Below, in pieces: positions 1 through 60,385 of a stretch of DNA of 60,385 bases. Location of the stretch: assembly GCF_000337675.1 (NCBI RefSeq), contig NZ_AOIB01000033.1:34075-94459 (forward strand), given 5' to 3'. Every line of letters starts with the position of its first letter. Within the stretch, counting starts at the first letter, position 1. The stretch comes from Natronococcus amylolyticus DSM 10524 (lineage in GTDB: Archaea > Halobacteriota > Halobacteria > Halobacteriales > Natrialbaceae). The translations under genes and the position numbers were made by a program. The notes beneath the pieces are model-generated. The model was not told the DNA's origin. It saw only the letters and a program-made list of their open reading frames with translations, and ran no database searches.

Positions 1-384
1 GAGGGCGCCCTGAAGATGAAGGAGATCACGTACAAACACGCCGAGGGGTTCGCTGCCGGCGAGCTCAAACACGGCCCGTTGGCGCTGGTCACCGCAAACA
101 CCCCAGTGTTCGCACTCCTAACCGAGGGCTCGAGACTAGAGAAGACTCTGGGCAACGTCAAGGAGATCCAGGCCCGCGACGCTCCCGTGATTGCAGTCAC
201 CGACGTTCCGGAGACCGTCGAGCGGTACGTCGATCACGTGCTGGAGGTACCGTCGAGCCATCCCAAACTGACGCCGATCCTGGCGAACATCCAACTGCAA
301 CTCGCATCCTACTGGGTCGCGAACCAGCTGAACCGCTCGATCGACAAGCCGCGAAATCTCGCGAAGAGCGTCACTGTAGAATAG
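1..384 (+). CDS. glmS: Glutamine-fructose-6-phosphate aminotransferase, C-terminal end (partial)
   Basis: The open frame enters from the left edge and ends at a TAG, giving the last 127 residues. The visible part is the end of the second SIS (sugar isomerase) domain: a KHGPLALV segment near the active site, an ExLAK-like helix (RNLAKSVTVE) and the typical GlmS ending. GlmS makes glucosamine-6-phosphate from fructose-6-phosphate and glutamine, the entry to UDP-GlcNAc and other amino sugars, so it fits beside a glycan cluster. The N-terminal glutaminase domain lies outside the window. Convergent with the epimerase that follows; the 147-bp gap is AT-rich and probably ends both transcripts. Confidence 0.93.
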   Translation, partial: EGALKMKEITYKHAEGFAAGELKHGPLALVTANTPVFALLTEGSRLEKTLGNVKEIQARDAPVIAVTDVPETVERYVDHVLEVPSSHPKLTPILANIQLQLASYWVANQLNRSIDKPRNLAKSVTVE

Positions 385-531
385 GTTGTCCTCGAATAAC
401 TACGGAAGGACGTTCTTGGCGCTATCGGATTCCGAACTTCGGTCGAATATCTGTTGCCGGCCCGTCCGCCTTTAGCGAGTATCGCAGAATCCCATTATAC
501 TTAAGAGAATTATTTGAATATCGACGTGCGA

Positions 532-1464
532 TCAGTGCTGTCGGTACCAATCGACGGTCTGCTCGAGACCGTCAAACAGTGAAACGGTCGGCTCGTATCC
601 TAGATCGGCTTGAATTGCGGAGATGTCGGCCCCGCTGTGGCGGATGTCTCCATCCCGTCCCTCGGTGTATGTGATTTCGGAATCGGAATCCGTGACGTCG
701 ACGATCGTTTTGGCCAACTCCTGAACGCTCACGGTTTGGCCGGTACCGACGTTGTAGGCTGTTCCGACGTGATCCGTCGTGGCAGCTTTGAGGTTTGCTT
801 GGACGATATCGTCGATGAACACGAAGTCTCTCGTCTGCCCGCCATCGCCGTGAACGGTGATCGGGTCGTCATTGATCGCTTGGTCACAGAAGATGCTAAT
901 GACGCCGCTGTAGTCGCCGGCGGTCTGTCCCGGACCGTAGGCGTTGAAGTACCGGAGCGCAACGGTCTCGAGGTCATAGAGGTCGTAGTACCGTCTCGCG
1001 TAGTGGTCGATTGCAAGCTTGTCGATCCCGTAGGGCGAAGCTGGCGTTTTCGAGTCGGATTCTTCGATCGGAACCCTATCGGGATGACCGTAGATCGCTG
1101 CGCTCGAGGCGAGCACAACTCGAGCGTCCTCTCGTCGTGCGGCCTCGAGTAGTTCGAGGGTCGCCGTCGCGTTGATATCGTGGCTCGTCAGCGGCGCTTC
1201 GACCGATCCCTGGACGCTGACGAGGGCCGCCTCGTGAAAGATCAAGTCGACGTTTTCGGTGGCTCGCTCAAGGGTGTCCTTGTCTCGGAGGTCGCCTTCA
1301 ATGAGTGTCGCGTCCTGAGGTATCTTCGATCGTTCGCCTGAAGTCAGATTGTCGAGGACGCGGATGTCGTTTTCTTCGACGAGTCCGGTTGCAAGATGGC
1401 TGCCGATAAACCCCGCACCACCCGTGATGAGAATCGTCTGATTCGACGGCCACTCCATGGTCAT
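532..1464 (-). CDS. NAD-dependent sugar-nucleotide epimerase/dehydratase (GalE-like, extended SDR)
   Basis: 310-residue extended short-chain dehydrogenase/reductase. The Rossmann motif GGAGFIG is at residues 15-21, the active-site serines at about 120-121, and the catalytic pair Y145xxxK149 in SPYGIDK. GalE-like proteins interconvert UDP-hexoses at C4 through a 4-keto intermediate; the exact substrate cannot be read from sequence. It is the last gene of the minus-strand glycan operon, 117 bp after the kinase-like gene. The protein may start at M3 (position 1458) rather than M1. It is GC-rich, unlike the AT-rich genes upstream in the operon, so it probably belongs to the backbone or came from a different source. 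It is clearly distinct from the epimerase at 9974. Confidence 0.9.
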   Translation of the reverse strand: MTMEWPSNQTILITGGAGFIGSHLATGLVEENDIRVLDNLTSGERSKIPQDATLIEGDLRDKDTLERATENVDLIFHEAALVSVQGSVEAPLTSHDINATATLELLEAARREDARVVLASSAAIYGHPDRVPIEESDSKTPASPYGIDKLAIDHYARRYYDLYDLETVALRYFNAYGPGQTAGDYSGVISIFCDQAINDDPITVHGDGGQTRDFVFIDDIVQANLKAATTDHVGTAYNVGTGQTVSVQELAKTIVDVTDSDSEITYTEGRDGDIRHSGADISAIQADLGYEPTVSLFDGLEQTVDWYRQH

Positions 1465-1581
1465 ATGGGATCATATCCGAATCTAACACATGTGTTTATT
1501 GATCTACTCGTCTGAATTGATGTTGAGGGTAGCCTGGAATATTATAATATAAATGAGGGTATTCGCATCCGAATATTATAT

Positions 1582-2322
1582 TTAGATTGTACTATCCATA
1601 TCTGTAATTGTCTTGTTTACAGTTTCTTTGATCGGTCCATCATTATTAATCTCGATAACATCAATTTCCATATCTTCAAGCAAAGCAACCACATTGGAAC
1701 AGAGGTTACTAAGCTTATTCTGAGTAGCAAGAGGTTCTTCTGCCCAATCTTTTGCAACAACTGTTCTCTTTCTTTTTTCTTGTCTTTGGAGACAGACTGT
1801 TGGTTGAGCAGTTAAATAGACTACTGCCCTTGGTAGTGGTATGTCTTCTAGGTATTCTTTTGCTAGCGACAGACCTCTGTCACTTCGCCAAGCAATTGCT
1901 ACTGTCTTTTGGAGAAAACCTTCATGCATGCAAAGAACTTCTCCTGTTTCTCTTGATTCCATACCTATTTGATAGCAGCTGGCTACCCAGAGACACTGTC
2001 TAGATACTCGGTTTGATTCATACTGTATTTCCTCGCAAATATCTATAACTTTCGGAACATATTCGGGATGCTTTTGGATGAATTCCGGGAGAAAATGATT
2101 ACCAACACGATATTTTAAGAAAGAATCTGCTATATAATTCCAGGCTTTGTCCGGCATTAAACGCTGGAGCAAAATATGTTTTCTTGTCGTTAATAGTCGT
2201 GCACAAACCTCTCCAGGTAGGCTACCATAGTATCGACTCTGCTTCGAAATTTTTTGATGTATTGTTGATTTTCCCACACCAGGTGGACCAATAAATTCAA
2301 CATGTTGTGACTTGTAGGGCAT
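1582..2322 (-). CDS. P-loop kinase-like protein of glycan cluster
   Basis: 246 residues. An N-terminal Walker A motif, GPPGVGKST at residues 12-20, follows a beta strand (HVEFI). A later strand (AVVYLTA) is followed by a basic lid-like segment (QRQEKRKRT), the layout of small-molecule kinases such as thymidylate or shikimate kinases. No close named family is recognised. A frameshifted relative sits at 23037-23764 with the P-loop at the same residue position and a matching lid segment; both lie directly downstream of flippase/membrane genes. The context suggests a role in making or modifying the glycan, perhaps phosphorylating a precursor, but this is inference. The gene is AT-rich. Confidence 0.72.
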   Translation of the reverse strand: MPYKSQHVEFIGPPGVGKSTIHQKISKQSRYYGSLPGEVCARLLTTRKHILLQRLMPDKAWNYIADSFLKYRVGNHFLPEFIQKHPEYVPKVIDICEEIQYESNRVSRQCLWVASCYQIGMESRETGEVLCMHEGFLQKTVAIAWRSDRGLSLAKEYLEDIPLPRAVVYLTAQPTVCLQRQEKRKRTVVAKDWAEEPLATQNKLSNLCSNVVALLEDMEIDVIEINNDGPIKETVNKTITDMDSTI

Positions 2323-2356
2323 GCGGACGAATGTTGTATGGCGACCATACTAATAT

Positions 2357-3871
2357 CTATGATTCCAATTTCTGTAGGAAGATTCGGCCATATCGCCTAA
2401 GCGGGTCTGGACACCCATCCAGAATTCTATTTATTTCGTCGATGCTTATTGCATTTAGCTTGATGGCACTAAAGCTATATATGCAAAATCCGATTGGTGG
2501 TATAAACACTAAAGAAGCTACAGTACTGTCTATTAGATTTGATAATAATAGTAGTGGTACAGCTGTAAGGATTACCGTTCCAAGAATTCGACTCAGTCGG
2601 AGATCCTTAAGCGGATAGAAACCAAGTCTATGGGCTGAAAAAAGATGGAAAAAGAACATTGATCCGTAGCTTATACTAGTTGCAATAGCTGCACCATTCA
2701 TTCCATAACGGGGGATGAGATATATATTTAGACTTATGTTTAAAAAAGTCGCAAAACCTGTAGCAAGGATCAAGAGACGCATATTACCTTTTGCTTGCCC
2801 AATAGATAGAATAGGACGTGCAGCAGCAAGCCCAATAGCTCCAGGAATAAGAAGTAATAATGGCTTTATGCTATTAGAGAAGTCCTGTCCAAGATATAGT
2901 GGCACGAAATCATCCACTAAACTAATGAGTCCAATTGCTAGTAATGAGGTGAATAATATAGTATATCGTGTTACCTTAGAAGCAATGGAACTGATCTTTT
3001 CCGTTTTCCCGTTTAGCCACAATTCAGAGGTTGAGTGTACTAACATTGTCTGTACTGCCAGTGGAACAAACCATAGAAATTCAGCAATCACAAGTGCTCC
3101 TTTATAATATCCGGTTTGCTCGCTCCCAGCCAATGGGTTCATAAGGAGTATATCAAATTGATAAAGAGATCCCAACATAGCCATGAACAACATATTGGAG
3201 AAGTTATATGATAGTAGGTCTCGGCGTGGAAAATTAGAAGGTGTTAACTTAGCGACATAGCTGAGATCTAAATCTCTCCGCAAAAAGAATATGGCTATAA
3301 TACTGGCTAGAAGAACTGCAAGAATTTCTCCAACGAGTACACCCCATACTCCCCATCCTACATAAATAAGAGCGACAGAAACTCCGCCGAACATTGCTTT
3401 CCTCAAAATGAGTAATGGATCAGAGTACTTTTCCCTATTAAGTCCCCGGAGAGCGTTTTTATTAATAGAAAATAATTGTCGTACAATTAAAATTACTACA
3501 CCAAGGTAAAGGTACAGAATAACATCGCTCCCTATCAATGGATCTACAAGACCTGTATACAATAGAAATATTGTGCTAACGCTTGCTATAGTGACTAATA
3601 CTATTCCTACTCGAAAGTAGAACGCAAAGACGAGACTTTCCCAATTACTGTAATCTCTGTTCTCAGCAATATATTTTCTTAGCCCTGTAGACACACCAGG
3701 CGATGTTATAAGAGAAAGTACTGTAATAACTGAGAGAACAAAAGCGTAGTTTCCGTAGTTCTCGCTTCCTAACAATCTAATTATTATTGGTGTTATTAGT
3801 ACTGATAGTATTAATGTGCCGAATTTAGATGTTAGTACATATAGAAAGCCTGAAACAAAACTACGAGACAT
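2357..3871 (-). CDS. Polysaccharide/oligosaccharide flippase (Wzx-like, MOP superfamily)
   Basis: About 504 residues with some 12-14 hydrophobic segments spread over the whole length. The N-terminus has the typical layout of this family: SRSFVSGFLYVLTSKFGTL, then a TPIIIRLLGSENYGNYAF segment. Such proteins flip lipid-linked glycans across the cytoplasmic membrane. An in-frame ATG 27 bp upstream (3898) is possible, but 3871 has an AGGAGA Shine-Dalgarno-like site 7 bases ahead and begins right at the conserved part, so it was chosen. It follows the GT2 gene closely in the same operon. AT-rich; a second flippase lies at 25499-26911. Confidence 0.88.
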   Translation of the reverse strand: MSRSFVSGFLYVLTSKFGTLILSVLITPIIIRLLGSENYGNYAFVLSVITVLSLITSPGVSTGLRKYIAENRDYSNWESLVFAFYFRVGIVLVTIASVSTIFLLYTGLVDPLIGSDVILYLYLGVVILIVRQLFSINKNALRGLNREKYSDPLLILRKAMFGGVSVALIYVGWGVWGVLVGEILAVLLASIIAIFFLRRDLDLSYVAKLTPSNFPRRDLLSYNFSNMLFMAMLGSLYQFDILLMNPLAGSEQTGYYKGALVIAEFLWFVPLAVQTMLVHSTSELWLNGKTEKISSIASKVTRYTILFTSLLAIGLISLVDDFVPLYLGQDFSNSIKPLLLLIPGAIGLAAARPILSIGQAKGNMRLLILATGFATFLNISLNIYLIPRYGMNGAAIATSISYGSMFFFHLFSAHRLGFYPLKDLRLSRILGTVILTAVPLLLLSNLIDSTVASLVFIPPIGFCIYSFSAIKLNAISIDEINRILDGCPDPLRRYGRIFLQKLES

Positions 3872-3912
3872 TATGTAATCTCCTATGAAATTTCTCATCC
3901 ATTATTGTGGAT

Positions 3913-4815
3913 TTAACTCTCAGCCATTAAACCTGTAAAGACGGCATGCGATATTTCAAATACCTGCCCAATTGTGTTTACTGAACTCTGGCGGGAAAAT
4001 TTAATACCTAATTTGTATTCTCCTTCTCTAAAGGCTATTTTTGCTAAATTTCTATAGTGGTGGCCACGTATATCGATTCCTCTCTTTTCGATTGCTTCTA
4101 TTTCATCGTTAAATTTTCTAAAGTATATTTTTTTAGCTTTCAGAGTGTCTTCGAGAGAAGGTGATCCTGTTTCTGTCTTTTTGACTAAAGGCTTATCCAA
4201 GTAGGCTATGTTCCCGATCTGGAGAAGACGGATAAGGAACTCCCAATCTTGGTGGCGTGGGAATGAACTATCAAACCCATTTAGTTCCTCTACTGTTTTA
4301 CGCTTAACAAGCAATGTTGAAGTTCCACCAAGCTGAAGTTTAGTAGCTAAAAGAGCAGCAATTAGCTCACTACCACCTTCGTATCCTGATTCTCGATGGT
4401 TAATGCATGTATTGCCCAAAATTTGTCGTATTTTCCCAGAGAAGCCATTCTTTTCATGCTCAACACCACAATAAACAGCTACGAAGTGAGAAGGCCGATT
4501 CTGGAGTTCTTTTACTTGTTCCTCAATTTTTTGTGGCTTCCACTGGTCATCCGAATCAAGAAAAGCGATATATTCTCCGGTAGCTTCCTTAATACCCGTA
4601 TTACGGGCAGCTGCTCCTCCCTTGTTGACCTCGTGCTGAATATAATTAATTCTGTCACCGTATGTGGTTGCTACTTCTTCTGTATTATCTGTGGATGCAT
4701 CATCTACAACAATTATCTCCCTTGGAGGTATTGTTTGATTTAATGAGCTATTGATTGCTAGAGCCAACATTTCGCTTCTGTTGTATGTTGGTATGACGAC
4801 ACTTATATCACTCAT
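3913..4815 (-). CDS. Glycosyltransferase family 2
   Basis: 300 residues. The N-terminus is a GT-A fold: SVVIPTYNRS at residues 5-14, IIVVDDASTDNT at 34-45, and the metal-binding DSDD at 87-90. A later ED-like region (PRHQDWEFLIRLL) matches the acceptor/base site seen in GT2 enzymes. There is no membrane segment, so it should act at the inner face of the membrane and add one sugar to a lipid-linked glycan. It lies 6 bp downstream of the large membrane protein and 41 bp before the flippase, clearly in one operon. AT-rich. The donor sugar is unknown. Confidence 0.92.
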   Translation of the reverse strand: MSDISVVIPTYNRSEMLALAINSSLNQTIPPREIIVVDDASTDNTEEVATTYGDRINYIQHEVNKGGAAARNTGIKEATGEYIAFLDSDDQWKPQKIEEQVKELQNRPSHFVAVYCGVEHEKNGFSGKIRQILGNTCINHRESGYEGGSELIAALLATKLQLGGTSTLLVKRKTVEELNGFDSSFPRHQDWEFLIRLLQIGNIAYLDKPLVKKTETGSPSLEDTLKAKKIYFRKFNDEIEAIEKRGIDIRGHHYRNLAKIAFREGEYKLGIKFSRQSSVNTIGQVFEISHAVFTGLMAES

Positions 4816-4821
4816 ATACTA

Positions 4822-6705
4822 TCACCAGTTGTAGCCTACTAACGCCTCATTTGAGTATATTTTGTTTGAGGATTGATGGTGCTCTATGAGACTGATATCG
4901 TTATATTCTCCTCGGGTAGCATTATCTTCTATCATTATGCCGTCTGTCCGAAGGGAATCTTCTCGGAGAACGACGACGCTATTAGATCTATGACTTGAAT
5001 TGTTGATATCAAGTGTTTCATATTCGTTCTCGGGTTCTAAAGTGTTACGTTCTAAGTAGCGAATAGAATAGTGGTCAGAATAGATATTTTCATTAGAAAC
5101 TAATTTTTGATCGATTTGCTCAAGGCCTTGTTGTTCAGAATTGGAGAAATGTACCGGAGGACCTGTCCAAGAAGCTTCTTCAATATCAGCTCCGTTTGGT
5201 GTATTCACCGGTATTAGTATTGAGGATAAAAGAAACAAGACAATAACTAGTACCACTACCATTCTTTTGATAGGGCCCCATCTCTTCTTCAAACTCATGA
5301 TTGATAGTGACCCTATTAGTCCCCTTGCCATCAGATACGACACAAATGGACTTAGAATAAGTATAAATCTGTCAAATCTGAAAATATCTGCTTGGGGGAT
5401 GGAGGTGATTGGACTAGGAAGATAAATAGGTGCTGTCACCAATCCAAATAATGCAATCGCGCGCAACCACTTTTTATCCGAAGTAGTATAGATCACATAT
5501 ATGCCAACAACAGACAGTAGTATAATTATATACGTATTCACATAATAGATGGCGTGATGAAGTGATTGGCCCGCTGTATCAGTAACTTGTGCTTCCGTAG
5601 ACACGCCTCCGACAATTCGGTTTAAGATAGTTACTTCAACAAAGTCTAATGAGAAGAAGATCCAGTGAAGAGCCGGTGCAACTGAAAGAATGACTAAGTG
5701 CATAGGTTTAATAATCAATCGTTCTCCCACTATATGGCTGCAAGCTAATAGGACTCCAAATAAAAACAAAAATTGAAGAATAGACACTTGGTGAGACAAC
5801 GTCACAAATAATAAGACAAGTAAGAATAGAAACATCCAGTATGAATTCTCAGTTTTCATCTTCAAAAATAATAAAAATAGTAGTGTAATGCCAACAAATG
5901 CCATCGAACGGGTTATCATATAGGTACCATAGAATATGACATAGGGGTTACATAGGAAGAGTATGGTAGTGAGCATAGCAGTGCCAGTATTATCATCAAG
6001 TCTATGGAACATACTGAATACAATCCAGACAAGTGAGATATATGCTGCACCGGTTAGAAGAAAGAGTGATGTTTGAACGCTAGCACCAAATAAGTGTGAT
6101 CCCATAGCTACGAAAATATGATAAAGAGGGAAAGTCGAATAGTGCACTATTTCCTGTGGTAATATACTACCAGAATCGTATATAATTTCTGAATAAAGGA
6201 TATGTGGGAAAATATCCCCAAAACCATGGTACAGGTGGTAATTAAGGGTAACGCCATATATTATATTAATAAGGGTCAGAGATAAAAATGATAATAGTAC
6301 TAATGGAGATGATCCGACGAATATAGATAAAACTAGCAAGCCAGCCAGTAGACCTAAAGATAGTATATAGTACCAAACTCTTCCTTGTGGTATTATTAAA
6401 GCCACTAGGGACATACAATAAATAATGATGAAAATTTTAGAGATGGATTTGTTAATATTCATACTAGAGTGCATCAAAGAGGAATTAAAGCTTCTTTTAG
6501 TCATCCTTTGAAAAGAGATTATAAGTGCTGCAAATAGCACTGGTACACCGACAGTAAGAAACCCAATTATTGACAAATCTGGCCTACCCATTAACAAACC
6601 TATGATAACACCGATTGAGACGCCTAGTACGATGACAGGAACATATAATGAAACGAAAAAGCGATTAACGACCTCTCTAATCGGCTTTCTGATTATATTT
6701 CTCAT
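4822..6705 (-). CDS. Large polytopic membrane protein (GT-C or Wzy polymerase-like)
   Basis: 627 residues with about 12 transmembrane helices over the first 490, then a C-terminal domain of about 120 hydrophilic residues rich in Asn, Ser and Glu that probably faces outside. A loop after the fifth helix (near HYSTFPLYHIF) is followed by alternating helices, the organisation of GT-C glycosyltransferases and of O-antigen-polymerase-type proteins. Its start overlaps the upstream GT4 stop by 4 bp (ATGA), so the two are translationally coupled. The 531-residue protein at 23828 has the same layout at the matching place in the second module. Whether it polymerises repeat units or transfers a polyprenyl-linked sugar cannot be told from sequence. 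Confidence 0.75.
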   Translation of the reverse strand: MRNIIRKPIREVVNRFFVSLYVPVIVLGVSIGVIIGLLMGRPDLSIIGFLTVGVPVLFAALIISFQRMTKRSFNSSLMHSSMNINKSISKIFIIIYCMSLVALIIPQGRVWYYILSLGLLAGLLVLSIFVGSSPLVLLSFLSLTLINIIYGVTLNYHLYHGFGDIFPHILYSEIIYDSGSILPQEIVHYSTFPLYHIFVAMGSHLFGASVQTSLFLLTGAAYISLVWIVFSMFHRLDDNTGTAMLTTILFLCNPYVIFYGTYMITRSMAFVGITLLFLLFLKMKTENSYWMFLFLLVLLFVTLSHQVSILQFLFLFGVLLACSHIVGERLIIKPMHLVILSVAPALHWIFFSLDFVEVTILNRIVGGVSTEAQVTDTAGQSLHHAIYYVNTYIIILLSVVGIYVIYTTSDKKWLRAIALFGLVTAPIYLPSPITSIPQADIFRFDRFILILSPFVSYLMARGLIGSLSIMSLKKRWGPIKRMVVVLVIVLFLLSSILIPVNTPNGADIEEASWTGPPVHFSNSEQQGLEQIDQKLVSNENIYSDHYSIRYLERNTLEPENEYETLDINNSSHRSNSVVVLREDSLRTDGIMIEDNATRGEYNDISLIEHHQSSNKIYSNEALVGYNW

Positions 6706-7847
6706 TGATATGTAGGAGGAGTGTTTACTAGGGTATCAACAATTTCGTCTGCCCTGTCCCCAAATCTTTCCGCTGAATGCCTCTTTGATGTTTTGTATCC
6801 AGCTTCAGCTATAGACTGATGTTCAGTAGGATTTGAAAGTATAGCTGATAGGATTTCTTCAAATGAATGAAGATCATCATACGGGAAGAGGTACCCATTT
6901 TCTGAGTCAATTACATAATCATTTATGCCTCTTCGATCCGAACCGACCACTATTGTCCCCGCAGCCATTGCTTCTAAACCAGTTGTTACGTATCCTTCAA
7001 ACATAGATGGTATAACCATAGCCAACGATTCTTCGAGCAAATTTTTCTTTTCTTTTCCTTCTACAAAGCCTGTGAAGGTAACTCTGCTTATTTTTTCTTC
7101 CTTAGTCCTTCTTTCTAGCTCCTTTCTCTTTGGTCCGTCGCCAGCAATTATTAGCTCAAATTCTGGAAACTTCTCGGCCAATATCTTCCAAGCGTCTAAA
7201 AGCAACCCTACATTCTTTATATCTGTTATTCTGCCCAAGAATAGAACCTTCTTTGACTTTGGATCGTAGTTGTACCCAATGCTATTAGTGTTTATACAGG
7301 GCCTAAGAACGGCTGTTGAATCAAAATCCAATTTATTCTGAACTCGTGCTTCAGTACTAGGGCCGGCGCAAATTATCTGATCTGGATTCAAGTATGGCAG
7401 TAGCTTTTCTACACCGACTATTGTGGATGCTTTTAGTATGCCGCTCGTTTTTATTGCAGACTTCATCTTCAAATTATGGACTATCAGTGCAGAGTTGTTT
7501 TCTTTTGTATAATATTGGAGCGGGAGGTGCGGAAGGTGGGAAATGTTGTCAATGACCAGATCGTAATGATTACTTTTAGTTATTTCACTTACTTTTCTCC
7601 ACCCTTGGAAAGTGTGTTTGAATCTTCCATATATCGTAGTAGGATTGCTATAATCAAAGAACTCGTAGTTTACACCCTCTGTCTTTGGAGCCTCATAGTT
7701 AAGTGATGAAGGTGATAGCATGTCTACCTGCCATCCTCTACTCGCCAACTCTGTTGAGAGGTTGTAGACATAATTCCCAGATCCACCACGCAACTGGGTA
7801 TCAAACGGTGCTATTTTATCACGTATCAGCAGTTTTCCCTTCGTCAT
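6702..7847 (-). CDS. Glycosyltransferase family 4
   Basis: 381 residues, GT-B fold. The N-terminal domain has the acceptor-side signature RGGSGNYVYNLSTELASRG. The C-terminal domain shows VLFLGRITDIKN, then IIAGDGPKRKEL, and the EX7E region SMFEGYVTTGLEAMAAG, which together define GT4. No membrane segment is present. It probably adds a sugar from a nucleotide donor to the lipid-linked glycan. It overlaps the next gene by 4 bp. Upstream, 7848-8241 holds a broken second GT4, so the operon once ran from the sulfatase-like gene through at least two GT4 genes. AT-rich. Confidence 0.93.
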   Translation of the reverse strand: MTKGKLLIRDKIAPFDTQLRGGSGNYVYNLSTELASRGWQVDMLSPSSLNYEAPKTEGVNYEFFDYSNPTTIYGRFKHTFQGWRKVSEITKSNHYDLVIDNISHLPHLPLQYYTKENNSALIVHNLKMKSAIKTSGILKASTIVGVEKLLPYLNPDQIICAGPSTEARVQNKLDFDSTAVLRPCINTNSIGYNYDPKSKKVLFLGRITDIKNVGLLLDAWKILAEKFPEFELIIAGDGPKRKELERRTKEEKISRVTFTGFVEGKEKKNLLEESLAMVIPSMFEGYVTTGLEAMAAGTIVVGSDRRGINDYVIDSENGYLFPYDDLHSFEEILSAILSNPTEHQSIAEAGYKTSKRHSAERFGDRADEIVDTLVNTPPTYQ

Positions 7848-7949
7848 TATTTATGTTAATTAGAAAACTAGGTTCTTGCAACAAACATCTTACTCCAGGT
7901 TAGTATATGTTCGGATATGTATCCCCAGTACATAAATATACTGTCCATT

Positions 7950-8241
7950 TGGTAGTGAATATTTGCACCTCCATTCTTCAGAAGCAAATCATTGGCCAAG
8001 GAGAATTATGGCTGGGAATATAGTGGACAAAATAACTTTCATGCACCACCTGGCTTCGTTTCCATTTAGTTACCATAGCCTCTGTCACCAATCTATCCGT
8101 TAGCTCGTCTTCGCCTTGTATCAATACTTTGGCTCAAAGTGTTCCTTATTGAGCCCAGTAAGGAGTCGATACAGCATCTTGGATCCACCGGAGAACGTAT
8201 TGGTTGCGGAGTGGAAAAACAACCCGAATCTGATCTGTCAT
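7950..8241 (-). pseudogene. Degenerate GT4 glycosyltransferase remnant
   Basis: Reading the minus strand from an ATG at 8241, directly behind the sulfatase-like stop, a start-like segment (MTDQIRVVFPLRNQ) passes by a frame change into TFSGGSKMLYRLLTGLNKEH, the N-terminal acceptor signature of GT4 enzymes. A second frame change leads to VLIQGEDELTDRL, the usual next strand. Stops follow and the homology fades by about 7950. The whole C-terminal nucleotide-binding domain is missing. The order fits a GT4 gene lost from between the sulfatase-like gene and the intact GT4. The rest of the 7848-8245 gap shows no other gene. Confidence 0.6.
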
Positions 8242-8245
8242 CGTA

Positions 8246-9700
8246 TTACTGGAGATAGCCGAGATCCTCTAATCGGTTCTTCGTATTCTGATCCATGTCT
8301 GCATCCGTATTGTCCTCTTCAGAAGTAAATGACTCGAGCCAGTCGTCCAACTGCTGCTCAAGCCTTTCAGCTTGCTCAGGCTCCGTTTCGCTACGATTGT
8401 CTGCCTCCATTTGGTCGACACTCACCTGGTAGAGTTCACGCGTTCCATCGGACCCACGAATAAGTTTCCAGTCGGTGCCTCGAATCGCGCGAAGGGAGCG
8501 ATCGTACTTGTAGACCTCTTCGGAGGGATTAGAAACGCGCTTTTCGAGTGCATCCATCGACGGCTGCGGTGCCATGTATTCCGCATAGACGTACTCTCGC
8601 GGGTCGGTGTCCGCCTGCGGATGGAACGATTGCCCCTGAAGACGGTCTCTGAACTCGGGGGCCTCGATATCTGCGGCATCAAGCAGCGAGGGAGCAAGAT
8701 CGGTCAACTGCACCAGATCAGTTCGTTCGCCACCGTTCGTGAACGCGCCGCCGTGGATCACAAGCGGAACGTGAATGAGCGTGTCGTAAAGACAGTACTG
8801 GTGATCCATCAGTCCGTGGTCCCCAATGTTCTCACCGTGGTCGCCGATAACTACGAAAACGGTGTCCTCCCACTCGCCCGCTCGCTTCAGTGACTCACGC
8901 AAGTTGCCGATCTGCTCGTCAAGATACGCGATCTCTCCCCGATAGAGTGCCCGAAGGATCTCGAAATCTCGCTCCGTCATTTCGAGATCGCCCGCAATGT
9001 ACCGAAACGCGTCCTGTTCGACCTGCATTGCTTCTTTGAACGTCACTCCGTCTGGGAGATGCTGCTCGGTGTACTCCTGAGGAGGCGCATATTCGAGATG
9101 AGGTTCCATATAGTTCAAGAAGAGGAAGAACGGATCCGATTCCTCTCGATCGTCCAACCACTCTTTCACCCAGTCGTTGGCCCGTTTGGCTCCGTCGTCG
9201 GAGCCGTGGCGATGTTGAAAGAACGCATAGAGGGCGTTGAGGGCGTTGAGGGGTGGGTTCCCATCGAAGATGTGTCGTGCGAGTTCCTTCCACCGCTCTA
9301 TCCCGTCGTTCTCCCGTGCGATCTTCACGGGATCCGCATCCGCTTGGACGAACTGCCAGTTTTTCCGGAACTGATCGAAACCACGATCAAAACCGAACTC
9401 GCCGCTAATCCACGTGTTATTCGAGACAGCAACGGTTTCGTGTCCGGCCTCGTCGAACGCTTCGATAACACTTGGTGCAGACGGATTGAACTGTTTTGCA
9501 GTCGCGTTCGAGCCGTGCTTCGAGGGGTACTGCCCGGAGAACACACTCGCATGTGAGGGCAGTGTCCACGGTGCTGCAGCGAAGGCGTTGGTAAACTTCG
9601 TCCCGTTGTCACAGAGGTCGGCGATGGTAGGTGGGGCTGCTGTTCCAAAGGATTCGTCGTAACGAGCCGTGTCCATTACTATGAGAACAATATTCGTCAT
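8246..9700 (-). CDS. Sulfatase-superfamily hydrolase/transferase with Thr at the nucleophile site
   Basis: 484 residues of the alkaline phosphatase/sulfatase superfamily. The first metal aspartate is D10 (NIVLIVMDTARYD) and the second metal site is GDHGENIGDHG in the middle of the protein. The active-site motif that is C/S-x-P-x-R in true sulfatases reads T46-L-P-S-H50 here. Without Cys or Ser there can be no formylglycine. Thr is the nucleophile in the phosphoethanolamine and phosphoglycerol transferases of this superfamily, so a transferase or phosphodiesterase role on the glycan is possible. No signal peptide or membrane helix is seen. It heads the minus-strand operon and is divergent from the epimerase at 9974. 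Confidence 0.85.
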   Translation of the reverse strand: MTNIVLIVMDTARYDESFGTAAPPTIADLCDNGTKFTNAFAAAPWTLPSHASVFSGQYPSKHGSNATAKQFNPSAPSVIEAFDEAGHETVAVSNNTWISGEFGFDRGFDQFRKNWQFVQADADPVKIARENDGIERWKELARHIFDGNPPLNALNALYAFFQHRHGSDDGAKRANDWVKEWLDDREESDPFFLFLNYMEPHLEYAPPQEYTEQHLPDGVTFKEAMQVEQDAFRYIAGDLEMTERDFEILRALYRGEIAYLDEQIGNLRESLKRAGEWEDTVFVVIGDHGENIGDHGLMDHQYCLYDTLIHVPLVIHGGAFTNGGERTDLVQLTDLAPSLLDAADIEAPEFRDRLQGQSFHPQADTDPREYVYAEYMAPQPSMDALEKRVSNPSEEVYKYDRSLRAIRGTDWKLIRGSDGTRELYQVSVDQMEADNRSETEPEQAERLEQQLDDWLESFTSEEDNTDADMDQNTKNRLEDLGYLQ

Positions 9701-9938
9701 GGCTTTTCCTCTCTAAATGGTTGCTTTCTGATGGATAGCGAACACACGGTTAGATACTTCGTTCTACAATTATTCATCTCTACAGCTCTTTAAGTCAGGA
9801 AGTTGTTCTTTTACCTCAGATAAATAGTTGGCGGTCTATTCTAACGTTGTCTCTGCTGTGGCGGGATCGCTATTGTCAGCACCCTCTCACATGAACTCCA
9901 CATACCGACGTCAGCCTCCTGGAAGCTCTATGAGACGA

Positions 9939-9950
9939 CATATTTTTAAT
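9939..9950 (+). promoter_or_regulatory. TATA-box-like promoter element of the epimerase
   Basis: The stretch CATATTTTTAAT is centred about 29 bases ahead of the ATG at 9974, the archaeal TATA spacing for a leaderless or near-leaderless transcript. This supports the ATG at 9974 over an in-frame GTG at 9956. Confidence 0.55.
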
Positions 9951-9973
9951 GTTAGGTGGGTAGGCCTCAGATA

Positions 9974-10960
9974 ATGAAAGTTCTAGTAACTGGCGGCGCC
10001 GGCTTCATCGGCGGCAACCTTGCAGAGGCCTTCGCCCATGAGGGCCACGACGTCACAGTCCTCGACAACCTCGACCCCTACTATGATACGGGGATCAAAG
10101 AACACACTATCGAGATCTGCGAGGAGGCTGTGGCCGATACTGACGGCACGTATGAGTTCGTCAACGGCGACGTGCGCGACGACGAGCTCACCGCAGACCT
10201 CGTCGGCGCCGCGGACGTAATCTACCACCAGGCCGCCCAGGCGGGGGTCCGGACGAGCGTCGACAACCCGCGCAAGCCCAACTCGATCAACGTCGACGGC
10301 ACGCTGAACGTGCTCGACGCCGCGCGTGATTCCGACACCGAACGGGTCGTCCTCGCCAGCTCCTCGTCGGTGTACGGGAAACCCGAGTACCTCCCCTACG
10401 ACGAAGAGCACCCCACAACCCCTGTTAGCCCCTACGGCGTCTCCAAACTCGCTGGCGAGCAGTACGCCCGCGTCTACAGCGAGGTGTACGGCCTTCCGAC
10501 GGTCTCACTGCGTTACTTTACCGTCTACGGGCCGCGGATGCGCCCAAATATGGCCATTTCGAACTTCGTCTCGCGCTGTCTCAATGACGAGGCGCCGGTG
10601 ATCTATGGCGACGGCCAGCAGACGCGTGACTTTACGTATATTGACGACGTCGTCGACGTCAACCGGAAACTCCTCACCGATGATTCGGCGGACGGCGAGA
10701 TTATCAATGTCGGCAGCACAGACAACATCGATATCGAAACCCTGGCCGAAGTGATCCGCGACGAACTCGCGCCCGAACTCGAACTCGAGTACACCGAGGC
10801 CCGCGAGGCCGACGCCGAACACACCCACGCCGACATCGAAAAGGCGAACGACCTGCTCGGCTACGAACCCACGCGGGACATCCGGGAGGGCGTCCGGGAG
10901 TTCATCGACTGGTACCAAACCAACCGCGAGTGGTACGAACCGCTCGTCCGACAGTCATAA
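9974..10960 (+). CDS. UDP-glucuronate/UDP-GlcNAc 4-epimerase-like protein
   Basis: 328-residue extended SDR. The GGAGFIG motif is at residues 7-13, active-site SSS at 130-132 and Y154xxxK158. The AAQAGVRTSVDNP stretch (about 88-99) and the LDPYYDTGIK segment are typical of UDP-glucuronate 4-epimerases and WbpP-like enzymes rather than plain GalE. It probably supplies UDP-galacturonate or a related sugar for surface glycans. It is followed by a GT4 and aglF on the same strand, each with its own promoter. Four broken 3' copies of this gene, or of a close relative, occur at 44571, 48214, 49402 and 58611. GC-rich. Confidence 0.92.
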   Translation: MKVLVTGGAGFIGGNLAEAFAHEGHDVTVLDNLDPYYDTGIKEHTIEICEEAVADTDGTYEFVNGDVRDDELTADLVGAADVIYHQAAQAGVRTSVDNPRKPNSINVDGTLNVLDAARDSDTERVVLASSSSVYGKPEYLPYDEEHPTTPVSPYGVSKLAGEQYARVYSEVYGLPTVSLRYFTVYGPRMRPNMAISNFVSRCLNDEAPVIYGDGQQTRDFTYIDDVVDVNRKLLTDDSADGEIINVGSTDNIDIETLAEVIRDELAPELELEYTEAREADAEHTHADIEKANDLLGYEPTRDIREGVREFIDWYQTNREWYEPLVRQS

Positions 10961-11162
10961 CCGAACTGTAGCTACCAATCCTCTAAGGGACCGCTTTACA
11001 CCCGTTCTCAGCGAGCGGACGTTCTATGATCCGTCTCCAGTCGATCACTACCCGAGCATACATCCTCGCCGGAGCTGACGTAACGTATACGACGTGTCTA
11101 ATTCGCAAAAGCACTCTGTGTTCGAAAAATGTATATCCGTACCTGATGGGGTATTGAACACA

Positions 11163-12344
11163 ATGAATGTCATGCGGGTCGTGCCGAGTCTCTACCCGGA
11201 GAAGATGGGTGGAATCGGACTCCATGCACACCACCTCTCGCGGCTTCAGGCCGAGGATGGTCACGACATCACCGTCTACACGTCCGATAACGGTGACTCG
11301 TCGCTCCCGGGCTGTGAGAGGCGCGACGGCTACAAGGTCAAGCGCTACCGGCAGGTCGCACGGCCGCTGAACAACACGATCACGCCCGGCATCGTCTCGG
11401 ATCTCGTCCGGGAGGCCGAACAGTACGACGTCGTCCACATCCACTCCCATCTCTACTTCTCGAGTCTCATGGCGGCGCTGGTGTCCCAGCTGCGCGACAA
11501 GCCGACCGTGCTGACGAACCACGGCATCATGTCCCAGAGCGTCTCGAAGTGGGTCCAGCTCACCTACCTGCCGACGGTCGGTCGCCTCGCCTTCGAGTCC
11601 GCTGACCGAATCCTCTGTTATCACGAACGAGACCGGAACGAGCTGCTCGACCGCGGAGTCACCACCGACATCGACGTGATCCACAACGGGATCGACTGCG
11701 AGCAGTTCGCACCGACGGCGACCGACGGGGGCGACGTGTCCCAGGTAGCTGACGACGGCTCAGAGTCGCCCTACATCGCGTTCGTCGGCCGGCTCCAGCC
11801 CGGAAAGGGCGCGCACTTCCTGATCGACGCGTTCGCTCGGATCGCCGACTCGTACCCGGAGCGCAACCTCGTTCTCGTCGGCGACGGCCCCCAGCGCGAG
11901 GAGCTCGAGGCCCTCGCCCACGAGGAGGGCGTTGCCGACCGCGTCGAGTTCCTCGGGGAGGTCCCAAACGAACAGATCCCCGCAGTCGTCGGCGAGGCCG
12001 ACGTGTTCGCACTCCCCAGTCTCGCCGAGGGGATGCCCCGAACGGTGCTCGAGGCACTCGCCTGTGAGACGCCGGTCGTCACAACGGATCTCAAACAACT
12101 CCGCCCGCTCGTCGAGGACGTCGGCCGGCTCGTCCCCGCGGAGTCACCGGGAACGCTCGCCGACGCACTCGCCGATCTCCTCGCGATGGACGCCGACAAA
12201 CGGGATCGGATGGGCACGAGGGGCCGCGAAAGGATCCTCGAGAAGTACTCCTGGCGGGACACGGTCCGCCAGACGACGAACGTCTATCGGGAGCTCCTCG
12301 ATGGGGAGGACCAGGCGACACCACAGCCCGTCGCCCACCAGTAG
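11163..12344 (+). CDS. Glycosyltransferase family 4
   Basis: 393 residues, GT-B fold. The N-terminus reads MNVMRVVPSLYPEKMGGIGLH, the acceptor-side loop. The C-terminal domain has IAFVGRLQPGKGAHFLIDAF, LVLVGDGPQREELE, and the EX7E segment ending SLAEGMPRTVLEALACETP. The ATG at 11163 was chosen over a GTG 69 bp upstream because the family motif begins right there and an AT-rich TATA-like element (near 11125) lies at promoter distance. It sits between the epimerase and aglF and probably adds a sugar made by them. A broken copy of its C-terminal part lies at 13440-13608. GC-rich. Confidence 0.93.
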   Translation: MNVMRVVPSLYPEKMGGIGLHAHHLSRLQAEDGHDITVYTSDNGDSSLPGCERRDGYKVKRYRQVARPLNNTITPGIVSDLVREAEQYDVVHIHSHLYFSSLMAALVSQLRDKPTVLTNHGIMSQSVSKWVQLTYLPTVGRLAFESADRILCYHERDRNELLDRGVTTDIDVIHNGIDCEQFAPTATDGGDVSQVADDGSESPYIAFVGRLQPGKGAHFLIDAFARIADSYPERNLVLVGDGPQREELEALAHEEGVADRVEFLGEVPNEQIPAVVGEADVFALPSLAEGMPRTVLEALACETPVVTTDLKQLRPLVEDVGRLVPAESPGTLADALADLLAMDADKRDRMGTRGRERILEKYSWRDTVRQTTNVYRELLDGEDQATPQPVAHQ

Positions 12345-12555
12345 TGAACCGGCTGCCGGAACTGTGGGTGAGCCGACGTCGCGAGCTATCGGCCGGTTCC
12401 TCGCACGAGTGCTGGTCGCTCCCAACGCTCGACGCGGGTCGTTGCGACCGCGCCCTCGGTTCAAATACCGGCCACCACCTGTTCTCATCCGGCGTCGATT
12501 CCTGAGAGATCGGAGCCGGAGTTTTCTACTGAGGATAGTTTCATAAGTACAAAAA

Positions 12556-12566
12556 TCTATTATATG
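12556..12566 (+). promoter_or_regulatory. TATA-box-like promoter element of aglF
   Basis: TCTATTATATG is centred about 27 bases before the ATG at 12588. The spacing implies a very short or absent leader and argues for that ATG rather than the two ATG codons at 12564 and 12567, which lie inside this element. Confidence 0.55.
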
Positions 12567-12587
12567 ATGACCACATCTGTCGGTACT

Positions 12588-13322
12588 ATGCAAGCTGTCG
12601 TACTCGCCGCCGGCGAAGGCACACGGCTCCGGCCACTCACGGAGGACAAACCGAAGGGAATGGTTGAGATCGACGAGGAGCCGATCCTCACGCACTGTTT
12701 TGACCAGCTCGTCGAGCTGGGTGCAGAGGAACTGATCGTCGTCGTCGGCTACCTTAAAGAGAAGATCGTCGAGCACTACGGCGACGAATACCGCGGGGTG
12801 CCGATCACGTACGCCCACCAGCGCGAGCAGAACGGACTGGCTCACGCCTTGCTGTGCGTCGAAGAGCATATCGACGACGACTTCATGCTGATTCTCGGCG
12901 ACAACGTCTTCGAGGCAAACCTCGAGGACGTCGTCCGGCGCCAGCAGGAGAAGCGGACGGACGCGGCGTTCCTCGTCGAGGAAGTGCCGTGGGACGAGGC
13001 CTCGCGCTACGGTGTCTGTGACACCAACGCCTACGGCGAGATCACCGACGTCGTCGAGAAGCCCGACGACCCGCCATCCAATCTTGTGATGACTGGCTTC
13101 TACACGTTCACGCCCGCAATCTTCCACGCCTGTCACCTCGTTCAGCCCTCCGGCCGCGACGAGTACGAGGTCAGCGATGCGGTCGATCTGCTCATTCAGA
13201 GCGGTCGGACGATCGACGCGATCGGCCTCGAGGGCTGGCGCATCGACGTCGGCTACCCCGAGGATCGCGACGAGGCCGAAAAACGCCTCCAGGAGGCCGA
13301 GCTGCCGGCGACGGCCGACTGA
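12588..13322 (+). CDS. aglF: Glucose-1-phosphate uridylyltransferase, AglF-type
   Basis: 244 residues of the nucleotidyltransferase family. The N-terminus MQAVVLAAGEGTRLRPLT carries the GxGTRLxPxT signature followed by a conserved KPKGM, and the metal/nucleotide site is LILGDNVFE. The protein closely resembles, as I recall it, AglF of Haloferax volcanii, which makes UDP-glucose or a related activated sugar for S-layer N-glycosylation. It is the third gene of the plus-strand sugar block. C-terminal fragments of this gene family occur at 41508, 50988, 54622 and 58490, and in at least one the similarity continues past the stop codon. Substrate (UTP/glucose-1-phosphate) is by family; not proven here. 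Confidence 0.9.
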   Translation: MQAVVLAAGEGTRLRPLTEDKPKGMVEIDEEPILTHCFDQLVELGAEELIVVVGYLKEKIVEHYGDEYRGVPITYAHQREQNGLAHALLCVEEHIDDDFMLILGDNVFEANLEDVVRRQQEKRTDAAFLVEEVPWDEASRYGVCDTNAYGEITDVVEKPDDPPSNLVMTGFYTFTPAIFHACHLVQPSGRDEYEVSDAVDLLIQSGRTIDAIGLEGWRIDVGYPEDRDEAEKRLQEAELPATAD

Positions 13323-13439
13323 ACGGGACGTTCTCACTCCCGCAGCGTGACCGACCGACCGTTCTATGACCTAGACCGCGAGCAGGATGTCGTCGAGGGA
13401 CAGCGACTCCGCCATCGGCCCCTGGTGGGTAGCTCAGAC

Positions 13440-13608
13440 CCGTCCACTCGACTGCAAGACACCGGTCGGAACGACGGACCGCCAAACAGCGCCGCCCGCT
13501 CGTCAAGGATGTCGGCCGGCTCGTCCCCTCGGTGCCGCCGACGCGTTCGATGACCTCCTCGAGACGGAGCGGACCCGGATGGGACACGACGGGCCGCGAG
13601 AACGGGCA
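13440..13608 (+). pseudogene. Degenerate C-terminal fragment of the GT4 at 11163
   Basis: The DNA from about 13440 matches the 3' part of the GT4 gene at 11163: CACTCGACTGCAAGACACCGG against its CACTCGCCTGTGAGACGCCGG, then CGCCCGCTCGTCAAGGATGT against CGCCCGCTCGTCGAGGACGT. After a gap the match resumes with GACCTCCTCGAGACGG and GGGACACGACGGGCCGCGAG. Deletions and frame changes destroy the reading frame. It lies just behind the intact aglF, so the order epimerase-GT4-aglF is followed by a second GT4 tail. The surrounding 13323-13883 gap shows no further gene; a TATA-like ATTATAAATA near 13835 belongs to the next small gene. Confidence 0.68.
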
Positions 13609-13883
13609 GGTGACTGCTTGGAGGGAGTCTCGGCGGCCGGTCGTACGGCAGTGCCTCGACGACCGTGTACTGGGTATCCACACCCCCATCAGGAAGTACC
13701 ATCACTGCGGTTCGCTCGGCGCGTGTCACAGCCGCTTCTATGAGTCAGTGAGCAGGCGTTCTTCCCTGCCGGACTGCTCCCGGCGGGCAATTTCTCACCG
13801 ACTCAGATCTCTACTGTAACTCACTATTCAATAATTATAAATACAAACAATAGAATGAAAGAAATACACTCAAACGGAGGGCA

Positions 13884-14090
13884 ATGGTGGAAAACGTTAT
13901 CGTCGAGTTACAGAACGGCCGCCGTCTCACGTTCGACGAGGTCGTCGTCTTGGATCGAACAAATGGGAAGTGGCTCCGGTGTGTCCGCGCAGAGCCGAGC
14001 TCTCGCGAGAACCTGCCGGAGACAACGAAGTACTACCACTTCGCGAGCGACGTCGATCAGGTCCGCTGGCGGACACCGACTCCCGAGTGA
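13884..14090 (+). CDS. Small hypothetical haloarchaeal protein
   Basis: 68 residues, acidic, no membrane segment or cysteine cluster. It starts MVENVIVELQNGRRLTFDEV, which looks like a beta-rich small domain, and is not recognised as a named family. The start is well supported: a GGAGGG Shine-Dalgarno-like site sits directly ahead of the ATG and an AT-rich TATA-like ATTATAAATA lies about 45 bases upstream. The codon composition is normal for the GC-rich backbone. It is followed by a short stretch (14091-14330) with inverted repeats such as GGAACC-TTC-GGTTCC near 14201, then a TnpB transposon. Confidence 0.6.
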   Translation: MVENVIVELQNGRRLTFDEVVVLDRTNGKWLRCVRAEPSSRENLPETTKYYHFASDVDQVRWRTPTPE

Positions 14091-14330
14091 GCCCAGACGA
14101 CGAGGTGCGGGCGGCGTGGCTCCAGCACTGACGGCCGAGGAGATTGTCAACTTCGAGGTCGCGCGGAGTCCCCTTCTGCTCACGGCTTCGCCGTTCGCAT
14201 GGTCAGCGGAACCTTCGGTTCCGCGCTATCCTCAAGGAGCAACCGGAGGGAGCGAGTATGGAGGGGGAGAGCGCGTTCGCATCGGTCACAAGCACCAATC
14301 TATAAGTAGCCATCCACTCACATTGAAGTT

Positions 14331-15587
14331 GTGGCAGACGACTACGTGCGTCGGACGGCAATCACTCGTCTTGAGGTTACGGACGAGCAACGCGACCTCC
14401 TCGAAGATACTATCTCCGAGTGGAAGCGTGGTTGCCAAATCGCCACGGATATGGCGTGGGGAAATTGTAGCGCGAAAAGCGACGTACAGCCCCTCGCCTA
14501 CGACGACGTACGCGAACACACCGACCTCGGTAGTCAGCACGCGATTCTCGCCGCCCACCAAGCTGCACAAGCCATCACCGGCTGTATCGAACGTCGGTCG
14601 AAAGGCAAGAAGGTGAGCAAACCGACCTTCACCGCACCCACGGTGAGGTACGATACTCGGACTATGACGCTGTTTGATGACGATACGGTGTCGCTTTCCA
14701 CCACGGAGAGTCGCGTCCGGTGTGACCTTGCTCTACCCGACGCCGACGATGGCTACCAACGGCAGTACCTCGATTCAGACGAGTGGAGCGTCACGGAAAG
14801 TACGCTCACCGCCCGTGATGGCGACTACCATTTACATATCGGCTTCCGCCGACACAAGAATGACACCGAGCGGAACACCGCCGAGGACGGAACGGTTCTC
14901 GGGGTTGACCTCGGTATCGAAAACCTCGCCGTCACAAGCACCGCCTACTTCTTCAGCGGGCGGGAGTTGACCCACAACCTCCGCGAGTTCGAGAAGGTAC
15001 GTGCCGGACTCCAGCAGACCGGGACGCGAAGCGCCCACCGAACGCTCGAACAGTCGAGTGACCGCGAACTTCGCTACGTCCGTGACGTACTACACCGGGC
15101 GTCGAACGCCATCGTAGACGAAGCACTCCGGTACGACTGTGACGTAATTGTGTTCGAGGACCTGACTCACATCCGCGACCGAACCGGAGCGTCGTGGGGT
15201 CACAAGTGGGCGTTCCGAACACTCTACGAGCAAGTGGAGTACAAGGCCGAAGCCGAAGGAATCTCGGTGAAGCAGGTGGGTTCGGCGTACACCTCGAAGC
15301 GGTGCGCAGAGTGTGGTTTCACAGCAGACGAGAATCGCCCGACCCGAAACGACTTCCGGTGCGTGAAGTGCGAGTCGGAAGCGAACGCGGATTACAACGC
15401 AGCGAAGAACATCGGGATGCGGTATGTCCGTCGGGGCCAACAGTCGTCTCGGCGGACGGGCAACAGTCAACTTGCCCTACAGTCTGGAACAGTGATGCCA
15501 AGTGGCGGATTTACCGCCCACCCGGAAGGGTTCGAGGCCGAGTTCATGGACAAGCCCCACCCTCCACGAGCGAACCCGTCAGGGTGA
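14331..15587 (+). CDS. tnpB: TnpB RNA-guided nuclease (IS1341-type, IS200/IS605 family)
   Basis: 418 residues. The RuvC-like catalytic triad is intact: D193 in GVDLGIENLAV, E276 in VFEDLTHI and D354 in NADYNAAKNIG. A CxxC...CxxC zinc finger (C325, C328, C344, C347) lies between the second and third. The start is a GTG. There is no tnpA on either side, so this is a TnpB-only element, as is common in haloarchaea. TnpB enzymes cut DNA guided by an RNA that overlaps the 3' end of the gene; the hairpin at 15555-15603 marks that end here. All catalytic residues are present, so it may be active. Confidence 0.93.
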   Translation: MADDYVRRTAITRLEVTDEQRDLLEDTISEWKRGCQIATDMAWGNCSAKSDVQPLAYDDVREHTDLGSQHAILAAHQAAQAITGCIERRSKGKKVSKPTFTAPTVRYDTRTMTLFDDDTVSLSTTESRVRCDLALPDADDGYQRQYLDSDEWSVTESTLTARDGDYHLHIGFRRHKNDTERNTAEDGTVLGVDLGIENLAVTSTAYFFSGRELTHNLREFEKVRAGLQQTGTRSAHRTLEQSSDRELRYVRDVLHRASNAIVDEALRYDCDVIVFEDLTHIRDRTGASWGHKWAFRTLYEQVEYKAEAEGISVKQVGSAYTSKRCAECGFTADENRPTRNDFRCVKCESEANADYNAAKNIGMRYVRRGQQSSRRTGNSQLALQSGTVMPSGGFTAHPEGFEAEFMDKPHPPRANPSG

Positions 15588-15603
15588 GCGAAGTAGGGTG
15601 GGG
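15555..15603 (+). ncRNA. Nested hairpin at TnpB 3' end (transposon right end / omega-RNA end)
   Basis: CCCCACCCT (15555-15563) pairs perfectly with AGGGTGGGG (15595-15603). Inside the loop, ACCC-GTCA-GGGT forms a second small hairpin at 15574-15585. The TnpB stop codon lies within the structure. This is the position of the right-end hairpin of IS200/IS605 elements and of the scaffold end of the guide RNA; the bases just after 15604 (TAGTTGACC) would then be the guide. The RNA itself is inferred. Confidence 0.55.
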
Positions 15604-15907
15604 TAGTTGACCAGGCGACACTAACCCGATCGAAACTGCATGGCGCCACGAGGCTCGAGTGTCGCGGGTTCGGCACTCTCGGGAGCAGTGCTGACCATGC
15701 GATCGAAAGCGATGATCTAGACCTACAGTGCCTCGAGGCAATCCGAGAAGCCCACGGTGGCCGTCCGAATAACGGTCGAACCGAGAACGACCAGCTAACG
15801 TCGCCTTCCTCCCAATGGGACTCGAGTTTACCACGATGCATGCTTCGAAATATTAATCTCCCTTATATCACCATAGTTATTAGTATCTGGCCGCGAACGA
15901 CTCAAGT
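15604..15907. other. Intergenic stretch after TnpB, no gene seen
   Basis: No coding frame with family-like sequence is visible. From about 15845 the DNA becomes AT-rich (TATTAATCTCCCTTATATC) and probably holds the promoter of the small zinc-ribbon gene. The plus-strand frame around 15700-15790 is open but is not recognised. Confidence 0.4.
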
Positions 15908-16093
15908 ATGCCACACTGTAGCGACTGTGGAGCGTACGTCACCCGGGATTTCATCCGAGTGTTCGGTGCCGACGGGACCGTCTCGGGTTGTCCTGACTGT
16001 ACGACTTACCGGGACCTCAACAACGGTGGCGCCGTCGACGGCGCGGGCGAATCCCGTGCCGAGCAACTGAGAGGAAAGAAGCGCCCACTCTGA
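15908..16093 (+). CDS. Small zinc-ribbon protein (DUF7563-like)
   Basis: 61 residues. Two CxxC knuckles, CSDC at the N-terminus and CPDC about 25 residues later, flank the segment YVTRDFIRVFG. This matches the haloarchaeal one-zinc-ribbon family DUF7563 as I know it. The function is unknown; such proteins may bind nucleic acid or a partner protein. A close second copy lies at 47910-48092, with the same YVTRDF-RVFG core and a similar TATTAGT-containing upstream region. It is convergent with the gene at 16133. Confidence 0.75.
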   Translation: MPHCSDCGAYVTRDFIRVFGADGTVSGCPDCTTYRDLNNGGAVDGAGESRAEQLRGKKRPL

Positions 16094-16132
16094 GCGCTGT
16101 CGCGTTGAACTCCACTCCCGGTCTGGCGCCTC

Positions 16133-16441
16133 TCAGTCCTGTTCGGTGTCTCCATCGTTCTCTCCGTCGTTGCGCGTCTCGCAGTCCCCATCCGAGCCCC
16201 CTCTGTCGTCGGAGTCGAGGTCGGTTTCCGGACCGATCGGTCCGGAGCGAAACTCGATGACCGCCCCATCTGGAACCTGTGTCGCGACGGGTTCGGAGTC
16301 ATCGAGGATTCGGATAACGTCGTTCGTTCGGTAGAAGGCAGTCGTCTCGTGTGCGATTCCTAGTGCCTTCCGGAGGGTTGGCAGCCTCGTCTGTGCTCCG
16401 ACCGTTACTGTCGTCCCGCCAACCACAACAGTGTGTGACAT
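16133..16441 (-). CDS. Small hypothetical protein with acidic tail
   Basis: 102 residues: a compact N-terminal part of about 72 residues that starts MSHTVVVGGTTVTVGAQTRL and looks beta-rich, followed by a strongly acidic, low-complexity tail (DSDDRGGSDGD...). It is not recognised as a named family. The acidic tail and codon use fit a real haloarchaeal gene. An AT-rich promoter-like stretch (ATATTTTTATG on the minus strand, near 16470) lies at a suitable distance upstream. It ends 39 bp from the convergent zinc-ribbon gene. Confidence 0.55.
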   Translation of the reverse strand: MSHTVVVGGTTVTVGAQTRLPTLRKALGIAHETTAFYRTNDVIRILDDSEPVATQVPDGAVIEFRSGPIGPETDLDSDDRGGSDGDCETRNDGENDGDTEQD

Positions 16442-16993
16442 TCGCCGTTTGTCATGTATATCTACACATAAAAATATCTACTGGCTATGTCTGTTATGAA
16501 CGAAGTCCGACTCGGCTGGGACAGCCAGCACACTGGTTGGACACGGGAAACACACGGTACCACCAATTGGATTTCATTTCACCTCGTGCCGAGGCTGTCA
16601 CGGCGACAACCAGTTCACGGGGTGACGCTCAGTCCCAGTGCCCTGGTTAACCGGCCAGTCCTCGAAAGCAATGAAGTCGAACACGCCCGTGTATGCCAGC
16701 CAGTCACGACTGCGGCAGTGACGGCGTACAGGGGTTGGGACAGAACCCAGCGTGCCGACGCGCCTCGAGCGAGCAAGAAGACCCCTGGATAGCGTTCGAC
16801 AGGGACGCCGACGGGCCGAGGCGGCATCGTCTGACATTCGTCTGACTGGTGTTTTTGAGGGACAACATACACTATGGAATATGGACACAACAAGCCTCAG
16901 GGGCACGCTTGCTGAACCGCTACCGGGAGCAATAACCGACACCACGCTACGACCTGCCGGACGCGTATTTTCTCACCGACACGGGGGGCCACA
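16442..16993. other. Long gap, mostly without genes
   Basis: Apart from the promoter of the 16133 gene, no convincing coding frame is seen. One short plus-strand frame at 16881-16997 (38 codons, MDTTSLRG start) ends in a TGA that overlaps the GTG of the next small ORF by 4 bases (GTGA); it could be a coupled mini-gene or chance. Confidence 0.35.
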
Positions 16994-17125
16994 GTGAGCT
17001 ACGGGAGTTCGACGGCGGCCCGGCGACCGGTTCCCCTCCTGTTTCTGGCCGTTCTGACCGTCTCCCTCGCTTTGCTCGGCTACTTCGGACTGGTGAGTCT
17101 GTTACTCGAGTACAGCCACCCCTAA
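16994..17125 (+). CDS. 43-residue single-helix membrane protein (putative)
   Basis: Reading from a GTG gives 43 residues: a basic N-terminus (STAARRPVP) and one long hydrophobic helix (LLFLAVLTVSLALLGYFGL), then a short LLLEYSHP end. The composition is that of a real membrane helix and not of a random high-GC frame. It could be a stand-alone small membrane protein or the N-terminal stub of a transport permease. Its 3' end overlaps the convergent DUF7344-type gene by 24 bp. No cross-species evidence is available here. Confidence 0.42.
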   Translation: MSYGSSTAARRPVPLLFLAVLTVSLALLGYFGLVSLLLEYSHP

Positions 17126-17680
17126 TCCGCTCGCGGGGACAGTCCATCCGTCTTCGACGGGTGGTCGAGACCCAACTCGCCGCGGTCCCGTCGAGCTGCG
17201 AGTGCCAACTCGTGATGAAAGGACGAAGCGGTGGCCACCTTCGTGGTCCGGAAGCGACCGCGAGTCAAAACGCTCCCGTGAGACCACACCTGGTGGCTCG
17301 AGCGCGGCGGATTCAACACGCTCCTTCGCCCGGACAGGTGGGTGACGACCGAGGCTCGTGGGCGTTGAACTGATACATCCGAGGGAGGTGTGTGCAACGG
17401 TCCCCGCCTCGGTGATCGTTACGAGATCTCGTGTCTGGTCGTACGTGACGAAACCCGCATCCTCGACCGTTGGGACGTGTTGATGAGACAGACTGAGAGA
17501 CACCTCCACAACGACCTCAGCGGAGATGGCGTCGATTGTCGTTCCCTGCTCCTCGACGACGAGTTCGTCCGCGAGATCGGCAAGTGCCACGACGCTGTGT
17601 CCGCGGACGCAAGCTAAGACAGTTCGCCGGCGCCGGTGGGCGAGAGCTGCGAGCTGGGCGTCCGTGTCAGCGCGTTCCAT
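17102..17680 (-). CDS. DUF7344-type winged-helix protein
   Basis: 192 residues from the ATG at 17680. The first ~95 residues match the haloarchaeal DUF7344 domain: AALAHRRRRTVLACVRGH, then an ADLADELVVEE helix, SHQHVPTVEDAGFVTYDQ and VTITEAG. This is a DNA-binding-like winged helix often found near signal-transduction genes. The remaining ~90 residues are Arg/Ser-rich and do not look like a domain, so the gene may have lost its normal stop by frameshift. A longer frame extends upstream to 17941 but has no domain-like sequence. It is divergent from the HalOD1 gene at 17801, 120 bp away, and the two are likely co-regulated. Confidence 0.6.
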   Translation of the reverse strand: MERADTDAQLAALAHRRRRTVLACVRGHSVVALADLADELVVEEQGTTIDAISAEVVVEVSLSLSHQHVPTVEDAGFVTYDQTRDLVTITEAGTVAHTSLGCISSTPTSLGRHPPVRAKERVESAALEPPGVVSRERFDSRSLPDHEGGHRFVLSSRVGTRSSTGPRRVGSRPPVEDGWTVPASGLGVAVLE

Positions 17681-17800
17681 TGGTAGACAATCACACGCTG
17701 GACTGGCGATCAGACATAAAGGGGAGGGCAGGCCAACCGGCGTTCTCAGTGAGGGCATGTCTGACTGAGTTTCAAGTAGTCGGCTGTGGTGGCCGGAACT

Positions 17801-18109
17801 ATGCAACCACCGGAACTGGGTGTCGAAATCGCCCGCAAGATTGCCGCCGAGAAGGGGGTCGAGCCGGCGACCCTCGAGCCGCCGGTACAGGCCGTCATCG
17901 ACGTGACGGCACTCGAGCGGCTGATTCACACCGGCCCACACTCTCGGACGGAGTTCACCGGTGTCGTTTCCTTTACCTACGGTGAGTACACGGTCACCGT
18001 CGAACAGACGGGTACTGTGTCGGTCATCCCACGGTCAGAACTCGAGCCGGGCGCCGACAGCCGACCGCAGCCACGAGAGGCCTGTGACACGCCAAGCGAC
18101 CTCGCGTAG
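17801..18109 (+). CDS. HalOD1 output-domain protein
   Basis: 102 residues from the ATG at 17801 (a GTG at 17786 is possible). The core has PPVQAVIDVTALERLI and a beta-hairpin end GVVSFTYGEYTVTVEQTGTV, the pattern of the haloarchaeal output domain HalOD1. HalOD1 proteins are thought to act as output modules in haloarchaeal signalling; the ligand is unknown. It is divergent to the DUF7344-type gene, a pairing that fits a small regulatory unit. The last ~20 residues are polar and disordered. Confidence 0.72.
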   Translation: MQPPELGVEIARKIAAEKGVEPATLEPPVQAVIDVTALERLIHTGPHSRTEFTGVVSFTYGEYTVTVEQTGTVSVIPRSELEPGADSRPQPREACDTPSDLA

Positions 18110-19056
18110 CGAGCCAGCTACAGAACCGATGAACAGCCGCAGTTTCGTGTTCCCTGCCCACTGGTTTTGGACACGCCAGACCGAACGATCACAGTGGGCC
18201 GTCACCGCGAACGGTGACTCCACCCGACCGTCAAACATAATCGTGTCACTAGGTACAAAACTAACCTTCTTAGAAGGATTTAATAATACAGTCGGATTCG
18301 AAACAAAGGGGCACCCGTGGAGTGGCGGTGCTCACACTCGAGGACTGGTTCGCCTCGAGTGGTGGTGGCCGGTCTCCCGCTGACCGGGAGGAGTTGGTGG
18401 CTCTTCCACCCTCTCCCACGCGACGGACCCCCTTATGCAAACTGAAACCCGACTCAGCAGCGGCCATGTGGCCGTCCAAGGGTAGTAACCATCATTCAAC
18501 GCGGTGAGGCCGTGGGGGACACACCAACCCCACCCCTCGAACAGCAGTGGTTCATCACAACTGAAAACGATTTTGGCCAACATCATCCCGACAGGGTGCC
18601 AAGTCGTCGCTAGCCTGCCGAGTGTCCTCCCGAAGAGAGGAGAAATCAGTGCCTGGTGCTCTCACGGTGACTCACTCTCCCTCTCAGTCGGTTCACGACT
18701 CGCGTGCTTGACGGACTACGTACAAACGTGAGGAGAGCTGGCTCTCGGTCGAGCCGGATGGCCCAGGAAGCGATCTCGAGTAGTGCTCGAGTATCCTGAC
18801 GGCTGTTGGTCGATGGACCGGTGAAGTACAACGAGGTGCACCTCACCACCAATGCGACGGGTTTCCGAGTCCTGTCGACCGACAGCGCAGTCCACTCAGA
18901 GTAAGAAGAGTACACCCAAATCAGAGGCTGCTGTAAGAGGCCGTCGCGAACACCCACCAAGGCGTGGATGTCGTCCCGAAACGCTGCACCGGTCAAGAAC
19001 ACCGAAGGGCAGTTGACTCCGTCAATACTGTGAGGGAACGACGAAACAAACCCGGG
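18110..19056. other. Long gap without recognisable genes
   Basis: Frames of up to 118 codons exist on the minus strand (18646-19002) but show no recognisable domain. An AT-rich patch is at 18240-18300, CTCGAG-flanked inverted repeats near 18339-18360, and a very short plus frame at 18434 (MQTETRLSSGHVAVQG). This may be eroded mobile DNA; I cannot name it. Confidence 0.35.
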
Positions 19057-19152
19057 TCAGATGATTCCGTTCTCTTGGAGAATCACGAGTAGCGACAGAC
19101 CAATTCCAGCCACTCCCGCGATCCACATGAGTTGATCTTGGTTTGGTATCAT
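19057..19152 (-). CDS. 31-residue membrane mini-protein (putative)
   Basis: An ATG on the minus strand at 19152 opens 31 codons: a short polar start (MIPNQDQLMW), one hydrophobic helix (IAGVAGIGLSLLVIL) and the end QENGII. The TATA-like sequence CACTATTATATTC lies on the minus strand 25-35 bases ahead of it. The helix composition and promoter spacing support a real gene. Function unknown. Confidence 0.45.
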   Translation of the reverse strand: MIPNQDQLMWIAGVAGIGLSLLVILQENGII

Positions 19153-19488
19153 CGTGTTTGTGTGTGTATACTGAATATAATAGTGTATTGGTTCTGACCG
19201 GTATCTGACCATAGAAAACCGTGGTCACAGACCACTCTTCATCAACAAGCACTACGCACACGCAACTGGCAGAGGGCTACCCCAATTTCATAGGTGGGTC
19301 CAAGCAGAGTGCCTGGGGGGACGTCGGACGGCAATATCATGGGATCTGAGGGCGGCGACACGATCAACAACGAACGCTCTGCCGGCGAAAGCCACCGCGG
19401 GTAACAGATACTTTACAGTCCGGCATTCGGTCCCGCCCGTACGTTTGGTACCACGGTTAATGTGATCGGGGTGTGAAGCCGTCGGCGT
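19153..19488. other. Intergenic gap before hypF
   Basis: The left end holds the AT-rich promoter of the 31-residue mini-gene. The remaining bases up to the hypF start show no gene; the minus frames here are shadows of hypF or open by composition. Confidence 0.4.
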
Positions 19489-21882
19489 ATGGAACGCGCG
19501 ACCGTTCGTGTGACCGGCGTCGTCCAGAGTGTGGGATTTCGACCGTTCGTCTACCGGCGGGCACTCGCACACGAACTCCGTGGAACAGTTCACAACCGCG
19601 GTGGCGCCGGCGTCCGGATCGAACTCGAGGGGTCGAACGAGAGCATCGACGCGATGCTCGACGACCTCCAAGAGGAGCCGCCACCGCTCGCGAGCGTGGA
19701 CGCCGTCAGTGTCGACCGCGACCGGGTCTCCGAGGCCGTATACGACAGGTTCGAAATCGTCGACTCCAGTGCCAGCGGGGACGGCGGCGGAACGATTCCA
19801 CCGGACACGGCGATCTGTGCGGCCTGTCTCGAGGACGTTCGTGATCCAGACTCCCGATACCAGGGGTACTGGGCAACGGCCTGTCTCAACTGCGGGCCGC
19901 GCTTTACCGTCATCGAGTCGCTGCCATACGACCGGTCGGCGACATCGATGGCCGCATTCCCCATGTGTGAGGCCTGCCGAGAGGAGTACGAGGAGCCGAC
20001 CGACCGCCGATATCACGCCCAGTCGATCGCCTGTCCGGACTGTGGGCCGCGTTTGCGCTACGGCGAGGCGAGTGCCGACACCCACCCGACGAGCGACGCC
20101 GAGAACGGACGCGATCCGTTTCCGGGAAGACTCGAGAACACCGCCGACGGCACGGCGGCGATCGAACGCGCCGCCACAGCGCTCGGCCGCGGCGAGACAG
20201 TTGTCCTGAAGGGGATCGGCGGCGCACACCTCGCCTGCGACGCCACCAACGCCGCAGCGGTTGCCCGCCTCCGCGAACGGATCGGCCGACCCGAAAAACC
20301 GTTCGCCGTGATGGCGCCGAACGTCGCCGCCGTCGAAGCGTTTGCCTCCCTTGCCGCTCGAGAACAGGAGGCACTCGAGTCACCAGGACGGCCGATCGTC
20401 CTCCTCGAACACGACCCGTCCCAGGCGGAAGACGAGGGGTTGAGACTCGCAACCGGTGTTGCACCCGGACTCTACACCGTTGGGACGATGCTTCCCTACT
20501 CGGGGCTTCACTATCGCCTCTTCGAGGCGGTCGACACACCGCTGGTACTGACGTCGGCGAACCGTCCGGGGACCCCGATGCGGACCGCCAACGGACCCCT
20601 CGTTGCCAGTCTGGGCGCCGTCGCCGACGGCTTTGTACTCCACGACCGCCGTATCGTTGCCCGCTGCGACGACTCTCTCGTGCGCGTCGTTGACGGAAGC
20701 CGACGGCTGCTCCGTCGGTCACGGGGGTTCACCCCGACACCGGTGTCGATCGACTCCGTACCTTCGACGCCGATACTCGGGGCGGGTGCTGACCGCGACG
20801 CGGCCGCCGGCGTACTGCATGCGGGGGACTGCTATCTTACCCAGTATCTCGGCGATATCGACGACTCCGAGAGTCTCGCGTCGTTTGAGAGCGCTGTCGA
20901 CCACCTGCTCGACGTGACCGGCCTCGAGTACCCGCCGATCGTCGCCCACGACGCCCACCCGGCGTTCGAAACCACCGAGTACGCCCGCCGACTGGTCACG
21001 GATGGCCTCACAGAGCGCAGTGTTGCCGTCCAACACCACCACGCCCACGCTGCAAGCGTCCTTGCCGAACACGACCTCGAGCGCGCCGTTGCGCTGACGC
21101 TCGACGGGTTGGGGTACGGCCCCGACGGCACGCTCTGGGGCGGAGAGGTGCTCGATGCCTCCCTAGCCGACTTCGAGCGTGTCGGCGGCCTCGCGCCGGT
21201 TCCGATGCCGGGTGGCGATCGAGCGACACGATACCCGGGGCGGATGGCCGCAGCGCTGCTTTATACCCGAGAGTCGGATCGTGTCGTCGACCACCTCGAT
21301 CGCCATGACGTCTCGTTTCCTGGCGATGACACGGAGCCCGACGACGTCGTCCGACAGCTCGAGAGCGGCGACAACGTCCCGCTGACGAGCAGCACCGGCC
21401 GAGTCCTCGACGCGGTCGCTGCCCTGCTCGACGTCTGTGACGAACGCCGGTATGAGGGCGAGCCGGCGATGAAAGTCGAGGCACTCGCAGCCGACGGGAA
21501 ACCGATCGCAATCGATGTTCCGACGGCGCGGGCCGATGGCCGGCCCGTAGTCGACACCCCGGCACTCTTCGCGGATCTCGTCGGACTGCGTGAGGCGGGC
21601 CACTCTCGAGCCGCCGTCGCGGCGACGGCCCAGGACGTACTCGCCCGGGAGCTCGCCGACCTCGCGGTCAACGTCGCGACTGCTCGGGGCCGAGAGACGG
21701 TCGCACTAACCGGAGGGGTGGCGTACAACGATCACATCGCGACGCGGATTCGCGAACGCGTTACCAGTGCGGGTCTCCGACTGGTCGCCAACGAACGCGT
21801 TCCAGCCGGTGACGGTGGCATTGCCTACGGACAGCTTACGGTAGCAGCAACTCGAGCGTCCCGAGATCAAGAAAGCAGTTAA
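19489..21882 (+). CDS. hypF: Carbamoyltransferase HypF (NiFe-hydrogenase maturation)
   Basis: 797 residues with the full HypF layout. The N-terminal acylphosphatase domain (1-92) has VVQSVGFRPFVYR with R18. Two zinc fingers are made from four CxxC pairs (C110/113, C132/135, C160/163, C182/185). A YrdC-like domain (about 215-400) and the Kae1-like domain with VQHHHAHAASVLAEH (about 515-530) and a GGVAYND end complete it. HypF turns carbamoyl phosphate into carbamoyl-adenylate and passes the carbamoyl group to HypE to make the cyanide ligand of NiFe hydrogenases. No other hyp or hydrogenase gene is in the window, so it is isolated here. GC-rich; all domains look intact. Confidence 0.95.
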   Translation: MERATVRVTGVVQSVGFRPFVYRRALAHELRGTVHNRGGAGVRIELEGSNESIDAMLDDLQEEPPPLASVDAVSVDRDRVSEAVYDRFEIVDSSASGDGGGTIPPDTAICAACLEDVRDPDSRYQGYWATACLNCGPRFTVIESLPYDRSATSMAAFPMCEACREEYEEPTDRRYHAQSIACPDCGPRLRYGEASADTHPTSDAENGRDPFPGRLENTADGTAAIERAATALGRGETVVLKGIGGAHLACDATNAAAVARLRERIGRPEKPFAVMAPNVAAVEAFASLAAREQEALESPGRPIVLLEHDPSQAEDEGLRLATGVAPGLYTVGTMLPYSGLHYRLFEAVDTPLVLTSANRPGTPMRTANGPLVASLGAVADGFVLHDRRIVARCDDSLVRVVDGSRRLLRRSRGFTPTPVSIDSVPSTPILGAGADRDAAAGVLHAGDCYLTQYLGDIDDSESLASFESAVDHLLDVTGLEYPPIVAHDAHPAFETTEYARRLVTDGLTERSVAVQHHHAHAASVLAEHDLERAVALTLDGLGYGPDGTLWGGEVLDASLADFERVGGLAPVPMPGGDRATRYPGRMAAALLYTRESDRVVDHLDRHDVSFPGDDTEPDDVVRQLESGDNVPLTSSTGRVLDAVAALLDVCDERRYEGEPAMKVEALAADGKPIAIDVPTARADGRPVVDTPALFADLVGLREAGHSRAAVAATAQDVLARELADLAVNVATARGRETVALTGGVAYNDHIATRIRERVTSAGLRLVANERVPAGDGGIAYGQLTVAATRASRDQESS

Positions 21883-22188
21883 CCCACAGTGTAGGTCGAT
21901 TCTGACTACAAAGACGACTCGTACTCTGCACAGAGCGTGTCAACCCGTTGAGAGAAACAAGTTCGGAGCGTGTGACAGGCCGAACTCGATTGAGAGCTCC
22001 GTGCTGGTTCCGCAAAAGTCTGAGTCGACCGTAGTGAAAGTGAATTCTGAGGCCACTTAAGAGGCATCCACCCACGTGCAATGATGCTGGGAAACCGAGT
22101 GAGACCTCGCACGCCCAAATCTAGGCTGTCTCCAGCCGTTAGCCAAGCCAGTCGAGGATCTACGTGATACACAAGCAACGAAGGTGGC
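21883..22188. other. Convergent gap between hypF and ABC ATPase
   Basis: About 305 bp with no named gene. A minus-strand frame (21906-22178) is open but matches nothing I recognise. It could be an eroded mobile-element end. Both flanking genes terminate here. Confidence 0.35.
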
Positions 22189-22851
22189 TTACCGAGGAGC
22201 GACCGTGTCGCCGGCTCGAAGCGTAAGCGTCCGGTCGAACGGACCCTCGAGCGACTGATCGTGACTAATGATCACAAGCGCCGACTCCGTACGGTGTTGC
22301 ACGTCAAACAGTACGTTGGTGAGACGATCGGTCGTCTCGGGATCGAGCTGTCCGGTCGGCTCGTCGGCCAGGATGACATCGGGTCGGTTCGCGAGCGCGC
22401 GGGCGATTGCGACCCGCTGTTTCTCACCGTTGCTGAGCGTCGCCGGATACCGATCCACCCCGTCGGCGACGGCGAGCGCCTCGAGCAGTTCGTCGACCCA
22501 CGCCTCGTCGCGATTGCCGCCGTGGTGCTGGGGCAACAGGGCGTTCTCGCGGACGGTCAGATCCGACACCAGCTGGTAGTCCTGAAAGACGACTCCGATC
22601 GTATCCCGGCGCAGCCGGGCCCGCTGTCGTTCCGAGAGCTTACTTGTGTCTGTTCCGTCGACCAGCACTCGCCCGCTGTCGGGCGACTCGAGCAGTCCGA
22701 GCACCGAAAACAGCGTCGACTTCCCGGCACCGCTCGGTCCCTGGACGAGCGTCCGCGAGCCGGCCGGGATCGACAGGGACAGTTCCTCGAGAATCGGTTG
22801 GTCCCCGCGACGAACCGAGACGTCGTCGGTCTCAAGTACAGGTACATCCAT
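22189..22851 (-). CDS. ABC transporter ATP-binding protein (MacB/LolD-like), orphan
   Basis: 220 residues, a complete ABC ATPase. Walker A is GPSGAGKST at 38-46, the Q-loop is at VVFQDYQLVSDL, the signature is LSNGEKQRVAIARAL, and Walker B is VILADEPTG. The sequence type (short loops, LSNGE signature) is that of LolD/MacB-class exporters. Such ATPases normally pair with an FtsX-like permease, but none lies on either side: downstream is a gene-free gap and upstream an AT-rich region. The partner is either elsewhere or lost. It has its own AT-rich promoter region at 22860-22920. Confidence 0.9.
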   Translation of the reverse strand: MDVPVLETDDVSVRRGDQPILEELSLSIPAGSRTLVQGPSGAGKSTLFSVLGLLESPDSGRVLVDGTDTSKLSERQRARLRRDTIGVVFQDYQLVSDLTVRENALLPQHHGGNRDEAWVDELLEALAVADGVDRYPATLSNGEKQRVAIARALANRPDVILADEPTGQLDPETTDRLTNVLFDVQHRTESALVIISHDQSLEGPFDRTLTLRAGDTVAPR

Positions 22852-23036
22852 AGTTTCGGCTATGAATTCTTAGCACGTTATTGTTTCTGTATTGATATAG
22901 TATGCTGTACGACTAATTAACTAGTGGGATATCTTAGGACATATCTGCTCTTGTAGAGTATAGCAAATATTCTCGAAATGCCTTGAGGGTAGTGGCTTCA
23001 GTAGGAATCCACGATTCTACTACTGTGTTCTATGAG

Positions 23037-23764
23037 TCAGTGAGACAGTTCTTCTAACCTTTCCAAGACAATGTTAGACGATTGACTTGGATTATAAGAA
23101 GAAGAGTTTATGGTAACTATTTTAACAGAACCTTTGCGTTCAGAATACTTTTCCACTATATCCCTAATGTCATCATATGTTTTCTCACATAGTCCGGATG
23201 CTTTACCACTATTTTCCCTCGATATTTCCTCAAGGCGACTAAGGTTAGATTCTCTTTTCTTTAACCGAGATATCGATTCTTCTCCATCGAGCTCAACCAA
23301 AACAACAACATGTGTAGATGGGTCAGGAAAAATATCAGATATTCTGCATAGAGGATTATTATTCGTACTGCTACTTGTGAGACGAGTAGACCACAAAAAT
23401 TGATATAGCCCTTGATCTAATATTTCGATTCCAGAGGCGGAAGTGGACTTCTGATAAATAGTATGTATATATAAGCAATATAGTGTTAATTTTAAAAATC
23501 GACCAACGACCGCCGCTGAGTTTTATGTATCGACCAAATTATTTGTAGGGATTGAACTGGATGACGAAGAGCACTCAGTAGTGCTAATCCGACCATTATC
23601 AGGTGTCGCTTAGTGTTTGACTTTGTCTCGTGTGTCAATGAATATGTTCTATTTTTGATTTTCACTTCTTTGGGACGAAGTTGGTTTTCTAGTTCATGGG
23701 CGATCGTTGACTTACCTGATGCAGGATTTCCCACAAATTCGACGACAATTGGAAACCGTGTCAC
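23037..23764 (-). pseudogene. Frameshifted P-loop kinase-like gene, second copy of glycan-cluster kinase
   Basis: The first 90 codons (ATG at 23764) hold a Walker A motif, GNPASGKST at residues 12-20, at the same place as in the gene at 1582. The frame ends at a TAA at 23492-23494. Shifted back one base at the T5 run (23494-23498 on the plus strand), reading continues without a stop as FLKLTLYCLYIHTIYQKSTS... and on to the stop at 23037, giving about 242 residues in all, very close to the 246 of the intact relative. The later VVVLVELDGEES and lid-like SRLKKRESNLSR segments match its VVYLTA and QRQEKRKRT. Either the gene is broken, the sequence has a one-base error, or the ribosome slips at TTT-TAA. 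Confidence 0.72.
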
Positions 23765-23827
23765 AAATATAGGGTACTACTATAATTAAATAATAGTACC
23801 GATGAGAAGTGAAAGGTTCACAACGTC

Positions 23828-25423
23828 TTAGTGATGGATTTCTGAACCGCTGTTGTTATATATTTTATTTTTATTGTTGTCTAGATAACTATCCAAATCG
23901 TAGTTTAGTTGCCAAGTAGAGCCATCCAATTCACTCCCCCTTATGAGGAATTCCTCTTGCTCACTACGAAGGTAAATATATCCATGTGAGTAGTCATTTA
24001 TTTCTTTACTTAATAAGCTGTTATTAAATTGGTTGAAATCATTTTCTATGTCTATCTCCATTGCTTTGGAAGTAGAAATTCGATCAGCATAAACGGGATT
24101 CTCAGAATTACTGATTATGAATTCTTGCCCCATATATTCATCTTTATCTAGATAATATTTATGTTGATTAGGATTGTCAGCAATGGCAATCGGCGCAAGG
24201 GAAAAAGACAATACTACACTAATAGCTATAATAGCTATAATCGACTTTCGGTTCAGTAATGAAATAGCAACAATAGAAAGCGGGGCTAAGATCGGTTCGC
24301 TCATCAGCAACGCTCGCTGTTGTGGTAATACCCCACCAACCGTTGCTACAATATATAAAAATGCAGCAACAGCGGCATAGGAAAGTAGCAGGGCTTTTTC
24401 TTCCGATAGATCTGTGGTTCTCAATGAGTAGACCCAACCGATTCCTGATAGTCCGAAAAGGACAATTACATGACTATGCCAAATAAGTGGATCCGAGACA
24501 CTCTCTGCTGCCGTCGGTACGACAGATATACTTTCTGACTGCACGAATACTCTCGAGAAGGCTGAATAAAGATAATCACCAACATAGATCCACTGGAAAA
24601 GTACCAAAACACCTCCCAAAGCCATTAGAATCGCCCAGAAACCATACCGTTGTCGTCGACCTTGAGAATTGCTCTGGATTATACCATACTCCCCTAGAAT
24701 AGAGGTTATCATTATCAAAAACACGACAATAGATATTATTATTGTAGCAAACTTGTGTGAATATACAATAGTGGCCATCGTTAAAACGACTAAAAGAAGT
24801 GATCTTTGGCCATCATTATTTAGAAACATAGATAGAGAAAAGACCAGGACCAGCGTAATCAGAAAGAGATGATAATTTGGATTTGGTTCAAACGCAAAAT
24901 AACGATACATAGGAAGCAGTGATCCTAATCCTGCTGCGGCTATTGATTGTTTCGCTTCCAAACCTAACCGGGAAGAGAACAAGTAAACAAACATAGGCAC
25001 TAGGCCAGCACCAGCAGAATAGATCACAAGTGGACTAATATATTCTCCACCAGAAATGAGATTATACATCGATGGTAGTAGATAGAACAGTGGTATGTCG
25101 TTATAAAAACCAGAATGAATATAATCGGTTGTACCAGATTCTACGACGCTACGAACTGAATAAGCAAATCTACTCTGATCTATTCCAATTGTCGAATAGG
25201 CTATTGCATGGTAATAAACAGAAACGGTGGAAACAATAAAACTCAACGCGCCGATGACAATTCCCTCTCTAACGTTACTATATAAATAGAGAGCCAGAGT
25301 CAAAAGCACACAAGTGACCATTGTCACCGGCACAATAATATAACTTAAGCTAAATATATAGGTGAGGGTAGCCACTATTATAATAATAGATGGCGGTAGA
25401 ATCGATAATCTTTGCCGAGCCAT
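23828..25423 (-). CDS. Polytopic membrane protein (GT-C/polymerase-like) of second glycan module
   Basis: 531 residues with about 11-12 transmembrane helices in the first 400, then a hydrophilic C-terminal domain of about 120 residues rich in Asp, Asn and Ser. The layout parallels the 627-residue protein at 4822: a loop after the early helices (FYNDIPLFYLLPSMYNL), a MYRYFAFEPNPNYHL segment followed by VYSHKF, and the same helix-then-soluble-tail organisation. A role as membrane glycosyltransferase or repeat-unit polymerase is inferred from that and from its place between a flippase and a kinase-like gene. AT-rich. Confidence 0.72.
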   Translation of the reverse strand: MARQRLSILPPSIIIIVATLTYIFSLSYIIVPVTMVTCVLLTLALYLYSNVREGIVIGALSFIVSTVSVYYHAIAYSTIGIDQSRFAYSVRSVVESGTTDYIHSGFYNDIPLFYLLPSMYNLISGGEYISPLVIYSAGAGLVPMFVYLFSSRLGLEAKQSIAAAGLGSLLPMYRYFAFEPNPNYHLFLITLVLVFSLSMFLNNDGQRSLLLVVLTMATIVYSHKFATIIISIVVFLIMITSILGEYGIIQSNSQGRRQRYGFWAILMALGGVLVLFQWIYVGDYLYSAFSRVFVQSESISVVPTAAESVSDPLIWHSHVIVLFGLSGIGWVYSLRTTDLSEEKALLLSYAAVAAFLYIVATVGGVLPQQRALLMSEPILAPLSIVAISLLNRKSIIAIIAISVVLSFSLAPIAIADNPNQHKYYLDKDEYMGQEFIISNSENPVYADRISTSKAMEIDIENDFNQFNNSLLSKEINDYSHGYIYLRSEQEEFLIRGSELDGSTWQLNYDLDSYLDNNKNKIYNNSGSEIHH

Positions 25424-25498
25424 TATTCTTTCCTAGAAACTCCTCGGCTACTATAATATGGATGTTTTGATTATTGACTGCAGGGAGCCAATATATTA

Positions 25499-26911
25499 TT
25501 ATGAAAACGATCCCATAACGGATTGTACCTCAGCCCGCAGTTCATGGTTGAGAGCCAAAACAGAGAAATAAACAACGGCACCAATTGTTATAACAGCCAT
25601 CAATGATAAGATACTACTGACTTCTATAACTGTTAAGATCGCCCATAGAATTATTGTCATAACGGTGGTTGCTCCTAAACACCAAGTGGCCGTCTTCCAA
25701 TCGATTGTTACGGTGAGTTCCTGGGAAAGGTACCACCACCTTACTAAGAAACCAATCGTGAGGGACAACGTGGTACCAAGTGCAGCACCAGCAAGTCCGT
25801 AGCTTGGGATTAACAGTAGATTCAGAGCTATGTTTCCAACAATATCTACTATTGACGCGATTGTAACGCGGTCGGCCCGGTTGATCCCTAAAAGGCACTT
25901 ACCGATGACGGCGCGGATCATTCGTGGTGCTTTTCCAATCATGAGAATCACGAGTGCTGCAGCAGCAACAGTGTATTCTGCTCCGAAAGCAAATCTAAGA
26001 ATTTCTTCACTGAGAAGCCAGGCCCCCCCTGCAGCAGGAAAAACGAATATCAGACCAGGAGTGATAGCACGCGGAATTAACCTCTCGAGGCTCTTAACTG
26101 AATCACTCTCATTCCATGCACTTATCTGCGGGAATATTGTTTCGCTTATCGCTCCAATTAGTACCTTGAAGGCTTGTGAAACACGCCACGCAAATTCGTA
26201 GGCAGCGACCGCTGCCGGTGTCATAAATATGCTTATCAAAAATATATCCATCCAATTATGAACTTCTCCATCAATGGATGGAATAATGCTATAGATTCCG
26301 TAGCTGACCAGAGACCAACCAAGCGTGAGATTAGGCCTTCCAAATGTAGTTCTTTTTCTGTAAAAAGCCCAGATAAGTTTCACTACATAGCCAAAAATGA
26401 GCGAGTATACAAGGCCGTATAGGCCATAACCAACCGTAGTAAGGACAACTCCTGCCCCGATCCAAGAGACTGCATATGCTAACTGTATAATGGCTGTATC
26501 ACCCACCCGAAGCTCTCCCCGAATTGTTGCGATCAATAGATCACTTAATTCTCGAGCCGCGAGAGCGATTATTAATAACAATGTTAAGTCTTCTCCAAGA
26601 TACATTGTTAAATAATCAGACGTAATCATTATGGATATTGAAACGACAAATAGTAAGAGAGCTTTTATCAAAAAACCAGTTGTGAGGTATTTTGATTTGT
26701 TGGTACCTTCGCTTATTCTTTTTTCAACAGCCAGTCGAATTCCTAAATTGGAGGGTATTACAAGGAAAGAAAGGATGGCCTGGAACATGAAGAAAATTCC
26801 AAGTTCTGTTGCGCCAACAGTTCGAGCAAAATAGGCTAGTCCGAGAAACTTAATCCCAGATGAAATAGATCTTGCAGAGAGTATTTTAGCTCCAGATTTT
26901 ATTAAATCCAT
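25499..26911 (-). CDS. Polysaccharide/oligosaccharide flippase (Wzx-like, MOP superfamily)
   Basis: 470 residues with about 12-14 transmembrane helices. The N-terminus reads KSGAKILSARSISSGIKFLG and is followed by the TVGATELGIFFMFQA helix, typical of the MOP family. A second half begins near ISAWNESDSVKS with the duplicated helix pattern. It should carry the lipid-linked glycan of the second module outward. It lies 51 bp after the PaaK-like gene and 75 bp before the membrane protein in one operon. It is only distantly like the flippase at 2357, so the two modules probably handle different glycans. AT-rich. Confidence 0.88.
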   Translation of the reverse strand: MDLIKSGAKILSARSISSGIKFLGLAYFARTVGATELGIFFMFQAILSFLVIPSNLGIRLAVEKRISEGTNKSKYLTTGFLIKALLLFVVSISIMITSDYLTMYLGEDLTLLLIIALAARELSDLLIATIRGELRVGDTAIIQLAYAVSWIGAGVVLTTVGYGLYGLVYSLIFGYVVKLIWAFYRKRTTFGRPNLTLGWSLVSYGIYSIIPSIDGEVHNWMDIFLISIFMTPAAVAAYEFAWRVSQAFKVLIGAISETIFPQISAWNESDSVKSLERLIPRAITPGLIFVFPAAGGAWLLSEEILRFAFGAEYTVAAAALVILMIGKAPRMIRAVIGKCLLGINRADRVTIASIVDIVGNIALNLLLIPSYGLAGAALGTTLSLTIGFLVRWWYLSQELTVTIDWKTATWCLGATTVMTIILWAILTVIEVSSILSLMAVITIGAVVYFSVLALNHELRAEVQSVMGSFS

Positions 26912-26962
26912 TGCTTTGATGAATATTGGCTCGAAAAATGTGTGTTTCGAAATAGTGGGCTC

Positions 26963-28285
26963 TTATGTAGAGACATCCGATATAGTATATCGATACTTTC
27001 CTGAGTCAGCACGATCAATGCTTTTCGGATAATCAAACTCAACAGTAACATCCTCACCAAGAACTTTCTTTGTCTTGTCTGATATCTCTTCGAGATCTGA
27101 CTGGGGTGGAGTTTCTGTGTCAGATACTAATCGAAATACAACTCGGTCATTATCAGTCTGGTGAATTTGGAATTGATTAATCCAATCGCAGTAATATAGC
27201 GATTTTCGGAGTACTCCAGGATAAACTAGAGATCCATCTAAAGCAACAAAATGGTCAGTCACACGTCCTTGAACATCAGTTATCATTGGCCAATTACATC
27301 CACACTCGCAGCTCCCTGTATGAAATGCTGCTATATCTCCGATTCGGTATCGGATGAGTGGCATAGAAAAGTTAGTCAACGAAGTGACTACGATTTCACC
27401 TGACTCTCCCGGTTCAACAGGACTCATAGTATCTGGATCGATGATCTCTATATGATGAATCATAGGACAATAATGGAGCCCTGTTGTCCATGCACATTCA
27501 CTCGCAATAGTGCCAAATTCCCGAGACCCGTACCGATTATGTACAGGACAATCAAAAACTCGTTCGATTTGATTCCTCATCTCTGGGCGCAAAGTTCCGG
27601 CAGTCGTCATTACTGAATTGGGAGAATAAATTGCCACTTCGTTCTCCTCTATGAAATTTGCAAGGTTCGCGACTGCTTCAACATATGCATGAATGGTGTT
27701 AGGCTTTACATCATTGATCTTATTGGATGCAGTTCGGAAGTCTTCTTTGCGCATCGAGTATGCATTTATCCAAGTAACGTTCCGAAGCCACCTACCGAGC
27801 TTTGTTTTAATGCTATTGCCATTGGACAAATCTTCTTCTGAGCCCCAGAGCTTAATTTTCGGTTCTGAAATCTGTCGACCCCCCCAACCATCAAAAACTA
27901 TTTTTAATCCTTCACGGAAAGATGCATAATGCGCATCTTGGACAAACTCAGTCGGTTGCCCCGTTGATCCACTAGTTGCGTTTTTGTACCAATCTCGGTC
28001 CTGAATACCATCTCCTTTCAAATCTTCGTAATTTTCTTTGATATCCTCTTTTTCAAGCAGTGGCAGGTCACTCATTCGAGTTGCTTTCGGAGCAGAATCA
28101 AACTTCCTTTTATAATATGGAACATTATTATAGGCATAATCCAACATTCTTTGCAACCTTTTTTGATTGCATTGTTCTATAGCATCTGGAGATAGTGATT
28201 CCCAATGACCAATAGTGTTATGCTTTTTTAAGACAGAGCGTCGATACCTGAGAATTAATTTCCAGACGTGCTTTCTCAATACCAT
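26963..28285 (-). CDS. PaaK/CapK-like adenylate-forming enzyme
   Basis: 440 residues of the phenylacetate-CoA ligase-like adenylating superfamily. The phosphate loop is SGSTG at 105-109 (KNATSGSTGQP), then the NRYGSREFGTIA motif (YGxxE type) and the RYRIGDIA segment (YRxGD). A CECGCNWPMI stretch adds several cysteines, as in coenzyme F390 synthetase and CapK-type proteins. Relatives occur in many capsule and surface-glycan clusters, where they may activate an acid for attachment to a sugar. The substrate is not known. It begins the second module's minus-strand operon and is divergent from the ATP-grasp gene. AT-rich. Confidence 0.85.
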   Translation of the reverse strand: MVLRKHVWKLILRYRRSVLKKHNTIGHWESLSPDAIEQCNQKRLQRMLDYAYNNVPYYKRKFDSAPKATRMSDLPLLEKEDIKENYEDLKGDGIQDRDWYKNATSGSTGQPTEFVQDAHYASFREGLKIVFDGWGGRQISEPKIKLWGSEEDLSNGNSIKTKLGRWLRNVTWINAYSMRKEDFRTASNKINDVKPNTIHAYVEAVANLANFIEENEVAIYSPNSVMTTAGTLRPEMRNQIERVFDCPVHNRYGSREFGTIASECAWTTGLHYCPMIHHIEIIDPDTMSPVEPGESGEIVVTSLTNFSMPLIRYRIGDIAAFHTGSCECGCNWPMITDVQGRVTDHFVALDGSLVYPGVLRKSLYYCDWINQFQIHQTDNDRVVFRLVSDTETPPQSDLEEISDKTKKVLGEDVTVEFDYPKSIDRADSGKYRYTISDVST

Positions 28286-28681
28286 ATTCAGTGGAATGTT
28301 GTCTTAGACTTAGATTTGTTGGTTTCCTGCCTGAGATATCAAACATAACAGGTATCATAGTCCATTCTAAACTGGGTTCATTGTTAGGATGGCCAACACA
28401 AACCGTCTATCGAGTGGTTCTCATAGGTTTGGTAGTTATAGAAATGTACGAACTGTCAGTCCATTCATGTGCGCTCACTCAATCGATCACTCATAAGATG
28501 TGAAAAATTCACTCGGATTTCAGAGATCTAGAACCACTTTTCATAAGAGAGTGTTTAGCTTCATTTTAATCCTCACCATGGAGACTCACGAGCATTAGCA
28601 TAACCCAATCTATGGCTACTCACTTCACAATCGCAGCAAACTATATACTATATCCTGATCGGTCATATCAGAATAACTTAT
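28286..28681. other. Divergent promoter region of the second glycan module
   Basis: About 400 AT-rich bases with no gene-like frame. A TATA-like ACTATATACTATATCC lies 30-45 bases ahead of the ATP-grasp gene start. The minus-strand promoter of the PaaK-like gene should also be here. Confidence 0.45.
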
Positions 28682-29809
28682 ATGCCCAGGAGTGTGTACT
28701 TGTTATTAGTGACTAAAAAAATACAGACACTCATTAATGTTGCTCGCAACCAGGGTTCGCTACAGGCCGTACTCGCAGTAGCAGAAGCAACGCTCCCGTC
28801 GCCCTATGCGGAACGCTCAGCGTTCACCCGTGATTTTGCGAACCAAATCTCTGAGGCCCCGTCCGATTGGTCTGAACGGTTCGAAATGTGGAGAGATGGG
28901 TTCTTACCGAAGTCATATTATTTATATAATTTTGATGAATATTCGTCAAGGTCATATCTGACCGATATTCACGAAGAGCATGCGTGGAACATAAATGGAT
29001 TATCACAAAAACATGTAAATGACAAAAGAAAGTTCCACCATTTGCTATCAGATCGAGGATATAAGGAGTACCTGCCAGAATATTTTGGTGACCTTTTCCA
29101 AGGTGTTCTTATTGGGTCTGGTTCAGATATTTTTTCACTTTTGGATATGAAAGGTGAACTGGTAATCAAAGGCCACACAGGGGCAGCCGGCAAGAAAGTC
29201 TATATTATTAAGTTTGACGGCGTAGATTACTACTTTAATGGCAAACCACTTTCCAAAGTCAAATTAAGAAATTATCTTTCTTCACTAGATGGGTATATGG
29301 TAACTGAGCTTTGTAAACAGAGCAAATATATTTCAGAGATTTATCCACATACTCCAAATACGATCCGAATGATCACGATGAATCCTCAAGATGACGACCC
29401 GTTTATTGCTCGTGCAGTCCACCGGATCGGAACTAACAGATCTGAATCTGTAGACAATTTCACTCAAGGCGGTCTATCTGCTGAGGTCGGCAGGTCCGGA
29501 GAGCTAGGATCTGCTGTCCGCTACTCAGATACAACTGTTTCTTGGCATAGTTCTCATCCAGACACTGGTGCTCAAATTCAAGGAGTAATTGTCCCCCAGT
29601 GGGAATCAATCTGTGAGACGATTTTATCCGCTTCGTCCGACATACCCGAACTCAGATATCTTGGATGGGACATCATAGTCACAGAAAAGGATGGGTTTAA
29701 AATAATCGAAGCGAATGCAAACTCAGATACAGATTTGATTCAGGTGCACGAACCCCTGCTAAGAGATAGTCAGGTCCGAGATTTCTACCGCACTCAAGAG
29801 GTGATTTGA
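28682..29809 (+). CDS. ATP-grasp enzyme of glycan cluster (sugar-transfer-associated type)
   Basis: 375 residues with an ATP-grasp fold. The glycine-rich loop is LVIKGHTGAAGKKVYIIKF, followed by a MVTELCKQ strand, an ...HTPNTIRMIT... segment and the Mg-binding end IIEANANSDTDLIQ. This fits the family of ATP-grasp proteins found in glycan clusters (PF14397-like by recall). Such enzymes join a carboxylate to an amine or thiol through an acyl-phosphate. Together with the divergent PaaK-like gene it suggests attachment of an amino acid or acid to the glycan, which is inference. No membrane segment. The ATG follows a TATA-like box at promoter distance. AT-rich. Confidence 0.82.
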   Translation: MPRSVYLLLVTKKIQTLINVARNQGSLQAVLAVAEATLPSPYAERSAFTRDFANQISEAPSDWSERFEMWRDGFLPKSYYLYNFDEYSSRSYLTDIHEEHAWNINGLSQKHVNDKRKFHHLLSDRGYKEYLPEYFGDLFQGVLIGSGSDIFSLLDMKGELVIKGHTGAAGKKVYIIKFDGVDYYFNGKPLSKVKLRNYLSSLDGYMVTELCKQSKYISEIYPHTPNTIRMITMNPQDDDPFIARAVHRIGTNRSESVDNFTQGGLSAEVGRSGELGSAVRYSDTTVSWHSSHPDTGAQIQGVIVPQWESICETILSASSDIPELRYLGWDIIVTEKDGFKIIEANANSDTDLIQVHEPLLRDSQVRDFYRTQEVI

Positions 29810-29918
29810 TTGGTGAAATTAAATACGATTTTCAATGATCTGTGTCTTTGGTATTAAATCGATCATTTTCGCCAGCTATTTATCGTTAGTAGACTGAACT
29901 CGCCCATTCAGAGTCAAA

Positions 29919-31058
29919 ATGAGTACTGAAAAACTAGACCTTTGCTTCATTTCTCCTAAACTATATCACTATGTACATCCCACTGAGGATAATGCTGCTG
30001 GTGGTGCACAGCGCCAGCAATATTTAATTGGAAAAGAGTTGTCCTCTAGAGGACACGACATATCTTTTATTGTTGGAGATTATGGCCAACCAAATAGAAT
30101 AGAAATCAATAATATTAAAGTTTGGAAGGGATGTCCCAAACATGATGGTTTAGATGGGAAATTACCCGTACGTATGGTAAAACTTCTATATGTGATGAAG
30201 AAAGTTGACGCTGATATATATTATGTCCGTGGTGCCCCACCACTCTGCGCAAGTATTTATATGTTGTCAAAAGCACTAAAAAGTAATTTCGCGTTTTGTT
30301 TAGCCAATGATAAAGACGTAAAGAAGGACGAGATAAGCCAATTCCCGTTCTTTGTGAAAACCGCTTATCTCCGGGCTCTTTCCGACGCAGACTTTCTGGT
30401 CACGCAAACAAACAAGCAAAAGCGTATGACAAAGAAATTGGTTGGACAGGACTCGAAAGTCATCTCTAATGGTTACACGGTGGAAACCCAACAAGATATC
30501 AAAGATCACAATAACAGAAATACCGTGCTCTGGATTGGAACGGATGATTACGATCAAAAACGTCCTGATCGCTTCCTTGATTTGGCTGCGTCCCTTCCGT
30601 CAATGGATTTCACTATGATCTGTCGGCAAACAAATGACGTTCAATATCACCGAGAGTTGGAACAGAGATCGAAGTCAATACCAAATCTCACGTTCATCAA
30701 TTCTGTTCATCCAGACGAGATATATAAATATTATAATGACTCATACATGCTGATAAACACATCTGAATATGAAGGGTTCCCCAATGTTTTCCTTGAATCT
30801 TGGAAATATAAAACACCAGTTATTTCGCACTCATTTTCACTGGACGGATTATTATCTTCAAAATCCGTTGGATATGTGTCTGGTTCAATGAAAGAGCTGA
30901 TCAAAGATACTTCAAAATTAGCAGAGGATGTGGAAAAGAGAAAACATCTTGGAGAAAATGGTAGAAACCTACTACAGAACGAGTTTTCAATAGAGAAAGT
31001 TGCAGACGAATATGAGAGCTATATGATAGAGATGGAAAAAGCGAATAGCGCTGTCTAA
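29919..31058 (+). CDS. Glycosyltransferase family 4
   Basis: 379 residues, GT-B fold. The N-terminal domain has the AAGGAQRQQYLIGKELSSRG acceptor loop. The C-terminal domain shows VLWIGTDDYDQKRPDRF, FTMICRQTND and the EX7E region NTSEYEGFPNVFLESWKYK. The normally glycine-rich GDGP loop is replaced, so it may be a divergent member. It lies 109 bp after the ATP-grasp gene with its own TATA-like sequence (TATTTATCG near 29880). It probably adds a sugar in the second glycan module. AT-rich. Confidence 0.9.
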   Translation: MSTEKLDLCFISPKLYHYVHPTEDNAAGGAQRQQYLIGKELSSRGHDISFIVGDYGQPNRIEINNIKVWKGCPKHDGLDGKLPVRMVKLLYVMKKVDADIYYVRGAPPLCASIYMLSKALKSNFAFCLANDKDVKKDEISQFPFFVKTAYLRALSDADFLVTQTNKQKRMTKKLVGQDSKVISNGYTVETQQDIKDHNNRNTVLWIGTDDYDQKRPDRFLDLAASLPSMDFTMICRQTNDVQYHRELEQRSKSIPNLTFINSVHPDEIYKYYNDSYMLINTSEYEGFPNVFLESWKYKTPVISHSFSLDGLLSSKSVGYVSGSMKELIKDTSKLAEDVEKRKHLGENGRNLLQNEFSIEKVADEYESYMIEMEKANSAV

Positions 31059-31127
31059 TCCAGTACCATTTCGGCCAAATATTTCTAGCAATCGATAGGT
31101 GCATTCTTTGATTCATATAATGATGTA

Positions 31128-31450
31128 CCAACTATTCAACACATGCGTGTACGTTCCCCGACTATCCGCCTAAGTGTCTTGGAGCGATCGATTCGCGTTT
31201 TGGGGATGTAATATCACTTTCTGACGAGGTCCCAATCGGTACAGTTCACTTGCTCGTTCAATTCTAATCGAGAGAGTGCAACTCGATAGTCGAATTGATT
31301 ACAAGAAACTCTAGCTTCAAGCAGATCATGTTTTCCGTAGAATTCACGCAGAAACACAATGATCACTTGCTGTTAACATTAATAACGGTTTCGTCAACAG
31401 CGACCCGCGACAACACCTCGTCAACAAATTGCATCCGCTATCAACCAGTC
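31128..31450 (-). pseudogene. Eroded IS6-type transposase
   Basis: On the minus strand, FVDEVLSRVAVDETVINVN (about 31375-31435) matches the DD[E] catalytic-core start (VDET-x-x-x-x-x-G) of haloarchaeal IS6-family ISH transposases. Further along, in another frame, RLELNEQVNCTDWDLVRKWY followed by a TRIDRSKTLRRIV segment matches the later core region, in the right order. Stops and frame changes interrupt it and no inverted-repeat ends are evident. The rest of the 31059-31698 gap shows no other gene. Confidence 0.55.
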
Positions 31451-31698
31451 GGGTTATTAGTTCCAGGCTGTCTGTGAGAGCGTCCGACGCCTAGTTCAGC
31501 GAAAGTAGTTATTATATAATGAAATAAACGACCGGTCTGATGGAAACGGATGGCGAACGCCGTCAGGCTTTGACTCTTTGCCGTCCGGTCGTTCCTGTAG
31601 TTCTCGCTGAGCAGGTCCACTAGCAGTAGTTCAAATCAACTTAACGAATCACTCAACGTCTCAAACCGGTTTGGTTAGACAGTGCTAATTGAATTAAT

Positions 31699-32517
31699 TC
31701 ATAACTTTTCTTTGATTTTCGTTATTGTCCCAAGTAAGCCATTTCTTTGATACGACATGAGGGCCTTTCCAACTGTGGACTCTTCTTTATTGGTGTATAA
31801 TGATATTCCACCTATTTGTGTAAAAACACGGTGTTGGTTAGTGGAGTTTATTACTTTAGCTGCTTCCTCAACATCATGATATTTCCCAGCTCCTGGTGAT
31901 TCAATATCTAACAGTCTCCCATGAAAAATTTTAACTTTGCCTACCGCATGGCCTGGATACCGAACCATCAAATTATATTCTGAAGGAAGTGTAGCAATTC
32001 TTAAATTACTACAATACAATGCCCGTCGAAACGCTGGTTGATTTCGAGTTTCACTTTCCGTACTCAGTTGATCGTAATTTTTCTTCCAGGATTTAATAAA
32101 ATCTCTAAATCTAGGTGTGTTTTTGTATAACAGAACTCCAGTATTGTATTCTGGAAACGAATCCGGTACGTTCGGGATTTCGTATGATTTTTTATTTTGA
32201 TTGTGGGCAGCAGCTATATCAAACTCATCTAACAGGTCAAAGACTTCCTCAAAAGAAGAATCCGCATAGATATCGGTGTCAATGCACAGTGTTCTGTCAA
32301 AAGGTGTATTTAAAATATATCCTATTTGGTCAGAAAAATCAAAATCAGGATTACTTATTTTTATATATTCATCAAAAACCTCTTCAGTTACTTCCTCGTT
32401 AGACATGATTGCGATATCAATATGAGGCATATGCTTTTTTATAGATTCTGCCGATATAGCCGCCTCTCGTGCAAATCTTTTCCCTGTTGCAATATATAAA
32501 ACGCCCTTTGTCTCCAT
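31699..32517 (-). CDS. Putative GT-A glycosyltransferase (GT8-like)
   Basis: 272 residues. The DxD metal/donor motif is DTDIY at 80-84 (LCIDTDIYAD), after a KHMPHIDIAIMSN strand. A later FPEYNTGVLLYKN segment and KIFHGRLL ending (a conserved His near the active site in GT8 and related enzymes) support a GT-A nucleotide-sugar transferase. No membrane helix. It is AT-rich and transcribed on its own, convergent with the GT4 at 29919, with the IS6 remnant between, so it may have been brought in separately. The upstream side (32518-32635) is AT-rich and likely holds its promoter. Confidence 0.72.
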   Translation of the reverse strand: METKGVLYIATGKRFAREAAISAESIKKHMPHIDIAIMSNEEVTEEVFDEYIKISNPDFDFSDQIGYILNTPFDRTLCIDTDIYADSSFEEVFDLLDEFDIAAAHNQNKKSYEIPNVPDSFPEYNTGVLLYKNTPRFRDFIKSWKKNYDQLSTESETRNQPAFRRALYCSNLRIATLPSEYNLMVRYPGHAVGKVKIFHGRLLDIESPGAGKYHDVEEAAKVINSTNQHRVFTQIGGISLYTNKEESTVGKALMSYQRNGLLGTITKIKEKL

Positions 32518-32635
32518 ATTGTAGGGGATAAATCGACAGTATATAAGACCCTTGGTTGTGGGCCATATTATATATAAAGAGTGTTAAATCGTCCATCTAC
32601 TCCTACATATATTCGGATATTACTATAGTTCCAAT

Positions 32636-33484
32636 CTATTTTGGGACTTTCTCAACCCCAATACCATGCTTCCTAAGCAGTTCGGCGGCAATCGCTTCAG
32701 ACCAATTTGTTCGAGTTGGGAGATCGGTCCCATAACGAGTTACTTCCGTAAGATATCCTGCTCGGCCAAGATCAGCAGCAACCTTATGGATTAGACGGGG
32801 ATGCTCACCTGCAAGCGTATTGCCGACTGTGAACTCGTAGGCGCTGTCGTACTCCTCGGAGGCGTGGATCAACTCATCGTTCAGCAAGCGATTGACCCGA
32901 CCTGCGATCTCTCGAGAGCCACCTGCAGCGGACGGAAAGATCGCCTGGCCGAACCCGCTGGGTCCACGAGACGATCCCCAGATGCCCATCGAACTATGCA
33001 TATCGATAACGGCCGCTGGATCCATTTCGGTAATGAACTCCCAGATCGCCTCGGCGATCGATGTCGTCGGTTCCTGACCGGACGGGAACTGCTGGTTAAG
33101 ATCGCCATCAGGACCGCTATACGTACTGTCGCGAACCGCGGGTGCGTTGGCCTCGGGAATCACGACGAGCGTTCCCTGCTCGAACTCCCACTCGCGGACT
33201 GTGTGTGCGGCGTCGATTCCAGCCCGTTCACTGCCGTGTACACCACCAAGGACGACCACGGTCTCACCCGCCGTCGGCGCCTCACGGATATAGGCCGGCG
33301 TCTCGTAGCGCGTTCCCGAACGCAGCGTTCGGACCTCCTCGGTGACCGACTCCCCAGCACTGACCGTCCCGAGCGTGAACGAGCCGAGTACCGTCGCCGA
33401 GCCGCCGACGACAAGGGCTCGCCGGCTGGTAGTTAATCGCTGCTGTGAGTTCTTTGTTGCCGATCTGTCTTGCATTGTAACCAT
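32636..33484 (-). CDS. Tat-exported zinc deacylase/carboxypeptidase (succinylglutamate desuccinylase/M14-like)
   Basis: 282 residues. A Tat signal precedes a hydrophobic stretch: SRRALVVGGSATVLGSF with RR at 21-22. The zinc site is H83 and E86 in GGVHGSERAG plus H163 in VIDMHSSMG, and a likely catalytic glutamate lies in YLTEVTRYG. This is the pattern of the M14/succinylglutamate desuccinylase group, which remove acyl or amino-acid groups. The start may be M4 (33475). It is secreted, so it could trim the cell surface or peptides; the substrate is unknown. The gene becomes GC-rich again here and lies 178 bp from the lipoprotein gene on the same strand. Confidence 0.8.
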   Translation of the reverse strand: MVTMQDRSATKNSQQRLTTSRRALVVGGSATVLGSFTLGTVSAGESVTEEVRTLRSGTRYETPAYIREAPTAGETVVVLGGVHGSERAGIDAAHTVREWEFEQGTLVVIPEANAPAVRDSTYSGPDGDLNQQFPSGQEPTTSIAEAIWEFITEMDPAAVIDMHSSMGIWGSSRGPSGFGQAIFPSAAGGSREIAGRVNRLLNDELIHASEEYDSAYEFTVGNTLAGEHPRLIHKVAADLGRAGYLTEVTRYGTDLPTRTNWSEAIAAELLRKHGIGVEKVPK

Positions 33485-33662
33485 ACAAGAAAAGATGACT
33501 ATAGTATATAAAATTAGTACAATTCATACAGTGGGTAAGAGCTATATGTGAGGTACCAAGACACATATCTCACCAACTCGGAACGTCGTCGACCGGGAAC
33601 ACTGCAGCCTTCCCAAAAGAAGGTCCTATACGCGGATTATCGGCCGATCTGTCCTCCCTGAC

Positions 33663-34439
33663 TCACTCCTCGACGATCTGGTCGGCTTCGAACTCGACAC
33701 GGTATGCAGCCGTCTCAGCACACTGATCGAGCGAGAAACTGTGCTCGGAACTGTTCTCCGGATCAAGGCTGAAGCGTGCAGCGTCACTGGAGAGGTGATT
33801 TCCATCGGCATCGGTGATCATCCCAACCCCCTCGTAGTAGAGTTCGGCAGTTGCCGACGTGTTGTCCATCTCGACGTTGATGTTACAGAGGTGTGAGCCC
33901 TCGGAGGACTCCCAAACGAACTCGTGGTCGACCTCGAGCAGATCCTCTAGCTCGTCATCGAGTACGAGCTCCGCATCCAGTTCGTCCGGCTCTGACGAGT
34001 CGTCATCGGTGTCGTCCTCATCCGTCTCGTCGGCCTCCCCGTCTTCAGATTCCTCATCAGCGTCTTCATCGGCAGGTTCCTCGTCGTCGGTCTCCTCGTC
34101 TGCTTCCTCATCGGTATCGTCGGCTGGTTCCTCATCGTCAGCGTCTTCATCTGCTTCCTCGTCCGTACCGTCGTCAACAGGCTCTTCGTCACTGGCGTCT
34201 TCATCCATTTCCTCATCGGGATCGTCATCGGCAGGATCCTCGTCACCGACATCGTCGTCTGTCTCCTCGGGTTCGTCATCAATCGGTTCTTCGGCATCGT
34301 CATCGGCCGGCTCATCGTCGTCCTCGGCTACTGCCCCGTCGTCAGTATCCTCCGACTCATCGTCGTCAGGAGACGTACAACCGGCGAGGACCCCGACTAC
34401 CGAGACACCTGTGACTTTCGTGAAAAGCCGTCTGTTCAT
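33663..34439 (-). CDS. Poly-acidic lipoprotein
   Basis: 258 residues. RR at residues 3-4 plus VGVLAGC with C21 give a Tat-dependent lipobox. Residues 22-150 are almost only Asp, Glu, Ala, Pro and Thr in an imperfect repeat of short units such as EEPADDTDEEADEE. The last ~105 residues form a normal domain (HEFVWESSEGSHLCNINVEM..., then LDPENSSEHSFSLDQCAETA), with two cysteines that could form a disulfide. It should sit on the outer face of the membrane with the acidic stretch as spacer. The function of the end domain is not recognised. A TATA-like element (ATAGATTTATTA on the minus strand) is upstream. Confidence 0.78.
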   Translation of the reverse strand: MNRRLFTKVTGVSVVGVLAGCTSPDDDESEDTDDGAVAEDDDEPADDDAEEPIDDEPEETDDDVGDEDPADDDPDEEMDEDASDEEPVDDGTDEEADEDADDEEPADDTDEEADEETDDEEPADEDADEESEDGEADETDEDDTDDDSSEPDELDAELVLDDELEDLLEVDHEFVWESSEGSHLCNINVEMDNTSATAELYYEGVGMITDADGNHLSSDAARFSLDPENSSEHSFSLDQCAETAAYRVEFEADQIVEE

Positions 34440-34806
34440 ACTTGTACATGATTCCTTCGATTAATAAATCTATTCAATAAGATTGAAATCACTCCGTGCC
34501 TCGGTTAGCTCGGAGAGTCTCTCAATACAGGTTCCTGTGGAGTGAATTCTCTCTCTCGGTCATATCCCAGCGTCACGAGCTGTCCTCGGTACGGCCTTGC
34601 TGCTCCCGGCCTCCCGTGGCAGCAACCAGCGGAGCCTCCAACAGACGAGTGGCAGATCCCGGCTGTCTGGTCTGCCAGCGGAGCCTGCTCAGAAGTGAGG
34701 GGGTGGTGTAGCGACAGCGCTACCGTTTCGAAGTAGAGACCAACCAGACCGGATCGTGATATCCAATGGGGAGACCGGTACCACCGAGGCCGGTCGTAGA
34801 CGCTTC
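34440..34806. other. Gap between lipoprotein and asparagine-synthase-like gene
   Basis: Holds the lipoprotein promoter at its left end. The remaining ~300 bp is GC-rich and has no convincing gene on either strand. Confidence 0.4.
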
Positions 34807-36711
34807 TCAGTCATCCTCGTCGACCACTGTCCGTTGGTGACGAACCCCGGTGGGGTTTGAGTGCAGTTCGCCGTCGAGAAGCTGTTCGGTCACCGGCATC
34901 GTCAACACCGTCAACAGCGTGTAGAGTTCACCGGTATAGTTCTCTCCGTTGCAGTGAGCTCGGTACAGCTCGCGGATCGCGTTCGCATCCGGGCCAGGAG
35001 ATGCGTCGGCCAACCGCCCGTACTCGCTGAGCACTTCGGTCGGGAACTCGAACGAGCGAAGCAGTTCGACATCGTCCAGCCACGGCCCATCGGTCATATA
35101 CGGTTCCGGTGGCGATCGGGTGGACAGATGCTTCTGCCAGAGCTCTAAGAGGTGTTCGCCGACATACTGGATCGGAAACGGCCGTGAGAGTCCCACTCCG
35201 GTGCTGGCGTGAGGGATCACCGCAAGAGATGGGTCAAGCCGGGTCACCGCCTGGCCAACGAGATCGCGCTGGAGCCGGTATCGGGGCGGCATCGACAGCG
35301 AGAGGTCCAACAGCCGGTTGTCGAGAAACGGTGACCGGTACGGAAGCATCCGACGAAGATCGCTGTGAACCCGCATATCGTCGTCGTTCGAAAGCGGGTA
35401 ACAGCTCCCGTAGTAGACCAGGTCCTCGAGCGACTCGTAGGTAACCCCGTGGTGGATGATTCGGTCGCCGTCACGGTAGATGTTCGACTCGAGGATCGTC
35501 CGGAGATCGGTCGGCATCTCGAGGTTGTCGTGGGCGCGCTCGAGCAGCAGGTCGATGTACTCGTCGATCGTCTCGATCGAACGCTCGATCGGGACCGCCA
35601 TCGAACCCAGCGGTCCAAGTGACACCCTCGGCGATGGGACGCTGTAGCCGCTGAACAGTGAGTCGCTGTACAGCCCCGAGAACAGACCATCCACGCGATC
35701 GGTGATCTCAGCTTCAAACCCACTCGTATAGGGCTGACTGAACCAGCCGTTGAACGAATCAGCCCACCGATTGCGCTTGAGCGCCTGGATTCGGTAGGCT
35801 GCGCCGCGTTCAAGCAGGTGGAACTCCGCACCGGCTAGGAGGGCGATCTGAATCGCAGTCCGGGCCTCGCGATTGATCCAGTCGTTCATATGGAACGCAG
35901 TCGCGTCGTCGAGAGCCGCCAGGATGAGTCGCGAATCCCGCCCCCCCGACAACAACACACCGTACTCGTGGTCGTCTCGTACCCACTCGTCGATCACCGT
36001 CTGGAACCGAGCAGCGAACTCCTCGACGAACCACTCGAAGGACTCGTCACGTGGCTGGTAGTGGGGACGCCAGTACTGGTCGGTCCCGATCGAACGCTCG
36101 TCGAGCACGACCGAGGTGATCGTTCCCGGCTCGAACTTCTCGACTCCCTCGAGCGGTGTTCTGACGCCGAACGTACATCGGAACGCAAGATATTCGTGAA
36201 GATAGGCTGGATGGTACGCGGTATCGACTGCCGGATGGAACGGAAGGTACTGGATGTTCGTCGAGAAGACGATAGCCCCGTCGTCGGTCTGCGTCCAGTA
36301 GATGGGGACCGTCCCGAACCGGTCGGTACAGATGGCAAAACGTCGGCGAGTCTCATCGTAGAGCAACAACGTATAGTTCCCGTTGAGTTCCTCGAGGAAC
36401 GCGAAGCCCGACCGTTCATAGAGGGACAGACAGAACTCTGCGGAGGTGAGGTGGTCGAGTCTGGCCCTGTAGGCCTCCGAACCGTCGCGTCCGGTAACAC
36501 TGCGACCGTAGACCTCGCCGATGAGCCAGCACCGAACCGAGTCCGTTTCGGCAGTTGTCGGCTGATGGCTCCTTTGAGATGTTGCAACGGCGACCTCGTC
36601 GGTCGTGTACCGTAGTAATTGAGTCCCAGGAAGCCATTCCTCGAACACCTTCTGGTCCAGCGATCCGTCGGTGGAAACCACACCATGTGCGACCGTCATC
36701 GAAAACCACAC
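34807..36711 (-). CDS. Asparagine-synthase-like protein without the glutaminase cysteine
   Basis: 634 residues. The N-terminal half has the class II glutamine-amidotransferase fold (FLEELNGNYTLLLYDET, then CTDRFGTVPIYW) but no Cys directly after the start, so it cannot use glutamine in the usual way. The C-terminal half carries the PP-loop SGGRDS at 255-260 in GVLLSGGRDSRLILAALDD, so it can adenylate a substrate. Proteins of this kind occur in glycan and lasso-peptide clusters and make amide bonds. The N-terminal Met may be M5 (36699). It is divergent from the six-repeat protein gene, about 600 bp apart. A ligase role in surface decoration is inference. Confidence 0.8.
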   Translation of the reverse strand: MWFSMTVAHGVVSTDGSLDQKVFEEWLPGTQLLRYTTDEVAVATSQRSHQPTTAETDSVRCWLIGEVYGRSVTGRDGSEAYRARLDHLTSAEFCLSLYERSGFAFLEELNGNYTLLLYDETRRRFAICTDRFGTVPIYWTQTDDGAIVFSTNIQYLPFHPAVDTAYHPAYLHEYLAFRCTFGVRTPLEGVEKFEPGTITSVVLDERSIGTDQYWRPHYQPRDESFEWFVEEFAARFQTVIDEWVRDDHEYGVLLSGGRDSRLILAALDDATAFHMNDWINREARTAIQIALLAGAEFHLLERGAAYRIQALKRNRWADSFNGWFSQPYTSGFEAEITDRVDGLFSGLYSDSLFSGYSVPSPRVSLGPLGSMAVPIERSIETIDEYIDLLLERAHDNLEMPTDLRTILESNIYRDGDRIIHHGVTYESLEDLVYYGSCYPLSNDDDMRVHSDLRRMLPYRSPFLDNRLLDLSLSMPPRYRLQRDLVGQAVTRLDPSLAVIPHASTGVGLSRPFPIQYVGEHLLELWQKHLSTRSPPEPYMTDGPWLDDVELLRSFEFPTEVLSEYGRLADASPGPDANAIRELYRAHCNGENYTGELYTLLTVLTMPVTEQLLDGELHSNPTGVRHQRTVVDEDD

Positions 36712-37239
36712 ACGAGCCCAGTATTAGACGAGTCAATCCAGGAGATGAGTCCAGAGCCGCTGATTCTGGTTGTACCACGGCTTTGTTCCCATGAGGATGC
36801 TATTGTTCGACCAAACCGACGCTGTTCAGAACAACGGACTCCAAGCGAACTGACGACAACCGAAACACGACCTTCGATTCCCGGCATCACTGTTCTATCA
36901 ATAGGGAGGTGCAATATATGTTTTTACTAGTGAAGGAGGAGTTCTTTATATAAGAGCCGTCTCGCGAACGCGACCACGCTGTGATTCCCCTCACAACCGA
37001 ATCCGGACGGTGCAGGAGCCGTCCACTACTTCCTCTGGGAGCTTCACTTTCCCTACACTGTTAAAATAATAGCATAAATAGCCTTCTATGTTCCACGGAG
37101 GGTAAATGATTTATATTATGGGTTATTCTATCTTTAGGTAATATACTCTATCCGAACGACCATCAGCTCAATAACTGAAGGCCACAATAGTATAGTTTCA
37201 GAAATCAATCTAGCAGCAATACACTAATACAAGACAACG
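36712..37239. other. Divergent promoter region
   Basis: About 530 bases with no gene. The right part (37070-37230) is AT-rich, with TATA-like stretches such as GGTAATATACTC near 37140, likely the promoter of the 1242-residue protein. Confidence 0.45.
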
Positions 37240-37326
37240 ATGGGACGACGACCGGAAACCCAACACGACGGACACGAAACGGGTGGCGTGAGCAATGCGA
37301 CGAGAGAGATAGGTGTGCAAAGATGA
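37240..37326 (+). CDS. 28-codon upstream ORF coupled to the repeat protein (putative)
   Basis: An ATG at 37240 opens a 28-residue, polar, Arg/Gly-rich frame (MGRRPETQHDGHETGG...). Its TGA overlaps the next gene's ATG (ATGA, 37323-37326), which suggests translational coupling. It might be a leader peptide, or the true N-terminus of the big protein shifted into another frame. Low confidence. Confidence 0.3.
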   Translation: MGRRPETQHDGHETGGVSNATREIGVQR

Positions 37327-40300
37327 CCCAGGCAGTACTCGATCTCGCGGATGACGATCATCAGCAGAACCTGAACAATCGATCCGGTTTCGAGTTCGAG
37401 ACGACTGAGGCCATCAATGGACTCGAGTGTCGTCTCTCTGCTTGGACGACGGGCGCTCTTACAGCGTACCTGACTGACGGGTCAGGTAACGTCCTCGAGC
37501 GACAGTCGATCGCGACGCTCAGTCCCGGAGAGACGTTTACGTTCGAGACCGAACTCGAGGCCGACGAAACCTACTGGATCCTCTGTGATGCCCGGGGGTA
37601 TGAGTACGGCCGGGGTCGGGCAGCAGTTGACTACCCGATCGAGAGCGACTCACTGGTCGCGACGACCGGGGTGTTCACCGGCGATGGGTTAACAACGAGT
37701 AATTATCGCTACTGTGTCGATCGGATCAGCCCGGCGTTCGGTGGTGAGACACTTGACTTGGGAAGCGACGAGGAGTCACAGTCGTGGAGCGGCCTAGATC
37801 AGCCATCTGGGGTTCGCATTCAAGCGACCACGGACGTCGCAGAGTTCGACTGTCGGTTGTCTGCAGCGACCAGTGGTGTCACCGAGGCGTATCTGACTGA
37901 CGACTCTGGAGACGTTATCGACCAGCAATCGATCACCAATCTCGGAAGCGGGGAGAGTTTCTCGTTCGATACTGGGCTTGTCGCTGACGAGGCCTACTGG
38001 GTGCTGTGTGACGCAGACGGAGACAGCTACGTTCGTGGTCGTGCTGGAGCAGACTATCCACTGGAGAGCGACTCACTCATAGCGACGAACGGAATCTACG
38101 GTGGTGATATGGAAACCGGGGGCTATCGCTACTGTATCGACCAGATCCAGATTCCGGACGTAGACGAACCAACCGGTCAAGCTCTGAACCTCGGAACTGA
38201 CGATGAGGGCCAATCCTGGGGCAGCTTAGACGACTGGTCCGGCGTTCGTGTTCAGGTCACTGAATCCATCCACGGACTCGAGTGTCGACTTTCGACAGAG
38301 ACCGAGGATGTCACGACGGCATATCTGACGACGGACGATGGCAGTGTTCTTGAACGACAGACGGTCGCGACACTTGACGGAGGCGATACGTTCGCGTTCG
38401 AGAGTTCGCTCGAGCCAGGCGAGGCCTACCGGATCGTCTTCGACGCTCGCGGTCGGAGTTACGTTCGTGGCCGAGCGGCAGCCGACTACCCTATCGAAGG
38501 TACCGCCCTGGATATCACACACGGTATCTACGGTGGCAGTCAGCAAACCGAGAGCTATCGGTACTGTGTCGATCGAATCGTCCCGCAACAGACGAACTTT
38601 GTGACGCCGGACTCACCGGGTACAACGGATCTCCTCAATCTGGGTTCGGACGACGAGGCCCAGTCCGGGTTCACGAGCTGGTCCGGTGTTCGCGTCGAAC
38701 TCACGGAAGCGGTTCATGGCCTTCAGTGTCGACTCTCCGGGGAGACCGACGTCACCACAGCCTATCTCACCGATGACTCCGGAAACGTTCTCTCTCAGCA
38801 GTCAGTTGCTGACGTGGAGTCTGGCGGAACGTTCGTATTCGATGATGTACTAGCCGCTGGTGAAGCGTACTGGGTCCTCTGTGATAGTGACGGTGAGGAT
38901 TACACTCGAGGCCGAGCTCAAGTCGACTACCCACTCGAGAGCAACACTTTCGTCGCAACACACGGGATCTACACCGGGGAATCGCTCACCACTAGCTATC
39001 GGTACTGTATCGACCAAATAGAGACACTTCAGGGACGCGACGACGTCGATACACTGAGTCTGGGGAGCGATGCGGAGGGCCAGTCAGGGTTTACGAACTG
39101 GTCCGGCGTTCGTGTCGAAATCACGGAAGTAGCTCATGGATTGCAGTGTCGGCTCTCCGCTGAAACCGACGTCACCACGGCCTATCTCACCGACGACTCC
39201 GGAAACGTCCTCTCCCAGCAATCAGTTGCTGATTTAGAGCCGGGTGAGACGTTTATGTTCGATACTGGGCTCGGTGTTGACGAGGTCTACTGGATTCTGT
39301 GTGATGGAGACGGTGACGCCTATACTCGAGGTCGCACAGCGGTCGACTACCCACTCGAGAGTGACCATCTCTCGGCAACACACGGGATCTTTACAGGCAC
39401 CTCTCTCACCACTAGTTATCGGTACTGTATCGATCAGATTCAAACAGTACGAGCGAACACGAACGTGGATACACTCGGTCTCGGGAACGACGAGGAAGCG
39501 CAATCCGGATTCACGGACTGGTCCGGTGTCCGCATTCAGGCAACGGAGCCTATCCGTGGTCTGCAGTGTCGCCTCTCCGGGGAAACGGACGTTACGGCGG
39601 CGTATCTGACGGACGACTCCGGAAACGTTCTTCGGCAACAGTCAATCGAGGGCTTCAACCCCGGAGACACGTTCGTCTTCGATGTCGAACTCAAGGCCGA
39701 TGACGTCTGTTGGGTACTGTGTGACAGCGATGGCGAAAGCTACACCCGGGGGCGAGCAGCGGCCGACTACCCACTCGAGAGTGAGTTGGTCTCGGTTACA
39801 CACGGAATTTTCACCGGTGAGTCGTTCACTGAGAGCTACCGGTACTGCATCGATCAGATTCAAACGACGCTGGCAGGTAGTGGACTGACGTCCTCCCTCG
39901 AGAACCGCTCGCTCGACGTTACGACCGTCGACGTCGTCGAAGAACCTTCGATCGACGAGAGCGGAGACTTGGCCGCGGAGCTCATCGCGTATATTACTGC
40001 CCAAAACGAGGTCAACCACGAGTTCGTCCTGCCGGCGGGGACGTACAACTGGAACACCGAGTTCGTTCTCCCCGATCCGATCGAGTACCTTGAAATCAGA
40101 GGAGAGCCACGAGCGACCCTCCAGGTCCGAGACCATAGCGTCAATGTCGCGTTCGAACTCGGTACCTGGGCTGACGACAACCCGCCCCAACACGTTGTCC
40201 TCCAGGATTTCGATCTCGACATTGCCGACCAATCGGAGCGAGACTCCGGATTCATTACGGCACACGTCGGTCGCTGTCTGATCGACAACGTCGAACTCGT

Positions 40301-41051
40301 CGGCTCGCGCTGGCGACACGGCCCACAGGGCGGCGGCCGGTACACCTGTCTGATCAACACGCGCGATCCGGAGATGCTCTCGATGGTCCGCAACCTCAGC
40401 TTCCCCGATGGTGAAATCGCCGACTCCGACGAACCGTCGGTCGGACACTCGATCGGATTCAGTGCCGACCCGCCACACGAAGGGATCACCCTCTGGCAGC
40501 AGTGTTATGTCGAGGACTACGTCGACAACGGATTCTACGTGAGTAACAGTGACGGCGAGAACCTCATCGTCCACGGGACAGCGGTCAACTGCGGAAACGG
40601 GACCCTCCGAATCGGTGCCGCCGACGAGGCTCGAGACTGTAAGGTCCTTTTGGATGCGGCTTCCGACCAGATCTATCCCGGTGCCGGCCTCTGGTTCCAG
40701 GGTGGCGAACCGCTCGCCGAACGAATCGAGATCGAGGGCAGTGACGCCCAGAACGACATCCTCAGAATCAACAGCGATGCCGACGGCGGCCAGATCACCG
40801 GTCTCGACCTCTTCTGTGGGCCGCCCGTCGATGCACCGGCGATCCGGTGTACGTATACCAGTGACACGGACCCATCCGGTGTGCTCATTGAGGATTTCAC
40901 CGTCGAAGACGTGACTACGGCAAACGACAACGGCAGCGTCAGTATCCGTCGTCCGGATATCACGCTGAGTTCGGGCCAGATCGACGCCGAAAACCGACCG
41001 GCACTCGGTGGAGGCTACGATCCGGATCTCGACGACGTTGAACTGTCGTAA
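37323..41051 (+). CDS. 1242-residue six-repeat protein with C-terminal beta-helix-like region
   Basis: The first ~850 residues are six tandem copies of a ~137-residue module. Each copy reads WSGVRV-x-TE, then CRLS, TAYLTDDSGNVL, YWILCD, RGRA-x-DYP, and ends SYRYCIDQI. Residues ~860-1242 look like a right-handed beta-helix of the pectate-lyase type (HEFVLPAGTYNW, FDLDIADQS, GFYVSNSDGENLIVHGTAVN). Three cysteines per module (about 18 in all) is unusual for a haloarchaeon. No Tat or Sec signal is seen at the N-terminus, so either it is cytoplasmic, it is exported another way, or the start is wrong. A carbohydrate-binding or -modifying function is inferred from the beta-helix. GC-rich. Confidence 0.85.
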   Translation: MTQAVLDLADDDHQQNLNNRSGFEFETTEAINGLECRLSAWTTGALTAYLTDGSGNVLERQSIATLSPGETFTFETELEADETYWILCDARGYEYGRGRAAVDYPIESDSLVATTGVFTGDGLTTSNYRYCVDRISPAFGGETLDLGSDEESQSWSGLDQPSGVRIQATTDVAEFDCRLSAATSGVTEAYLTDDSGDVIDQQSITNLGSGESFSFDTGLVADEAYWVLCDADGDSYVRGRAGADYPLESDSLIATNGIYGGDMETGGYRYCIDQIQIPDVDEPTGQALNLGTDDEGQSWGSLDDWSGVRVQVTESIHGLECRLSTETEDVTTAYLTTDDGSVLERQTVATLDGGDTFAFESSLEPGEAYRIVFDARGRSYVRGRAAADYPIEGTALDITHGIYGGSQQTESYRYCVDRIVPQQTNFVTPDSPGTTDLLNLGSDDEAQSGFTSWSGVRVELTEAVHGLQCRLSGETDVTTAYLTDDSGNVLSQQSVADVESGGTFVFDDVLAAGEAYWVLCDSDGEDYTRGRAQVDYPLESNTFVATHGIYTGESLTTSYRYCIDQIETLQGRDDVDTLSLGSDAEGQSGFTNWSGVRVEITEVAHGLQCRLSAETDVTTAYLTDDSGNVLSQQSVADLEPGETFMFDTGLGVDEVYWILCDGDGDAYTRGRTAVDYPLESDHLSATHGIFTGTSLTTSYRYCIDQIQTVRANTNVDTLGLGNDEEAQSGFTDWSGVRIQATEPIRGLQCRLSGETDVTAAYLTDDSGNVLRQQSIEGFNPGDTFVFDVELKADDVCWVLCDSDGESYTRGRAAADYPLESELVSVTHGIFTGESFTESYRYCIDQIQTTLAGSGLTSSLENRSLDVTTVDVVEEPSIDESGDLAAELIAYITAQNEVNHEFVLPAGTYNWNTEFVLPDPIEYLEIRGEPRATLQVRDHSVNVAFELGTWADDNPPQHVVLQDFDLDIADQSERDSGFITAHVGRCLIDNVELVGSRWRHGPQGGGRYTCLINTRDPEMLSMVRNLSFPDGEIADSDEPSVGHSIGFSADPPHEGITLWQQCYVEDYVDNGFYVSNSDGENLIVHGTAVNCGNGTLRIGAADEARDCKVLLDAASDQIYPGAGLWFQGGEPLAERIEIEGSDAQNDILRINSDADGGQITGLDLFCGPPVDAPAIRCTYTSDTDPSGVLIEDFTVEDVTTANDNGSVSIRRPDITLSSGQIDAENRPALGGGYDPDLDDVELS
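37340..39870 (+). repeat. Six tandem coding repeats of about 420 bp
   Basis: The YRYC codons that end each module recur near 37705, 38125, 38560, 38998, 39420 and 39840, a spacing of 420-438 bp. Copies 4-6 are most alike at the DNA level (for example GACGACTCCGGAAACGT in all three), so they probably arose by recent duplication. Confidence 0.8.
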
Positions 41052-41507
41052 CTACGTAAACAGCAGTCCGACGCTTTTCCGCCTTCCCTGTGGTCTTGGC
41101 TGGCTGCGTTCAATGCGTGTAGAACGTCGGAAACCGGAGCTTTCGACCGACCGGTCTCCTCGCGGTTGAACTCGTTGCGTTCTGTGACGTGACACCGGAG
41201 TCTGGGGCCGTTTCCTTAGACGACGAAACAGTGGGGAAGACGCCGACCCGATCGACGACAATTCCTCGACAAGCGCCCCGGATGCATACTGTCGAACGTA
41301 GAGCACGACGCGTCTCTCGGGCGGCGGGTCTGGCTGGTCGATCATGAGCGGAACCGTCGTTGGAGTTTCTCTAGACTAAAGTTCAATGATCAAGTAACCC
41401 ACATAATACACATATTCATCAAGTCGTTCTCTGGGATGATACGGTCCATTACAATGTCTGCGGACGGATTCCCACGGCGAGATCACGGATGGCGTCGGGA
41501 AGTTCAA
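41052..41507. other. Gap behind the repeat protein
   Basis: No gene recognised. The minus frame 41052-41345 is open but Arg-rich without a domain. An AT-rich patch lies at 41360-41440. Confidence 0.4.
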
Positions 41508-41733
41508 CGAACGTCCACACCTCCAATCTTTAATGCCTGTCATTTCGACAACCTTCCGACCACGGGAAGCACAAGATCAGCGATGCCGTCGACTTGCTTA
41601 TCCCAGTTGGAACAAAAGATCGATACAATCAGGCCCGAGGACTGGTAGATCGACGTCGGTTACCCCAATGATCGCGACGAAGCCGAAGACCGACTCCAAG
41701 ACGAGGAGATTCCAGTGACTGCCGACCGAGGCG
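41508..41733 (+). pseudogene. aglF 3'-end fragment (copy a)
   Basis: The DNA matches the last third of aglF: ACGTCCACACCTCCAATCTT against its ACGTTCACGCCCGCAATCTT, then GATGCCGTCGACTTGCT and CGACGTCGGTTACCCCAATG. A stop (TAG at 41647) and deletions break the frame, and the aglF stop is lost. It is the most diverged of the four aglF pieces, so probably the oldest. The downstream DNA to 41830 shows nothing else. Confidence 0.68.
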
Positions 41734-41830
41734 GGAAACCATCTAATCGCACAGCAGTAATTCGGTCGCGATCGTGTATTGTGAAGCGACTGAGCGCGAT
41801 AATCGAAAGCGAGAACCGGTTCTCTCGAGC

Positions 41831-42907
41831 TTACTCCCGAACCTGTGTCTCCTGCCCCTCGTTGACCTGCATGTCGAACAGCATGGCGAACATCAGGAAC
41901 ATGCTGCCCATCGTGAACAGCATCATACTTCCCGTCCCGCGCATGAACAGCGACTCGCCGAGGAATAGGGAAGTGTACAGTGCCCAGAGACCGGCCAGAA
42001 TTCCCAGGCCAGCAGTCCCAGCCCCAAAGAAGTAAAACAGCGCGAGCGGATGGAAGTCCAGCACGAGGTACTTCACCTTCAGCCGCCAGAGGAATCCTCG
42101 AAGCAACATCCCCGAGACGTTCCAGATGTAGCTCGGATAGCTAATCGAGGACTCCTCGTCGCCGTACAGCGCCGGCATCGCGACGTCGGCCACGCGCATC
42201 CCCTTCGCGTTCAGCTTGATCAGCAGGTCGTTGCAGTAGCCGTAGTACTCGTAGAGGTCCTCGAGCCCGGCGTTCTCCAACGCATAACTCGAGATCGCCG
42301 TATACCCGTTCTGTGGGTCCATCGTCTTCCAGTAGCCGCTAGCGATCTTCGTCAGGAAGGTGAGAATCGAGTTCCCGAAGAAGCGGAACGGCGGCATATC
42401 CTCGCGGAACTCCTTGTACAACAACCGATTAGCCTTCGAGTAGTCGGCCTCGTCGTCGACAATCGGATCCAACAGACGAGTCATCTGCTCGAGGTCCATC
42501 TGGCCGTCGCCGTCGACCGTGGCGGTGATATCCACATCCGCGTCTCGAGCGGCCAGATACCCCGTTTTGATCGCCCCGCCCGCACCGAGGTTCTCGCGGT
42601 GTTCGATCGGCACCACCCGTCCAACGGGATCGTGGACGATCGCGCGCTCGGCGAGCATCCCGCCGCCGTCGGTGCGGGCCTCCTTGGCGTAGCCGAGCTC
42701 CTGCCCGCTGGCCTCGACGAACGACTCGCTGACGCCGGCGTCCTCGCGGGCCGCCTGCAACACCTCGTCCCACGTCCCATCGCTCGAGCAGTCGTCGATG
42801 ACGAACATGCGGTCGACGTAGTCGGGCATCCCCCGAATCACGTCGCCGATGAACCCTTCCTCGTTGTACGCCGGGATCACGACGCCGATCGTGTGCTCGC
42901 GGTACAT
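41831..42907 (-). CDS. Glycosyltransferase family 2 with C-terminal membrane helices
   Basis: 358 residues. The GT-A part has GVVIPAYNEEGFIGDVI (8-24), VIDDCSSDGTWDEV (37-49) and the donor site DGDGQ at 132-136. About 35 extra residues (60-95) sit between the second and third motif, typical of a haloarchaeal subgroup. Two membrane helices are near the C-terminus (LALFYFFGAGTAGLGIL; SMMLFTMGSMFLMFAML). Such enzymes usually load the first sugar on dolichyl phosphate or make a dolichyl-phosphate sugar. It starts 1 bp after the nucleotide-sugar dehydrogenase stop, so the two are one operon: the dehydrogenase likely makes its uronic-acid donor. GC-rich. Confidence 0.92.
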   Translation of the reverse strand: MYREHTIGVVIPAYNEEGFIGDVIRGMPDYVDRMFVIDDCSSDGTWDEVLQAAREDAGVSESFVEASGQELGYAKEARTDGGGMLAERAIVHDPVGRVVPIEHRENLGAGGAIKTGYLAARDADVDITATVDGDGQMDLEQMTRLLDPIVDDEADYSKANRLLYKEFREDMPPFRFFGNSILTFLTKIASGYWKTMDPQNGYTAISSYALENAGLEDLYEYYGYCNDLLIKLNAKGMRVADVAMPALYGDEESSISYPSYIWNVSGMLLRGFLWRLKVKYLVLDFHPLALFYFFGAGTAGLGILAGLWALYTSLFLGESLFMRGTGSMMLFTMGSMFLMFAMLFDMQVNEGQETQVRE

Positions 42908-42908
42908 G

Positions 42909-44216
42909 TTACAACCTCCGGTAGGTGAACAGCTCGGCAGCGTCCTCGAACGTGCCGTCGATGTCGATCATGACGGGGTCGTCGGCCATCTGGTCGGCCA
43001 GCGTCGCGGGCGACAGCGACTGGAACTCGCTGTGTGGCGTGCCGATGACGAGTCCGTCGAAGTCGGTGACGTCGAAGGCGTCCTGGATCTCGATATCGAA
43101 CGCCTCCCGGGTTGCCTCGGGGTCGGCGTGGGGGTCGAAGCCGACGACCTCGATCCCGTACCCCTGGAGCTCCTCGATGACCTGGCCGATCTTCGAGGTG
43201 CGGATGTCGTCGACGTCGGGCTTGTACGCCAGCCCGGCGACGAGCACGCGGCTGTTCTTGGGGACCTTCTCGCTCTCGTTTAACGCCCGGATCGTCATAT
43301 CGGCGAGATGGTCCGAGACCGACTCGTTGACCTCGCGGCTCGTGCGGATGAGCTCGGGGTCGACGCCCTCGCGCTCGCTCTGGTAGAGCAGATAGAACGG
43401 ATCGACGGGGATGCAGTGGCCCCCGACCAGGCCGGGCTCGTACTCGTGGAAGTTCCACTTCGTGCCCGCGGCCTCGAGGACGGCCTCGGTCTCGAGGCCG
43501 AGCTCGTCACACACCATCGCCAGCTCGTTCATCAGGGCGATGTTGACGTCGCGCTGGGTGTTCTCGACGCACTTGGCGGCCTCGGCGGTCTCGATCGTCG
43601 GCGCCTCGTGCAGGCCCGCGTCGACGACGGTGCCGTACAGCTCCACCAGTTCGTCGCGACCCTCGTCGGTCAACGCACTCACGATCTTGACGACGTTCGC
43701 CAGGCCGTGTTCGGTGTCGCCGGGCACCATCCGCTCGGGCGAGTAGCCCACGTCGAACTCCTCGCCCGCGGTCATCCCCGAGGCCTCCTCGAGGGCCGGG
43801 ACGAACACCTCCTGGGTCGCGCCCGGGTACACCGTCGACTCGAGGACGACGGTCGTCCCGTCGGTCATGTTCTCGCCGACCGTCTTCGCGGCGCCCTCGA
43901 CGATCCCGAGGTTGGGCTTCTCGTTGTCGTCGACGGGGGTCGGCACCGCCACGATGACGAACTCCGCGTTCGCGATGTCGGCGCTGTCAGTGGTGTACTC
44001 GATCCCGCCCTCGGCGATCGCCGCGTCGCCGACGTCGCCGGTCGGGTCGACGCCGGACTCGAGGGTGTCGACCTTGTCGGGGTCGACGTCGAATCCCGTG
44101 ACGCTGTTGCCCGCCGCGTCCAGCGCGGCTGCAAGCGGGAGGCCGACGTAGCCCAGTCCGACGACGCAGACGCTCGCGGTCGTCTCGACTGGCTCCTCGT
44201 ACTGGTACTCGCTCAC
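42909..44216 (-). CDS. Nucleotide-sugar dehydrogenase (UDP-sugar to uronate, WecC/TviB-like)
   Basis: 435 residues of the UDP-glucose/UDP-ManNAc dehydrogenase family. The NAD motif is GLGYVGLPLAAALDAAG (20-36). The catalytic cysteine is C268 in GGHCIPVDPFYL, the conserved lysine is in AEAAKCVENTQRDVNIA (about 215), and the C-terminal substrate domain shows VAGLAYKPDVDDIRTS. GHCIPVDP followed by FYL is more typical of the UDP-N-acetylhexosamine group (WecC, TviB, WbpA) than of UDP-glucose dehydrogenase. It oxidises a hexosamine or hexose C6-OH to the acid with two NAD. It is first in a two-gene operon with the GT2. Confidence 0.92.
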   Translation of the reverse strand: MSEYQYEEPVETTASVCVVGLGYVGLPLAAALDAAGNSVTGFDVDPDKVDTLESGVDPTGDVGDAAIAEGGIEYTTDSADIANAEFVIVAVPTPVDDNEKPNLGIVEGAAKTVGENMTDGTTVVLESTVYPGATQEVFVPALEEASGMTAGEEFDVGYSPERMVPGDTEHGLANVVKIVSALTDEGRDELVELYGTVVDAGLHEAPTIETAEAAKCVENTQRDVNIALMNELAMVCDELGLETEAVLEAAGTKWNFHEYEPGLVGGHCIPVDPFYLLYQSEREGVDPELIRTSREVNESVSDHLADMTIRALNESEKVPKNSRVLVAGLAYKPDVDDIRTSKIGQVIEELQGYGIEVVGFDPHADPEATREAFDIEIQDAFDVTDFDGLVIGTPHSEFQSLSPATLADQMADDPVMIDIDGTFEDAAELFTYRRL

Positions 44217-44570
44217 GCCTCGACCCTCCGCGGTCGGTCGGTAGTCGGCGTCTCGATGCGTGGTGCTTTCTTGGGGATGCTGTGTGGGGGGCTCATTTGC
44301 GGTCAGGGATAGATACGATTCCAGCGATAGTCAGGTCGAACCAATGTTCTTAGACGAAGAGTAAATAGCTGGCGAAGCACAAATAACTAGTGTTTCGAGA
44401 GAGTCACCGAAAAAGTCCTTTCCGGCCAAACTCCGTCGCTGGACGCAATTATGACTGATTGATCGTTCAGGACAGCTGAGGGGATCGACCGAAACCCCTC
44501 GGCGCTATTGACGGAATCGAGCACGACTTCCGCTCGAGGAGAATCGACCCGGTTTCGCTCGAGGACTCGT
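44217..44570. other. Promoter region of the dehydrogenase operon
   Basis: No gene. A TATA-like CTATTTACTC on the minus strand lies near 44362-44371, with more AT-rich bases to 44395. The right part leads into the epimerase fragment. Confidence 0.4.
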
Positions 44571-44753
44571 CTCGAGCTCGAGTACACCGACGCCCGCGAA
44601 GCCGACGTCGCACACACCCACGCCGACATCGCGAAGGCCAACGACCTGCTGGGCTACGAACCCACGCGGGATATCCGCGAGGGCGTCCGGGAGTTCATCG
44701 ACTGGTACCGGACCAACCGCGAGTGGTACGAGCCGCTCGTGCGCCGGTCCTAA
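44571..44753 (+). pseudogene. Epimerase 3'-end fragment (copy a)
   Basis: From CTCGAGCTCGAGTACACCGA the DNA matches the last 60 codons of the epimerase at 9974, in frame to the stop: residues run LELEYTDAREAD..., HTHADIAKANDLLGYEPT..., then ...REFIDWYRTNREWYEPL. The similarity starts abruptly at a CTCGAG. Upstream DNA is unrelated. It is a displaced gene end, not a whole gene. A following segment (44784-44846, GTTCGCTCGCGATCGGCTCG) recurs at 55403-55456. Confidence 0.75.
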
Positions 44754-45009
44754 CGCCTGCCGATCTCGCCGGCCCCGGAATCAGTTCGCTCGCGATCGGC
44801 TCGCTGGCGACGAACTGGCGCTCGAGCCGGGCCGTCGGCGGTCGACGGACGATGGAACGCCTCGCCACCTGCTCCGGCTCGAGTCACAACTGATTCGAGG
44901 CGTTCCCCGGCCTCGATTCTCACGACCAGACCTAATTGTTCCCATTATTTCGATTAATGAAGATCATGAGAACAGATAACAATCAGTCTGCTGGAGATCC
45001 GATCGCAGC

Positions 45010-46356
45010 ATGGAACTCAACAGACGGTCCGTGATCAGGGGAATCGGCGCAGCGAGTGCGACGCTCGTGTTCGCCGGACTGGCGTCGGCAGACGACGGTC
45101 GGGCGCGGTACATCGTACGGACGAACGGGAACGGGGCCGACGTGGAGTCCGCCGGGTTCGACGTGCTGAACGAGCTCGCCGGTGGCGACGTCCTGTTGGT
45201 TGCCGGCCCGGACGACGCGGCCGAGACGCTCGAGACCGCCGACGGCGTCGCGGCTGCCCTGCGGGACCTCGAACTCGAACTCGAACCGGTTCTCGAAGAC
45301 GAACACGACGAGATTCCGGACGATCCTGACGACGTCTACGATACGCTGCTCTGGGACAAGCAGGTCCAAGAGGTGCGCGAGGCGCAGGAACACGCGACAG
45401 GCGACGGGACGACGGTGGCGATTATCGACACCGGCGTCGCCGAACACCCGGACCTCTCGACTCTCGACACCGACGCGAGCGCGACTATCATCGACGGCGA
45501 AATCGTCGACCACCAGGGCGACCCGAACGGGCACGGCACCCACGTCGCGGGAACGGCGGCCGCCACCGGTGACGTCCTCATGACCGGGACGGCCCCCGAC
45601 GCGACCATCGTCTCCGTGGACGTGCTGGGCTATGGCACCGGCTCGTTCGGCGACATCATGCTCGGAATGGAACACGCCGCCGACGTCGGCGCGGACGCCG
45701 CCAACATCAGCCTCGGTTTCATGATGGCCCCGCAGGACTTCGCCGACTTCGACGACAACGTCGGACTCTACCGCCAGATGTTCGAGCCGGTCGCCAACTA
45801 CGGGCGACGCGAGGGCACGCTGTACGTCGGGTCGGCCGGCAACGACGACACCGACCTGCAGGGCGGCTGGCTCCGCCTCTGGAACGGGCTGTCCGGCGTT
45901 ATCGGCGTCAGCGCCACCGGTCCGAACGACAAGCTCTCGTTCTACTCGAACTGGGGGCGAAACGACGTCGACGTCGGCGCGCCCGGCGGTGGCTACGAAA
46001 CCGAGGAGAAGACAGTCGACCCGGGGACTGAGTGGCCGCATCCGCTCAACCTCGTCTTCTCGACGTACATCTCGGACGAAGACGACGAAAACAACGAGAA
46101 CGGGAACGGCAACGGAAACAATCGCAACAACAACGACGCCGAGGACGACCCCGCGTACGCGTGGCTGGCGGGGACGTCGATGGCGGCCCCGCAGGTCACT
46201 GGCATCGCCGCGCTCGTACGCGAACTCGATCCCGACGCGAACACGCAGCAGGTGCTCGACGCTATCCGCAAGGGCGCGGAGGTCGCGGACAACCGCGGCG
46301 ACCCCGAACTCGGCGCGGGGCGGGTCAACGCGCTAAACACGGTCGAACGGTTCTAA
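45010..46356 (+). CDS. Secreted subtilisin-like serine protease (S8, halolysin-type)
   Basis: 448 residues. A Tat signal begins the protein (NRRSVIRGIGAASATLVFAG, RR at 5-6). A propeptide of about 90 residues follows, then the S8 catalytic domain with D140 (VAIIDTGVAEHPDL), H175 (NGHGTHVAGTAAATG), N278 (GSAGND) and S390 (GTSMAAPQVTGIAAL). A 20-residue Asn/Gly-rich insert (359-378) sits just before the serine. No PPC domain follows. It should be exported folded and cleave proteins in brine. It lies alone behind the epimerase fragment. Confidence 0.94.
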   Translation: MELNRRSVIRGIGAASATLVFAGLASADDGRARYIVRTNGNGADVESAGFDVLNELAGGDVLLVAGPDDAAETLETADGVAAALRDLELELEPVLEDEHDEIPDDPDDVYDTLLWDKQVQEVREAQEHATGDGTTVAIIDTGVAEHPDLSTLDTDASATIIDGEIVDHQGDPNGHGTHVAGTAAATGDVLMTGTAPDATIVSVDVLGYGTGSFGDIMLGMEHAADVGADAANISLGFMMAPQDFADFDDNVGLYRQMFEPVANYGRREGTLYVGSAGNDDTDLQGGWLRLWNGLSGVIGVSATGPNDKLSFYSNWGRNDVDVGAPGGGYETEEKTVDPGTEWPHPLNLVFSTYISDEDDENNENGNGNGNNRNNNDAEDDPAYAWLAGTSMAAPQVTGIAALVRELDPDANTQQVLDAIRKGAEVADNRGDPELGAGRVNALNTVERF

Positions 46357-46488
46357 GAGCAACCCGGAATCGCCCTGCACCCTTCTTGGGTCTAAGTTAT
46401 CGAAGTGAGACGTTCTGTATCTATGAGTAGATCGCATCCGAAGCGAGTGGTACGGTGATCGATACGTGCTCCGTAGCAGCGGTTTCAG

Positions 46489-46692
46489 TCACGGTCGACG
46501 GTTCCGTCGGGGTGGGTGCGACGACTCCCGCCGGCGATCGGCGACGGCGGCGACGAACCCACCGCTGTGCAAGCGGCCCCGAACGCGGGGCGCAAGCCAG
46601 AGCCGACTGTGAAGTGCGAGCCCGAGGGCTGCAACCCCGAAGAAGTAGAGATAGATCGCCAGTTCGACGAACGCGGGAAGCGGGTCGACCAT
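46489..46692 (-). CDS. Small membrane protein
   Basis: 67 residues: one or two hydrophobic stretches (FVELAIYLYFFGVAALGLAL) followed by an Arg-rich tail. It starts 6 bp after the HTH gene stop, so the pair is likely one transcript. Not recognised as a family. Confidence 0.5.
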   Translation of the reverse strand: MVDPLPAFVELAIYLYFFGVAALGLALHSRLWLAPRVRGRLHSGGFVAAVADRRRESSHPPRRNRRP

Positions 46693-46698
46693 CGGCAG

Positions 46699-46941
46699 TT
46701 AGCAGCAGCGGAACGTCTCGCCGTCGGCGCGCTCGACGAGCCCGTGGCCGGCCAGCGTCTGGAGGATCGGATAGAGCGTGATCTTGCTGATGTCGAGGTC
46801 GGCCTGCAGCGCGTCGACCGACGCCTCGCCCTGGGCGAGATAGAGGTAGACGAGCTTCGTCCGGGGGGACTGCAGCGTCGCGGGAACGTCGCGGGCGGCG
46901 TCGGTGGCGGTCGCGGTCGGCTGGGTTGTGCTCAGTGACAT
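46699..46941 (-). CDS. Small winged-helix transcription regulator (MarR/TrmB-like)
   Basis: 80 residues. A winged-helix fold is plain: TKLVYLYLAQGEASVDALQA, then DLDISKITLYPILQTL as the recognition helix, and GHGLVERADGETFRCC as the wing. Haloarchaea hold many such one-domain regulators. A short Thr/Ala-rich N-terminal tail precedes it. It is cotranscribed with the small membrane protein at 46489, so it may sense a membrane or envelope signal, which is inference. The promoter is probably in the AT-rich bases 46965-47020. Confidence 0.7.
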   Translation of the reverse strand: MSLSTTQPTATATDAARDVPATLQSPRTKLVYLYLAQGEASVDALQADLDISKITLYPILQTLAGHGLVERADGETFRCC

Positions 46942-46963
46942 ACTCCCAAAAACGGCCTTCCAC

Positions 46964-47342
46964 TACTTAATATCTCTGTACATACAACCAATGTAATATA
47001 AGTGTGTTAATTTGCCATATTGTTCGAATCGGGAGTATCTAGCGTCGGTCGAGCTGTCTGGATCGGCCCGACGCGACACGCTGCCCGAGGCCCATGAATG
47101 AGGACTCGGAGCCGGTGGCGACGGCCGACCGGTGACGGAGCGAACTCGCTCTGCCAGACGAGCCCACTGACCGACGCCAGCAGCCGAACCCCACTCCGAT
47201 CGTTGCGGGCCACGAGGATCCGTTCTGACAGGCGTCACACGGCCGTCTGACTGACTTTCATACTGCCCGGTGTTGGCAGTTCGGACATGCAGTCACGAGC
47301 ACCGTTCCGACCGGTTCTCCACCCCGCGGGAGGCGATCGCTG
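46964..47342. other. Gap before the 116-residue membrane protein
   Basis: The left end is AT-rich promoter for the HTH gene. The rest shows only composition-driven open frames. Confidence 0.4.
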
Positions 47343-47693
47343 ATGTCGGTCTCGACACCGACCGAGCTCGTCTCGCGAGGCCGGAGCCTCACTGACCGCG
47401 GACGCACCTGGCTGGCCTACGGGCTGGCGATCCTCGTTCCGGGCGCGGGCCACGCCGCCACGGGCTACTGGCGTCGCGGACTCGCCTGGGCGGGGCTCTG
47501 TGTCACGACCCTCGCGGTGCTCAGCACGGCGCCGGTTTTGGCCGAACGCACGCTCGCGGAACCGCTGCTCCTCACCCTGTTCCGGGCCGGCGGCTTCGGG
47601 GACGTCGCCGTCCCGCTGGCGGTCCTCGTGTGTAGCGTGGTCGACCTCTACGGGCTCGCCGTCCTCGAGGACGCCTCGTCACACCCGGGATAA
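47343..47693 (+). CDS. Small haloarchaeal membrane protein
   Basis: 116 residues with about three transmembrane helices (WLAYGLAILVPGAGHAATGY; LAWAGLCVTTLAVLSTAPV; VAVPLAVLVCSVVDLYGLAV). The GAGHAATGYWRRG segment recalls membrane proteins of the TM2/DUF5683-like kind, but I do not assign a family. The ATG lies just before a polar stretch TPTELVSRGRSLTDRGR. Function unknown. Confidence 0.6.
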   Translation: MSVSTPTELVSRGRSLTDRGRTWLAYGLAILVPGAGHAATGYWRRGLAWAGLCVTTLAVLSTAPVLAERTLAEPLLLTLFRAGGFGDVAVPLAVLVCSVVDLYGLAVLEDASSHPG

Positions 47694-47909
47694 CCACGGC
47701 GACAGCCATCCAGAGCCACCCGCGACTCGCGTGTCGCCCGCGTGATCGAGTGCATCGCAGCTTCCCGGCTCGGTGTCGTGGTGGCCGCGGTGGCCTCCTG
47801 GCGGGGCGGACAGCGAAAGCGAGGATCGCTGGTGTGCACGCCCCACCCGGTGGTGACACGTTGCTCCTGCCAGCACGGTTATTAGTGGGGCGTTGGTATC
47901 GGTACTCGT

Positions 47910-48092
47910 ATGCCAAACTGTCAGAACTGTGGGGGGTACGTCACCCGGGATTTCGTCCGGGTGTTCGGTGTCGAGGGGGCGGTGGCCGGCTGTCCGAACT
48001 GTACGACCTATCGGCAGCTCCAGGAGGGTGGCGGCGTCGAGGACGGAGGCGGGTCCTCGCCCTGGGAGCCGAAAGCGAGCCGGCCGACCTGA
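47910..48092 (+). CDS. Small zinc-ribbon protein (DUF7563-like), second copy
   Basis: 60 residues. CQNC and CPNC knuckles flank YVTRDFVRVFG, nearly the same as the protein at 15908. The upstream bases TATTAGTGGGG also recall that gene's promoter. The tail after residue 42 differs. The duplicate may be part of the same rearrangements that spread the epimerase and aglF pieces, since it lies just ahead of epimerase copy b. A nucleic-acid or protein-binding role is possible. Confidence 0.72.
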   Translation: MPNCQNCGGYVTRDFVRVFGVEGAVAGCPNCTTYRQLQEGGGVEDGGGSSPWEPKASRPT

Positions 48093-48213
48093 CCCGCCCG
48101 CAGCCGACGTCGACTCTCCCGGGGACCCCGACGAGGCAGAAGACTGGCTTCCGGACGCAGAGCTGTCGGCACTGGCCGATGACCGGCCACTCCCCACATC
48201 GCGGCGTGGCCGA

Positions 48214-48391
48214 GAGCTCGAGGACACCAACTCCAGAGCAGCCGACGTCACATAGCCACGCCGATATCTCGACGGCCAACGCCCTGCTGGGCGACGAGCC
48301 CACGCGGGATATCCGCGAGGGCGTCCGGGAGTTCATCGACTGGGACCAGGCCACCCGCGAGTGGGACGAGCCGCTCGTGCGTCAGTCCTAA
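48214..48391 (+). pseudogene. Epimerase 3'-end fragment (copy b)
   Basis: Starts at GAGCTCGAG and matches the epimerase tail with several changes: HADISTANALLGDEPT (in the intact gene HADIEKANDLLGYEPT), then ...REFIDWDQATREWDEP..., ending at its TAA. The part before 48257 is more diverged and carries a stop. The last 135 bases plus 119 downstream form one arm of the 254-bp repeat. Confidence 0.75.
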
Positions 48392-48510
48392 CGAACACGC
48401 GATCGGACGGTCTCGAGTCGGATCCGTTGCACGAGACAACGAACTCCCGTGACCACTGCGGACGCCGCGACGACCGCCGTATCGAACGGACCCGATACCG
48501 ACTCCGGGAG
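48257..48510 (+). repeat. 254-bp direct repeat, left arm
   Basis: Holds the last 45 epimerase codons and about 119 bp of the bases behind them (for example CGAACACGCGATCGGACGGT). The right arm is at 49882-50135, the same length and strongly alike. The antitoxin/toxin pair lies between the arms. Confidence 0.75.
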
Positions 48511-48540
48511 AGCGGGTTCTGTATTCGAATCGAACGTGGA

Positions 48541-49032
48541 CTACTCCCCTAACTCGTCCAGTTTCTGTTGGGTTTGGGAGTACACTTTCGGGTGGAGATT
48601 CATCCCTGCGTCCACGAGGTCATACAGAATGTCGGTCGCCTCTGCGGACGTCACGACCCCCTCTTTGGTACACTTCAGTAGCAGCGTTGTCACCCACCAA
48701 CACTCGACACCGTGAGTCCGAGCGACCGCGATGAGCCCTTTGTCATTAGCGAGAAGCAGTTCCTCTCCGTCATCCGCCAGTAGAATCACAGATGCATCGG
48801 CGACTGCGATCCCTTCCAACGATGCGACTTCTTCGGCTTGGGGAGACGTCTCGCACGCCGGAACGTCGTCAAGAAATGCCGTCAGCGCTGCCGTTCCTCG
48901 CTTCCCGTCGACGAGTACTTCATCTCGGACTAGTTCAGTCGTCCGGATCTCATCGAAGGTTGCCGAGATGAGGTCGAGACGACCAACCCATGCAAGCGGA
49001 ATCAACGCCGACGAATCGACGACAACCATCAA
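48541..49032 (-). CDS. PIN-domain toxin (VapC-like)
   Basis: 163 residues of the PIN ribonuclease group. The first acidic site is D6 in VVVDSSALIPLAWVGRLDL, with further acidic residues in RTTELVRDEV, VADASVILLA and LLLANDKGLIAVA. These form the Mg site that cuts RNA. The gene overlaps the antitoxin stop by 4 bp (ATGA), the usual order antitoxin-toxin. It lies between the two arms of the 254-bp repeat. Such pairs stabilise accessory DNA or act in stress and defence. Confidence 0.85.
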   Translation of the reverse strand: MMVVVDSSALIPLAWVGRLDLISATFDEIRTTELVRDEVLVDGKRGTAALTAFLDDVPACETSPQAEEVASLEGIAVADASVILLADDGEELLLANDKGLIAVARTHGVECWWVTTLLLKCTKEGVVTSAEATDILYDLVDAGMNLHPKVYSQTQQKLDELGE

Positions 49033-49322
49033 ATTCTCTCGAGGTCGCGTTCGAGATCATCGGTCGTGTAGCCCGTCTCGATGCCTTCGTCTGCGGCGAG
49101 TGACAGCATCTCAACGTACGGGACATCGGCAATTTCGGCCGCACGGCGGAGGGTGATGGTGTGGTCTCGAAGCTGGGTGAGTGCCTTCTCTTTTCGCCAC
49201 TCCTCGAGTCCGTCCCGAATGAGACGGCGAAGAACCTCTGACCGGTCTGCTGCCAGCTCTTCTTCGAGCTCGGACAGCGCCGCTTCGTCGTCTTCAGGAA
49301 GGCGTGTGGTGACGGTCTTCAT
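49029..49322 (-). CDS. Ribbon-helix-helix / UPF0175-type antitoxin
   Basis: 97 residues. The N-terminus (MKTVTTRLPEDDEAALSELE, then DRSEVLRRLIRDGL) is a ribbon-helix-helix DNA-binding domain. The C-terminal half (ITLRRAAEIADVPYVEMLSL) is like the UPF0175 antitoxins. It should bind the PIN toxin and repress its own promoter. It is first in the pair. The 80 bp upstream lead directly into epimerase copy c. Confidence 0.85.
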   Translation of the reverse strand: MKTVTTRLPEDDEAALSELEEELAADRSEVLRRLIRDGLEEWRKEKALTQLRDHTITLRRAAEIADVPYVEMLSLAADEGIETGYTTDDLERDLERI

Positions 49323-49401
49323 CGTTACGATTGAATGCGTTACGTTACAGTATAGATGTAACGGCGAAACCCCACGGCACCCGTCTTGTTTCGGCGCCCG
49401 C

Positions 49402-50016
49402 GTCGTCCTCGCCAGCTCCGCCTCGGTCTACGGCAAACCGGAGTCCCTGCCCTCCGACGAAGCCCACCCGACGACGCCCGTCAGCCCCGACGACGTCTCC
49501 AAACTCGCGGGCGAGCAGTACGCCCGCGTCTACAGCGAGGTGTACGGCCTGCCCACCGTCTCACTGCGCTCCGTCACCGTCTACGGCCCGCGGATGCGCC
49601 CGAACATGGCCATTTCGAACTTCGTCTCGAGGTGTCTCAACGACGAACCACCCGTGATCTACGGCGACGGCAACCAAACTCGAGACTTTACCTACATCGA
49701 CGACGTCGTCGACGTCAACCGGAAACTCCTCACCGAGGACGCGGCCGACGGCGAGCTTATCAACGTCGGCAGCACCGACACCATCGACATCGAGACGCTC
49801 GCCGAAGTGATCCGTGACGAACTCGCGCCCGAACTCGAGCTCGAGTACACCGACGCCCGCGAAGCCGACGCCGAACACACCCACGCCGACATCTCGTAAG
49901 CGAACGACCTGCTGGGCTACGAGCCCACGCAGAACATCCGCGAGGGCGTCCGCGAGTTCATCGACTGGTACCAGACCAACCGCGAGTGGTACGAGCCGCT
50001 GGTGCGTCAGTCCTAA
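49402..50016 (+). pseudogene. Epimerase, 5'-truncated copy (copy c)
   Basis: The longest epimerase remnant, about 205 codons. It begins inside the active-site strand (RVVLASSASVYGKPE) and continues SKLAGEQYARVYSEVYGLPT, RPNMAISNFVSRCLNDE and DFTYIDDVVDVNRKLLT. Y154 is replaced: the intact SPYGVSK reads SPDDVSK here, so even a whole protein would be dead. A TAA at 49897 interrupts the tail, and the original stop is at 50014-50016. The first ~120 codons, including the NAD site, are gone. Confidence 0.85.
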
Positions 50017-50135
50017 CGAACACGCGATCGGACGGTTTCGAGTCGGAGCCGTTGCACGAGACAACGAACTCCGGTGACCGTTGCGGACGCCACGACGACC
50101 ACCGTCTCGAACGGACCCGATACCGACTCCGGGAG
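49882..50135 (+). repeat. 254-bp direct repeat, right arm
   Basis: Same composition as the left arm at 48257: the last epimerase codons plus the bases behind the stop, up to CCGACTCCGGGAG. Each arm runs up to the 3' end of a minus-strand gene (PIN toxin on the left, DUF5789-like gene on the right). Confidence 0.75.
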
Positions 50136-50139
50136 CGGC

Positions 50140-50739
50140 CTAGATCCCGAGCCACTCGTCGTTTCGGACCTCATAGCCGTTCGCCCGGCAGAACTTCGCC
50201 GCTTCTCGGCGCACCGCCCGGGACGAGGGGAGCGTTTCTTTATCCTGGATCCGCTCGACGATCCAGTCGCTGATGGCCTGGATCCCTTCGTCGTCGTCGA
50301 CAGCGTCGACCGCTTTGAGTTCCCGGAAGGTCTTCTCGTACGCCTTGCGCTGTGCCGGACTGAACGCCGGATTCCGAAGCGTCGTGCTGGCTTCCACGAC
50401 CTGTTTCATGGCCTCAGCAACCGTCGGTCGCTGTACCTGCACCAGGACGGCGGCCGGAGCGTCGAACGTCTCCGCGTCCGTCTCCGGGACCAGCTCCTCG
50501 AGACGGTAGCTCCCCTCGACCGATTCGATCTCGCGGTCGCCGACCGCCGCGACGACCTCGGTCCCCGTCGCTGGGAACGTCACCGCTTCGAGCTCCGCCT
50601 CGAAATCGGCGAGCTCCCCCGCGTCCACCGGTGGCTCCGCTTCGTCCCCGCGCTCCAGTTCCGCGGCGACCTCGCGCTCTCGCTGGCGTCTCTCGGCGTT
50701 GCGTGCTTGCTTATTTCGACCGCGTTTATCGTCTGCCAT
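50140..50739 (-). CDS. DUF5789-like haloarchaeal protein
   Basis: 199 residues. A basic start (MADDKRGRNKQARNAERRQR) is followed by VVAAVGDREIESVEGSYRLE, then the VLVQVQRPTVAEAMKQVVEA helix, and the end REAAKFCRANGYEVRNDEWL. I match this to DUF5789 from memory. It is soluble and acidic, with no known function. It is a single gene with GC-rich codons of the backbone, next to the right repeat arm. Confidence 0.8.
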   Translation of the reverse strand: MADDKRGRNKQARNAERRQREREVAAELERGDEAEPPVDAGELADFEAELEAVTFPATGTEVVAAVGDREIESVEGSYRLEELVPETDAETFDAPAAVLVQVQRPTVAEAMKQVVEASTTLRNPAFSPAQRKAYEKTFRELKAVDAVDDDEGIQAISDWIVERIQDKETLPSSRAVRREAAKFCRANGYEVRNDEWLGI

Positions 50740-50987
50740 ACCGGAGGTTGCCCCTCGAGCCGAATAGCTCTATGCCCGACACCGGGGACTCCCGAACGGG
50801 GACGCCAGCCGGTGAACTCGAGTGGCCCGCTCATCGCTCGTCGGGTCGGCTGGTTCTCCGAACGGCCAAGGAATACCGGTGGGTGAGTGCTGAAGACGTC
50901 TGCGGTGTACAGCAGAAAATGTGAGAGAGTTCGGCGGAACGATCGGTGGCTGCTGAATAGACGGCGCAAAAGCGAGACGAGATGAAG

Positions 50988-51310
50988 CGTCTCGCTACGG
51001 CGTCTGCGATACCAACGCCGACGGCGAGATCACCGACGTCGTCGAAAAGCCCGACGACCCGCCGTCGAATCTCGTGATGACCGGCTTCGACACCGTTACG
51101 CCCGCCATCTTCCACGCCTGTCATCTCGTCCAGCCCGCCGATCGCGGCGAGGACGAGCGTAGCGACGCCGTCGACCTGCGCATCCAGTCCGGCCGAACGA
51201 TCGACGCCATCGCCCTCGAGGGCTGGCGCATTGACGTCGGCTACCCCGAGGATCGCGAGGAAGCCGAGCAGCGGCTGCAGGACGCCGAAGTGCCGGCGAC
51301 TGCTGATTGA
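50988..51310 (+). pseudogene. aglF 3'-end fragment (copy b)
   Basis: About 107 codons stay open: SRYGVCDTNADGEITDVVEK, then ...PSNLVMTGFDTVTPAIFHACH..., GRTIDAIALEGWRIDVGYPE and the stop. It is the least damaged aglF piece, but it lacks the nucleotide-binding N-terminus (GxGTRLxPxT). It begins abruptly at CGTCTCGCTACGG. Its ...DREEAEQRLQDAE... end is closer to copy d than to the intact gene, so b and d may share a donor. Confidence 0.82.
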
Positions 51311-51757
51311 AGCGGACTCCGCACCGTCACTGACGGGTCCGGAACACGGACACTCGTGGATCTCCCCGCTCCGAGAGCCGAGCGAGTAGCTGGCGAGCGA
51401 CGGCGAGTCCTGTGGGCGAGCTGTCGGCCTTTTTTATCGAAGGTGTTTGCCGGGGCCGTCGGCGTCAGCCGATGCCCACGGTAACAAAGGTCGCTGTACG
51501 CACCGCGAGTTTCAGGCGGGAGTCCGAATACCAGTCGTTTCTGTATTCCGTCCGGGCGGTGAGTTCGAATCGGGATCGTCGCGGTCGTTGCTCCCCTCCT
51601 CACCCCCGCTCTGCGACCGCTGTGCGTCGCTCTCGAGGAGCGACAGCGATCGACGTCGTGCTCGAGGCGTCGCCCGAGCGCCCTCACTCCGGGACCGGTC
51701 GACCAACCGGCTGCGTGGCGTGGGACAACGGCGTCCGTGAGGCCGTCGCCCGCTCGC
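51311..51757. other. Gap behind aglF copy b
   Basis: No gene recognised. GGCCTTTTTTATCG near 51426 could be a T-rich terminator. Confidence 0.35.
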
Positions 51758-53110
51758 TCAGTCGGTGCGCGGCGACCCCGGGTGGTCGGCGGGAAGCCGC
51801 GACTCGTCGGTTCCGGTGAGGCGCTCCCGAAGGGTCGCGCCCGGTCGGCGCTCCGAGAGGAGCCCCCGCTCGCGGAGTTCGGGCACGACCAGGTCGACGA
51901 AATCCCGCAGCGAGTCCGGCCGCACGACCTCCTTGACGTTGAAGCCGTCCACCCCGACCTCCTCGTGCCAGTACTGGAGTTCGTCGGCGATCGTCTCCGG
52001 GGTGCCGACGATCTTCGGCGAGGTCGTCCCGAGCCCGCAGAACTCCGCGACTTCCCGGACGGTCCACTCCCGGTCGGGCTGGGACTTGGTGAAGGCGTTC
52101 ATCGTCCCCTGGATCGCGTCCGTCTCGATGTGTTCGACCTTCTGATCCGGATCGAGTTCCGAGAGATCCATATCGAGAAAGCCCGACAGGAGCGCAAGCG
52201 TCGCCTCGACGTCGACGTGTGCTTTGTAAGCGTCGTACTTCGCCTGCGCGATCGCCTCCGTCTCGCCGACGATCGGGACGACCCCGATGAAAAAGCGCAG
52301 CGAGTCGGGATCGCGGCCGTGTGCGGCGGCGCGCTCCCTGAGATCGGTCATGTACTCGCGAACCCCTGCCTCCGTCGGCTGGCTCGCGAAGACGGCCTCG
52401 GCGTTCGCGGCGGCGAACTCGCGGCCGCGGTCCGAGGAGCCGGCCTGGTAGATCACGGGCGTTCGCTGTGGCGACGGCTCGCAACCGTGGGGGCCGGGAA
52501 CGGTGAAGAACTCGCCCTCGTGGTCGATCGTCGAGACTCCCTCGGGGTCGGTGTACACCCCGGTCTCGGCGTCGGTCCGGACCGCCTCGTCGTCCCAGGA
52601 GTCCTCCCACAGCGCGTAACAGACCTCGAGGAACTCGTCGGCGCGGTCGTAGCGCGTCTCCTTGTCCATCCGCTCGTGGAGGCCGAGGTTCTGGGCGGCG
52701 GACTCGAGATAGGAGGTGACGACGTTGAGCGCCACTCGGCCGTCGGTCAGGTGGTCGAGCGTCGAGAACTCCCGGGCGAGCTGGTAGGGGTGGGTGTAGG
52801 TCGTCGAGCGCGTCACCGCGAAGCCGAGCTCGTCGGTCACCTCGGCCATCGCCGGCACCACGAGCTGCGGGTCGTTGGCCGGCGTCTGGACGCCGCGCTC
52901 GACCGCGGTGTGGCGATCGTCGCCGTAGACGTCGTAGATCCCGCGCACGTCGGCGAAGAAGACGGCGTCGAACCCGCCGCGCTCGGCGGTCCGGGCGACC
53001 TCGGTCCAGTACTCGAGGTCGGTGTACCGGGTCGAGTCGTCGCCCGGATACGTCCACGAGCCGGGCGAGACGTGCTCGGGAGCGTTCATGGTGAAAAGGT
53101 TGAGATGCAT
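51758..53110 (-). CDS. LLM-class flavin-dependent monooxygenase (NtaA/DszA-like)
   Basis: 450 residues from the ATG at 53110, which opens the conserved MHLNLFTMNAPEHVSPGSW. A longer frame reaches 53383 but its N-terminal extension is Arg-rich without a domain. Typical features of the NtaA/SnaA/DszA group follow: GFDAVFFADVRGIYDVYG, the RVALNVVTSYLESAAQNLG loop, and RTPVIYQAGSSDRGREFAA. These enzymes use FMNH2 and oxygen to oxidise small organic compounds, for example sulfur or nitrilo compounds. The substrate is unknown. It is divergent from the ATP-grasp gene with 266 bp between. Confidence 0.9.
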   Translation of the reverse strand: MHLNLFTMNAPEHVSPGSWTYPGDDSTRYTDLEYWTEVARTAERGGFDAVFFADVRGIYDVYGDDRHTAVERGVQTPANDPQLVVPAMAEVTDELGFAVTRSTTYTHPYQLAREFSTLDHLTDGRVALNVVTSYLESAAQNLGLHERMDKETRYDRADEFLEVCYALWEDSWDDEAVRTDAETGVYTDPEGVSTIDHEGEFFTVPGPHGCEPSPQRTPVIYQAGSSDRGREFAAANAEAVFASQPTEAGVREYMTDLRERAAAHGRDPDSLRFFIGVVPIVGETEAIAQAKYDAYKAHVDVEATLALLSGFLDMDLSELDPDQKVEHIETDAIQGTMNAFTKSQPDREWTVREVAEFCGLGTTSPKIVGTPETIADELQYWHEEVGVDGFNVKEVVRPDSLRDFVDLVVPELRERGLLSERRPGATLRERLTGTDESRLPADHPGSPRTD

Positions 53111-53376
53111 CGGTGTACGGCGAGTTACGAATCGAAATCCGAAGAACCAGGAGGAGGTGGCGAATCTTGTCGGGACCACCGACGTCCGGCGTCGCGGACG
53201 CGGCCGTCCCTCGACGATCACGACGAACGGGTGACGTCGTCCGGAAGTCGATCGGCGCAGACGAGCGGACTTCGAGCGGTCCTGAACAGGGGTCGACGCC
53301 GGCACGGTCGTCACCGACGCCGGCACCACTGTCCGGTTCTCGTGCGCTTTTGTCCCGAAGCGAGCCATCGAGAGGT

Positions 53377-54618
53377 ATGGCAACGCAGTTCCAGTCGCTC
53401 TCGTCGCTGCTCGCGGATCTCGAGTCGGCGTCGTTCGACCGGCCGCCGGCGGTCGTCTCGAACGCCCACTACACCGGCCTCGCCGTTTCGCGGGCGCTCG
53501 ACGCCGTCGACGTCCCCGTCATCGCGCTCGATCGCAACGGCGACGGTCTCGCCTCGCCGTCGAACGCGATCGACTACGCCGGGCGGATCACCTACCCGCT
53601 CGAGGACCAGGCGGGGTTCGAGGCGGATCTCGAGGCGGTCGTCGACGCCGTCGGCTCGGACGTGGTCGCCTTTCCGTGTATGGACGAGTGGGTCCACGCC
53701 TACGCCGCCGCGGACGTCGACGGCCTCCGCCGGCCGTTCTCGGACGCCGCGGGGATCGAACGGGTGCTCGACAAGGAGTCGCTGTACGCGATCGCCGAGG
53801 AGCTCGGCGTCCCCTACCCCGAGACGTACCGGTTGAGCGAGACCAGCCCCGAGGAAGCCGCCGAAGTCCTCGGATTCCCGCTCGTGGTCAAACCCGCCCG
53901 CAAGCGCGAGTTCGAGGAGGCGATCGGGACCAACGTCGTCGAGGTCGCCGACAGCGAGGAGCTCGCCGAGATCGTCGCGGCCGCCGAGGAGGCCGACGTT
54001 CGGATCATGGCCCAGGAGCGGGTGCCCGTCGCCCCCGGCGAGGACTGCTCGGTCGCCTCCTACGTCCCGCCCGGCGGCGTCGACGACGCGCTGTCGGTCG
54101 TCGGGAACCCGATGCTTCGCTACCCGCGCTCGTTCGGGAGCTCCTGTGTCGTCGAGCGGGTCGACCGGCCGGCCCTCGAGGCGCGGGCGTTCGACGTCCT
54201 CGCGGAGACCGGCTACCACGGCATCAGCGAGGCGGAGTTCGTCTACGACGCGGACCGAGACGAGTACGTCCTGCTGGACATCAACACCCGCCCCTGGAAG
54301 TGGATCGAGATGCCGGTCACGGCGGGCGCGAACCTGCCGGCGGCGGCCTACGCCGCCGTGACCGACGCCACGTACGAGCCCGACCCGTCGCGGGACGCGC
54401 TGTGGGTCTCCCTGAAGGACTACGTCTCGTTGCTCGCGACCGACGACACGACGCCGACCGCCCTCGAGGGCGACCACTGGCGGGCACTCGTCTCGGGGGC
54501 GTTCGAGGAAATGGAGGGCGGACTGACGACGGCGGTGTACCGGCCGTCGGATCCGGGACCGACGGCACAACTGCTCGAGACGGAGTTCTCCGGACGGGAG
54601 TACTACTGCGCCTGCTGA
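53377..54618 (+). CDS. ATP-grasp carboligase (COG3919-like)
   Basis: 413 residues from the ATG at 53377. An N-terminal Rossmann-like part (AVVSNAHYTGLAVSRALDAV) precedes the ATP-grasp domain: FPLVVKPARKREFEEAIGTN as the glycine-poor nucleotide loop, IMAQERVPVAPGEDCSVASY, and LLDINTRPWKW as the Mg site. It fits a group of predicted ATP-dependent carboligases that join a carboxylate to an amine. Substrates are unknown. It is not like the ATP-grasp gene at 28682. Its stop is directly followed by aglF copy c. Confidence 0.82.
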   Translation: MATQFQSLSSLLADLESASFDRPPAVVSNAHYTGLAVSRALDAVDVPVIALDRNGDGLASPSNAIDYAGRITYPLEDQAGFEADLEAVVDAVGSDVVAFPCMDEWVHAYAAADVDGLRRPFSDAAGIERVLDKESLYAIAEELGVPYPETYRLSETSPEEAAEVLGFPLVVKPARKREFEEAIGTNVVEVADSEELAEIVAAAEEADVRIMAQERVPVAPGEDCSVASYVPPGGVDDALSVVGNPMLRYPRSFGSSCVVERVDRPALEARAFDVLAETGYHGISEAEFVYDADRDEYVLLDINTRPWKWIEMPVTAGANLPAAAYAAVTDATYEPDPSRDALWVSLKDYVSLLATDDTTPTALEGDHWRALVSGAFEEMEGGLTTAVYRPSDPGPTAQLLETEFSGREYYCAC

Positions 54619-54621
54619 GAC

Positions 54622-54971
54622 CGTGCGGATGCGGCCTTCCTCGTCGAGGAGGTCTCGTGGGAGGAAGCCTCTCGCTACGAGATCTTGAGACCAACGCCGA
54701 CGGTGAGCTCACCGACGTGATCGAGAAGCCGATCCACCCTCGAATCTCGTGAGGACCGGCTTTGACACCCTTACGCCCACCATTTTCCACGCCTGTCACC
54801 TCGTCCAGCCCGCCGACCGCGACGAGGACGAGCGCAGCGACGCCGTCGACCTGCTGCTCCAGTCGGGACCCACTATCGACGCGATCGGCCTCGAGGGCTG
54901 GCGCATCGACGTCGGCGACCCCGCGAGGCCAAAAAAGGCTCCAGAAGACGGTGCCGGCGACCGCCGACTGA
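54622..54971 (+). pseudogene. aglF 3'-end fragment (copy c)
   Basis: The match starts 3 bp behind the ATP-grasp stop (GCGGCCTTCCTCGTCGAGGA against the intact GCGGCGTTCCTCGTCGAGGA). It continues through SWEEASRYE, then in another frame PTIFHACHLVQPADRDEDE and GLEGWRIDVG. Frame changes destroy the protein. It ends at the aglF stop position. Confidence 0.75.
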
Positions 54972-55674
54972 ACAGTTACCGCCCACCACCGCGGCGTGGC
55001 CTCGAGAGCGAAAGAAGCGAAAACCCCCTCGTTCGTGACCCTGAAGCTCTGTCCGTACTGCTTTGCATCGCGAACGGTACCCGTAAACGCAGTGTGCTTG
55101 CGGAGCCGCGCACGAACCGCGATCCACCACAGAAGAGTCGGGAAGGCAGTGTTCGGGAAAGCCGACACCGCAGCCCGGTGGTCTCGGTGCCGAGGACGTG
55201 CAACGGCGTAAGCGACCGGCTCTCGAGGATACGGATCACCGTAGAACCAAAGGTCGACGCCGGGTCGCCGTCCATCGACACCACCGCGAGGTCCGTGCCC
55301 GCAGCCGACGCCTACTCGAGGACCGTCCCCGCGTCCTCAGCGGTGGCTCGTGGGACCGTGGTGTCGTGAACGGCTCTCCGAACGTATCGAAACCCGAAAA
55401 ACGTTCGCTCGCGATCGACTCACTGGCTGGCGACGAGTTCGCCGGTTGACCGTCGACAACCACGGCCCACTGACCGGACTCGATCTCACAGACCCGCAAT
55501 GCGTGCGCTCATCATCAATTCGGTTTAGGTCTGCGTGTAGTGAGTGTGTTACGTGCACCGTCTCCACTGACCAGTCACTACCGTTCGTAGATCGGGTCAG
55601 ATGACGTGCAACACTCGCGCTGTGTATTCACTGCGACCTGAACCCGATCTCCGACTACAGGTTGCACAGGACCA
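54972..55674. other. Long gap without genes
   Basis: No coding frame is recognised on either strand. 55403-55456 (GTTCGCTCGCGATCGACTCA) repeats the bases behind epimerase copy a at 44784. It may be more eroded sequence from the same recombination history. Confidence 0.4.
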
Positions 55675-56193
55675 CTAGTCAGGAAGTACATCACTAACGC
55701 TCTCGATCGGAGCGTAGTAATTGCGCTCATCAATCCAGGTCGCAAGCCAGGCATCAGCTGTCTCGATTGTGAGTTCGTTTTGTGCGACACCGCGAACCAG
55801 CAACCCAATTGAGCCCGTCAGCTTGATATCGGACGCGGACGCGAGTTGACGAGCCGTACCATCATCAGTCACGAGCGTCCCTTCACTTCTGTCGGCGGTC
55901 ACGAACGCTTCTGCCTCACCCGGGTCAAGCCGGTCACGAATGTTTGGGTATGCTTGCTCAAGTTCCGCAGGTGCGGCTTCGTCAATCGTGATCGCTTCAT
56001 CTTCAATAGCCCTGAGCGCAGGCGTGAGATGCTCGTACCCAACCTCAATCCCTTGGTGAAGTTCTTTTTTGACTGCAGGGACGGTTACCAGCTCATCAAA
56101 CGTTGCGGTAAGCCATGCGATAGAATCTGTACCCGCAAAATTGCTCAACACTGTCGCGTCGAGAACAACCGGTCGCGAAAATGCCTCACTCAT
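55675..56193 (-). CDS. PIN-domain toxin, second pair
   Basis: 172 residues. The acidic site begins at D12 (RPVVLDATVLSNFAGT), with E at AVKKELHQG, LDPGEAEAFVTADR, and LVTDDGTARQLAS, the PIN pattern of the COG2405/DUF3368 type. It overlaps its antitoxin by 4 bp (ATGA). It is different from the toxin at 48541 in sequence, so the two pairs are not recent copies. It likely cuts RNA when freed from the antitoxin. Confidence 0.85.
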   Translation of the reverse strand: MSEAFSRPVVLDATVLSNFAGTDSIAWLTATFDELVTVPAVKKELHQGIEVGYEHLTPALRAIEDEAITIDEAAPAELEQAYPNIRDRLDPGEAEAFVTADRSEGTLVTDDGTARQLASASDIKLTGSIGLLVRGVAQNELTIETADAWLATWIDERNYYAPIESVSDVLPD

Positions 56194-56420
56194 TCAAGGT
56201 CAAGAGCCGTCTCAACCTCGTCCTCAAGATCGTCTTTATTCTGTGGCCCGAGGCGAACTTCTACCCCTGCGTCGGAGAGTATCTCTTCCATCTCCCAGCG
56301 AGTAACACCCGTTCGCTCTGCGGCCTTCCCGAGCGAGATTTCGCCGAGGACGTAGAGCCCGATGGTAGTAGCGAGCTCTTCGGTAGTGTCGACCTGAGGA
56401 CTGCGACGATCAGTGGCCAT
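56190..56420 (-). CDS. UPF0175-type antitoxin, second pair
   Basis: 76 residues from the ATG at 56420; a longer frame to 56474 is possible. The core TTIGLYVLGEISLGKAAERT followed by GVTRWEMEEILSDAGVEVRL is the UPF0175 helix-turn-helix. It probably represses the operon and neutralises the PIN toxin. It lies behind the TnpB element at 56535, which suggests accessory DNA. Confidence 0.82.
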   Translation of the reverse strand: MATDRRSPQVDTTEELATTIGLYVLGEISLGKAAERTGVTRWEMEEILSDAGVEVRLGPQNKDDLEDEVETALDLE

Positions 56421-56534
56421 GGGGTTCTCTAAAGGGAGGGGATGCACGGTCATTAATGTGTCCTCGTTTAGCATCTCTGACCGGGATCCGTTCTTTGTTG
56501 GTAGACGCTGAACTCGGAACGCAACGTGTCAACC

Positions 56535-56557
56535 GCCTCGGGGTCAAGCCCCGAGGC
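56535..56557 (-). ncRNA. Hairpin at TnpB 3' end (right end / omega-RNA end)
   Basis: A perfect 9-bp stem (GCCTCGGGG with CCCCGAGGC) with the loop TCAAG, 20 bp behind the TnpB stop (minus strand). It is the expected right end of the element and the scaffold end of the guide RNA. The RNA is inferred. Confidence 0.55.
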
Positions 56558-56576
56558 TTGTCAGTGGACTCCCGTT

Positions 56577-57848
56577 CTATCCGCGCAAGGCGGAAGGCGT
56601 GTACTCGCCGTTCACGTTCAACGTCCCTGACTCGAGGGCCAGTTGACTGGTTGCCCATCCACCGCGAGACTTCTGCCCGCGATGGATATACCCGCAGTAT
56701 CGTTTCGCAATGTTCTTCGCCGCGTTGTAATCCGCGTTCACCTCATACCCACAGTCCTGACACGCGAACTCTTTGTCGTCGCGGTTGTCCTTGTGGGTAA
56801 ACCCACAGTGCGAACACCGCTGACTCGTGTACGCAGGATTCACCGTATCCACGAACAACGCCGTGGATTCAACCTTGTACTCCACGAGTTCCACGAACTT
56901 CGCATACGCCCACTGCTGGAACTTCGACTCGTTCGCAATGTTCTCGCGGATGTGGTCAAGGTTTTCAAAAATAATGCCGTCTACATCCGTGGCTTGGGCT
57001 TCCGCAATGAGGTCGTTGGCGCGGTTGTGGAGCCAGTCCAGCGACCAATCCGAGAACCGACTGCCGATGGACTGAATCGTGAGGTGAGCGGACCGTGTAC
57101 CCGTCTGTTGCAGGCGGGCACGGCGTTTCTCGTACTGGTCGCGCTTGTGGGTGAGGTAGTCCGCACTGCCGATGAACTTTCCCGTGGAGGTGACGGCGAA
57201 CGCGCCAGTCACGTTCAGGTCAACACCGAGAACCACTCCGTTCTCGGCACCATCATCGTCGTGACTGGCTTCTTGGCGTTCCGTTCTGTCAACCGTGTAG
57301 TCGGGGTTCTTCAGCGTGACGTGCAGGTAGAACGTGTCATCCTGCTCGTCATACTGGAGCGTGGCGCTCGACGCATCCCAGTCGTCACTCTCGTAATACC
57401 TGCCAAACGGCGTGTCTTCGCGTTCGTCCTCGGGTGGGAGGACGTACTCAGTGGTGACTCTGCCGTTCGGCGTGGACAGCGTGGCGTGGTCATCGTTGAA
57501 TGACGCAGACCGTTTGTCGTAGACGACGCTCCACGAGTCAAACTCTGGTTGACTCGTCTGATCGCCTTGCTGCAGTTTTTCGACGCCTGCATCGACGGCT
57601 TCGATGGCGCGGCGGATGCCTTTCTGGACGAGGTTGGCGGTGAGGTCGGTTTCCTCACGCAACTCGTCGTACAGGGAATTTTCGGCTTTGCTCTTGCTGG
57701 TGACACAGTAGTCGTCGTAGCGCCACGCCCATTCGCTGGTGCGGTTGGCGCAGTGCAGGAATTGGCTTTTGGTTTGATGGAGGTCGCCACGACGCTCTTC
57801 GGACACGTCGAGCTTGATTGGAATCGTGCGTCGTGGCGCGTCGTCCAT
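56577..57848 (-). CDS. tnpB: TnpB RNA-guided nuclease (IS1341-type), second element
   Basis: 423 residues. The triad is intact: D210 in VVLGVDLNVTGAFAVT, E295 in IIFENLDHI and D373 in NADYNAAKNIAKRY. The zinc finger is C345, C348, C363 and C366. No tnpA. It is only distantly like the TnpB at 14331 (different N-terminal half), so they are two separate families rather than one copied element. The upstream side (57849-57900) is AT-rich (TTTTTATTAGACAACAATTG on the minus strand), the likely left end and promoter. It separates the toxin pair from a broken regulator. Confidence 0.93.
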   Translation of the reverse strand: MDDAPRRTIPIKLDVSEERRGDLHQTKSQFLHCANRTSEWAWRYDDYCVTSKSKAENSLYDELREETDLTANLVQKGIRRAIEAVDAGVEKLQQGDQTSQPEFDSWSVVYDKRSASFNDDHATLSTPNGRVTTEYVLPPEDEREDTPFGRYYESDDWDASSATLQYDEQDDTFYLHVTLKNPDYTVDRTERQEASHDDDGAENGVVLGVDLNVTGAFAVTSTGKFIGSADYLTHKRDQYEKRRARLQQTGTRSAHLTIQSIGSRFSDWSLDWLHNRANDLIAEAQATDVDGIIFENLDHIRENIANESKFQQWAYAKFVELVEYKVESTALFVDTVNPAYTSQRCSHCGFTHKDNRDDKEFACQDCGYEVNADYNAAKNIAKRYCGYIHRGQKSRGGWATSQLALESGTLNVNGEYTPSALRG

Positions 57849-57952
57849 CTCTGGTTCACATTTACAATTGTTGTCTAATAAAAATTTACGTGTGGGGAGA
57901 GGAGTCGGCCCTGTCAGCGAGCGTGGCGGGTTTCATCGAGTGTCGGCTTCCT

Positions 57953-57973
57953 CCCCGACCTCAAGGGTCGGGG
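57953..57973 (+). ncRNA. Second TnpB-type terminal hairpin, opposite side
   Basis: CCCCGACC-TCAAG-GGTCGGGG is a perfect 8-bp stem with the same TCAAG loop as the hairpin at 56535, preceded by GGCTTCCT and followed by CATCCGCC. It lies behind the 5' end of TnpB, where no right-end hairpin is expected, so it may be the leftover end of another TnpB element. Confidence 0.45.
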
Positions 57974-58052
57974 CATCCGCCTCGTACCGCCTGTGAACCC
58001 ACATCGCTGTACCGTGTTGCACCTCGATGGTTGGTGTCACCAAGTGTCGGCT

Positions 58053-58493
58053 TCACTCGGAGTGGTTCTCGGCCGGCGGATGCGCACGTGCGTTCTGGAC
58101 GTGCTCGAAGTACGGATCAACCGCCCGCATGTCGAGAACCACATCACGGAGCGCCTGGAGGATGGCGATGCCGAATGCTGGCTGGACGCCCAACTCGCGG
58201 GCAGCGACACGCTCGCTCATTCCGCCGTCGACGTACGGAATCGCGTAGGTGAGCGCGGCAGCAAGTTTCCCGAGCCCATGCTTCTCGAGTACGAGGCCAA
58301 GGTCTTGATCTCGCGAAGAGCGTCCAACGGCTTCGATGAGCGTTGGTGTAATGGTATACTCAGCACCATCCAGATTTGCGGTCAGCAGCACTGGAACTGC
58401 AGTATAGGTGTGGGTTTTCTGCGATTCGTCGCGCTCGAGAACGCCAAGATCGACGAGCGTTCCGGTATCCGAGTAGACCGTCGTTCGTGGAAT
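58053..58493 (-). pseudogene. Truncated winged-helix regulator (DUF7437/DUF7342-like)
   Basis: From about 58493 the minus strand reads IPRTTVYSDTGTLVDLGVLE, the end of a winged-helix domain, then a SSRDQDLGLVLEKHGLGKLA helix, LTYAIPYVDGGMSERVAARE and the normal polar end with a stop at 58053. About 145 residues remain. The N-terminal part of the HTH is gone and the open frame runs on into antisense aglF sequence, so this is a fusion by recombination at a CTCGAG. In the normal family the protein would be a transcription regulator of about 200+ residues. Confidence 0.65.
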
Positions 58494-58589
58494 CTCGAGG
58501 GCTGGCGCATCGACGTCGGCTACCCCGAGGATCGCGAGGAAGCCGAACAGCGGCTCCAGGACGCAGCGATGCCGGCGACTGCCGACTGA
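58490..58589 (+). pseudogene. aglF 3'-end fragment (copy d)
   Basis: Starts at CTCGAGGGCTGGCGC and runs GWRIDVGYPEDREEAEQRLQ through to the aglF stop. The bases behind it (GAACGGGACGCTCCTCTCAC) also match those behind the intact aglF (GAACGGGACGTTCTCACTCC), so genomic DNA was copied, not only the coding part. On its left is the broken regulator on the other strand. Confidence 0.8.
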
Positions 58590-58610
58590 ACGGGACGCTC
58601 CTCTCACCAA

Positions 58611-58643
58611 GAGTGGGACGAGCCGCTCGTGCGGCGATCGTAG
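58611..58643 (+). pseudogene. Epimerase 3'-end fragment (copy d, last codons)
   Basis: Ten codons and a TAG: EWDEPLVRRS, the same end as copy b (EWDEPLVRQS) and copy a (EWYEPLVRRS). It lies 21 bp behind aglF copy d, so here an aglF tail is followed directly by an epimerase tail. Bases 58644-58929 hold nothing recognised. Confidence 0.6.
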
Positions 58644-58929
58644 GACTGGATGTCGACGCCCTCGAGCGCCGCGACTGTGAGTCATCCGTCCGGAGGACCA
58701 GCCTGGTCCTATCGGGCGTCGATCCCGGAGTCGCGTGTCCAACCCGGCTCGAATCCGCCGAAGCGACTCCGTCGCAGCCGGGAGAAAACTGGGCACCCGC
58801 ACGGACGATCATACAGCGTGAGCGCTCCGGCACCGATCAGCCCACGAGCGACGCTCGAGCGCGCGACAGCAGGGTCTACCGAAGAACACTCGAGCCACAT
58901 CGGCCACCTATCGTCCGGGTCGACAACAG

Positions 58930-59125
58930 AGAGCCGTCCACCGGAGGGAAACCGTCTCCCGCCAGTCGCTCGTCTCCCACTCATGAAACACGTCCGAGCG
59001 CTCGAGTGGACGCGCTGTGGCGAGACGGCCGAGCCCGACCGACTCCGCGACACCTGTGCGAACCATCCCGTCGTCGGAGGGATCCTCGAGGTCACCGACG
59101 ACTACGACGTCATCGACGAGCGGTC
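58930..59125 (+). pseudogene. thrC 5'-end fragment
   Basis: The DNA from about 58930 matches the promoter side and first ~45 codons of thrC at 59658. Residues from the ATG at 58983 read MKHVRALEWTRCGETAEPDR, then TCANHPVVGGILEVTDDYD, against MRHVRALECTRCGETYDPDH in thrC. The zinc-site cysteine at residue 9 is Trp here. After residue ~50 the frame goes on with unrelated, acidic sequence to a stop at 59284. This is the only 5'-end fragment seen in the window. Confidence 0.75.
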
Positions 59126-59305
59126 GATTGCCGACGCAGACGAGCGGAGATCCGACGGCCGTGCCGACGAGACGGACTCCTCGCCTGGTGGGCTGGACGT
59201 GTCCGACCGCGGCTGGGTCGCTGTTCCGGTCGGGAAACTCCGAGTTCCTCGAGTCGAACGAGTCTGCGGAAGAACAGCCTACTGAGTAGCGAACCAATTT
59301 CAGAA

Positions 59306-59327
59306 TAGCCTATTTTAAAATAGGCTA
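59306..59327. promoter_or_regulatory. Perfect 22-bp palindrome (operator/TATA)
   Basis: Each half-site is TAGCCTATTTT and its exact complement follows with no spacer. The centre ATTTTAAAAT is TATA-like and is about 50 bases before the ATG of the broken ATPase at 59366. A dimeric repressor binding over the TATA box would give self-control of that gene; this is inference. Confidence 0.6.
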
Positions 59328-59365
59328 CTCGGAAGCATTATTCGCTGGTGGGATCGCGGATAGAT

Positions 59366-59560
59366 ATGGAGCGCTTCGTCAGCCGGGAGGATGCGCTCTC
59401 ACGGCTCCGCAGGTGCTACGACTCCGACAACGCTGAGATGGTCGTCATCTTCGGTCGGCGGCGCCTTGGGAAAACACAACTCGTTCAGCACTCGCTTGCC
59501 GAGTGCGATGACGGAGTGTCTCGGTTCGATCCGTCGCCGTCGACCGCACCCGAATACTGA
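59366..59560 (+). pseudogene. Truncated archaeal AAA ATPase (PF01637-like)
   Basis: 64 residues: MERFVSREDALSRLRRCYDS, then VVIFGRRRLGKTQLVQHSLA with the Walker A lysine. This is the start of the archaeal ATPase family (PF01637; relatives often carry a C-terminal DUF234 domain) that normally has 350-450 residues. After Walker A the frame runs into unrelated sequence and a stop. It lies between the broken and intact thrC starts, so an insertion followed by deletion is likely. Confidence 0.72.
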
Positions 59561-59657
59561 GCCGCCGATCGAGGGACGAACGGGTTCGTTCCCGGCGGGA
59601 CAGGACCGTCCACGGGGGAAACCTTCTCCCGCTCGTCGTTCCTTGTGTGGGTCACCC

Positions 59658-60385
59658 ATGAGACACGTCCGAGCGCTCGAGTGTACCCGCTGTGGCGAGA
59701 CGTACGACCCCGACCACCTCCGTTACACCTGTGCGAACCATCCCGGCGTCGAGGGGATCCTCGAGGTCACCTACGACTACGATCTCATCCAGGAACGCTT
59801 CGACGAACCGCTCGACGGCCGAATCGAGAGCCAGTGGAAGTACCGGGCGTTCCTGCCCGTCGCCGACGACGCGGAGCCCGTGACGTTGCAGGAAGGCGGC
59901 ACGGCGCTCCACGACGCCCCGCGACTGAGCGAGGCGCTGGGCGTCGACACCCGCATCAAAGACGACGGCCGCAACCCGACGGGCGTACTCAAAGACCGGG
60001 CGACCAGCGTCTCGGTCACGAAGGCCGCCCACGCGGGCCGGGAGGTCGTGACCTGTGCGTCGACGGGCAACGCCGCGGCGTCGCTGGCCGGCTACGCCGC
60101 CCGCGGCGGGCTCGACTGTCGACTCTTCGTGCCGAACGACACCCCGAAAGAGAAACTGGCCCAGCCGCTCGTCTACGGCGCCGACGTCCTCGCCGTCCGG
60201 GGGAGCTACGACGAGGCCTACGACCTCAGTATGAACGTCACCGACGAGTACGGCTGGTACAACCGCAACGCGGCGATCAACCCCTTCCAGGTCGAAGGGA
60301 AACGGACGGTCGGCCACGAACTCGCCGAACAGACACAAGCAGACGTCCCCGACTGGCTCGTCTTCTCGATGGGCGACGGCTGTAC
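59658..60385 (+). CDS. thrC: Threonine synthase, N-terminal part (partial at window edge)
   Basis: The first 242 residues; the frame is open to the right edge. A zinc-ribbon start (C9, C12 in ALECTRCGE and C25 in TCANHP) is followed by the PLP-enzyme domain with GGTALHDAPRLSEAL, the PLP lysine in NPTGVLKDRATS and the phosphate-binding TCASTGNAAASLAG. ThrC turns O-phosphohomoserine into threonine. The upstream stretch 59605-59657 is repeated at 58930 ahead of the thrC fragment. Confidence 0.95.
   Translation, partial: MRHVRALECTRCGETYDPDHLRYTCANHPGVEGILEVTYDYDLIQERFDEPLDGRIESQWKYRAFLPVADDAEPVTLQEGGTALHDAPRLSEALGVDTRIKDDGRNPTGVLKDRATSVSVTKAAHAGREVVTCASTGNAAASLAGYAARGGLDCRLFVPNDTPKEKLAQPLVYGADVLAVRGSYDEAYDLSMNVTDEYGWYNRNAAINPFQVEGKRTVGHELAEQTQADVPDWLVFSMGDGC

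Follow-up and report, generated by a model that had tools for sequence, protein, structure and literature searches.

Predicted folds relate the protein analysed here to carbohydrate-binding modules (CBMs) and lectin-like domains and to beta-helix polysaccharide lyases, epimerases and phage tailspikes, and by domain content it is related to Tat-exported haloarchaeal beta-helix proteins and to lyase genes of tailed proviruses. The wall of Natronococcus is described, in passages of two papers, as a glycosylated polyglutamine (PMC4243693, PMC4187196), and one of these passages assigns galacturonic acid to Halococcus (PMC4187196). Our literature searches found no paper on Natronococcus and a beta-helix, no paper on haloarchaeal virus, polysaccharide lyase and tail, and, among the titles listed, none naming the module described below.

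The window analysed is a 60,385-nucleotide stretch of the Natronococcus amylolyticus DSM 10524 genome. The gene studied here is one open reading frame of this window (37323..41051, forward strand), starting with ATG at 37323 and encoding 1,242 amino acids with 25 cysteines, in which six modules are followed by a predicted beta-helix and which carries no recognisable export signal.

Results

A sequence-only reading of this DNA had proposed six tandem modules of about 137 residues, and our profile search places exactly six, 138-141 amino acids long, all on the forward strand: module 1 at 37323..37739, module 2 at 37740..38159, module 3 at 38169..38591, module 4 at 38619..39032, module 5 at 39039..39452 and module 6 at 39459..39872. 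The DNA copies of the module are spaced 420-441 nt apart and are 60-76% identical, far above chance.

That reading had not recognised the module as a named domain, and the one-module HMM search it suggested returned no known domain family above cut-off in either Pfam or NCBIfam. The module profile has no match among PDB sequences, the best hit, a cystatin with an E-value of 0.033, being rejected. The whole protein searched against the family libraries gave only noise below cut-off (Pfam E 0.12 and 0.56; NCBIfam 0.068 and 3.1), and a PHROGs match of the whole protein (best 9.4e-5) is read as a sum over the repeats, with no individual stretch passing. DUF4082 (PF13313) is weakly matched by five of 19 modules, with a best E-value of 0.0031. 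From these comparisons, the module is a candidate new domain family of haloarchaea and haloviruses, absent from the libraries searched.

Structure prediction, also suggested earlier, gave for module 5 a confident all-beta model, a beta-sandwich with a pLDDT of 95.8. Its top structural matches (VIA) are the phi812 baseplate (Z 12.0), the lectin-like domain of Cwp84 (Z 11.5) and PHR (Z 11.4), followed by polyvinyl alcohol esterase (Z 10.4), carbohydrate esterases (Z 9.2-9.5) and CBMs (Z 6-7); a Foldseek search of the model against the PDB returned no match with E <0.001. This predicted fold is a beta-sandwich of the CBM-type class, in which CBMs and lectin-like domains score Z 6-12. Protein binding is another use of sandwich folds, as in PHR domains. 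The predicted fold and the fusion of the module to a PL14 polysaccharide lyase in proviruses favour glycan binding, one of the options raised by the sequence-only reading, as the likeliest, putative role of the module.

The three conserved cysteines ascribed to each module stand for the first and third sites, as the CRLS cysteine (residues 36, 177, 321, 469, 609 and 749) and the RYC cysteine (residues 131, 271, 415, 562, 702 and 842) are present in all six modules, but not for the middle one, as the LCD cysteine is found in five and module 3 has VFD instead. Module 6 has one extra cysteine (residue 796), and the helix end holds the remaining seven of the 25. Across 104 distinct modules, counted without L004 (a copy of L038) and without modules covering <100 profile positions, the site patterns are CCC in 53, none in 24, C.C in 15, CC. 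in four,.CC in three, C.. in three and ..C in two, and relatives replace the site cysteines by V, L, A, I, F, G, S or N. According to one explanation, the protein is a surface adhesin, exported by an unknown route, in which the three cysteines of each module coordinate a metal such as zinc or engage in disulfides. Nearly all Natronococcus modules do have the first and third cysteine, and two or three site cysteines occur only in the signal-less clade. Residues acting together as ligands or bond partners would be conserved jointly, whereas here the three sites are lost independently, 15 modules lacking only the middle and three only the first cysteine. Sites that are not lost as pairs and are hydrophobic elsewhere argue against zinc or an obligate disulfide, no conserved partner residue was noted for the three cysteines of a module, and the export signal is absent. 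We consider such an adhesin very unlikely, and the earlier suggestion of metal, zinc or disulfides is not borne out.

The N-terminus is signal-less, as had been read from the sequence: neither a Tat motif nor a hydrophobic N-terminus was found in the 1,242-residue protein, and upstream of the ATG the frame stays open for 44 codons without ATG, GTG or TTG before a stop, leaving no earlier start. None of 12 Natronococcus genes has an RR motif before module 1 or a strong hydrophobic stretch, while RR is present in ten of ten Tat-type controls. This test, from which L045 (ambiguous start) and L041 (cut by a contig end) were left out, combines the RR motif with N-terminal hydrophobicity, the latter alone overlapping with the controls (L089, 0.66). 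The cysteine richness also claimed for the protein holds, its 2.0% exceeding the 0.00-1.20% of seven Pfam-supported neighbours within the window. Cysteine-rich does not equal unexported, however, since L049, a helix relative with a Tat signal, likewise has 2.0% (12/595).

The module is carried by nine of nine listed Natronococcus genomes versus eight of 116 others in the family. A phylum search drawing 294 genomes found modules in the window's genome only, and since its listed part held no other positive haloarchaea this result says little on absence elsewhere. Two orthologues, L043 and L036, are 85% and 80% identical to the protein, and the nonsynonymous/synonymous ratio is 0.15-0.30 (0.16-0.20 over the whole gene); the gene is under purifying selection. 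This speaks against the view that the protein, once equipped with a Tat signal, is now a cytoplasmic relic in the course of being lost, its cysteines drifting; so do the genus-wide presence of the modules and the expansion to 4-7 repeats in most copies. In favour of such a relic are the Tat signal of L046, the closest outgroup with the module before a helix, and the frameshifts in both copies of one genome (G004); of all explanations weighed, we regard it as the least probable.

Outside Natronococcus, the module occurs in Tat-exported proteins, in one named halovirus and in PL14 fusions of tailed proviruses (L082, 28.2 bits at a cut-off of 27; L083, 31.8 bits). The module is older and wider than its cysteine-rich form and is also present in virus tail genes, a point missed by the sequence-only reading. 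A module tree of a chosen set of 65 rows places the modules of the provirus lyases as sister to those of Natronococcus. PL14 was not matched in the window's own genome, and the control genomes gave no match either.

The C-terminal domain (39921..40985, forward strand), previously read as a beta-helix end, belongs to a haloarchaeal family of 28 rows, most with Tat signals, of which eight match Pfam Beta_helix and three Pect-lyase_RHGA_epim; the window's own domain matches no Pfam family at E 0.01, Beta_helix (PF13229) included. Module 6 and the helix, modelled together, gave a poor prediction (pLDDT 61.1), which was used for this reason for the fold class only; it aligns over ~300 residues with inulin fructotransferase, AlgE epimerases, the RbmB lyase and tailspikes (Z ~13-18). 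We predict that the domain adopts a right-handed beta-helix, the class that includes pectate lyases, epimerases and tailspikes. Conserved in the family is DPxHxG...DNGxY, the DPxHxG stretch lying in a part of the model with pLDDT <50; we take it to be reminiscent of the DPHE motif of AlgE.

The annotated window neighbours are glycan genes, an asparagine-synthase-like gene and a protease. A glycosyltransferase 2 and a nucleotide-sugar dehydrogenase (41831..44216, reverse strand), a glycan synthesis context, also adjoin the L036 orthologue, and the divergent asparagine-synthase-like gene (34807..36711, reverse strand) is kept beside the orthologues in L043, L036 and L039. A set of sugar epimerase/dehydratase, GT4 and AglF-type uridylyltransferase (9956..13322, forward strand), ~25 kb from the gene here, in part directly adjoins the orthologue in the same three. 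Paralogues with five or seven modules lie outside glycan clusters.

Alternatively, the gene could encode a receptor-binding or tailspike protein of virus type that was domesticated or has remained as a leftover. Such a protein would be made signal-less because virion proteins exit the cell by lysis, and tailspikes are signal-less beta-helices. The sister modules in tailed proviruses, which adjoin a BppU_N plus helix gene, the position of the halovirus module two genes after the tape measure gene, and phage baseplate and fibre proteins among the best fold matches all fit this origin. Against it, the neighbours annotated in the window, L043 and L036 include no virus genes, no run of virion genes surrounds the six-module gene, the helix line is closest to Tat-exported cellular proteins and not to the provirus helix, and all nine genus genomes carry the module. 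Searches of the whole protein against phages gave no match, and scanned viral contigs no confirmed one. We consider a viral origin of this kind unlikely.

Discussion

Our data favour, with modest confidence, a multivalent glycan-binding and polysaccharide-processing protein for the acidic wall or capsule glycan of the genus, supported by the glycan genes beside the gene and its orthologues, the PL14 fusion, the genus-wide presence and purifying selection. Galacturonic acid is contained in the Natronococcus wall. The polymer gripped by the modules would be acidic, of the uronic-acid type, and part of the wall or capsule of the cell itself; the helix would epimerise, cleave or hold it via its conserved motif. 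Rather than making up a metal site, the cysteines are probably buried in the core, where a protein that is not exported would tolerate or favour them. As for the site of action, we give about an even chance to envelope assembly on its cytoplasmic side and consider release from the cell, through lysis or some unknown route, somewhat less probable. Beta-sandwich and helix domains usually act extracellularly, which sits badly with the missing signal.

A broader model, which we put forward tentatively and consider rather unlikely as a whole, is that this glycan-gripping domain is common to Natronococcus envelope enzymes and to tailed proviruses of the same family, the host building or remodelling the glycan and the virus cutting it via its PL14 lyase. 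On this model, recognition of one and the same uronic-acid polymer at the surface would be the reason why both sister copies are unexported and carry cysteines, and the repeat-expanded protein present throughout the genus would be a missing, signal-less part in the assembly of the unusual glycosylated polyglutamine wall of Natronococcus. The domain family connects surface-glycan proteins of haloarchaea to tail proteins of viruses, suggesting that the surface sugars gripped by the cell and by the virus may be the same and offering a handle on two poorly known matters, the building of the Natronococcus wall and the passage of archaeal tailed viruses through host glycans. The module-PL14 genes of proviruses would be a further case of such passage, provided that their products are virion proteins.

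Compared to known systems, the module shares its predicted fold class with CBM6/32/35/36 and the Cwp84 lectin-like domain over 91-127 aligned residues, but differs by having no sequence-family match and by its tandem six-fold array, its binding being putative. With AlgE mannuronan C5-epimerases, beta-helix polysaccharide lyases and phage tailspikes, the C-terminal domain would have the helix class in common as predicted from the weak model, whereas its sequence finds nothing above noise (best E 0.15). The Tat-exported haloarchaeal beta-helix proteins L046 and L005 (Halostagnicola larsenii) contain the same two domain kinds, and L014 has the helix alone in common; unlike the six-module protein, these exported proteins have a Tat signal, one to three modules mostly placed after the helix, and no site cysteines except a lone first one in L085 and L088. 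The module-PL14 genes of tailed proviruses (L082, L083 and the partial L084) resemble Natronococcus in their sister modules, missing signal and two of three cysteines, but have one module, lie within runs of virion genes and carry, where the helix would be, a lyase from a different fold family.

A repeat module on a predicted sugar-binding-type fold

The gene at 37323-41051 on the forward strand is a single ORF with a product of 1,242 aa, in which a profile made from its own repeats picks out six modules, each 138-141 aa long, bearing out the six-module count of the sequence-only reading. The module copies in the DNA are spaced at 420-441 nt, and the remainder of the protein, ~350-380 aa, is a beta-helix-type domain (helix). 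Three conserved cysteines had been claimed for each module; this stands for the first (C1, in CRLS) and third (C3, in RYC), found in all six modules, while the middle one (C2, in LCD) is present in only five. No further in-frame start codon was found upstream of the gene start. A 28-codon ORF at 37240-37326 (+) ends in a stop overlapping this start (ATGA), and, read by eye, a comparable ORF that overlaps the gene start in this way precedes the orthologues L043 and L036, not L039.

The claim that the module belongs to no named domain family is real for the libraries searched: the whole window protein gives nothing above cut-off in Pfam, NCBIfam and PHROGs and has no PDB relative, and DUF4082 is touched weakly at best (5/19 modules, best E 0.0031). 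The proposed structure prediction, done by AlphaFold2 with 46 modules, gave an all-beta domain with high confidence (mean pLDDT 95.8, pTM 0.90), for which VIA-align places a phi812 baseplate protein on top (Z 12.0, rmsd 2.6, 130 aligned), followed by the Cwp84 lectin-like domain (Z 11.5, rmsd 2.7, 127 aligned), PHR domains (Z 11.4, rmsd 2.9, 133 aligned), polymer- or sugar-handling esterases (Z 9.2-10.4) and, lower, CBMs (Z 6-7). Foldseek finds no PDB entry with E <0.001 and one viral model (TM 0.86, E 2.9e-10). The lack of library or PDB sequence relatives together with these predicted sandwich matches identifies the module, as modelled, as a new sequence family upon a common sugar-binding-type sandwich fold.

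Among the 28 rows of the helix alignment, Pfam Beta_helix is matched by eight and a rhamnogalacturonase/epimerase family by three; the window's own row matches neither. The helix family keeps a DPxHxG...C...DNGxY stretch, conserved at H (25/28), the following G (28/28), C (27/28) and, within DNGxY, at N (25/28), G (27/28) and Y (27/28). The helix-containing model, built from eight sequences, is weak (pLDDT 61.1); even so, its helix part reaches Z 13-18 against inulin fructotransferase, AlgE epimerases, RbmB lyase and tailspikes, which supports the fold class of the modelled helix, not its chemistry.

Distribution and architectures

The module occurs in 17 of the 125 genomes searched in the family, including all nine listed for Natronococcus and 8/116 others, and in 23 of 391 genomes of a class-level draw; the window protein is genus-wide. 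Natronococcus proteins usually carry four to seven modules plus the helix. Exceptions are L048, a one-module copy at a second site in the window's own genome; L047 in genome G006, also with a single module and with a hydrophobic segment at its N-terminus; and both copies in genome G004 (L039, L040), which are frameshifted, with sequencing error within repeats, decay and switching as candidate explanations.

Outside the genus we find three settings. The first comprises proteins that have a Tat signal and between one and three modules, either with the helix (detected with a profile in L005, L046, L086 and L088-L090, and assigned in L085 through likeness of N-terminus and modules to L088) or lacking it (L091, L092). 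The second comprises signal-less fusions of one module to a lyase of polysaccharide lyase family PL14 (L082, L083 and the partial L084). The third comprises small tail-fibre-like ORFs without site cysteines (L093-L098, L100), which we take to be viral from their N-termini. In L090 (G373), both modules, at aa 510-845 of the open frame, contain a stretch of some two dozen residues that is duplicated in tandem. L126, L127 and L131 are signal-less helix proteins without module, whose charged N-termini could be coiled coils; no annotated virus gene surrounds L127. L050 (G034; 1,052 aa, signal-less) has a presumably C1q-like N-terminus, two beta-helix stretches and weak tail-spike matches.

Cysteines and export

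The 104 distinct modules show the patterns CCC (all three sites Cys) in 53, none in 24, C.C (dot, site without Cys) in 15, CC. in four, one of them cut by a frameshift,.CC and C.. in three each and ..C in two. Site cysteines do not disappear in pairs, elsewhere their places are taken by hydrophobic or small residues, and in the module model C1 and C2 lie within predicted strands and C3 beside one, which argues for buried free thiols; the suggested zinc or disulfide role is disfavoured by the first two of these observations.

All modules with two or three site cysteines come from signal-less proteins, and Tat-type and viral modules have none, except that L085 and L088 each have C1 alone in their second module. 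A single evolutionary event may account for this on the tree, making the link an association rather than proof; the Tat protein L049, with 2.0% Cys overall, and the L005 and L090 modules, with Cys at another position, run counter to a simple rule. The reported absence of a signal peptide was confirmed, with an RR motif preceding module 1 in 0/12 Natronococcus genes tested versus 10/10 Tat-type controls (L040 has one, but inside a module). Among 12 distinct helix genes from outside the genus, 11 show RR close to the N-terminus, and Natronococcus also retains Tat-signal helix paralogues (L124, L125, L128).

Gene neighbourhood

Around the window gene lie a GT2, a nucleotide-sugar dehydrogenase and a divergent asparagine-synthase-like gene; the dehydrogenase, matched at subfamily level, would supply a uronic acid donor. 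A GT4, a sugar epimerase/dehydratase and a uridylyltransferase of the AglF type (438 bits, cut-off 400) lie ~25 kb away. Some of these genes also stand beside the orthologues L043, L036 and L039; paralogues with five or seven modules have other gene settings. The glutaminase domain of the asparagine-synthase-like gene (34807-36711, minus strand) lacks a Cys right after a start Met, the position we take to be that of the nucleophile, so that the protein is perhaps not glutamine-dependent. Two low-GC stretches of the glycan region (2001-8000 and 24001-32000; 0.38-0.42 vs ~0.6 around) are likely imported.

Proviruses and the history of module and helix

In G314 the genes lying upstream of module-PL14 include those for terminase (E 6.7e-62), portal and tape measure (1e-125) and a weakly matched head gene (1.1e-4); on the G254 contig there are genes for a terminase, a portal and a tape measure protein. 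In G314 and G219 the gene directly preceding module-PL14 is a helix relative, with a BppU_N baseplate domain in G314 (27.2 bits, cut-off 23.1). On the 46.5-kb contig G254:C37 (L084, L114, L115) the module-PL14 ORF leaves one end and seems continued at the other, so the virus-like element may be circular. The tail-fibre-like L095 matches seven phage records, two of which also cover the module region and five only the C-terminal part, the latter annotated as tail fibre, tail or virion proteins. Among the 77 ORFs of Halorubrum tailed virus DL, the module profile matches ORFS12 (E 1.8e-13), two genes after the tape measure gene.

In a module tree of 65 rows, several viral ones being long branches, the modules of Natronococcus group together (98/95), with the three provirus-lyase modules as their sister (99/93); the first module of the Tat protein L046 falls outside both. 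In the helix tree two Tat proteins, L046 (94/94) and L014 (87/68), stand as closest outgroups, and the provirus helix groups with L050 (94/96). With Tat proteins as helix outgroups and provirus lyases as module sisters, the lineage of the helix appears cellular and that of the module common to host and proviruses. The helix of L036 (G002), a gene in synteny with that of the window, clusters with the helix of the paralogue L037 from the same genome (100/99), likely through gene conversion.

Binding and processing of an acidic surface glycan is the most likely predicted role of the window protein, and the glycan binding proposed for the module is retained in view of its modelled sugar-binding-type sandwich fold. 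The striking feature is not the cysteine count but one unexported type of module being joined to a beta-helix in the host and, in proviruses of the same family, to a polysaccharide lyase.
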